From the IMG/VR virus record IMGVR_UViG_3300009093_000098, positions 1 through 31,252 of that record: a DNA stretch of 31,252 nt; one strand, given 5' to 3'. Source of the DNA: a virus. The notes below the pieces were generated by a model. The model searched no databases. It was not told the DNA's origin and saw only the letters and a program-made list of their open reading frames with translations. Made by a program: the position numbers and the translations under genes. The first letter of the stretch is position 1. The number at the start of each line of letters is the position of its first letter. This document shows, piece after piece, positions 1-31,252 of this stretch.

Positions 1-1
1 C

Positions 2-769
2 CCCACATACAAAGCAAATATTGCTTATCAAGGACAGATTGCTACAGCACAAGGTGCTATTAATAATATTACAGTAACTAACAATGTTGCTGATAATAGA
101 GCTAGCACTTCTCTACTTACTCAATTCTTTAGATTTGATACTAGTACCACAGCATCTAATCCCTGCTCTGGTATTATTGTAAGTGATAATTTTGTAAGAG
201 GTGGTGTGGATGGTATTTTCTTTATTGGAAATTCTGCCAATACCCATGGATTTACAGAGTTCTCTAGAAATAAGTTTATTGAACTTACTCCTGATACCAA
301 TCTTTCTAATCCTCCCCATGGTATTTATGTCAATGCTACTGGAACGATTAAAACGTTGGTAATTGCAGATAATTCGTTTATTGATGAACGGGCAAGTCCT
401 GCCTTCAATACAGCTATTTATTTTGCTGGAGGTACGATTACCACTCTTTCTCTTGGTAATCAAACTTTCGTGGGTATGACTGCCGCTAACGTTAATAATG
501 CTGGCGCTGCTACAACTATTACTAATCAGATTGGTGCAGCCGAACAAGTAGGTATTACTAACGTTGCTGATGGTGGAACAATTAACTTCAATGCTAACTT
601 CACCAATTTTACTCCAAAAGCAATCACTTGTACTGGTATTGTAGCAGGAGAAATTATTTCTGTTACTTCTGTGGCAGCTTCTACTTTTACAGTTGCTATT
701 AAGAAATGGACAGGTGGTGTTCTCACTGCCGGTACTACTCAGACTGTTCACTGGAGGGTTAAGTTCTAA
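2..769 (+). CDS. Tail spike/fibre protein, C-terminal part (5' end outside window)
   Basis: The frame is open from base 2, so this is the last 255 residues of a longer protein; the ATG at 206 is internal. The sequence has the rhythm of a right-handed parallel beta-helix, with repeated short strands ending in asparagine turns (SDNFVRGGVDGIFFIGN, SRNKFIEL, LVIADNSFID, LSLGNQTFVG). A compact beta-rich C-terminal domain follows (about the last 75 residues, ending in HWRVKF). Such folds are typical of phage receptor-binding spikes that bind or cleave host polysaccharide. No catalytic residues can be assigned. The stop overlaps the next gene's start by one base (TAATG), so the two are co-translated. 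The structural call is fairly sure; enzymatic activity and ligand are unknown. Confidence 0.7.
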   Translation, partial: PTYKANIAYQGQIATAQGAINNITVTNNVADNRASTSLLTQFFRFDTSTTASNPCSGIIVSDNFVRGGVDGIFFIGNSANTHGFTEFSRNKFIELTPDTNLSNPPHGIYVNATGTIKTLVIADNSFIDERASPAFNTAIYFAGGTITTLSLGNQTFVGMTAANVNNAGAATTITNQIGAAEQVGITNVADGGTINFNANFTNFTPKAITCTGIVAGEIISVTSVAASTFTVAIKKWTGGVLTAGTTQTVHWRVKF

Positions 770-1158
770 TGGCTACTTCATTAATTCCTCCTCTTCCCAC
801 TTCAGTTGTTCCAGGAAGTAATTTCTGGAATGACTGGATTGAGAAACTTAGAACTTTAGTTAATGGCTTTGCAAAAGGATTTCCTTTCTCAGCTATTACT
901 GGAAAACCTACTACATTAGCTGGATATGGTATTACAGATGGTCAGAACATTTCTGGTAAAGATGCTGCTAATGGATATGCTGGTTTAAACAGTGGTTCCA
1001 GAATTACTAAAGGAGCCTTTACTACTGATGATCTGATTGTCAATAATAATGCTAAAGGATTAGTCTTATTAGCTCCGACAACTGGACATTATTGGAGAGT
1101 AACAATTAGTTCTGCCGGTGCTATTGTTCTTACTGACCTTGGAATTACCCCTCCTTAA
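769..1158 (+). CDS. Small tail-fibre-like protein
   Basis: A 129-residue protein. Residues about 45-57 contain ITGKPTTLAGYGITDG, the short repeat signature common in phage tail fibre proteins (ITGKPTTLxGYGITD), here as a single copy. The N-terminus (about 1-35) looks helical with a tryptophan pair. The C-terminal half is beta-rich and ends GHYWRVTISSAGAIVLTDLG, resembling the tip domains of collar/fibre proteins. It starts on the last base of the upstream spike gene's stop codon, which suggests an accessory subunit or chaperone of that spike. The function beyond fibre-associated is inferred. Confidence 0.7.
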   Translation: MATSLIPPLPTSVVPGSNFWNDWIEKLRTLVNGFAKGFPFSAITGKPTTLAGYGITDGQNISGKDAANGYAGLNSGSRITKGAFTTDDLIVNNNAKGLVLLAPTTGHYWRVTISSAGAIVLTDLGITPP

Positions 1159-1167
1159 AGGATTAAT

Positions 1168-2670
1168 ATGAGTTTTTTAAGTTCTTTATTTGATCCAGTA
1201 GGTGCTGCGGTTACTGGTGGTAATAATGATAATCTATTTACTTCTGCTTTCAATCCTGCTCAGGACGTATTAGGTAATAATGGTCTTGGTGTAGAGCCTG
1301 ATTGGCTTAATAACTGGAATGATACCTCTAGTAATACCGCTGAAAATTGGGTGTCTGATGTAGGTAATGCTAATCTAGATGAATTAAGAAATCTGGGTAA
1401 TCATTTTAAATCTAATCCAGGCCAGGTCTTTTATTCCGGGGCAGATCCTTTTTCTACCAAAGTTTGGAATGCTGCTACTAATCAGAATAATACTCCATTC
1501 CTGAATCAATGGGGTGGGGAAACCAAACAAGATATGCAAAACTCTGCTAATCGTGGAGTTAACGTAGAAGACCACGGATATCTTAGCTCTCTTGCTCAGA
1601 TGATTGCTGGTTACAATGCTGGTAGCTATCTTGGTGGAGCAGTTGGTTCTGCTTATGGTGGAGCTACTTCAGGTGCTGGAGCAGAAGGATCCGCTGGATC
1701 TAGTGCTCTTGATGTACAAGCTGAACTCGCTGGTAATGCAGCGGCTGGAACTGGTAGCTCCCAGGCTGGTTATGATGCTGCTCAAATTCCAGGTTGGGTT
1801 GCTGGATCTGGAGCAGGAGGACCCTCAGCAGCTAGAGCAGTCAGTAATACTGCCGTTGGTGCTGGACAAGGAGCAGCTAATGCTCTAGATAATAATCAAA
1901 ATCCCTGGAAGGGAGCTTTCCAAGGGGGTCTTCATGCTGGTGTTGGTTCTAATTTGGACTATGCTGGTTTAGCTGGAGTCGATGATCCTAATTATAAAAA
2001 TCCAATTAATGGAGCAATTACAGGGGGCTTGAGAGCACGTATGGACGATCAAAATACAGGATATGGAGCTTTCGTTGGGGCTCTTGGAGGTCTTGCCAAG
2101 GATGCTGGTCAAGGCATCGGTAATTATCTAAATTCTTCCAGCGGAAGTAACTCTACACCTGGACAATCTGGTGGAACCAATTGGGAAAACTTAGCTGCTG
2201 GTTTAGGCAATCTCTATATGGCTCGTAGAAATGCTGCTGGTATCCAAGGTCAGATTGATAATCTGTCTGGTATGTATGGGCCTAATAGTGCTTATGCACA
2301 ACAGATGCAACAGGCTCTGGATAGGCAAGATGCTGCTGGCGGTCGTAGAAGTCAATATGGTACTCGTGCTGTTCAGCTTCAAGCTGCTCTTGCAGAAGCC
2401 AATTCTAGGAATGCTCCTACCTTAGCTAATCTGTACGCTCAACAACGTCAGAACCGCTTTGGTCAACTTGCTGGTATGTTTGGTATGGCTCGTAATTCTG
2501 GTGCTTTGAATGGCTTTGGTAGCTATCTCCAAGGTTATGGTTCTGGTGCTAATGCACAACCTACTGGATATAGCCCACAAATTCCTATGACTCCTACAAA
2601 CCAACTTGATACTTATAATGCTGCTCCGGATGTAAATGCTACCCTCCCGGATCAACTGTACGGAGGCTAA
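1168..2670 (+). CDS. Internal virion (DNA-ejection) protein 1, Gly/Ala-rich
   Basis: A 500-residue protein after an AAAGGA ribosome binding site. It is very rich in Gly, Ala, Asn and Ser. Residues about 145-320 contain long Gly-Ala stretches of GxxxG type (MIAGYNAGSYLGGAVGSAYG and similar), consistent with helices packing in or through a membrane. A more polar helical segment follows (about 360-420, QIDNLSGMYGPNSAYAQQMQ), then a Pro/Tyr-rich tail. Position supports the role: it lies between the tail spike genes and two larger ejection-type proteins, as gp14/15/16 cluster in T7. No enzymatic motif is visible. It probably forms part of the conduit that carries DNA across the cell envelope; this is inference from context and composition. 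Confidence 0.6.
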   Translation: MSFLSSLFDPVGAAVTGGNNDNLFTSAFNPAQDVLGNNGLGVEPDWLNNWNDTSSNTAENWVSDVGNANLDELRNLGNHFKSNPGQVFYSGADPFSTKVWNAATNQNNTPFLNQWGGETKQDMQNSANRGVNVEDHGYLSSLAQMIAGYNAGSYLGGAVGSAYGGATSGAGAEGSAGSSALDVQAELAGNAAAGTGSSQAGYDAAQIPGWVAGSGAGGPSAARAVSNTAVGAGQGAANALDNNQNPWKGAFQGGLHAGVGSNLDYAGLAGVDDPNYKNPINGAITGGLRARMDDQNTGYGAFVGALGGLAKDAGQGIGNYLNSSSGSNSTPGQSGGTNWENLAAGLGNLYMARRNAAGIQGQIDNLSGMYGPNSAYAQQMQQALDRQDAAGGRRSQYGTRAVQLQAALAEANSRNAPTLANLYAQQRQNRFGQLAGMFGMARNSGALNGFGSYLQGYGSGANAQPTGYSPQIPMTPTNQLDTYNAAPDVNATLPDQLYGG

Positions 2671-3729
2671 ATGCAATTACAAGTTAATCAGCCTGATCTG
2701 ACTCAGATGTTTGGTCCGGACAGTCTCTACAATACTCTATATGGGATGCAGAGACAGGACCAAGCTACTGCAAATCAAAATCAAAATCTGCAACAGGCTC
2801 AACAAGACTATACATTTGCAGATCAAATGCAGCCATTTAAGCTTCAACAGGCTGGTGCAGATGTAGCTCATACTAATGCATTAACTGGAGTTGCTCAGGC
2901 ACAGACTCCTGGTATCCAAGCCGATTCTAATATGAAAGTTAGAAGCGATCAAGTGGACTCCATGATTCCGATGACTCAAAAACGGGATGCTGCTATTACC
3001 AAGCTTGCTACTGGCATGACTGAAGATCAATTGAAACAGCATGAAGCTCAGGCTACTACTGATCTTTTTGCCAAACTTCCTGATGGATCTCCTGATTTTC
3101 AAAAGCGTCGGGATGCTATGTTAGTTCTGGATAATCTTCCTGAAGTTAGAGCCAAGATGCGTGAAATTCAACAGCAAGGTGCTAATGCTGCTGGTGTTGC
3201 TAATATCGAGAATCAAGGTAGACTTTCTCTTGATAAGCAAGAAGCTGGTGAAGGCAAGTACGCTAAGAATACAGTTGATTATCTCATGTATAAGGGCTTT
3301 AGTGGAAACTTCCAACAGCAATCTGGTGCATGGGCTATGAAAGCGGCTCAACTTGAAGATCAAGGTGATATGACCGGTGCTCAAAAAGCCCGACAAATGT
3401 CTGACTTGGCTAGAGCTTCTGATAGAGATTCTAAGGCCGCTGCTGCTTATACAGCACTTTCTAAGTCTCCGGATATTTCTTCCCTTGGTATGACTCCTGT
3501 TGTTCCTGCTGCTGCTGTTGCTCCGCAGGTTCCTAGACTTGATACTTCTAATCAACCTGCACCGCAGGCTCCTCAACAACCAGTTCCTACACAACCTCAA
3601 CCGTTACAAGCGGTTAATCCTGGAGTTAAACCTCCTCCGAAGGTTGGAACAGTGACAATGCATGGTACTGATAAATATGTTTACCTGGGTGGTGATCCAT
3701 CCAATCCTTCTAGCTGGAGAAAACAATAA
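2671..3729 (+). CDS. Internal virion (DNA-ejection) protein 2, Gln-rich helical
   Basis: A 352-residue protein starting right after the upstream stop, with a GGAGG ribosome binding site inside the end of the previous gene. Residues about 25-60 are strikingly Gln/Asn-rich and probably coiled coil (RQDQATANQNQNLQQAQQ). The middle (60-270) is charged and helical. Residues about 285-330 form a Pro/Gln linker (APQAPQQPVPTQPQPLQ) before a small C-terminal beta segment (GTVTMHGTDKYVYLGGD). The position matches the second core protein of the ejectosome in T7-like virions. No catalytic motif was seen. Its stop overlaps the start of the 1565-residue gene by one base (TAATG), indicating translational coupling. 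Confidence 0.6.
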   Translation: MQLQVNQPDLTQMFGPDSLYNTLYGMQRQDQATANQNQNLQQAQQDYTFADQMQPFKLQQAGADVAHTNALTGVAQAQTPGIQADSNMKVRSDQVDSMIPMTQKRDAAITKLATGMTEDQLKQHEAQATTDLFAKLPDGSPDFQKRRDAMLVLDNLPEVRAKMREIQQQGANAAGVANIENQGRLSLDKQEAGEGKYAKNTVDYLMYKGFSGNFQQQSGAWAMKAAQLEDQGDMTGAQKARQMSDLARASDRDSKAAAAYTALSKSPDISSLGMTPVVPAAAVAPQVPRLDTSNQPAPQAPQQPVPTQPQPLQAVNPGVKPPPKVGTVTMHGTDKYVYLGGDPSNPSSWRKQ

Positions 3730-6700
3730 TGAGTGGACCTTGGGACGACTATAAACCGCAGACACAGGCCAGTAGTGGTCCCTGGGACGATTATGCCACC
3801 ATACCTAAAAAGGCAAGCTTGCCTGCTGGTGTTCCTTGGAAGGCAGATGATTTAGCTACTACTCCTTCTTCGTTTTTGAAGGATGCTCTTCCTGGTCCGG
3901 TTATGCAATCGGGTGATGAAAACTCTAGTATCTGGCAGAAGATCAAAGATGCCGATAAAGCCGCTGGCGCGGCCTCTCAGCAATTCATTAGTGGATTGGT
4001 GGCTCCTGTTAATAGTCTTATTGAGGATTTTACTGGCCCTAATTATCTAAGCCGTAGAATTGCTCAATCTCAAGAGAATGATCCTAATAAGACAGCTCAA
4101 CAAGCTGCCTACGAGCAGAACATTAATAATGTTATGAACGTTATGGATCCTGGTCAGATTGGACATGGGCATTTTGAAGAGGCTCCTAGGGCTTTAAGAG
4201 AAGAACCTATTAAGCCTATTCCTCCCAAGCCTACTATTCCTGAAGGCCCCTGGAAGGATTATACAAGTCAGGATGAACTTCCGTTCACTAATAGTGTAGA
4301 GGATATTGCAGCCCAACGTAATGCAGTTACTAACCAAGGTGACTTGTTTAATAACAATCAAGGTGCTGCTCCGTTACCTTATGATCCTACTGCTCGTATT
4401 CCGACAGAGGCTCAAAATGAACTTCCTTTAAGTAATTCTGTTCAGGATATTGCCAATCATGTTTCTAACCAATTAGGTCAGATGGATATGTTTGGTGGTG
4501 CTGAAAATCATGTCTCTAAAGAACCTATGTCTCAGATTCCTGAGATTACTCCGCAAGTTGCTCTTCGTAGGGCTCTTGATGCAGAGGATGCAGGGAAGGC
4601 TGCGGAAGCTGCTTTCTGGCGTGAAAGAGCTATGGAAATGGTTCGAGAGGAAAGAGCAAAACAAACTGCTAATCAACAACCTATTCATGTGAATGAACAA
4701 GGCACTGCTGGTGATCCTAGAACCATGGATGCTTTGTCTAGGTCTACGGAAGGAATCACTTATGAAAACGTTCCGCCGGATGGGGTTATTCCTCGTGATG
4801 CTAATAGGCTTTCTAATGGGGAGCCTATGCTTAGAGTTCCTAGAGGCAATGACTGGATTAAAGATGAAAACGGTATGCCTGTTCGTCAAGGTCTACCTGA
4901 GTCTACTGTTGCTCCTGACTATATTAACCGTTACATGAGGCAGGATGAACCTGCTAGAAATGATCTCGGTAATGCTATTCAAGAAGCGAATGGTCCTAAA
5001 CTTGGCCCCGATGAACATTTTGGTGCTGGTTCTTTAGAAACTTCTCCGAGAACTTACAAGAATTCTCAAAGAGGTTCTATTGGTGGTGATGTTCTGAATG
5101 ATGCTGTACAAGGCATCAAGAAATGGTTTACTGGTTCTCCGGAACATGGTAGAGCTAAATCCTATTCCTTAGAAGAACAAGCTGCTAGAAAGAATGCTGA
5201 ACTTCAACATGCTGGTCCTGGTCAGTACATTACTCAGGATCGTGATCTTGCTGGAGTGTATGGTGGTCCAAAGGGAAGAGCTTATGAGGTTCATGAGCCT
5301 TTCAGCCAACCGTTTGATTTCAATACTACCCGTGACTGGGGTAATGGAATTAAGCAAAGTGGAGACAAGGTTTACAAAACTTTAGTTGAGAAACTTGGTA
5401 GCAAGGCTGCTGCTAATGCTTATCTGAAGAAGAGTGGCTTTGATGCTATTACCTTTACGTCTCCTCGTGGAGAAAAGATCGCTAACATCTTTAATTCTAG
5501 GGATCTGACTGATATTGGTCCTGCTAGAGAACCTATGAAAGACTTCGGAGAACTTTCTCTTGTCCCCAAGGATATTGGAACTATCTCTGATAAGTTTAAT
5601 GTGGAACTAGCCAGAGCTATGAGAGGTAAAGGATCCCAGGGTGGTGTTATTGATGCTCACCTAGCTGATGCTGCTGCGGATCTTGTTAGAAAGGCCGTAC
5701 ATTCTTTCTATGAACTTGGAGCTAAACCTGTCAGGTCGATCATAGGAATGCTTCCGGAAGATCATATGGCAAGAGTTTCTGGTGAGGATATGGTCTATAA
5801 GCCAGATCCCGGCCAAAAGTTTGCTGATAAGGCTGTGGCTGAAGGACAGAAGAATACTTCTATCTGGAAGAGCTTTCAATCCGGACCTCTTCATACTGCT
5901 GAGAAACCTGGAGTTAATTCCAATGCACTGCGTGGAGTTGGTTCTTGGTTACAATGGGCAGATAAGAGAACTCATCTGGATAACCATGAAAGGATTAATC
6001 CTATTCAGGGTAAAGTCAAGAAGCTTTCTGATGCTGAACAGATTGAACTCTCTAAGCACATGGTAAATGAACAAAGGACTAATATGAGACAAGACGTCAG
6101 TCATATGTCTCAGAAAGCCCAGGATGCTTATAAGGCCATGCGTGATGAGTTTGATAGGATCTACAATCAGACTGTGGCTCGTGCTCAATCCATGGGTAAG
6201 GAGATCCCCACTCGGGAAGAAGCTTACCATGCTTCTATTCGTCAGGGAGATTATCATCAGAGTTTCTTCACCAAGTCTGGTCAATTAATTGGTCACGTTG
6301 CTTCTGAATCTAAACTTCATGCTCTCAAGGCTGAGGCTTACTTTAGAAAGCTGCGTGATGATATTGATTGGACTAAATCTCAGATCAGTTATGCTCCTGA
6401 CTTCAAAGGTGTGAATGTTCCTAGAGATATTCTTGGTGCTTACCAGAATATGCTAAAGTTCTTTGATGACAAAGATCCTACTATTGCTCTTATCCAGGAC
6501 TCTATTTCCAAGTATCAAGAAGAGAAGGGTTTTAGCTCTCGTGGCTTTGACCAGCGTCTTATTGATAAGATGAATGTTCCTGGTTTTGAAGGTGATAAGC
6601 CCTGGTTATCTGATAAGGAAAATGCTCGTGCCTTCTTCAACTCTCAGTTGAAGTATATGAGAGATGCCAACCATTGGAATAACTTCCAAGAAGCTTTACA

Positions 6701-8426
6701 TCAGATTGAACCTATCATGAAGAATGAGGATCTGGTTAAACACCAACCTGATATTATGGAGTATGCTAAGGCTGTTGTTCAGCGTGAACTTGGAATAAGC
6801 TCTAATGTTCTAGATCGTCTGGAAAGAGAATGGGCTAGAAATTGGCCCAAGGTTGGAATAGTAGATGGTAAGGTAAAGGTTGCTCAAGGTATTTCCAGAG
6901 GCAATCTTTACAAGGGTGTTAGCGACTTGAAGACTGGTACTTATCTTACCATGCTTGGAGTCAATATTCCTTATATAATTACTACTCCTATTCAGGCTGC
7001 TCTTTCTATTCCTCGGCACATGATGCTTACAGAGCAAGGTATCAACCACAATCCCCTTAATACTATTATTAAGAGTATGGGTGATATCGGGGCTGGTTTA
7101 GCACGCCATATGGCTAGTAGCCTTACTGGTAAGAATATTGATATTCCTATTTCGGATATTGGTAAGCGGATGCTTCAATATGCTGAACAGAATGGTATTT
7201 TGGATAAAACTGTTCTCGATGAGACTGGTGATATTCATGGCCATGCTGTTGCTCAGGCTCTGAAGAAAACAGTTGGTGCTACCATTACTGCTCCTGAGAA
7301 ACTGACTAGATATTCCACGTTTGTGAGCTTTGCTCATCATATCATGGATTCTGGTAAGTTTACTGAAGCAGAAGCATTCCAAATGGCTGAGAGAATGACC
7401 AATGACTCTCTTACTTCTATGAGAAGACTGGATAAGCCTCTCATTGTTGATAAGTTTGGTGCTACTGGTCAGCTTGGATATGTTTTCAAGTCCTATCTGT
7501 TTAACTACTATAATCAGATGGCAGAGTATGCTGGTCATGCTAAGAGAGGAAATGCCGCTCCGTTAGCCGCCTTTGTGGGACTTTCTTTCTTGATGGGTGG
7601 GGCTTTATCTCTTCCTGGAGTGAATGAAATGGATGGATTCTATAATATCTTTAAGAATATTATGGCTTCCAAGTTCCCTCAATACTACCATGATGATTTA
7701 GGAGTTAAGGGTACTCTTCTGAGAGATCTTCCTACAGTTGCTTCTATGGGAGCATTGTCTGATCTTACAGGAACCAATATTGGTTCCAGGTTCAATACTC
7801 AAATTACCAATCCTGAAAATCCGTTAGGTGATATTGCTGTTCCTATCCAGGAATTGAAGGAAGCATCTACTGCCCTTGATTGGGTTGCAGATCCTACTGA
7901 ACGTCATGCTTTACAGGCTGTCCATGCTAACATGGGCTCTACTCTTAAAGGACAAATGGAAACTAAACTTGACTCGTTCAAGAATAAGAATCCTAATACT
8001 CCTGATGGTAGGGATCTGAATGGTAGAATGGCCTACCGTAAGGCCAGTAATATCAATGATATTTCCACAGACTATAAGAGAACTTCTGACGAAGAAGCGA
8101 AACGTAGTTTAGGTTTTTATTCACAAGATGAATATAAGACTAAGCAACTGCGGTATATCAATAATACTGAGCAGGCTAGGACTGTAGAAGCTTTCACTAA
8201 TCTCATGAATAAAGCTCTTACAAAGGGTGTCGATGGGAATGCGGAAGCTGCTGGTAAGTTGGCTACTGCTGCTCTGAGACTTGTACCTGATACTGATAGG
8301 TTTACCAAAATGGTTGATGAAGCAGCCCTGGCTCATGGAGCTACTCCTGAAGAGAGAATGGCTATTAGAGCACAGACTATCAACAACCTAGAGAAACTTA
8401 GGAGACTTCAGAGTGCAACTCACTAA
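3729..8426 (+). CDS. Giant internal virion/DNA-ejection protein with an ADP-ribosyltransferase-like segment
   Basis: A 1565-residue protein, the size of the largest T7-type ejection protein. The N-terminus repeats GPWDDY at residues 3-8 and 17-22, with GPWKDY near 172. A related repeat (DELPFTNSVEDIA, NELPLSNSVQDIA) lies near 182 and 229. Residues about 460-605 look like an ADP-ribosyltransferase fold of the phage polyvalent-protein type: WFTGS, then GQYITQDRDLAGVYGG, then KKSGFDAITF before an IFNSRDLTDIG ending. The remainder is long and helical with two hydrophobic segments (about 1070-1092 and 1277-1297) that could enter a membrane. It is probably injected with the DNA. The transferase segment is inferred from motif spacing; the usual histidine of the first motif is not evident, so it may be inactive. 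It overlaps the endolysin start by 14 bases. Confidence 0.7.
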   Translation: MSGPWDDYKPQTQASSGPWDDYATIPKKASLPAGVPWKADDLATTPSSFLKDALPGPVMQSGDENSSIWQKIKDADKAAGAASQQFISGLVAPVNSLIEDFTGPNYLSRRIAQSQENDPNKTAQQAAYEQNINNVMNVMDPGQIGHGHFEEAPRALREEPIKPIPPKPTIPEGPWKDYTSQDELPFTNSVEDIAAQRNAVTNQGDLFNNNQGAAPLPYDPTARIPTEAQNELPLSNSVQDIANHVSNQLGQMDMFGGAENHVSKEPMSQIPEITPQVALRRALDAEDAGKAAEAAFWRERAMEMVREERAKQTANQQPIHVNEQGTAGDPRTMDALSRSTEGITYENVPPDGVIPRDANRLSNGEPMLRVPRGNDWIKDENGMPVRQGLPESTVAPDYINRYMRQDEPARNDLGNAIQEANGPKLGPDEHFGAGSLETSPRTYKNSQRGSIGGDVLNDAVQGIKKWFTGSPEHGRAKSYSLEEQAARKNAELQHAGPGQYITQDRDLAGVYGGPKGRAYEVHEPFSQPFDFNTTRDWGNGIKQSGDKVYKTLVEKLGSKAAANAYLKKSGFDAITFTSPRGEKIANIFNSRDLTDIGPAREPMKDFGELSLVPKDIGTISDKFNVELARAMRGKGSQGGVIDAHLADAAADLVRKAVHSFYELGAKPVRSIIGMLPEDHMARVSGEDMVYKPDPGQKFADKAVAEGQKNTSIWKSFQSGPLHTAEKPGVNSNALRGVGSWLQWADKRTHLDNHERINPIQGKVKKLSDAEQIELSKHMVNEQRTNMRQDVSHMSQKAQDAYKAMRDEFDRIYNQTVARAQSMGKEIPTREEAYHASIRQGDYHQSFFTKSGQLIGHVASESKLHALKAEAYFRKLRDDIDWTKSQISYAPDFKGVNVPRDILGAYQNMLKFFDDKDPTIALIQDSISKYQEEKGFSSRGFDQRLIDKMNVPGFEGDKPWLSDKENARAFFNSQLKYMRDANHWNNFQEALHQIEPIMKNEDLVKHQPDIMEYAKAVVQRELGISSNVLDRLEREWARNWPKVGIVDGKVKVAQGISRGNLYKGVSDLKTGTYLTMLGVNIPYIITTPIQAALSIPRHMMLTEQGINHNPLNTIIKSMGDIGAGLARHMASSLTGKNIDIPISDIGKRMLQYAEQNGILDKTVLDETGDIHGHAVAQALKKTVGATITAPEKLTRYSTFVSFAHHIMDSGKFTEAEAFQMAERMTNDSLTSMRRLDKPLIVDKFGATGQLGYVFKSYLFNYYNQMAEYAGHAKRGNAAPLAAFVGLSFLMGGALSLPGVNEMDGFYNIFKNIMASKFPQYYHDDLGVKGTLLRDLPTVASMGALSDLTGTNIGSRFNTQITNPENPLGDIAVPIQELKEASTALDWVADPTERHALQAVHANMGSTLKGQMETKLDSFKNKNPNTPDGRDLNGRMAYRKASNINDISTDYKRTSDEEAKRSLGFYSQDEYKTKQLRYINNTEQARTVEAFTNLMNKALTKGVDGNAEAAGKLATAALRLVPDTDRFTKMVDEAALAHGATPEERMAIRAQTINNLEKLRRLQSATH
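5733..5743 (+). repeat. AGGTCGATCAT motif copy 1
   Basis: Exact 11-base copy inside the giant ejection-protein gene, on the coding strand, read as Arg-Ser-Ile-Ile. This reading frame differs from the other five copies. Confidence 0.7.
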
Positions 8427-8937
8427 AGAACAGCTTAGATATATTTACCCCAATTGTCCTGATTTTCGCATTGCCATATATCTACCTCTCTTACAGAATT
8501 GTCTGGATCAATACTCAATTGATACCTTGCCAAGAATTCGTATGTTCCTGGCTCAAGTTGGACATGAAAGTGCGGAGTTAAGATACACAGAAGAAATTGC
8601 TTCTGGGGCGGCCTACGAAGGACGAAAAGATCTGGGAAATATCCAATCAGGAGACGGTGTTCGCTATAAAGGCAGAGGTCTGATCCAGATAACCGGACGT
8701 AGCAATTATGCATTGTGCGGACTTGCACTCGACCTTCCGCTGCTAGATCAACCTCAGCTACTTTCGGAGTATTCTCCAGCAACTCTATCTGCTGGATGGT
8801 TTTGGGATAACAATAACCTAAATTCATATTGTGATAAAGATGATTTTATTGGTTTGACTAAACGTATTAATGGTGGAACTAATGGACTTGCTTCTAGGCA
8901 AGCCTATTTAGAGAAAGCTACTAAAGTCGTCGTCTAA
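8413..8937 (+). CDS. GH19-family endolysin (peptidoglycan hydrolase)
   Basis: A 174-residue protein of the chitinase-like glycoside hydrolase family 19 used by many phages as lysozyme. The signature HESAELRYTEE carries the likely catalytic glutamates (E52 and one of E60/E61), and YKGRGLIQITGRSNY is the classic substrate-cleft motif. The C-terminus contains the expected LTKRINGGTNGLASR segment. It cleaves the glycan backbone of peptidoglycan late in infection. The start is GTG at 8413, preceded by GGAGA, inside the end of the ejection-protein gene. There is no signal peptide, so export would need a holin; none is visible in the window. The family call is confident. Confidence 0.92.
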   Translation: MQLTKEQLRYIYPNCPDFRIAIYLPLLQNCLDQYSIDTLPRIRMFLAQVGHESAELRYTEEIASGAAYEGRKDLGNIQSGDGVRYKGRGLIQITGRSNYALCGLALDLPLLDQPQLLSEYSPATLSAGWFWDNNNLNSYCDKDDFIGLTKRINGGTNGLASRQAYLEKATKVVV

Positions 8938-8979
8938 CGACTCCTGACGTTTCCTAACGGAATAGTAATCGTATAAATG

Positions 8980-9019
8980 AAAAAGCCTCCTAGGACTCAA
9001 CATCCAAGGAGGCTTTTTT
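8980..9019. terminator. Bidirectional rho-independent terminator between convergent gene blocks
   Basis: An inverted repeat AAAAAGCCTCCT / AGGAGGCTTTTT with a 15-base loop, flanked by A-tracts on one side and a nine-base T-tract on the other. On either strand it forms a GC-rich stem followed by a U-run. It lies between the end of the rightward late genes and the end of the leftward early/middle genes and would stop both. Confidence 0.93.
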
Positions 9020-9024
9020 TTTAC

Positions 9025-9474
9025 TTAAAGTTTAATCTGAGTAACACCAAATCCACTAGAGGGATCATGTTCATTAGCAACTTCTACCGCTCGCTCAGGA
9101 CTCTTCCCACTAGCCAGAGCACCCAAAGCAAACATAGAACCACTACCAATACTATAATAAGGTTTGTCAACGAAGACCCATCCACTTAGATTATATGAAG
9201 TATAAATCTCTTTATTAGAAGTTAATACAATTAACTCTGTATTTCTAGTTCTAGGTGGCTTATCAATAGGATTAGATAGCCAGTGGAATACAGCACCGAT
9301 AGAATCAGCAGATCCTGCATAACCTACGATAGCTTTCTTAGCTCCAAACAGAGCATCAGCTACTTCTTTTTCTAACACTAACATCTTATGGTTGCCTTTG
9401 AAGACTAGACCACCAGCATGGTTATACTGGTGATCTGAGGCCATAGACTTTAGGTTACAGGCGATTGTTGTTAT
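9025..9474 (-). CDS. HslV-like (proteasome beta-type) Ntn hydrolase, AUA start
   Basis: A 149-residue protein resembling HslV, the threonine peptidase of the HslUV protease. Read from an ATA codon at 9474 it begins (M)TTIACNLKSMASDHQ, matching HslV's MTTI start. After Met removal this gives Thr1, Asp13 and Lys29, each of the latter two offset by four from HslV Asp17 and Lys33, so the catalytic set is intact. Later motifs also fit: IVGYAGSADS, and YYSIGSGSMFALGALASG near the end. AAGGA lies six bases upstream of the ATA. The first ATG (9444) would remove the catalytic threonine. The start lies inside the upstream homing-endonuclease gene. No HslU-like unfoldase is visible, so it may use a host partner or act alone. 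Substrate unknown. Confidence 0.8.
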   Translation of the reverse strand: MTTIACNLKSMASDHQYNHAGGLVFKGNHKMLVLEKEVADALFGAKKAIVGYAGSADSIGAVFHWLSNPIDKPPRTRNTELIVLTSNKEIYTSYNLSGWVFVDKPYYSIGSGSMFALGALASGKSPERAVEVANEHDPSSGFGVTQIKL

Positions 9475-9784
9475 TTAATTTCCTTAATTCTTCTATTTTT
9501 AATTGTCTACGTAAACCCATATAAGGATAAATAGCTTCCATAATCTCAACACATTTTGGACCAAAAGCATCTACTCTATATCTAGGTTTATATTGTGGAT
9601 TTTTAACATCAATATATGGGCCTCTAAAGGTACTATTAGGAAAGATTTTTTGAAATTTCTCTAATACATCTTTATCACACATATCAATCAGGAAATAAGG
9701 ATGCCCTGAATGGATTGTGAAACATCCTTCTCCTTCTATTAAACCAGCAGCCCAAGCTATGTTAGACGCCGCAAGATCCACCAT
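9455..9784 (-). CDS. LAGLIDADG-type homing endonuclease (single motif)
   Basis: About 109 residues. The motif IAWAAGLIEGEGCFTI is the LAGLIDADG helix with its acidic residue and following strand. The rest (FPNSTFRGPYIDVKNPQYKP, MEAIYPYMGLRRQLKIEEL) fits small one-motif enzymes that act as homodimers and cut a specific DNA site to spread their own gene. The ATG at 9784 is preferred; a TTG at 9808 in the same frame is possible. It overlaps the 3' end of the ribonucleotide reductase by 23 bases and runs into the HslV-like gene, so it appears wedged between them as a free-standing mobile gene. Confidence 0.82.
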   Translation of the reverse strand: MVDLAASNIAWAAGLIEGEGCFTIHSGHPYFLIDMCDKDVLEKFQKIFPNSTFRGPYIDVKNPQYKPRYRVDAFGPKCVEIMEAIYPYMGLRRQLKIEELRKLNNNNRL

Positions 9785-11396
9785 GGCCAGTCCACTCACA
9801 AATATCAACTTCTGAATACTCTACTCCAGTTTTACCAACTGCTTCTGAGTATGGAACCTCAGTAATTGGCTGGCCGCCACGAGATCCATCTGGATAGGCT
9901 GTAAATCCTCTGAGTCTAGGAGCATATTTAGCTAATGTTTCTGCAAATTCAGAAACCTTAGATTCATTATTATTTTTAGAACCCCAAGAAGGAAGATTAA
10001 TAGTAGAAGAAATACTCATATCTACATAATCCTGGGTATCTGCTTGAAATTTAATTCTACGCTCGTAATCAGAACTTAAAGAGTATGCTGTTCTAATTTT
10101 TTCAGGATCAACTCCATATTCTTTAATGAGTCGATCTGCTGTTGCGTCAACAACGTATTGGTATTTCCACTTCGTTCCATCAGTGAGGTAACGACGCTTG
10201 TAAGCAACCGCGAACAAAGGTTCAATTCCTGTCGTGGTACTGGCAAGGATACCAATGGTCCCGGTAGGAGCAATTGCTCTATATGCGACTGGACGGCTGA
10301 TATAGAATCGATCACAGTGCTCATTAGCTGAACGTTCGGATTCGTTGGCGTATACATCAAGCCATTTCTTGAGTTCATTGTTTACCTCATAATCATAGCC
10401 TCTTTGCATTAACCACTCAGACACTCCCATAAGCCTGAGGCCAAGTCTTCGGTTTTTCTCTCGCACTCGATAAACCTTCTCATAAGGAAGATCAGCACGA
10501 AGAGTCCCACATACAAGAAACTTACTTGCTCGGTTGACAACCCCTGCGAAATCCTCAAGAAGCAATATTTCCAAGGTTAATGCTACCGAGGTTGCACACG
10601 TCAGAATCATCTTCGGAAGTGACTTCAGTACAGGCATTGCGAAGAGTTTCATTCTGTTTAGATCCAAAATTAAAGGAGAAACCAGGTTCTCCAGTTTCCA
10701 TAGCCTGCCTACAGTTTTCGAGGAAGACTTATTCTGATTGAGATCACCGGTTGTATTATCATAGTTGACAGAGATATTGGTCATATCCAAAGGAGCAGGA
10801 AAATTGAAATCCTGTTCCTTCAGTTGCTTTATGGTAGCTGACCAATTCTTCGCTCTAAGGAATTCAGTAATGTCCTCATGTTGCCAATTGAGTGATGCAT
10901 AGATCGCTGAGCGCCTGCTTCCACCTTGCATGACGTTTCTGCCAATTTCATTAATAGCATACATGAGCGGGATAGGGCCGCTTGCGATTCCTCCAGTTCG
11001 AGATAGAGGCTTGCCAGCAGGCCGTAGTCTGGAGTAATCAATGCCAATTCCACCACCTGTCATCAGGCATGACATTGCTCTCCAGGTTACTGCACTCCAT
11101 TCTTCTCTTGTGTCTTCTTCTGCACGCAGTAAGTAGCAGTTATTGTACGCTTTGTAGGGTCGTCCCGCATAGTATAAATAACGACCCCCAGGGATGAATC
11201 GCATTTGCTTAATGTCTTCGACAAGATCCTTCCGATCTCCATCTGACATAAACCAAGCTTCTCCAGGTCTTCGCGGTCCGCAAACATCAGCAACGAGTCG
11301 TTCAGCGAGAGCGTCCCAAGAATCGTTTGGTCCTTGGGCGTACTTGTGTCGAAAAATTCGTTCGGCAAAATCTGTTTTAAATCGTTGGACAATCAA
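9762..11396 (-). CDS. Class II (B12-dependent) ribonucleotide reductase, with two compensating frameshifts
   Basis: The 544-residue frame reduces ribonucleotides for phage DNA synthesis. Family marks: FIPGGRYL, CLMTGGGIGIDYSRLRPAG, NVMQGGSRRSA, APTGTIGILASTTTGIEP and a C-terminal cysteine pair (CEWTGHGGSCGV), like adenosylcobalamin-dependent enzymes. It starts with TTG at 11396 with AAGGGG five bases upstream; the codon before it is a stop. Residues about 222-279 do not fit the family. In the -1 frame the same DNA (about 10730-10560) encodes ENCRQAMETGEPGFSFNFGS, then LRNACTEVTSEDDSDVCNLG, the expected active-site region with the NxCxE motif. A base therefore appears lost near 10726-10733 and one gained near 10554-10563. 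As written the enzyme should be inactive; an assembly error is possible. Confidence 0.88.
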   Translation of the reverse strand: MIVQRFKTDFAERIFRHKYAQGPNDSWDALAERLVADVCGPRRPGEAWFMSDGDRKDLVEDIKQMRFIPGGRYLYYAGRPYKAYNNCYLLRAEEDTREEWSAVTWRAMSCLMTGGGIGIDYSRLRPAGKPLSRTGGIASGPIPLMYAINEIGRNVMQGGSRRSAIYASLNWQHEDITEFLRAKNWSATIKQLKEQDFNFPAPLDMTNISVNYDNTTGDLNQNKSSSKTVGRLWKLENLVSPLILDLNRMKLFAMPVLKSLPKMILTCATSVALTLEILLLEDFAGVVNRASKFLVCGTLRADLPYEKVYRVREKNRRLGLRLMGVSEWLMQRGYDYEVNNELKKWLDVYANESERSANEHCDRFYISRPVAYRAIAPTGTIGILASTTTGIEPLFAVAYKRRYLTDGTKWKYQYVVDATADRLIKEYGVDPEKIRTAYSLSSDYERRIKFQADTQDYVDMSISSTINLPSWGSKNNNESKVSEFAETLAKYAPRLRGFTAYPDGSRGGQPITEVPYSEAVGKTGVEYSEVDICEWTGHGGSCGV

Positions 11397-11576
11397 TTAG
11401 ACCCCTTGTTCAATCTCAGTAACAACCTTAGCAGCAGTGTCTTCAACTGCCTCAACATCATTCTCAACAACAGTCTTGATAGAATCCACGTCTGACTTAA
11501 CCGTATCCTCAATCGTCTTTTCTTTGCTCTGGAAATAACTCTTGATTTTGTTCCAGATATTCTTTAACCAATTCAT
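11397..11576 (-). CDS. Small charged helical protein, unknown function
   Basis: A 59-residue protein beginning MNWLKNIWNKIKSYFQSKEK, an amphipathic Trp/Lys-rich helix, followed by an acidic Val/Asp-rich helix (VKSDVDSIKTVVENDVEAVE). The ATG at 11576 is preferred over the ATG at 11627 because GAGGAG precedes it by about ten bases. Its stop abuts the TTG start of the ribonucleotide reductase. The N-terminus could associate with membranes. No family recognised. Confidence 0.6.
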   Translation of the reverse strand: MNWLKNIWNKIKSYFQSKEKTIEDTVKSDVDSIKTVVENDVEAVEDTAAKVVTEIEQGV

Positions 11577-11676
11577 CAGCTTCGATCTCCTCTTGTTTTC
11601 TAATTTTATACTTAACACTCTCACCATGATTCCGACTCAGGCCAGAATCATCGGTCTTGTTCTTCTTTGCTGTCAA
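11509..11676 (-). CDS. Small charged protein, unknown function
   Basis: About 55 residues, highly charged (SGLSRNHGESVKYKIRKQEE, then a Glu-rich helix). The protein-like character is clear but the start is not: TTG at 11676 with a weak AAAGAG seven bases upstream is the best guess, and the frame stays open to 11745. It overlaps both neighbours in other frames. Similar Ser-Arg-Asn-His-Gly openings occur in small phage proteins, but no function is known to me. Confidence 0.5.
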   Translation of the reverse strand: MTAKKNKTDDSGLSRNHGESVKYKIRKQEEIEADELVKEYLEQNQELFPEQRKDD

Positions 11677-11818
11677 AATCCAACTCTTTACACAAATACT
11701 CAAAATTCTCATCAATACGATCAAGGAAATTATCAACCAGATCATCTGATGTAATACCTAACAACTCCAATAGAGTAATCTCATCAAGATTACGGAGTTT
11801 CTCTAATAGCTCATGCAT
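11648..11818 (-). CDS. Small acidic protein, unknown function
   Basis: A 56-residue protein starting MHELLEKLRNLDEITLLELL and ending CKELDFDSKEEQDR. It is strongly acidic and predicted helical. The ATG overlaps the stop of the HD-hydrolase gene by one base (TAATG), so expression is coupled. The length, coupling and codon character support a real gene. No motif was recognised. Confidence 0.65.
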   Translation of the reverse strand: MHELLEKLRNLDEITLLELLGITSDDLVDNFLDRIDENFEYLCKELDFDSKEEQDR

Positions 11819-12360
11819 TAAATAAGTTCATTAAACCGATCAAGGAAGTATTGCTTTGCCTGTTCTGGAGAAAGGCATAGGGGAGCAATCCCATTCTTAA
11901 TTTCAGGTCTCTTTACATATTCCCACATACTCCAAGTATCTCCTCTAGTGGGGAGAAGATGATGGGCTTCTGTAGAAAGCTGAATTACATCAGCTTCTTT
12001 TACCGATTTAGGTAAAGGATAAACAAAATTAAATCGATTAGCAATAGACTGCATAATATTGTCCTCAATGGTGAGGTAGTTTCCCATATATTCTTTGATG
12101 GGCTTTGCAATATCCGAGATATATGCTTCGCTGCTGTCATGGAGTAGTGCTGCAAGTGCATCTTCCTTTGGAACGATATAAGAACAATGAACGCTATGCT
12201 CGGCCACAGAATAAAAGTGGCTTACGTGTCCAGAAAATCGGCAAGCCATGCCTAAAGCATGAGCAATATCATTAATGTCGATATCTTCTGGTTTGGTATC
12301 AAAATAATTGAAGTGCTTTCCAGAAGCAGTTTCAATCCAACATTCTTCAGTCTTTAGCAT
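11818..12360 (-). CDS. HD-domain phosphohydrolase (nucleotidase-like)
   Basis: A 180-residue HD-superfamily protein. WIETASGKHFNYFDTKP opens the domain. Metal ligands appear as SVAEHSV (His), ALLHDSSEAY (His-Asp pair), a later conserved EADVIQLSTEAHHL, and the C-terminal APLCLSPEQA. Phage members of this group are related to YfbR-type 5'-deoxynucleotidases and may tune nucleotide pools. The position upstream of the ribonucleotide reductase fits that. The ATG at 12360 has AGGA four bases upstream and is preferred to the ATG at 12381. It overlaps the DUF3310 gene by 14 bases. The substrate is inferred only. Confidence 0.8.
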   Translation of the reverse strand: MLKTEECWIETASGKHFNYFDTKPEDIDINDIAHALGMACRFSGHVSHFYSVAEHSVHCSYIVPKEDALAALLHDSSEAYISDIAKPIKEYMGNYLTIEDNIMQSIANRFNFVYPLPKSVKEADVIQLSTEAHHLLPTRGDTWSMWEYVKRPEIKNGIAPLCLSPEQAKQYFLDRFNELI

Positions 12361-12577
12361 TTCTTCCTTCTTCTTCGGCAATAGCCATATCTAGATAATG
12401 TCTAGCTTTCTTCAGATCTTCCAACATTTGTCCCTTGAATCGGCTTCTGGTAACGTATTTAATAATATTACCTTCATACCATCTAAGGTTATTCTTGGAA
12501 ATAAATTCACCAGGTTGGATAGCAAAGTGGGCGTAATGGTTACCACCCACTTGGATCTTGAACGGATCTTCAGTCAT
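12347..12577 (-). CDS. DUF3310 family protein
   Basis: A 76-residue protein matching the phage DUF3310 pattern: QVGGNHYAHFAIQPGEFI, then EGNIIKYVTRSRFKG and EDLKKARHYLDMAI. The length is normal for the family. Members are widespread in phages next to replication genes and are sometimes labelled nucleotide-kinase-like, but the biochemical role is not established. Its start is embedded in the end of a small HNH relic. Confidence 0.88.
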   Translation of the reverse strand: MTEDPFKIQVGGNHYAHFAIQPGEFISKNNLRWYEGNIIKYVTRSRFKGQMLEDLKKARHYLDMAIAEEEGRNAKD

Positions 12578-12671
12578 TTACTCTTTCTAAGTAATCAATA
12601 GCTTTTTGAATAAGTTCTGGATTGTCATTAAAACATCCAAGAGCTTTATTACAGTTTCCACATTGTTTCAT
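12570..12671 (-). pseudogene. Relic of an endonuclease VII-type HNH gene
   Basis: A 33-codon frame starting MKQCGNCNKALGCFNDNPEL and continuing IQKAIDYLERVND. It matches the C-terminal third of the complete HNH endonuclease at 15846-16211 (LCAHCNTALGRFNDDPVMLE, KAIKYLKEA). The N-terminal two-thirds, including the catalytic His region, are missing. It lies exactly between the phosphoesterase stop and the DUF3310 start, overlapping both, and looks like the leftover of a deleted mobile endonuclease. It could still be translated from its ATG. Confidence 0.75.
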
Positions 12672-13426
12672 TTATATCTGTTATTTAAATACTCTAATGA
12701 AACTGGCATTAAATCAAATGATCCATTATTTACGGCATGCAGCATCAGGATTCCTCTCCAATGCTTGTTTCCTTGGTATCCAAGATAATCTTCATCATGC
12801 TCATAACAACTACCAGCAATAATAGAGGTAAGGCGATCACCGTTAGCACGATGGCCAGTTGCAATCTGTAAACCTTGTTGATGACCAGCAACACAGGACA
12901 TGTGCTGCTTATTGAGTTGTGCTTGTGCCGAACTGGAAGGACGGCCAGCAACTCCTGTAACAAAGAAGTGACAGAAAGCAACCCCTTCGATAACCACTGG
13001 TTGAAGGAATGGATAGACTTCCCAATCATCTTCATATCCTAAGTCTCCAATTCCAATTGTTCCATCAAGTTTAGCGTCGTTATTGACTGCGCGTAAGATG
13101 CGTTCCTCATGGTTTCCCAAAGTGAGGACAAGCCTTGGATTGTACCGATATCGATGGCCTTCGATATCTCGTTTACGACGTTCTTTAATTGGAGCCAGAA
13201 GTGCTGCCATAGCATTCTTTGCTGCTTCCACGTCAGCACGATATCGTCTTCCTTCAAACGACTTTTTACCGACATCGTAAGAAGATAAGCTAGGCATATC
13301 CGCAAAATCACCAATGTTAACGATAACATCAGGTTCTTTCTCTTCTAAGTATCTACCAATATTAGTTAGGAATCTGGTATCGTCGCCGGGACGAACTTGA
13401 CAATCGGGAATTACTGCAATCTTCAA
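12668..13426 (-). CDS. Calcineurin-like metallophosphoesterase
   Basis: A 252-residue enzyme with the family's metal-binding motifs in order: a DxQ variant of the usual DxH near residue 8 (VIPDCQ), NIGDFADM near 38-45, LTLGNHEERI, and a late ATGHRANGD containing the GH pair. It hydrolyses phosphate esters; in phages such enzymes may act on nucleotides, nucleic acid ends or signalling molecules, and the substrate cannot be read here. It is embedded in the replication operon with an ATGA overlap to the upstream gene. Confidence 0.88.
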   Translation of the reverse strand: MKIAVIPDCQVRPGDDTRFLTNIGRYLEEKEPDVIVNIGDFADMPSLSSYDVGKKSFEGRRYRADVEAAKNAMAALLAPIKERRKRDIEGHRYRYNPRLVLTLGNHEERILRAVNNDAKLDGTIGIGDLGYEDDWEVYPFLQPVVIEGVAFCHFFVTGVAGRPSSSAQAQLNKQHMSCVAGHQQGLQIATGHRANGDRLTSIIAGSCYEHDEDYLGYQGNKHWRGILMLHAVNNGSFDLMPVSLEYLNNRYK

Positions 13427-13605
13427 TCGTTAAGCTCCTGTTGCATATCTTGTTCTGCAACTGCCTTATTATAAGCATTAAGCCCAACAGTAGCAGACAT
13501 ATTCACCGCAAACTGCAATAGATGTTGAATTTCTTTAGCGGAGAACTCAGTACGAACTTCAATTCCTCCATCATCCTTTTCAACCAGGATTTCAAGCACT
13601 TTCAT
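13423..13605 (-). CDS. Small protein, unknown function
   Basis: A 60-residue protein. It has a beta-like start (MKVLEILVEKDDGGIEVRTE) and a helix (FSAKEIQHLLQFAVNM). It overlaps the phosphoesterase start by four bases (ATGA) and the end of the nuclease gene upstream by 14 bases, so it is part of the same coupled series. No motif was recognised. Confidence 0.65.
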   Translation of the reverse strand: MKVLEILVEKDDGGIEVRTEFSAKEIQHLLQFAVNMSATVGLNAYNKAVAEQDMQQELND

Positions 13606-13945
13606 TATTATTCTTTTCCTTGATAAGCTCTAGAAAATGATCTAGAGAAATAGTTGCCAAGTAGATATCTCTATCTTTATGTACGATAACTACTGGTTCC
13701 CATTTACCATGCGTCTTGGCTTGTGCGTAGTAAGTATGAATCTGAGAGGTAGCTTTATTCTTTACTTCGATTTGATAGGGAATAAACTTTCTTGCGGCAG
13801 GGGAGAGTTGAATATCTTCTCCTGAAGCGCCCATCGATGTAGACTTAACATCGTCTGGTTCCAGTTTATTAAAAACTCCAAGCAGTTGATCTCTAACATG
13901 CTGTTGGGCTTTTCTTCCTTTTTGCTTTGCACTTTGTGGCTTCAG
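13592..13945 (-). CDS. PD-(D/E)XK nuclease-like protein, CUG start
   Basis: A 117-residue protein when read from CTG at 13945. The conserved core is STSMGASGEDIQLSPAARKF, then PYQIEVKNK, giving the Asp of GED and the ExK pair of a PD-(D/E)XK nuclease, followed by PVVIVHKDRD. The first ATG lies inside the STSMGAS motif and would delete the helical N-terminus (QQHVRDQLLGVFNKLEPDDV). No ATG, GTG or TTG exists further upstream in frame. GAGGAG lies eight bases before the CTG, and the CTG overlaps the upstream stop as CTGA, the same geometry as an ATGA overlap. It probably acts in recombination, DNA processing or host DNA breakdown. Confidence 0.75.
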   Translation of the reverse strand: MKPQSAKQKGRKAQQHVRDQLLGVFNKLEPDDVKSTSMGASGEDIQLSPAARKFIPYQIEVKNKATSQIHTYYAQAKTHGKWEPVVIVHKDRDIYLATISLDHFLELIKEKNNNESA

Positions 13946-14400
13946 AAAGGCTGCTCCTCAATCATAAACACAGCTTGCTGCTGCGGTTCTTCATATTTAG
14001 TTCCATTCATCACTGCATTAAACAGCATGATTCTGTCATCCTTATTAAGAAGATTAAGTTTCTTAGCTACAGAAGTAGCTGCTTCGAAATACTTATAGAA
14101 GAGAGGATCACTGGTCATAATAATATTAAACTCCCCCTTTCGGAAAGATTTAAATTCAGACTCACGTCCTACAACATGAGAGCCCCCTAGTTCCCACCAC
14201 TGGTTCATATCATCAATATGAGCACCATCATCTCTATTACCAATTTCAAACCAACCCATAAAATGTTCCTCATCTTCAGGATTAATTAGAACTAACCAAT
14301 CTTCATCAGTGTCTGTAGGAGCAGGATTACAAATCTCTCTGCTACCAGTTCTACACATCTTTTGAATTCTAGGATAGGCTTGGATTTCAGCTAAGGACAT
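13942..14400 (-). CDS. Nucleotidyltransferase-like protein (Pol-beta superfamily)
   Basis: A 152-residue protein from ATG at 14400. The GS motif (CRTGSREICNPAP, residues 17-28) is followed by acidic TDTDEDWLVLI (about 29-39), the layout of Pol-beta-type nucleotidyltransferases. A later GEFNIIMTSD gives the third acidic position, and ATSVAKKLNLLNKDDRI is typical of the phage subgroup. The target is unknown. It overlaps the exonuclease gene by 14 bases and the nuclease gene by four. Frames further upstream exist but the ATG at 14400 has GGAAAG just before it. Confidence 0.72.
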   Translation of the reverse strand: MSLAEIQAYPRIQKMCRTGSREICNPAPTDTDEDWLVLINPEDEEHFMGWFEIGNRDDGAHIDDMNQWWELGGSHVVGRESEFKSFRKGEFNIIMTSDPLFYKYFEAATSVAKKLNLLNKDDRIMLFNAVMNGTKYEEPQQQAVFMIEEQPF

Positions 14401-15064
14401 GATCTTTCCAATAGTCGTTTTCTTTGCGCCAAATAAACACGCACTTGGCATTCATTTCCATCTCTTCTTCAGACCCATATAAATTCAGGATTGCTTCAAC
14501 TTGTTCTTGTCTGGTCTTGCCAGATAAAAGCTTCGCTGCCTTGACCGGCCCGATCCCATCGATCCCTGGGATCCCGTCGGTACGATCGCCCATAAGCAAC
14601 TGAGTAAGGAACCAAGTAATACCCATTTCCTCATCAACATAATATTTTTCTTTCTTAACAAAGTTATAGTGCCAGCCTGCTAACTGATTAAGATCCTTAT
14701 CATGATGAATAAGAATGGTTTTGTCTTTAGGCGATCCATATTGTGCGATACCACATGCATCGTCTGCTTCCATGCCGTTGACAATTTGTGCATCCCACTG
14801 ATCCTTTAAATGATTCTTTAATGCCTGTTCCCATTTGGGGCGAGGCTTATCTTTACGAAAGGCTTTATACTCAGGAAAGACTTGGCATCGGAAGTTATCC
14901 TTACCAGTAAGGAAAAGAATATATTCCTTGGCTTCTGTTTCATTAAGAGCAGTATTAATCATATAATCCACTCTTGCCGCTGCCTGGAACAAATCTTCGC
15001 CCTTACTATCGGCCGTTGCTGCGGCCCTGAATACAAAGCTATCTGCGTCTAGAATTGCGTTTAT
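14387..15064 (-). CDS. 5'-3' exonuclease (FEN/PIN-like), probable AUA start
   Basis: About 225 residues. ILDADSFVFRAA is the N-terminal metal site. ADDACGIAQYG, ILIHHDKDLNQLAGWHYN and MGDRTDGIPGIDGIGPVKAA (acidic loop plus helix-hairpin-helix) are the classic flap endonuclease/T7 gp6-type motifs. It removes RNA primers and processes or degrades DNA 5' ends. The family usually begins a few residues before the DADS motif. ATA at 15064 gives (M)NAILDADS with GGAG six bases upstream. GTG at 15076 and TTG at 15097 are in-frame alternatives without a good ribosome binding site. It follows the SSB-like gene and precedes the nucleotidyltransferase. Confidence 0.85.
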   Translation of the reverse strand: MNAILDADSFVFRAAATADSKGEDLFQAAARVDYMINTALNETEAKEYILFLTGKDNFRCQVFPEYKAFRKDKPRPKWEQALKNHLKDQWDAQIVNGMEADDACGIAQYGSPKDKTILIHHDKDLNQLAGWHYNFVKKEKYYVDEEMGITWFLTQLLMGDRTDGIPGIDGIGPVKAAKLLSGKTRQEQVEAILNLYGSEEEMEMNAKCVFIWRKENDYWKDHVLS

Positions 15065-15359
15065 CGTAGTCTCCACGATGATTAGAAATAATCTCAATGC
15101 GAAGCTCTACTTCGTCATTCGGATAGAAATATCTTTCAGTTTCGATTCTACAGTGATGCCTATAGGCCCAAATATGAGCAGCATAGAACACCTTTAACAT
15201 ATCAGCATGTGGCATTCGATGCGTGACTACAAAGTCACCAACCTTTTTCAGATAAGAACTGAAATTATATTTATTACCTGGCTTGGTTCCCTTACCACCA
15301 GGACAGTTACTTACTCGAACCCAATCATTCCTGGGTCTATTATTAGGCTTGTACCCCAT
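15039..15359 (-). CDS. Basic protein of unknown function in the replication block
   Basis: A 106-residue protein. The N-terminus is basic and glycine-rich (MGYKPNNRPRNDWVRVSNCP), the middle is aromatic with several histidines (VFYAAHIWAYRHHCRIETER), and the C-terminal tail is RNSRRR. It ends in TAG, overlapping the exonuclease start. The basic tail and position between SSB-like and exonuclease genes suggest nucleic-acid contact, but no family was recognised. Confidence 0.7.
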   Translation of the reverse strand: MGYKPNNRPRNDWVRVSNCPGGKGTKPGNKYNFSSYLKKVGDFVVTHRMPHADMLKVFYAAHIWAYRHHCRIETERYFYPNDEVELRIEIISNHRGDYDKRNSRRR

Positions 15360-15361
15360 GA

Positions 15362-15859
15362 TTAAAGATCATTAGATTCCTTAAAGATATCCTTACCATC
15401 ATCAAGCACCCACTCAACCATTTGATCTGCACGAGCTAAAATCTTAGGAATATCTTCCGGGCCAGTAGGAGATCCATAGGATGCAACTGCTTGGGCAAGA
15501 CAGCTCTGCTTGATAATATAGACTTGCTTCTTGGCACGTTCTTCAGGAGTCTCATAGGTAGAATTTCTGGCAGGAGTATTACTAGCCATCTTCTGATCGA
15601 CAACCGGAGAGCTTCCAGTAACAGCCTTAACACTAGCCCAATTGTAGAACTTATCACCTTCTACATAGGCAACCTCAACCGAATCACCAGCATTAAGCTT
15701 CTTAATCGCGTCATAGACAGCGGGATTAGAGAAACTCATAACAGTCTTGGTCTTGGTTTCATCACGATCAGTCTTATAGACAACCGTCATCTTCTGATAG
15801 CTACCCTTAGCGGTAGGGACTTTCTCTTCCGAATAGGAGAGGAATTTAAGAATGGGCAT
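15362..15859 (-). CDS. Single-stranded DNA-binding protein-like (OB-fold)
   Basis: A 165-residue protein. Residues 1-80 are beta-rich with alternating short strands (YQKMTVVYKTDRD, GDSVEVAYVEGDKFYNWASV) consistent with an OB fold. A linker leads to a helical C-terminal part with YETPEERAKKQVYIIKQSCL, a pattern I associate with phage OB-fold DNA-binding proteins, and an acidic end typical of SSBs. It would coat single strands at the fork. The location between polymerase and exonuclease supports this. It overlaps the preceding HNH gene by 14 bases. Confidence 0.72.
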   Translation of the reverse strand: MPILKFLSYSEEKVPTAKGSYQKMTVVYKTDRDETKTKTVMSFSNPAVYDAIKKLNAGDSVEVAYVEGDKFYNWASVKAVTGSSPVVDQKMASNTPARNSTYETPEERAKKQVYIIKQSCLAQAVASYGSPTGPEDIPKILARADQMVEWVLDDGKDIFKESNDL

Positions 15860-16211
15860 TAGCCTCCTTTAAATATTTTATTGCTTTTTCTAACATAACT
15901 GGATCATCATTAAATCTACCTAAAGCTGTATTACAATGAGCACAAAGTAGACCTCTAATTTTACCAGTTTTATGGCAGTGATCTACTGCTAATGCTCTAC
16001 CAGTTATACATACTTTAGAACATATAGCACATACTTCATTTTGATTCTTTAGCATTTTATTATAATCTTCTAAAGAGATTCCATACATGCGTTTATAGTG
16101 ATTATCAGCAACATATTTATATTGCTTAGATTTTCTAAGTTTTATTCTTTCCAAATTAGCAAGATAGTATTTTCTTTGATAATCTGGATCTTTATATTTT
16201 GGTGTTCCTAT
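15846..16211 (-). CDS. HNH endonuclease, endonuclease VII family, AUA start
   Basis: About 121 residues. VCAICSKV, ALAVDHCHKTGKIRGLLCAHCN and ALGRFNDDP form the endonuclease VII/HNH zinc-and-histidine core. The N-terminal basic repeat (YKDPDYQRKYYLANLERIKL) is normal for free-standing phage HNH proteins. No ATG, GTG or TTG lies before that repeat. ATA at 16211 overlaps the polymerase stop as TAATA, mirroring the TAATG overlaps elsewhere, with AAGG seven bases upstream. A TTG at 16154 is a weaker internal choice. Probably a mobile gene inserted after the polymerase. Confidence 0.82.
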   Translation of the reverse strand: MGTPKYKDPDYQRKYYLANLERIKLRKSKQYKYVADNHYKRMYGISLEDYNKMLKNQNEVCAICSKVCITGRALAVDHCHKTGKIRGLLCAHCNTALGRFNDDPVMLEKAIKYLKEANAHS

Positions 16212-16933
16212 TATATTACCTTATATTCTTGTAGTTCTGCCTTACTTCTTCCAACTGAAATTTCACAAGTCATTGGAAGACTAAAAGAATGATTCCAATT
16301 AGTATAACATAATTGAGGGCATTTGTCAACTGCTTCTGTAATCATTTTTGCTACAGCGTTAACATTTTCTTTTGGAGTATCAACGACTAATGAGTCGTGA
16401 ACAGTCATCACAAGTAACGCTGTAAGTCCTGACTCCTTAATGAGTCTTGCCAACTCAATTCTTGCGAGCATGACAAGGTCAGCTCCATAGCCTTGGACTG
16501 GATAGTTCTTAATAGTTGTAAGCGGCCACTCCAATCCTCTCCATGATTCTTTTGGACTGAAGAAAAATACTCGTCCAGAAGGGATTTCAAGGTAGCCACG
16601 CTCACGTACAATTTGGAGTAGTTGATTATGCCACTCTCCAAGCCCTTTATATTTTTCGTAATACTGGTCAATTACTTTCTGCCATTGCTTTTGAGAATAT
16701 CCGACACTAGCAAAATCGGGGTCGTTAGCATAAGAATAGGCACTGCCACCATAAATAAGACGAAACTTAAAGATTTTGGAGATAAGTCTGCTAGGTAATC
16801 CGAAAGCCTTTTGATTGTTTCCATGAATATCTTCCTTATCTATGATTTCTTTACATAATATCTGATCTTTAGATAGCTCTGCTGCACAGACTACCTCTAG
16901 CTAAAGGCCCTTGACGTCACCATTAACCAACAA
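16211..16933 (-). pseudogene. Family A DNA polymerase, C-terminal part (polB-half of split gene), in-frame amber
   Basis: This encodes the palm and fingers: motif A remnant NGDVKGL, a TAG at 16903-16901 where glutamate is expected, then LEVVCAAELSKD. Motif B follows (GLPSRLISKIFKFRLIYGG), then motif C (MTVHDSLVVDTP). TTG codons at 16933/16930 have AGGAGG six bases upstream of the first, so the fragment has its own initiation site overlapping the HNH gene. The amber is codon 11. No start codon lies between it and a TTG at 16534, past motif B. Either the codon is read through or corrected, the sequence is wrong, or the half is dead. It would pair with the half at 17733-18914 to form one polymerase. 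Confidence 0.8.
16301..16329 (-). promoter_or_regulatory. Sigma-70-type promoter inside the polymerase C-terminal part
   Basis: On the minus strand TTGACA (16329-16324), a 17-base spacer and TATACT (16306-16301), with TG one base before the -10 (extended -10). The first ten bases, TTGACAAATG, are identical to the promoter-like site at 20686-20657. It would drive the HNH, SSB-like and exonuclease genes downstream. The match lies in coding sequence, so chance is not excluded. Confidence 0.55.
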
Positions 16934-17384
16934 GAGCCACCTCCTTTCCTAGAAACTTCAACATACCTTTACAGAAAAGTTCTAGTTCTTCTTCTGAAGC
17001 ATCCCATTTCATTCGGTTTGCTAAGGTACTGATGATTTGGATATTATCTTTCGTATATCCAAGAGAAGGAATTTTTCTATCAATAGAAGCAGTAAATCTC
17101 TTACCAAGACCAGGCTCTTCTATTTTCACTCCAAGAATAGGACAGTATTCTGGAATTACAATATCTTCTAATGTAAGAGAGAATGGAACTTCTTTTACAG
17201 TCGCTCTATGTTTAGCGGCCTTCCACAAAAGATAAATAATCTTTTTAGGACGATTTTTGTTCTTGTGATAGGAATCTCTTCGATACTTTCTTTCCTTTTC
17301 TGGATCGTTCAGGTACCTTTCTCTGTTCCGTCTCTTCTGTTCTTCTTTGTTGTTCTCGTACCATGAGCCCATGTGTTCTTTCAT
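16923..17384 (-). CDS. HNH-type homing endonuclease inserted in the DNA polymerase gene
   Basis: A 153-residue protein. The N-terminus is a basic, Arg/Lys-rich DNA-binding stretch (RRNRERYLNDPEKERKYRRD). The core has EYCPILGVKIE, FTASIDRKIPSLGYTKDNIQII and a following helix (STLANRMK), the pattern of phage HNH proteins with a CPxLG start and a D-R catalytic area. It cuts DNA to copy itself into uninterrupted alleles. It lies exactly between the two polymerase halves at motif A, with duplicated motif sequence on both sides. Its last codons carry the AGGAGG that serves the downstream polymerase fragment. Confidence 0.82.
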   Translation of the reverse strand: MKEHMGSWYENNKEEQKRRNRERYLNDPEKERKYRRDSYHKNKNRPKKIIYLLWKAAKHRATVKEVPFSLTLEDIVIPEYCPILGVKIEEPGLGKRFTASIDRKIPSLGYTKDNIQIISTLANRMKWDASEEELELFCKGMLKFLGKEVALVG

Positions 17385-17419
17385 CTAAGAAACTATTATT
17401 ATCCGCCCCACCAAATCCA

Positions 17420-17449
17420 CTATTCATTTACATCACCATTGACAAGAAT
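17420..17449 (-). pseudogene. Stranded copy of polymerase motif A sequence
   Basis: Ten codons reading ILVNGDVNE-stop, directly after the stop of the 96-residue ORF and in its frame. The codons for VNGDV match those at the start of the downstream polymerase fragment except at third positions, so this is a diverged coding duplicate rather than random sequence. It has no start of its own and looks like the old end of the upstream polymerase half. Confidence 0.6.
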
Positions 17450-17740
17450 TTAATACTCCCTTACATCCATCCAATGGTCTTCCTCTTCATCAGGATTATC
17501 TACAATCCACTCACAGGTTTGTTCAAGATCCTCGAATCCCCACCCAAATTGATGGGTCTGTAGTTTAATTTGATGCATTAAATCTCCACTAGGAAAAGCA
17601 CCATAAGTAGTTCTTGAGAATCCCATATTAGTGGTTACTTGTGATTCATTAAATTTAGGGACATTATTTTCCCAAGTAGCTTTACTACCCTTAAGAATAA
17701 AATACCCTAACTTTCTCCACTCATCCCATGTTTTAGTCAT
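17450..17740 (-). CDS. Unknown 96-residue protein inserted between the polymerase halves
   Basis: A 96-residue protein with TWDEWRKLGYFILKGSKATW near the start and NVPKFNESQVTTN after it. The KGSKA plus VPxFxExQV pattern recurs in other phage proteins, but I know no function. The C-terminus is acidic and Trp-rich. Its ATG overlaps the stop of the upstream polymerase half (ATGACTAA). It has only a weak ribosome binding site, so it may depend on coupling. Its position cuts the polymerase after SRYD. Confidence 0.68.
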   Translation of the reverse strand: MTKTWDEWRKLGYFILKGSKATWENNVPKFNESQVTTNMGFSRTTYGAFPSGDLMHQIKLQTHQFGWGFEDLEQTCEWIVDNPDEEEDHWMDVREY

Positions 17741-18914
17741 ATCTACTCACTAGTAAACAATCAATTTCCTCAGCACTATTCTGCATATTTGGTTTTGAAG
17801 AACTTAATCTCCCTGTCCTTGCCACGTTTTGGTTGTATTGGCCGTGTAGGTAACTTCCCCATTTGTATCGTTCAAGATGCTTATAGATAATTGAATCGAA
17901 AGTCTCGACGATTTTGGAATACTTCGCTTTATCAGCCAGAGCAGAGAGGAGTTGTTTTCCTTCTTTAGTCCTTGCTCGAAGTTGGCGAAGAGTTGGGTCA
18001 TCAACTTGATAATATCTTGTAGTTGCATTTGGATCATCCTTGGTTTTCTTTACCTCGCTCTTTGGGAGAGGATCAAATCGTCTAGGGAATTCAACAGTAA
18101 CAGTATGCCAGTGATTGCGGACATAAGGTAAACCTTTCTTGTCACCGGACTTGTAAATAGCTTCCTCAGACGTATAGTAATCATAATTTAAACTACCACC
18201 ATACAGTAGACACGATAACTGATCTCCAGAATCCCAATTAAAGCTAACGAAATCAGGGAAATCATCAGGAAGATATTGGTTGAGAAGTTTTTCGGTTTGA
18301 AGAAGAAGTTCTTTATACCGCTCATGATCGACCTTGGCTTTTTCGAGATCAAATTTAACTCCGTTGAGTTCTGTTCTAGCCAGAACGAGGAGATCCATTC
18401 CCTGTTGATAAAGAAGTTGTAATTGTTTCTCAGAAAGCAAACCGAGTTGAATCTCTCTGACCACGAGGGGTTTTTCTGCATCGTCATTGTTATATTCCTC
18501 TAGAATCTTGATTGGAATATTCTCAGTGGAGATACCTTGTTCCCAATATCCCTTAACAACATCCAACTTGACTGGCACACCATAATGCTCTAGGACTTCA
18601 TTGAAGCTGGACATTCCACTAGTTTGTCCAGTAATAATGTGCTCTGCTAATTGAACATCATAGATCTTGATATGGTCTGGAATATCAATACCATTTCGCA
18701 TTAACCATTGGATATCGAACTTAAGATTGAAGCCAACCAACTCAGTACAGCGAGAAAGAGAACTTCTAACAACATCCAGAAAGTCAGGATCTTTGTAATA
18801 ATGAAAGCCTGTTCGCCTACCATTACTAAAAGAATAGCTGACAAGAAAGTTATCAGGATGATGGACATGGCCCTTCTCTATAATAGAGGTTTCACAATCA
18901 TACCCTAGGATCAG
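17733..18914 (-). CDS. Family A DNA polymerase, N-terminal part (exonuclease plus thumb), CUG start
   Basis: A 393-residue half of the replicative polymerase. The 3'-5' exonuclease motifs are complete: ILGYDCET (Exo I), LVGFNLKFDIQ (Exo II) and EYNNDDAEK (Exo III). The thumb/palm entry ARTGRLSSSKPNMQN is followed by LLVSRYD and a stop, just before motif A. The only start that keeps Exo I is CTG at 18914, with GGAGG six bases upstream. It overlaps the upstream stop as CTGA. The ATT/ATG-type starts further in would delete catalytic Asp6 and Glu8. It needs the downstream half (16211-16933) for polymerisation; alone it could only proofread or bind DNA. Confidence 0.88.
   Translation of the reverse strand: MILGYDCETSIIEKGHVHHPDNFLVSYSFSNGRRTGFHYYKDPDFLDVVRSSLSRCTELVGFNLKFDIQWLMRNGIDIPDHIKIYDVQLAEHIITGQTSGMSSFNEVLEHYGVPVKLDVVKGYWEQGISTENIPIKILEEYNNDDAEKPLVVREIQLGLLSEKQLQLLYQQGMDLLVLARTELNGVKFDLEKAKVDHERYKELLLQTEKLLNQYLPDDFPDFVSFNWDSGDQLSCLLYGGSLNYDYYTSEEAIYKSGDKKGLPYVRNHWHTVTVEFPRRFDPLPKSEVKKTKDDPNATTRYYQVDDPTLRQLRARTKEGKQLLSALADKAKYSKIVETFDSIIYKHLERYKWGSYLHGQYNQNVARTGRLSSSKPNMQNSAEEIDCLLVSRYD
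18324..18334 (-). repeat. AGGTCGATCAT motif copy 2
   Basis: Exact copy on the coding strand of the polymerase N-terminal part, read as Lys-Val-Asp-His. Confidence 0.7.
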
Positions 18915-19111
18915 TCTGAACCTCCATAACTACCTTTAACGGCTCTGACTTCCATCTCATCAAAATCTTGTTCCAGATTACGCAAATACATTTCTGTAGT
19001 CCGAACAAAATTCTTAACAATATTAAGTTGAGTGTTTACCCAATCAATATGCATAGGCTGTCCTTTAGCAGCTTCTGCTAGCTCATTCAGAGCCTGTTCC
19101 CATCTTTTCAT
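18911..19111 (-). CDS. Small helical protein, unknown function
   Basis: A 66-residue protein, almost entirely helical and probably coiled coil (WEQALNELAEAAKGQP, VKNFVRTTEMYLRNLEQDFD). It ends GSYGGSD, the codons of which supply the GGAGG ribosome binding site for the polymerase. It lies between the 47-residue membrane protein and the polymerase. No family recognised. Confidence 0.68.
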   Translation of the reverse strand: MKRWEQALNELAEAAKGQPMHIDWVNTQLNIVKNFVRTTEMYLRNLEQDFDEMEVRAVKGSYGGSD

Positions 19112-19113
19112 GA

Positions 19114-19257
19114 TTAATATGTTTCAACAGTTTTAGCAGAGGGACTAACAATAACTGCTACTGCAAATACAAAACAACTCCAACGATCCCATCCAGTATT
19201 CCTCAAATCATTATAAAGTTCTTTAAACTTGAATGGACGAACACGAGTATTATGCAT
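19114..19257 (-). CDS. Small membrane protein, unknown function
   Basis: A 47-residue protein starting MHNTRVRPFKFKELYNDLRN, with a single hydrophobic stretch (CFVFAVAVIVSP) near residues 31-42 and a short polar end. The basic N-terminus suggests a cytoplasmic N-terminal side. The start overlaps the helicase stop by eight bases, and it is followed directly by the next ATG. Coupled translation supports a real gene. Confidence 0.6.
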   Translation of the reverse strand: MHNTRVRPFKFKELYNDLRNTGWDRWSCFVFAVAVIVSPSAKTVETY

Positions 19258-20521
19258 ATTTAATGATATCCTTATAGCGAGCAATCTCTGGCTCGATTAA
19301 AATTTCAAAGCGACCATGCTTCAGCTTAGGATCGCTATCTTGGTCACCAAAGAGTTTGTTCTTACAAATATTAAGGTAACGAACATACTCAGAACCCATA
19401 TCATGAATCTTACCGATACCCAAGATCCAGTCGCCTTCAGCTTGCTTGGAAGTCTTGGCATTAGCTACATTATCCATGTTCAGATATTTTTGTCCTTCTG
19501 CGGATCCATCAGCTTGGCACACTCCGATAACGCTGTGCTCATTTTTCGCAAGTTCTCTGGCCCATTGGTAGATAGAGCCCAATCTAAGATCCTCACGATC
19601 TGCCGCAAATCCTTTGATCTTGTCAATCTGGTCATATATGACGAGTCTAGGCTTGTCTCTCTGTACAATTCGCTCAATCTCTCGATGATTGATTGTTGCC
19701 GAATCGTAGAATCTAAAACGTCCTTGAGTGACTCTTTCAAATTCCTCCTTGTACTTTCGTACATTGGCGATTAGTTGTTCGAGCCGGCAGCCAAAGAAGG
19801 CTTGATAAACACGCAGGGCAACCTTCTGACCTTGTTCTTCGTTATTGAACCAGTCGATGTTTCCATCCGTTTGAGACAGGAAATTAGAAACCTCCGATGC
19901 AAGGAAAGTTGTTTTTCCAGTCTCTGGACGCGCGAAAATAAATCCGAAGTCGCCGGCTCTAAGCGATCCAAGGCTCTTGTTAAGACAATTAAGTCTCCAA
20001 CGAAGTCCTGGTCTTTGGTAAACATCCTGTAGTAGTAACTCTAAATCAGTGTTGAGAGGTTGTAACCCTTCCTCAAGGGAGGTACTCTTTCCATGCAGGA
20101 TATCCAAATACTTTTCTGCTTCTTCAAATTTAGCAGAACCAGTTGATACTCTGTAGGAAATTTCCGAGAGCTTTAATGCGGCTTGCCGCTGCTCAATATC
20201 CTTCAGGATAGTTAATCCTGCTTCAGCAGACAGAGATACTTTTCGTATTCTAACGAACAAGTCATCGTAGATACTGTGATCTGCTGTAGGATATAATACC
20301 CAAAAATAGGCAAGTAAATCCGGAAGAGTAATATCTCCCTGAGATTTATTATGTAATTCTTCTAAAGCTTTATAAATATGAAATAATTCTCTATTATTCT
20401 CTTTAATAGTATTAATATTAATGAGACTAATATAATTATAATAATTATCCTTACTTAAGAGTAAGGATAATAAACTAATCTCTGGAATATATAAAGAATT
20501 ACTATTATCTTTATTATCTAT
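19250..20521 (-). CDS. DnaB-like replicative helicase, AUA or AUU start
   Basis: About 423 residues, the normal size for DnaB-type helicases. The helical N-domain (IPEISLLSLLLS, ELFHIYKALEELHNKSQGD) precedes the RecA-like motor. Walker A is FARPETGKTTF near residue 197, with Ala for the usual first Gly. Walker B is RLVIYDQIDK near 297, and GVCQADGSAEGQ is the later DNA-loop region. The N-domain lies in frame upstream of TTG 20260, yet there is no ATG, GTG or TTG for 87 codons before it. AAAGGA at 20535-20530 lies eight bases before ATA 20521 (or five before ATT 20524). It unwinds DNA at the fork with the primase encoded just upstream. Confidence 0.85.
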   Translation of the reverse strand: MDNKDNSNSLYIPEISLLSLLLSKDNYYNYISLININTIKENNRELFHIYKALEELHNKSQGDITLPDLLAYFWVLYPTADHSIYDDLFVRIRKVSLSAEAGLTILKDIEQRQAALKLSEISYRVSTGSAKFEEAEKYLDILHGKSTSLEEGLQPLNTDLELLLQDVYQRPGLRWRLNCLNKSLGSLRAGDFGFIFARPETGKTTFLASEVSNFLSQTDGNIDWFNNEEQGQKVALRVYQAFFGCRLEQLIANVRKYKEEFERVTQGRFRFYDSATINHREIERIVQRDKPRLVIYDQIDKIKGFAADREDLRLGSIYQWARELAKNEHSVIGVCQADGSAEGQKYLNMDNVANAKTSKQAEGDWILGIGKIHDMGSEYVRYLNICKNKLFGDQDSDPKLKHGRFEILIEPEIARYKDIIKYA

Positions 20522-20535
20522 AATATTATTCCTTT

Positions 20536-20580
20536 ATTATATATATATATATATATATATATTCTTATATATATAATTAT
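20536..20580. repeat. AT-only low-complexity stretch with a TA dinucleotide run
   Basis: About 45 bases almost wholly A and T, including an uninterrupted alternating TA run of roughly 25 bases (20538-20562), immediately upstream of the helicase ribosome binding site. Such DNA melts easily. It could be an origin unwinding element, a translational leader, or simple slippage; no iterated protein-binding site was seen beside it. Confidence 0.6.
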
Positions 20581-20586
20581 AATGTA

Positions 20587-20679
20587 TTACGCATACGCGT
20601 GAGGAGGTCTCCAATCATCATCATCATCAGATGATATCCATAAAACAATACATAAAATTATAACACCAAGTAACCACAT
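20587..20679 (-). CDS. Tiny membrane protein, unknown function
   Basis: A 30-residue frame: MWLLGVIILCIVLWISS, a full membrane span, then five aspartates and WRPPHAYA. An AGGG lies nine bases upstream of the ATG. It overlaps a strong promoter-like sequence, so either the gene or the promoter (or both) may be real. Poly-Asp is encoded by a GAT run. Confidence 0.4.
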   Translation of the reverse strand: MWLLGVIILCIVLWISSDDDDDWRPPHAYA

Positions 20680-20686
20680 TTGTCAA
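20657..20686 (-). promoter_or_regulatory. Sigma-70-type promoter upstream of the helicase
   Basis: TTGACA (20686-20681), an 18-base spacer and TATAAT (20662-20657), both perfect consensus, with TG before the -10. Transcription would start near 20650 and read through the AT-rich leader into the helicase. It shares TTGACAAATG and GTTATA with the site at 16329-16301. It is the clearest promoter candidate in the window. Confidence 0.68.
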
Positions 20687-20705
20687 TACCCTGCCTGAAA
20701 AAAAG

Positions 20706-21029
20706 TTAAATATTCTGTGGAGGAGGTTGATCCTCAAAGGATCTGCGATGTTCTGGCTCCCCGGCAGTACCGCTAGGAGGCTCAGGAAGGGCCTTTTTCG
20801 GGCCTAAATCGGGTTCGGTAAGGTGTCCCCCCTGGCAGACCATTACAGCCCCGGATTTGCCGTTATAAACGACCATCGGTTCTTCGTCATGTTTGGCACA
20901 TTCGTTCACCACAGCATTGATTCCAGCTGAGATTCCATCTTCGTATGCAGTGTTTCCGAGCCAGTAGCCACCCCCAAGGATGGCTCCGATACTAATTAAT
21001 ACTGCTGAGATACTGATTAATTTCCGCAT
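20706..21029 (-). CDS. Membrane-anchored protein, unknown function
   Basis: A 107-residue protein with a basic start and one hydrophobic helix (ISISAVLISIGAILGGGYWLG, about 4-25), then a polar domain with two cysteines (NECAKHDEE, VMVCQGGH) and a Pro/Glu-rich tail. It is probably anchored in the inner membrane. The ATG has AAAGGAG seven bases upstream, and the gene overlaps the primase end by 38 bases. It resembles the layout of a spanin only loosely and lies far from the lysis gene, so that role is not claimed. Confidence 0.65.
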   Translation of the reverse strand: MRKLISISAVLISIGAILGGGYWLGNTAYEDGISAGINAVVNECAKHDEEPMVVYNGKSGAVMVCQGGHLTEPDLGPKKALPEPPSGTAGEPEHRRSFEDQPPPQNI

Positions 21030-21747
21030 TATTATACTCCTTTGGATCCCTGTCGCTAATAATATAATTAACTGGTAATCCGGTTAAAATAGATAAGTTA
21101 TTAGATTTCTGAGGCATAGTATCTCCTTGATCTTTATCCAGCCATAATATAATCGGCTTATTATTATCTCGGAGATACTTAATATGCATTGGGTATATTC
21201 TAGTACCGAATAAACATATTGTCTGAGTTACTTGTCCTGCCTTATGCGCGCTAAGGAGATCCTCCACCAATATGCAAGAGTCACCCCCATTTCCAACCAC
21301 TTCCACGGTTCCATGACTATCTCCCCAGACATGCCACTTTCTTGGTGATACAGAAGTCGAAAGTGTTCCGGCATCGCCGGACAATTCCCCCATTCGTCGT
21401 CCACATGAGAATTGCAAGGGAATCCCAACCCTGAAAACCAACCGTTGATACTTCTCTGACCAGCCAACAATTGGTTTCCAGTAGTCGTAGGGGAGACCGT
21501 ATTGTAGTAACCATTCCCAACATCTTGCTGGAACGTCCCACGTAAAGTCATCTGGAAGTATCCTCTTTACTTTCGACTCTTTGTCATGATCGACCTTCTT
21601 CTCCCATCGATTACTCAGTGGTGGATGAACGTGATAACCGCAGCTCCAACAATGGCCACCGCCATCACGATACATACCAAGGTTGTCACCACGGGAGTCT
21701 TTACCACGTGCTCTACATTCTGGACAGGGCTCATAATGACTAAACAT
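20992..21747 (-). CDS. DNA primase (zinc-binding plus TOPRIM)
   Basis: A 251-residue T7 gp4-type primase without a fused helicase. The zinc site uses Cys8, Cys11, Cys33 and Cys36 (PCPECRA, HCWSCGY). The TOPRIM domain has SCILVEDLLSAHKAG with Glu162 and ILWLDKDQGD with Asp204/Asp206, the metal-binding residues. It lays RNA primers for the polymerase and would work with the separate DnaB-like helicase. It ends in TAG, showing that UAG is used as a normal stop here. It starts at an ATG overlapping the upstream stop by one base. Confidence 0.9.
   Translation of the reverse strand: MFSHYEPCPECRARGKDSRGDNLGMYRDGGGHCWSCGYHVHPPLSNRWEKKVDHDKESKVKRILPDDFTWDVPARCWEWLLQYGLPYDYWKPIVGWSEKYQRLVFRVGIPLQFSCGRRMGELSGDAGTLSTSVSPRKWHVWGDSHGTVEVVGNGGDSCILVEDLLSAHKAGQVTQTICLFGTRIYPMHIKYLRDNNKPIILWLDKDQGDTMPQKSNNLSILTGLPVNYIISDRDPKEYNNAEINQYLSSIN
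21586..21596 (-). repeat. AGGTCGATCAT motif copy 3
   Basis: Exact copy on the coding strand of the primase gene, read as Lys-Val-Asp-His. Confidence 0.7.
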
Positions 21748-22001
21748 TATTCCTTGAGTTCAAACACCATAATGGTATTACGGGGATCACGGCCATGCCC
21801 TGGTCTTTTATTCACAGCAACAGGACCTTTGAACAGCACATTAATTTTATTATTCTTTTTAAGAATATTTAATTGAAGATTGTTGTGAAGGCCTGCAATT
21901 ACTATATAAGTATGTTCTTTCTTTAACTCTTTAGAAGGAACATACTCTTGTTTTACATGGTCATAACTAACAGCATCACCCATTCTCAGATTAACTAACA
22001 T
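21747..22001 (-). CDS. Small beta-rich protein, unknown function
   Basis: An 84-residue protein from ATG 22001, with AAGGAGG seven bases upstream and a one-base TAATG overlap. The sequence alternates beta strands (THTYIVIAGLHNN-type, INVLFKGPVAVN) with basic residues, perhaps a small nucleic-acid-binding fold. A TTG two codons earlier is possible. Not recognised. Confidence 0.65.
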   Translation of the reverse strand: MLVNLRMGDAVSYDHVKQEYVPSKELKKEHTYIVIAGLHNNLQLNILKKNNKINVLFKGPVAVNKRPGHGRDPRNTIMVFELKE

Positions 22002-22303
22002 TACCAAACCTCCTTGATGCTGATAGTAATATCCCCATTCTTGGTCTTCACATGGTGAACAGAAGTCTTACCATGCTTGCCTGCAGTGCCAACGATACCA
22101 TCGACTAGAAGAATTCCCATAGTGTTTCTCTTCACTGGATCAATATTAATGCCTTCAGAAACACCCTCACCATATTGATTCTTCCACTTTCTAGGAGCAG
22201 TAGTCACATACTTAGACCCACAGCAGGCAGAAAATTGTTCTCCACTAGGAGTATTATGATACTTTCTATCGCCCTGTTCCCAGGAATAATAATCTTTTAA
22301 CAT
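22001..22303 (-). CDS. Unknown protein
   Basis: A 100-residue protein with a Cys pair (FSACCGSKYVTTAPRKW) and a C-terminal beta segment (VKTKNGDITISIKEVW). The paired cysteines and basic residues could bind a metal or nucleic acid, but no family is evident. Its end supplies the AAGGAGG for the next gene. It starts two bases after the zinc-finger gene's stop. Confidence 0.65.
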   Translation of the reverse strand: MLKDYYSWEQGDRKYHNTPSGEQFSACCGSKYVTTAPRKWKNQYGEGVSEGINIDPVKRNTMGILLVDGIVGTAGKHGKTSVHHVKTKNGDITISIKEVW

Positions 22304-22305
22304 AA

Positions 22306-22500
22306 TTAAAACTTCAGTTCTCGAATGAAATCATCAACATCATCTTCAACATTCTTGGGGAGTAGATCTTTACGCCCCTTGACAGGAATACCAGTATCTT
22401 CCAGGCACTTGGTGCAGGTATCTAGATACCTCTCAGTCTTGGCATGCTTAAGTGTACTTTCGTAATCACTTAATGCCCTATCACAACAACTACACCGCAT
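22306..22500 (-). CDS. Small zinc-ribbon-like protein
   Basis: A 64-residue protein from ATG 22500. Two CxxC-type pairs, MRCSCCDRALSDYE and YLDTCTKCLED, about 25 residues apart, form a likely zinc ribbon, and the remainder is basic then acidic. Comparable small phage proteins are common and of unknown role. The ATG overlaps the upstream stop (TAATG). The frame is open further upstream, but those residues are shadows of the previous gene. Confidence 0.75.
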   Translation of the reverse strand: MRCSCCDRALSDYESTLKHAKTERYLDTCTKCLEDTGIPVKGRKDLLPKNVEDDVDDFIRELKF

Positions 22501-23030
22501 TACCACTCCAATCCATTCTTGAAACCAGCAGAACCATCGGCAAGAGTATTCCGTTGCCATTCTTCGAACTTAGGCTCACGTTCACCAGTGTCGAAAATAC
22601 AGAAGAAGAAATTATTATGGCTATTAAGGTTGAATCTGATATCACTCTGATAGAGGATAGGAAACTGACCCTTCAGCTTCAAATACATTTCCTTGCATTC
22701 GTCAGTATCAATGAATGCTGCCAATAGAAAACCACAGCCACCCATGTTGGTGTTGTGAAGATCATCTAGGGAATTCCCATACGTTGAGAAATACTCAGCA
22801 TGATCTAGCTTTCTGAAAGAATGGATAATTCCAACCCCACAGCTTCCACTAGCTCTAGTCTTTTCAGCATAGAGAAACTTCTTCGGTGTTTCCTTACGCC
22901 TCACTTCGGGAGGTTTGGCCTTTTGACTAGAAGCCTGCCCCGAATTCAATCCCTGATTCTGCATGTTGGCGTTTATATAAGCTCCAGCCATTGCAGCTAA
23001 ATTATTAATCGTATTATAGTTATAAGCCAT
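22500..23030 (-). CDS. Unknown protein next to the ATP-grasp ligase
   Basis: A 176-residue protein. Residues 1-40 are Asn/Ala/Gln-rich and probably disordered, followed by a basic stretch (PPEVRRKETPKKFLY) and a globular part (SCGVGIIHSFRKLDHAEYFS, GGCGFLLAAFIDTDE). The ATG overlaps the ligase stop by one base. The position at the end of the amidoligase cluster raises the possibility that it is a substrate or partner, which is inference only. Confidence 0.68.
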   Translation of the reverse strand: MAYNYNTINNLAAMAGAYINANMQNQGLNSGQASSQKAKPPEVRRKETPKKFLYAEKTRASGSCGVGIIHSFRKLDHAEYFSTYGNSLDDLHNTNMGGCGFLLAAFIDTDECKEMYLKLKGQFPILYQSDIRFNLNSHNNFFFCIFDTGEREPKFEEWQRNTLADGSAGFKNGLEW

Positions 23031-23734
23031 TACTTATTCCTCATGTTAAACATTCTCTTCATAGCCTCTGCATACTTCCGAAGAGTGGTTCCCATCAGAC
23101 CCGGCCGCGAATTGACTTCGAGGACGTAACACTGATTTCTCTTCTCGTTGAAGATAATATCCACCGCGCCATACTGATAGGAACATGCTTTAACAGCACT
23201 GATTGCAAGGGTGTCAATTCCTGTGGGGGGAGTAATTCCCTCTCTACAGTAGACATATCCGTTTTGGACATTACGGATTCTCGTGTCCCTCTCACTTTCA
23301 TGGCCACGCTTTTTTCTCTTCTGCTGGATATCGATTACTTCATCTCCGAACACATGGACTCGGTATTCTGCTTTCTTAGGGACGTAAGCAGTGTATAACG
23401 GTGCTCTAGGAGCTTCACCTTCTCCAAACTCGAACTCAACAATGCCTCGGCCATTAGTGCTGTTAACCAATGTCCTTGCGAACACTGTCTTACTTTCGAG
23501 ATTTGCGAGTTGAGTAACGTCAGTTGTGAATGCAGGACAGCTAACGTTGTCTCGTTTGAATCGTTGGAATTGCTCGATTTTGTTGAGGACATGAGGAGTT
23601 ACCAGGAAGTTATTCCTACGGGGCTTGGGAGTAAGACGACGAAATACTTTTTCATTAGTCAATTGCTTCAATTCACCTTGGATAGCCTTGGCGAACTTGG
23701 AACCAACCGGATTCACTACAATATATAAGGTCAT
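23030..23734 (-). CDS. ATP-grasp ligase
   Basis: A 234-residue ATP-grasp enzyme. The nucleotide-binding region shows KKAEYRVHVFGDEVIDIQQK, and the metal-binding end shows YGAVDIIFNEKRN with Asp192, then CYVLEVNSRPGL with Glu206 and Asn208, the ExN hallmark. Such enzymes join a carboxylate to an amine through an acyl-phosphate (RimK-like). It is shorter than typical 300-residue members, with a reduced N-domain. It overlaps the class II amidotransferase by four bases, so the two probably act in one pathway. Confidence 0.85.
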   Translation of the reverse strand: MTLYIVVNPVGSKFAKAIQGELKQLTNEKVFRRLTPKPRRNNFLVTPHVLNKIEQFQRFKRDNVSCPAFTTDVTQLANLESKTVFARTLVNSTNGRGIVEFEFGEGEAPRAPLYTAYVPKKAEYRVHVFGDEVIDIQQKRKKRGHESERDTRIRNVQNGYVYCREGITPPTGIDTLAISAVKACSYQYGAVDIIFNEKRNQCYVLEVNSRPGLMGTTLRKYAEAMKRMFNMRNK

Positions 23735-24954
23735 TGCATCACCGCATCAACAGGAACAGCGTTCACTTTAATAAGCTTAAAGAGACTGGTCACTCGATCT
23801 CCAGGACGCAGATCGATACCTCGTTGCATACCATATTCCACTTCCCCTTGGAAGAATCCACGAGTAACATATTGTACCACTTCTTCTTCGTTATTGCAAA
23901 TAATTTCCCATCCGCAACCAAAACCGTTGATTTCAGAATCAGTGCTGATGAGTTCACCATAAATATAATAAAGCTTTGCAGCTTCATTAATCAATTTATA
24001 GTCAGTAGCTTCAACCATCACCTTGGTGTTAGGCCGGGCATGCTCTCTCCAGGCTTGATTACCCGGATAGGTGACAACCCGACCACAGAGACCATTCTCT
24101 TCTGCAATCTCTACGAGAGACTTAGGCCGGCCACTAGAACTCATGGGTAAGGCCAGAGCTTGCCGTCGGTCGTGAAGAGTCTGTCCACTTTTAGGATGCT
24201 CCTTGGGTTCCTCTTTCTTCGGAGCAGGAGTGTAAACATACTTGCAGTTGAGATCCTTATATTCATATTCTCTATTCAGATCATCCATATAGAACGTGAA
24301 GAGACGATGCTCTTCAAGCATTTCAGGATAGCCCTTTTGGATCTTCAAACCATTGCGCCAAGCAGTGGTATAGATGAACGCTTGCTCACTAGAGAACAAC
24401 ATACTTCCATCTTCCATTGCAGCAAACCATAGCGGCCGATCCTTGTTACGGATAGCATGCAGAGTCCTGGTTTCGTTGTTGTACCAGACCAGAGCATATG
24501 CAGCATTAATTCTAGTAAGTGCTTTTTCGATATCAGGCTCTTCTGCCAGAACGTGCGCGATGGCGTGGCTGTCCACTTCCGTATTAGCCAGTTGCTTATG
24601 GTCGCCATACATACTGCCATTGTGAACCAACACAATCTTATTGTCCACCACAAACGGATGGGCATTCTGATCTGTGTTATCTCCACGAGTCTTGGCACGG
24701 CAGTGACCGACAATCAGTTGACCAGAACGGAACAACTCACGATCAGTAGCTTCCCATTCCTTGGTTTTTAGGAACTTAGAAGATTCACCAGTCTCCTTGT
24801 GAATCTGGATATCTCCAGAGTTATTCACATAGAATAGACCAGTACTGTCTGTTCCACGGAGAGAAGTAATGTACATCAGATCATGAATGGCTTTAACTTC
24901 ATTTTGATTAAAGCCATGACGACGGTTACAGATATAACCGAGAATACCACACAT
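23731..24954 (-). CDS. Class II glutamine amidotransferase-like protein
   Basis: A 407-residue protein. It begins MCGILGYI with the nucleophile Cys2, then LRGTDSTGL (about 32-40), GHCRAKTRG, and VLVHNGSMYGDH, which together form the Ntn glutaminase site of GlmS/PurF/AsnB-type amidotransferases. Residues about 1-235 are the glutaminase. The C-terminal 170 residues are unrelated to an asparagine synthetase or isomerase domain that I recognise, and include a Pro/Lys linker (TPAPKKEEPKEHPKSG). It would release ammonia from glutamine for a nearby ligase, or cleave a gamma-glutamyl amide. Confidence 0.85.
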   Translation of the reverse strand: MCGILGYICNRRHGFNQNEVKAIHDLMYITSLRGTDSTGLFYVNNSGDIQIHKETGESSKFLKTKEWEATDRELFRSGQLIVGHCRAKTRGDNTDQNAHPFVVDNKIVLVHNGSMYGDHKQLANTEVDSHAIAHVLAEEPDIEKALTRINAAYALVWYNNETRTLHAIRNKDRPLWFAAMEDGSMLFSSEQAFIYTTAWRNGLKIQKGYPEMLEEHRLFTFYMDDLNREYEYKDLNCKYVYTPAPKKEEPKEHPKSGQTLHDRRQALALPMSSSGRPKSLVEIAEENGLCGRVVTYPGNQAWREHARPNTKVMVEATDYKLINEAAKLYYIYGELISTDSEINGFGCGWEIICNNEEEVVQYVTRGFFQGEVEYGMQRGIDLRPGDRVTSLFKLIKVNAVPVDAVMQ

Positions 24955-24970
24955 TAATTAATTTCCTTAA

Positions 24971-26182
24971 TTAGATTTGATTACGACGACGAACATCGCG
25001 AGCGAGGGCGCCAGGGACGGGTTGAGCAGCGGCAGCTTGTGCTCTAACTTGAGCCAAGAAAGCAGCGGTTTCACGCGGAGTCATAATTCTGTTAAACATT
25101 CTCAAGTAGGCAGTATTAGTCTCATCTAACCTACGTTGCTCATGAGCAGTTAAACCAGGATTTTCTAAAGGTAAACGAGGATCATGGATTCTAACTTCTT
25201 GATCTTGAGGCACAGCTTGCGCCGCTACTTGTTGCGCCATAGCTCTCAGAGGAGCATCCTCAGCACGAGGAACATCTTCCTCAACCAGATCATTAAACTC
25301 AATGCGCCATCCATCAGGACGGGGCTCTGGTACGTATTTAAAATTCTTCGGCTTGTTCATCAACATGCATTTCATGTTGATAACACCCTCTTCCAGATAC
25401 TCTCGGAAATTACCGATAGCCAAGATATCGTAAAGATACCCAGGGAAGATGGTTTGCATGAACGTGCCATATGCCGAGGAAGTATTCAATCCTTTGATAT
25501 ATTTGATAACATCATCGAATTGATTTTCCCTAGCATACTTGAACAGAGAACCAATGATATCACACCACTGGAGAATTCTGTTCACGTCATTGGTGCCAGC
25601 CATGTGTCGGAATTCCAGAGTACCCAGGGAGTACAGAGGAATCAGATTTAGAGCCGTATACTTACGCCATTTGCGATTAGCAGTTTGGATAAGTTCCGTA
25701 GCGGACGACATGATCTGACTACCAATGATAGTTTCACTAATCGGCACACAGAAGATATTTTCATCTCGGCCATCCTTAATGAAATTAAAGAGAACCTTCT
25801 CCAACACTTGATACACACTAACAATCAGACGAATCTGATTAAGAGTCAGGTCCTGACAGTTAGCATGCACATGAACGCTGCACCGCTCAGAGTAATTGTC
25901 CTTGGTGAACTGATTCTTGCCAAAGAATTCGTTCAAAACAATTTCCAGGTTGGCATAGTTCATCGGGAGAGTCACAAACTCGCCGCCATTATTCCTAAGA
26001 CTACCATCTTCGTGGTCTTGCACACCTGCAACGCAGTAGGAATGGCGATCGTTCACTAACCCCTCAATCTCTAGCTCAACACCATAGAGAAGATTAGGAT
26101 CCACTCCAAGCAGTGTCTTCGTTTTGGAATACGGTTTCGGAGCACGAAGCCCGAGGTATTCTTGTAAGATTTCGTTAGACAT
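24971..26182 (-). CDS. Amidoligase (glutamine synthetase-like COOH-NH2 ligase)
   Basis: A 403-residue protein of the predicted amidoligase family. Motifs in order: LLYGVELEIEG (33-41, metal-binding acidic strand), DHEDGSLRNNGGEFVTLPM (57-74), CSVHVHANCQ (101-110) and LGTLEFRHMAG (186-196). These give the Glu/His set of the glutamine-synthetase fold. The C-terminal 100 residues (about 300-403) are Ala/Arg/Gln-rich and probably a separate tail (AQQVAAQAVPQDQEV). It should form an amide or isopeptide bond using ATP. Substrates are unknown. Confidence 0.85.
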   Translation of the reverse strand: MSNEILQEYLGLRAPKPYSKTKTLLGVDPNLLYGVELEIEGLVNDRHSYCVAGVQDHEDGSLRNNGGEFVTLPMNYANLEIVLNEFFGKNQFTKDNYSERCSVHVHANCQDLTLNQIRLIVSVYQVLEKVLFNFIKDGRDENIFCVPISETIIGSQIMSSATELIQTANRKWRKYTALNLIPLYSLGTLEFRHMAGTNDVNRILQWCDIIGSLFKYARENQFDDVIKYIKGLNTSSAYGTFMQTIFPGYLYDILAIGNFREYLEEGVINMKCMLMNKPKNFKYVPEPRPDGWRIEFNDLVEEDVPRAEDAPLRAMAQQVAAQAVPQDQEVRIHDPRLPLENPGLTAHEQRRLDETNTAYLRMFNRIMTPRETAAFLAQVRAQAAAAQPVPGALARDVRRRNQI

Positions 26183-26789
26183 TAATAACCTTATATTCGC
26201 TGTTACTTCTCACCAAAGCGTCTCTAATTTCCTGAGAGAACAATTCAGGATCATCCAGAATCACAGTCTTGGCTTTGTGATCGACCTTTCCGATCGGATT
26301 ATCACGGGCCCACACAGTATCTTCTGCCCATGCGAAATACTTCGACCAAAGACCACAATTTATCTCATATGTAGCTTGATGGAACGCATTAGTGTCATCT
26401 TCCGGATGAAATAAGGCAGCAATACGTTGCGGAGTCACATCGACAGACATTAACTCGCGGCCACTTTTTCTCGGGCTACGCAGCAAAGTATTGGCTTGGC
26501 AAATACCGCGCTTCCATTGCCGTTCTGCACGGCGACACACATACACCAGAGTTTTAGGACTAGGCTGGAACCATTGGCTAGGAACCTGAGTAAACTCAAG
26601 CTCACAACCAGTATCACTGTTTAATTGGTAATCGTTTCCTTTAAAATCTCTAACCAAGGTATATTGATTGCCAACTGCACGGACATGGATCAGCAGCCGA
26701 TCACCAGACTTCTTGCGAAGGAAGCCGTAGGTATCTCGATATCTGCGATCAAGTTCGTGAGAGTTTCCAGCAGTAATCTGTTCAATCAT
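26175..26789 (-). CDS. Unknown protein within the amidoligase cluster
   Basis: A 204-residue protein sandwiched between the two amidoligase-type genes, overlapping one by eight bases and abutting the other. The N-terminal half is beta-rich (GDRLLIHVRAVGNQYTLVRD), followed by a basic segment with Trp/Cys (RRAERQWKRGICQANTLLRS) and a helical acidic end. No catalytic motif was recognised. Its conserved placement would suggest a pathway role; nothing stronger can be said. It contains one copy of the repeated AGGTCGATCA motif. Confidence 0.68.
   Translation of the reverse strand: MIEQITAGNSHELDRRYRDTYGFLRKKSGDRLLIHVRAVGNQYTLVRDFKGNDYQLNSDTGCELEFTQVPSQWFQPSPKTLVYVCRRAERQWKRGICQANTLLRSPRKSGRELMSVDVTPQRIAALFHPEDDTNAFHQATYEINCGLWSKYFAWAEDTVWARDNPIGKVDHKAKTVILDDPELFSQEIRDALVRSNSEYKVINV
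26277..26287 (-). repeat. AGGTCGATCA motif copy 4 (last base C)
   Basis: Ten of eleven bases on the coding strand of the unknown gene between the two amidoligase-type genes, read as Lys-Val-Asp-His. Confidence 0.65.
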
Positions 26790-27578
26790 TTAGGCAGTCA
26801 GCAACCCATGTTCCGCAACCATTTCCGACGCAACGCGAACGTTATTATCATTAATGGTAGAGGTAATCAGTTGTTCCAGTTCCAGAACATCACGACCATT
26901 CTGGAAATCATTCAGAGCACGTTCGGTGGAATTCCACACCCACTTATTCAGGTTGTCCGAGAACACCCAAAAGTTCGAGAGAGTGCGATATTCCAGACCA
27001 TAAGACTTAAAGCGCATAGCTCCAGCCTTACCATACAGTTGCTTCCGAACCGTACCATCATCCATTAGGACAGACGGAATACCAAGATGCAAATCCATCA
27101 ACCTACAGATCCGCATCTTTTCTTTCATATTCAACTTGGCTTCCAAGCCAACATGGACATGACCACCAGCAGAACGAAGTCTCGGAGAGCCAGCTTCAGG
27201 ACGCGGATTCTTCTTACCAGTCCAGCCGTTGTAATCCGGATCACAGCCGAATTCCATAGCACGCGGATCCATCAGCTCTTCTACCGGGAAGTAAACTCCA
27301 GATTCCTTGCTGAAATGAAGGCCGAAGGCGTCCTTCGCCACATTGGCAAGATAGTTCACCACCGCATTAATGTTCTTATTGAACTCTTCGGAGGTAGCCG
27401 ACGGAGGAATATTGAATTCCAGAGAGACGTTATCCTCTTGCACCGCAAAGCCCTCACCAATGGCTTCCAGCTTCAGAGGCATTTCCTTCGATCCACCAAA
27501 AGTACCGATGGCAGACTTATATTCGTTGTTATCGTTGAGACAGAAAATCTCAGGGTCACAACCAAGCTTGAACTTCAT
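26790..27578 (-). CDS. Second amidoligase-type enzyme (COOH-NH2 ligase type 2)
   Basis: A 262-residue protein of the phage COOH-NH2 ligase group. Motifs: KLGCDPEIF (4-13), NVSLEFNIPPS (50-60), LRSAGGHVHVGLE (135-146) and YGLEYRTLS (193-201). These place acidic and histidine residues like those of the glutamine-synthetase fold, but the sequence differs from the first amidoligase, so the two are not a recent duplication. It would make a second amide bond or act as a subunit. It overlaps the next upstream gene by an ATGA. Confidence 0.82.
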   Translation of the reverse strand: MKFKLGCDPEIFCLNDNNEYKSAIGTFGGSKEMPLKLEAIGEGFAVQEDNVSLEFNIPPSATSEEFNKNINAVVNYLANVAKDAFGLHFSKESGVYFPVEELMDPRAMEFGCDPDYNGWTGKKNPRPEAGSPRLRSAGGHVHVGLEAKLNMKEKMRICRLMDLHLGIPSVLMDDGTVRKQLYGKAGAMRFKSYGLEYRTLSNFWVFSDNLNKWVWNSTERALNDFQNGRDVLELEQLITSTINDNNVRVASEMVAEHGLLTA

Positions 27579-28150
27579 TTCTTTGCTTCCTTGTCAAAAA
27601 TATAGAGAACACAGAGGGGCTTTGCCCGAGAATAATGAACAGAGTTATGGAACGGCTCACTCTTGAAAATGAGCTTATCTGTTACGGCAGGAGATTCCAA
27701 AAATTCTTTTTGTCTAATGTACACATTTAAATACTCCTCATACATCTTTTTATCGGCTGGACTAGTAGAATTCTCAACATACTTTCTATATGTCTCTGAA
27801 TGATCTACGTATAAACCGATACAGACAGTTGCTAGATTAGTTAAATCCTTAGAGCTAACTAATTCCCTCATTGAATAATGTTCAATATCTTTTGGGACAA
27901 CCCAATTATATTGGTCATTATCTTGAACTTTACGAATGGGTGTTCCCTCAGACTTTCCATACCGAAGCTTCAGATAGATGTCACCACGACTAGTGGGAAC
28001 AGTGATATTTTTATAATATAGACTATCCTCTTCAGAGTCTAGATAAGCTCTATCGAATCGAATCCCAACTCCGGGTGGATTGGAGGAGCCTGCGTTGGTA
28101 GCGCACGATCCTGCACAAAACACAGAACTATACGCATTAAATTGAGCCAT
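27575..28150 (-). CDS. Unknown protein within the amidoligase cluster
   Basis: A 191-residue protein from ATG 28150, with GAGG six bases upstream. The N-terminus has a Cys/Ser/Gly-rich segment (VFCAGSCATNAGSSNPPGVG) followed by polar mixed structure and a hydrophobic end (PLCVLYIFDKEAKK). The Ser/Cys-rich segment could hold a nucleophile or a modification site, but no family is recognised. It overlaps the class I amidotransferase gene by 14 bases and the second ligase by four. Confidence 0.68.
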   Translation of the reverse strand: MAQFNAYSSVFCAGSCATNAGSSNPPGVGIRFDRAYLDSEEDSLYYKNITVPTSRGDIYLKLRYGKSEGTPIRKVQDNDQYNWVVPKDIEHYSMRELVSSKDLTNLATVCIGLYVDHSETYRKYVENSTSPADKKMYEEYLNVYIRQKEFLESPAVTDKLIFKSEPFHNSVHYSRAKPLCVLYIFDKEAKK

Positions 28151-28805
28151 CCATAACCTCTTTAATAGTCTTAAGGAGATATTGACTAGCGGGAGTAGTT
28201 GAATGCATGGCTTCAGGATGCCATTGCGCTGCAATACCCTTGATCTTTGGAAACACTACCAGCTCAGGCTCACAAGGAATCTCATTGAGAATTTTATCCT
28301 CATCATGATATTCATTACTCAACTTTTCCTTAGACCATGCCAGCAGACGATGATCGACCTCCCATGGATACATCATCTGGTGATGCAAGCTATTAACTTG
28401 CATGACCTCACCATCAACAGTGATGATCTCATGATTAGCCCCGGCATGATTATCCAGATGTTGGATCAGCTTCCCACCAGCAGCGGCGCAAAGCATCTGA
28501 GCCCCACGGCACACACCAACAATAGGAATGCCAATCTCAATTGCCCTTTGAAGCAAGGCCCACTCAATCCGGTCACGGCGGTTAGGTTCCACAGAGCCAT
28601 ATCCACGACGACTAGGGGCCGCATTGTAGAGAGATGGAGAAATGTCACCACCACCCCACAAAAGAAGTACGCTGTCAGTATCAAGATCAGTAGGATCAGC
28701 AGATACCTTTAGGACTTCATTTGCATCACAGTGCTTTGCCTCTTTGGGGAGAATCTCGTAAAACGGATACCAATCATCATAGATGGCCGAAACTAACTTC
28801 TTCAT
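28137..28805 (-). CDS. Class I glutamine amidotransferase (peptidase C26/PuuD-like)
   Basis: A 222-residue protein with the full triad: IVGVCRGAQML with nucleophile Cys99, and IAAQWHPEAMHS with His196 and Glu198. LLLWGGGDISPSLY (47-60) is the oxyanion/entry motif of the gamma-glutamyl hydrolase branch (PuuD), and HHQMMYPWEVDHRL fits as well. PuuD-type enzymes hydrolyse gamma-glutamyl amides. In this cluster it could remove a gamma-glutamyl protecting group or supply ammonia. It overlaps its upstream neighbour by four bases. Confidence 0.88.
   Translation of the reverse strand: MKKLVSAIYDDWYPFYEILPKEAKHCDANEVLKVSADPTDLDTDSVLLLWGGGDISPSLYNAAPSRRGYGSVEPNRRDRIEWALLQRAIEIGIPIVGVCRGAQMLCAAAGGKLIQHLDNHAGANHEIITVDGEVMQVNSLHHQMMYPWEVDHRLLAWSKEKLSNEYHDEDKILNEIPCEPELVVFPKIKGIAAQWHPEAMHSTTPASQYLLKTIKEVMDGSI
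28350..28360 (-). repeat. AGGTCGATCAT motif copy 5
   Basis: Exact copy on the coding strand of the class I amidotransferase gene, read as Glu-Val-Asp-His. Confidence 0.7.
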
Positions 28806-29110
28806 ACCGGCAAAATTCCTTTCTCACTGAACTCAAATTGAGTTGCTTTGGGGTTAGGTTGGGTCTTGAAACCCATAGTGATTTCCACGGGGCAGAACAT
28901 CACATTCGGTTCCCGTTGAACCAACATTTCCATTTCTCTATCTCGAATCGCTGCGGTCTGGAAAAACACAGCAACCGGGAAATCAGCGCGAGTTCGAATG
29001 TCATTATCATCATATCCAGCCAGAGCATAGATGCCGTCACCAGAATGCAGGCCGGGATAATGTTGTTCTAACCCTTGATTGGGATAGACAACAATTCCAT
29101 ATCTGTTCAT
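28802..29110 (-). CDS. Unknown protein
   Basis: A 102-residue beta-rich protein (MNRYGIVVYPNQGLEQHYPG, PNVMFCPVEITMGFKTQP). The start overlaps the upstream stop as ATGA. No motif was recognised. It is translated with the amidotransferase cluster, so it may belong to it. Confidence 0.68.
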   Translation of the reverse strand: MNRYGIVVYPNQGLEQHYPGLHSGDGIYALAGYDDNDIRTRADFPVAVFFQTAAIRDREMEMLVQREPNVMFCPVEITMGFKTQPNPKATQFEFSEKGILPV

Positions 29111-29409
29111 GTGCTAATCTTTTTCAATTGACCAGGAGCATAACACACTTGCTGATTGTTATCCCATAGGACTTCAATAAACAGTGCTCTAGTTCCCTGC
29201 CATTTAATCTTATTAACGTCTTTCTCGATGTTAATGATTGTACCGTGAATCTTATTGTTGCCCTTCAATCGAACTCGATCCCATTGTCGCAGAGCTAAGT
29301 GCTTGAGCTGCTTCTGCAGTCCAAACTCTTTAAGTTCTGTTTTGGATTTCGACGAGGCCGGCTTTAAGGGCGTCTTTTGCCTGTCCGATATAATCCGATA
29401 ACTGTACAT
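29107..29409 (-). CDS. Unknown protein with an SH3/KOW-like C-terminal segment
   Basis: A 100-residue protein. The N-terminal 30 residues are basic; residues about 42-95 are beta-rich (WDRVRLKGNNKIHGTIINIE, KDVNKIKW, then FIEVLWDN). The segment IINIEKDVNKIKW resembles IIAVERDVEKVIW in the upstream gene, suggesting a shared small beta-barrel fold. The ATG at 29409 makes it overlap the upstream gene by 80 bases, which is unusual here, so the true start may lie nearer 29330. Confidence 0.62.
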   Translation of the reverse strand: MYSYRIISDRQKTPLKPASSKSKTELKEFGLQKQLKHLALRQWDRVRLKGNNKIHGTIINIEKDVNKIKWQGTRALFIEVLWDNNQQVCYAPGQLKKIST

Positions 29410-30055
29410 TATCTTTGAAGAACTTTGTATGTTCGTTGGCTGTTAAGTGTCGATGATACCTCACGCTAGTCCAGCGAGCCTGATACTTAGCTCCACTCCA
29501 ATCAGCATGTTTTTGCGCCCATGCCCATGGATGGAACGAGAGAATCAGATAAGGCTGTGGCAAATCAGTCCAATCAGGCCAGATGACTTTTTCAACATCC
29601 CGCTCGACTGCAATAATAATCCCCATACTGCTGTAAGCCAGGTCAGGAGAATCAGGAGCAATCGCTTGGTATGTAACCTTATCCCCAATGGCAAAACGAT
29701 TGTTCTGCACCAAATAGAGATTCAGGTCATGTTGCGTTTTGGCTTGTCGAAGAATCGCCGCAGTAGTCTTATCACCGAGACTAGTTTGCCGAGACAGAAC
29801 AGAAGCATTACGCTCCCTTTCCTCCCTCAGTTTCCGCTGGCGTTCAATCTGGGCATTCCATGCCTCGTAGCCTACTTCATCGTCCATATCGCCATCTTCA
29901 CAGCCGTAAGCACAGGCTAGAGCACGACGATTTACTGGTCCGGTATAACCACCACCGGAACTACCTCCATTCCATGGAGTACCAGAATAAAGATCGGTGT
30001 AGTTGGTGATGGAAGGGATTGTTTCACCCTTCCGATTGATTCTCTTACTTTCCAC
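29330..30055 (-). CDS. Unknown protein with an SH3/KOW-like segment
   Basis: A 241-residue protein. The N-terminus is Gly/Ser-rich (NGGSSGGGYTGPVNRR) with a cysteine pair (ACAYGCEDGDMDDE). A charged helix follows (IERQRKLREERERN), then a beta segment (FAIGDKVTYQAIAPD, GIIIAVERDVEKVIW) and an aromatic C-terminal part (SFHPWAWAQKHADWSGAK). The beta segment parallels one in the next gene. It may be a nucleic-acid- or protein-binding adaptor; no function can be assigned. Confidence 0.68.
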   Translation of the reverse strand: MESKRINRKGETIPSITNYTDLYSGTPWNGGSSGGGYTGPVNRRALACAYGCEDGDMDDEVGYEAWNAQIERQRKLREERERNASVLSRQTSLGDKTTAAILRQAKTQHDLNLYLVQNNRFAIGDKVTYQAIAPDSPDLAYSSMGIIIAVERDVEKVIWPDWTDLPQPYLILSFHPWAWAQKHADWSGAKYQARWTSVRYHRHLTANEHTKFFKDNVQLSDYIGQAKDALKAGLVEIQNRT

Positions 30056-30056
30056 G

Positions 30057-30365
30057 TCAGGCTTCTACTTCAATCCAATCAGTCAGCCATCTAACAAAGA
30101 ATAGGCTTCTTTCTGCCGCATAAGCTGTGTTAGTATCAATATATGAATTCACCCAGTGCGTCTCGTGCTGCATCTCGGCACCAAAAAGACCAGTTCTGTA
30201 TTTTACAATCTTAGGCTTAATCCTATACTCTGCATAGCGCCAGTCCCATATGGGATCTGGATTGTCTTCCCAAATAGAATCCAACTTCCATTTACTTTGA
30301 ATTTGCTTACCTTTAGAAAAGGCAAGCATGACAGCCGCTGCAGCGGCTGCCTGTTCCTTGGTCAT
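30057..30365 (-). CDS. Unknown phage protein
   Basis: A 102-residue protein starting with a poly-Ala helix (MTKEQAAAAAAVMLAFSKGK) and continuing PIWDWRYAEYRIKPK, a pattern seen in many phage proteins of unknown role (short helix then W-D-W-R-x-x-E-Y-R-I-K-P). The stop abuts the following gene. No enzymatic motif. Confidence 0.72.
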   Translation of the reverse strand: MTKEQAAAAAAVMLAFSKGKQIQSKWKLDSIWEDNPDPIWDWRYAEYRIKPKIVKYRTGLFGAEMQHETHWVNSYIDTNTAYAAERSLFFVRWLTDWIEVEA

Positions 30366-30701
30366 TTAGAAAAGATATTTGTAGAGGAATTGCTTGTCCA
30401 GGATGTTCACGCCGTTATGATCGACCTTTTCGCACTTGTATTGGTCAGCACGATCCTCGATCTCATACAGCATGTCACGGGCGTTGCAAGAGAACACCAC
30501 GCCTGCAGACTCGCTATCATTTGCCGCCATGACTCCCGTCTTGCGACAATACATATCCTGCTTGGAGCAGAATACCATTCGAACATCTACATTCCGTTCA
30601 CCCTTCCCAGGGGAAACGATTGCAGTAAAACCACGATACTTGAGTTTATGGGCAACATTACCATTGCTGAAATGGTGAATGTTGAACGGCTTGAAGTTCA
30701 T
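30366..30701 (-). CDS. Unknown protein
   Basis: A 111-residue mixed alpha/beta protein (HKLKYRGFTAIVSPGKGERN, MVFCSKQDMYCRKTGV) with four cysteines and a helical end (YKCEKVDHNGVNILDKQFLY). It is in tandem with its neighbours with no gap. It contains the rightmost copy of the AGGTCGATCAT motif. No family recognised. Confidence 0.66.
   Translation of the reverse strand: MNFKPFNIHHFSNGNVAHKLKYRGFTAIVSPGKGERNVDVRMVFCSKQDMYCRKTGVMAANDSESAGVVFSCNARDMLYEIEDRADQYKCEKVDHNGVNILDKQFLYKYLF
30417..30427 (-). repeat. AGGTCGATCAT motif copy 6
   Basis: Exact copy on the coding strand of the 111-residue unknown gene, read as Lys-Val-Asp-His. Confidence 0.7.
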
Positions 30702-30872
30702 TTAGGCGTTAATAGAATTAAGAACGTCCTTCATCACACCGAGGGCGAGACGATTACCACCAATCACGTTGGAGAATTGACGGCCGACGCGAATGCGAGA
30801 CCATTGATCCCAACCAGTACCAACCCACACGTCGTAGACATTACCATTGACGTGCTTCCAGAAAAAAGGCAT
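30702..30872 (-). CDS. Small Trp-rich protein, unknown function
   Basis: A 56-residue protein. It begins MPFFWKHVNGNVYDVWVGTG and continues WDQWSRIRVGRQFSNVIGGN, with four tryptophans in 25 residues. AAAGGA lies six bases before the ATG, and the stop abuts the next start. The strong ribosome binding site and tight packing support a real gene. Confidence 0.68.
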   Translation of the reverse strand: MPFFWKHVNGNVYDVWVGTGWDQWSRIRVGRQFSNVIGGNRLALGVMKDVLNSINA

Positions 30873-30883
30873 CTTATTTCCTT

Positions 30884-31069
30884 TTACTTTGCAGAACGAC
30901 GAACACCGAATGATGCGTAATTGTGGCCGGTAAAAGCAGGCCAGCCACCAACAGGAGGCTCAGGAACATACAACTTCGCACGATTGGAAGTGGTGCGAGA
31001 AGCTTTGTTCTTCTTATCGATTTGCTTTTTCTTCCACACACCCATACCCTGGGTGATTAATTGGAGCAT
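30884..31069 (-). CDS. Small basic protein, unknown function
   Basis: A 61-residue basic protein (WKKKQIDKKNKASRTTSNRA) with a Pro/Gly-rich middle (VPEPPVGGWPAFTG) and basic end (FGVRRSAK). AAAGGA lies five bases before the ATG. It is the first protein gene after the tRNA. The charge suggests RNA or DNA contact; no family recognised. Confidence 0.66.
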   Translation of the reverse strand: MLQLITQGMGVWKKKQIDKKNKASRTTSNRAKLYVPEPPVGGWPAFTGHNYASFGVRRSAK

Positions 31070-31090
31070 TTAAGTCCTTTAAGAAAATTA

Positions 31091-31107
31091 ATACGAGTCC
31101 GTCGTAT
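31091..31107 (-). terminator. Small hairpin downstream of the tRNA
   Basis: A perfect inverted repeat ATACGA / TCGTAT with a five-base loop, followed on the minus strand by TAATTTTCTT. It lies ten bases past the tRNA 3' end. It could help end or process the tRNA transcript, but the stem is only six pairs and largely A/T, so it may be a leader element of the next gene instead. Confidence 0.35.
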
Positions 31108-31116
31108 CAGCGGTTT

Positions 31117-31192
31117 TGGTAGGCCGTGCTTGAATCGAACAAGCGACTAATCGATTATGAGTCGACTACTCTTACCACTGAGTTAACGGCCC
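31117..31192 (-). tRNA. tRNA with anticodon CAU, probably tRNA-Ile2 (reads AUA)
   Basis: A 76-base cloverleaf with encoded CCA: acceptor GGGCCGT/ACGGCCT (first pair G-U), D stem ACTC/GAGT, anticodon stem GTCGA/TCGAT with loop CTCATAA, T stem GCTTG/CAAGC with loop TTCGATT. The anticodon CAU (31159-31157) could be Met or Ile. The anticodon arm and variable region (GACTCATAATCG, TAGTCGC) closely resemble E. coli ileX-type tRNA-Ile2, whose C34 becomes lysidine and decodes AUA. It lacks initiator traits such as a C1-A72 mismatch and the GGG/CCC anticodon stem. Confidence 0.9.
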
Positions 31193-31216
31193 GGAATTGG
31201 TGGAACGCCTAGGTGC

Positions 31217-31252
31217 TCATTTATTCCCCCTCTTGGAGCACTCCACGGTATC
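31217..31252 (-). CDS. Possible C-terminal end of a further gene (truncated by window)
   Basis: The minus strand reads DTVECSKRGNK then TGA from the window edge. Eleven codons are too few to judge. An inverted repeat GTGCTC/GAGCAC spans the same bases, so this could equally be a non-coding hairpin upstream of the tRNA. Confidence 0.2.
   Translation of the reverse strand, partial: DTVECSKRGNK

Follow-up and report, generated by a model that had tools for sequence, protein, structure and literature searches.

A family of environmental phages appears repeatedly to begin its replication genes at AUA, AUU, AUC or CUG, nearly always behind a strong Shine-Dalgarno (SD) sequence. The reading that we prefer, with a probability of about 0.6, is that these are weak near-cognate starts of the kind discriminated against by initiation factor IF3, as in infC, and that they are deployed across the phage replication module, where they may have a regulatory role. 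The window, meaning the whole stretch of DNA analysed, is IMG/VR virus record IMGVR_UViG_3300009093_000098 (31,252 bases), and no near relative of it was found in the phage collection searched. The replication module occupies about 9,000-21,750 on its minus strand. For six genes of this module the initial annotation had proposed starts at AUA or CUG, and on re-checking all six non-canonical sites are present exactly where it had placed them, each with an SD 5-9 bases ahead of the codon. By homology the genes encode an HslV family peptidase, a RusA-like/PD-(D/E)XK nuclease, a 5'-3' exonuclease, an endonuclease VII-like HNH protein, a family A DNA polymerase (in two parts) and a DnaB-like helicase.

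The starts of the HslV-like peptidase, the PD-(D/E)XK nuclease and the polymerase N-part are near certain. The peptidase gene (9025-9474, minus strand) begins at ATA 9474-9472, 6 nt after the SD TAAGGA (9481-9486), with an in-frame TAA directly upstream and the next canonical codon at residue 11. In proteasome-type peptidases the nucleophile is the N-terminal threonine. Residues 2-3 of the window's protein are Thr-Thr, including the catalytic Thr1, and they are invariant in 17 aligned relatives. At the position of the start, ATG or a one-base neighbour occurs in all 20 non-redundant homologues and, as a control, in 0/20 two codons further on; among codons at large, 17% are of this kind. The start codon itself is ATA in seven phages of the lineage, CTG in two and ACG in one, the remainder using GTG, TTG or ATG. 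The homologues in phAPEC8 and Aeromonas phage 4L372XY are annotated as starting at a GTG that falls on the same position as the window's ATA. The AlphaFold model of the protein has a pLDDT of 94 and its best PDB matches in a fold search are HslV; a PDB sequence search with the protein gave spurious tag-like matches only.

The nuclease gene (phrog_244; 13592-13945, minus strand) begins at CTG 13945-13943, which overlaps the upstream stop as CTGA and lies 8 nt after the SD GAGGAG (13954-13959), while the next canonical codon is 37 residues on. Its start position holds ATG or a one-base neighbour in 54/54 non-redundant homologues, with 1/54 at the control position two codons further. The same CTGA geometry is seen in the gene for the N-part of DNA polymerase A, a 3'-5' exonuclease (17733-18914, minus strand), whose CTG 18914-18912 follows the SD GGAGGT (18920-18925) by 5 nt. 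Here the next canonical codon is 58 residues on, and a start there would deprive the polymerase of its DxE exonuclease motif (GYDCETS). Its relatives have TTG at the same position in L001 (81%) and L003 (66%), and ATG in L002 (77%). In all three genes the stretch ahead of the canonical codons keeps its amino acids but varies at synonymous sites, which indicates purifying selection: pN/pS is 0.08-0.37 (HslV) and 0.26-0.56 (nuclease) between the non-canonical start and the first canonical codon, and 0.12-0.44 over codons 2-58 of the polymerase. Homologues that begin at the downstream ATG or TTG codons were sought, and none was found for HslV, the nuclease, the exonuclease or the polymerase. The proposal that AUA and CUG are true starts is thus borne out by homologue alignment, the position being fixed in HslV and the nuclease, and the stop overlaps that had been pointed out along with it (CTGA in the nuclease and polymerase, TAATA in the HNH gene) are genuine.

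The 5'-3' exonuclease gene (phrog_107 and 5_3_exonuc; 14387-15064, minus strand) begins at ATA 15064-15062, 6 nt after the SD GGAG (15071-15074). In the same frame there is a GTG 12 nt upstream of this ATA, devoid of a Shine-Dalgarno. Among relatives, the start codon is ATG in L034 (96% identity), L006 and L120, and ATA in L010. The start of the HNH gene and the exact codon of the helicase are the least secure. The HNH gene (15846-16211, minus strand) matches Endonuclease_7 and has no canonical codon 5' of its conserved region; its putative start, ATA 16211-16209, forms the TAATA overlap with the stop of the polymerase C-part and follows the SD TAAGG (16219-16223) by 7 nt. One relative, on contig 3300003320_000073, has AGGAG followed by ATT, and a pattern search of viral contigs gave no close HNH relative. 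In the helicase gene (19250-20524, minus strand) the start may be ATA 20521-20519 or ATT 20524-20522, at 9 nt and 6 nt respectively from the SD AAAGG (20531-20535), and about 87 residues pass without any canonical codon. The leader of this gene carries a (TA)19 repeat (20538-20575). Among 82 related helicases, 24 have only a near-cognate AUA, AUU, AUC or CUG with an SD, 53 have a canonical start, and 5 could be assigned to neither group.

The extent of the pattern was estimated in 26 contigs, including the window, by scanning genes with homologues and taking the direction of transcription as a stand-in for the module. On the helicase (replication) strand 43 of the 487 genes can start only at a near-cognate codon, with an SD before it, against 0/207 on the structural strand (Fisher p=3e-7). 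The codons are ATA (19), ATT (11), CTG (7), ATC (5) and ACG (1), and the genes are mostly those of the helicase, HslV, the nuclease, the exonuclease and a metallophosphoesterase. The clustering in replication genes, from which the initial annotation had suspected a shared rule, is therefore upheld, and the rule holds across a family of related phages. A usable census needed hits below 65% identity in addition to the Shine-Dalgarno requirement; run free of homology limits it is uninformative, with equal matches in controls that arise through shadow frames and conserved DNA. Control phage contigs with the exonuclease or the nuclease in common rarely have the pattern, the clear cases being L185, L046 and L065 (all three in the nuclease, ATC/ATT), and L066. 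Among sites lacking a canonical start, an SD-anchored count puts ATT and ATA at the top in the lineage; in the controls AGA, CGA and CCT take that place. In many relatives these replication genes still begin with ATG, so any near-cognate control would not be essential, a point against the reading that we prefer.

The strength of the SD varies with the start codon. In genes whose start position is fixed, the predicted SD energy is -7.5 kcal/mol for near-cognate codons (n=22), -5.9 for GTG/TTG (17) and -4.1 for ATG (35), and near-cognate sites differ both from ATG (p=9e-6) and from GTG/TTG (p=7e-4). The comparison was limited to these genes, and its strand-census version was dropped as biased because near-cognate sites there are picked by their SD. 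Such a gradation suggests that near-cognate codons behave as weak starts needing help. IF3 is known to repress non-canonical starts (PMC5472188, PMC2268962), and in S. aureus AUA or AUU with an extended SD yields about 10-30% of AUG output (PMC13009471).

It is very improbable that the starts have been misassigned, with the proteins beginning at downstream ATG or TTG codons, or that they result from sequence errors. The upstream GTG of the exonuclease could be held to favour such a mistake, as could the indels that the window's ribonucleotide reductase shows relative to a near-identical contig. However, an independent contig from another sample (L033), 99.86% identical to the window over 5.6 kb, has both the HslV ATA and the nuclease CTG, downstream starts would cost the catalytic threonine and exonuclease motif I, selection acts 5' of the canonical codons, and dozens of contigs show the same pattern. 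A reassignment of AUA to methionine in the window phage is hardly conceivable. AUA is the commonest of the near-cognate starts, yet CTG, ATT, ATC and ACG serve as starts too, and internal AUA aligns in homologues with Ile (38%), Val (22%) or Leu (12%), against Met in 4%, so the code must be standard and the recoding was rejected; ATA makes up 8% of Ile codons here. A host or phage that relaxes start choice, through an altered IF3 or an extra initiator tRNA, would let near-cognate codons work like AUG, and the use of several different ones within one genome counts in its favour. It is nevertheless quite unlikely, given their absence from the structural strand and the SD compensation where they do occur, as if such codons stay weak in the host. 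The suggestion made at the outset that the phage may alter initiation is not supported, and initiation factors encoded by the phage were rejected as the cause: no IF3, bS21 or IF1 domain (PF00707, PF01165, PF01176) was found in 13 records, which are possibly partial genomes, and the tRNA-CAU of the window (31117-31192), like that of a relative, has a CUCAUAA loop and lacks the three G-C (GGG/CCC) pairs of an initiator. We take both tRNAs, from their anticodon arms, to be of the E. coli tRNA-Ile2 type. Reinitiation at the stop overlaps was likewise rejected, as it covers at most three of the six genes; the HslV, exonuclease and helicase starts overlap no upstream-gene stop.

Buffered drift has more in its favour. 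Where a strong SD is combined with a low need for protein, a start could decay to a near-cognate codon and back with no regulatory role. On a tree of 86 helicases, near-cognate codons exchange with GTG, TTG or ATG in at least 19 changes of state (four unassigned rows being scored as near-cognate), and such frequent switching favours drift or a changing need. The strong SDs at near-cognate sites would be expected from buffering as well, and in the nuclease and polymerase an exchange between CTG and TTG leaves the protein of the overlapping upstream gene unaltered. Against this, five relatives, the most distant at 56% identity, keep the ATA of HslV even though synonymous sites are near saturation and AUG is only one transition away, and here selection is favoured over drift. 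The SDs of late genes are also at least as strong as those of early ATG genes (means of -5.5 and -4.0), yet late genes have no near-cognate starts, for which a higher demand could account. On balance we consider drift rather unlikely. Low-level or gated expression of the replication genes from weak near-cognate starts is the most economical reading. Comparison between genomes shows the position of the starts, their conservation, their restriction to the replication strand and their stronger SDs. The genes for the helicase, polymerase N-part, exonuclease, nuclease and HslV, with the metallophosphoesterase in some relatives, would start at codons one base from AUG (AUA, AUU, AUC, CUG, ACG), which the ordinary initiator tRNA would read as formyl-Met. 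As in the infC layout, a strong SD before a codon that IF3 discriminates against would keep the replication proteins low, and their synthesis would perhaps be tied to IF3 availability, through its balance with 30S subunits, while structural genes retain AUG. If low output were the sole aim, a weak SD would suffice, which speaks counter to this proposal. A stronger version is possible and is put forward tentatively: strong SDs paired with IF3-sensitive start codons in several replication genes would form a module-wide switch of the infC type, so that genome replication opens and closes as IF3 falls or rises relative to the free 30S subunits during infection.

Several bacterial genes offer parallels. 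In infC, which encodes IF3 and is autoregulated by it, an AUU, AUC or AUA start is also found outside the AUG/GUG/UUG set, behind a strong SD, conserved in homologues and in the codon class discriminated against by IF3 (PMC5472188; for AUA in S. aureus, PMC13009471). However, infC is a single host gene that is controlled by the factor it encodes, whereas the phages have several replication genes involved, none of them for an initiation factor. The ccpN gene of S. aureus and B. subtilis (AUA) and S. aureus cvfC1 (AUU) share a conserved AUA or AUU behind an extended SD, with about 10% of AUG output there (PMC13009471), but these are single bacterial genes studied by ribosome profiling and reporters, and the phage arrangement is module-wide and known by comparison. 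In Streptomyces sigR, a GTC start repressed by IF3 likewise serves translational restraint (PMC5472188); GTC is absent among the phage starts here, and the IF3 effect tested for sigR is one that we infer for the phages. With genes of the infC, sigR and ccpN type the window shares a non-canonical start fixed by homology, conserved in related genomes (HslV, PD-(D/E)XK nuclease, helicase), and a strong SD at proper spacing. Among phages, Methylophilales phages MEP401 and MEP402 (Zobellviridae in NCBI) and Alcaligenes phage QDWS535 have the same order of split polymerase, DnaB-like helicase, exonuclease and phosphoesterase, but their identity is about 33-46% and their helicase starts at ATG. Isolates related to the window infect Alcaligenes and Methylophilales; a host scan of genome contigs gave phage-like contigs in mixed MAG bins only. 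Among the records covered, no isolate shows a clear near-cognate start; MW202697 does show one and is a metagenome assembly.

In bacteria, starts other than AUG, GUG and UUG have been documented for only a few individual genes, and here they would occur in tens of phages, in several replication genes of one module. No report of a phage module with non-canonical starts was found in the open-access literature. Homologous genes with AUA, CUG, GTG, TTG and ATG at one position provide a comparison set for studying weak-start selection and gating by IF3. Gene finders limited to ATG, GTG and TTG will truncate proteins with near-cognate starts, as seen in the helicase of MW202697, which is annotated from 1949, 46 codons into an open frame in which conservation extends to near the beginning at 1811.

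AUA-reading tRNAs are carried by several relatives. On the minus strand of the window, a tRNA-CAU of the tRNA-Ile2 type, with a G1-U72 pair, lies at 31117-31192. A similar tRNA is found at 16500-16576 of the related phage contig L207, while tRNA-Ile(UAU) is present in two others (G001 and G002). In the GenBank relatives, the likely starts of the MW202697 helicase (1811-3031) and of the MW202796 phosphoesterase (around 21009) are AUA and AUC, respectively, and thus the N-terminus of the helicase, and probably that of the phosphoesterase, has been annotated too short. In the window, a (TA)19 repeat (20538-20575) immediately precedes the helicase ribosome-binding site on its 5' side, and similar AT-only leaders occur in several relatives.

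In the polymerase C-part, an in-frame TAG (16903-16901, within the region 16901-16933 of the minus strand) falls inside motif A, which reads GDVKGL*LEVV in the window and GDVKGLEVV in relatives. An apparent 6-base insertion adjoins this codon, and an HNH gene (16923-17384) lies immediately upstream. The gene may be disrupted here, the stop codon may be read through, or the site may be the footprint of a homing event. In the ribonucleotide reductase gene (9762-11396, minus strand), one base near 10730 and two near 10558 are missing relative to L033, a 99.86% identical contig from another sample; the first gap shifts the reading frame for about 57 codons, until the second restores it. There are five additional mismatches, each an A in the window and a G in L033.

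Together with the HNH gene next to the polymerase C-part, two other minus-strand HNH-type endonuclease genes (9455-9783 and 15846-16211) are interspersed among the replication genes, each overlapping or abutting its neighbours. Related phage contigs L225 and L226 were found in metagenome-assembled genome bins labelled Thaumarchaeota and Nitrosotalea, and these placements are probably binning errors. Finally, amidoligases, glutamine amidotransferases, a COOH-NH2 ligase and a RimK-like ATP-grasp protein are clustered at 22500-28805 (minus strand), and this cluster resembles one annotated in Alcaligenes phage QDWS535.
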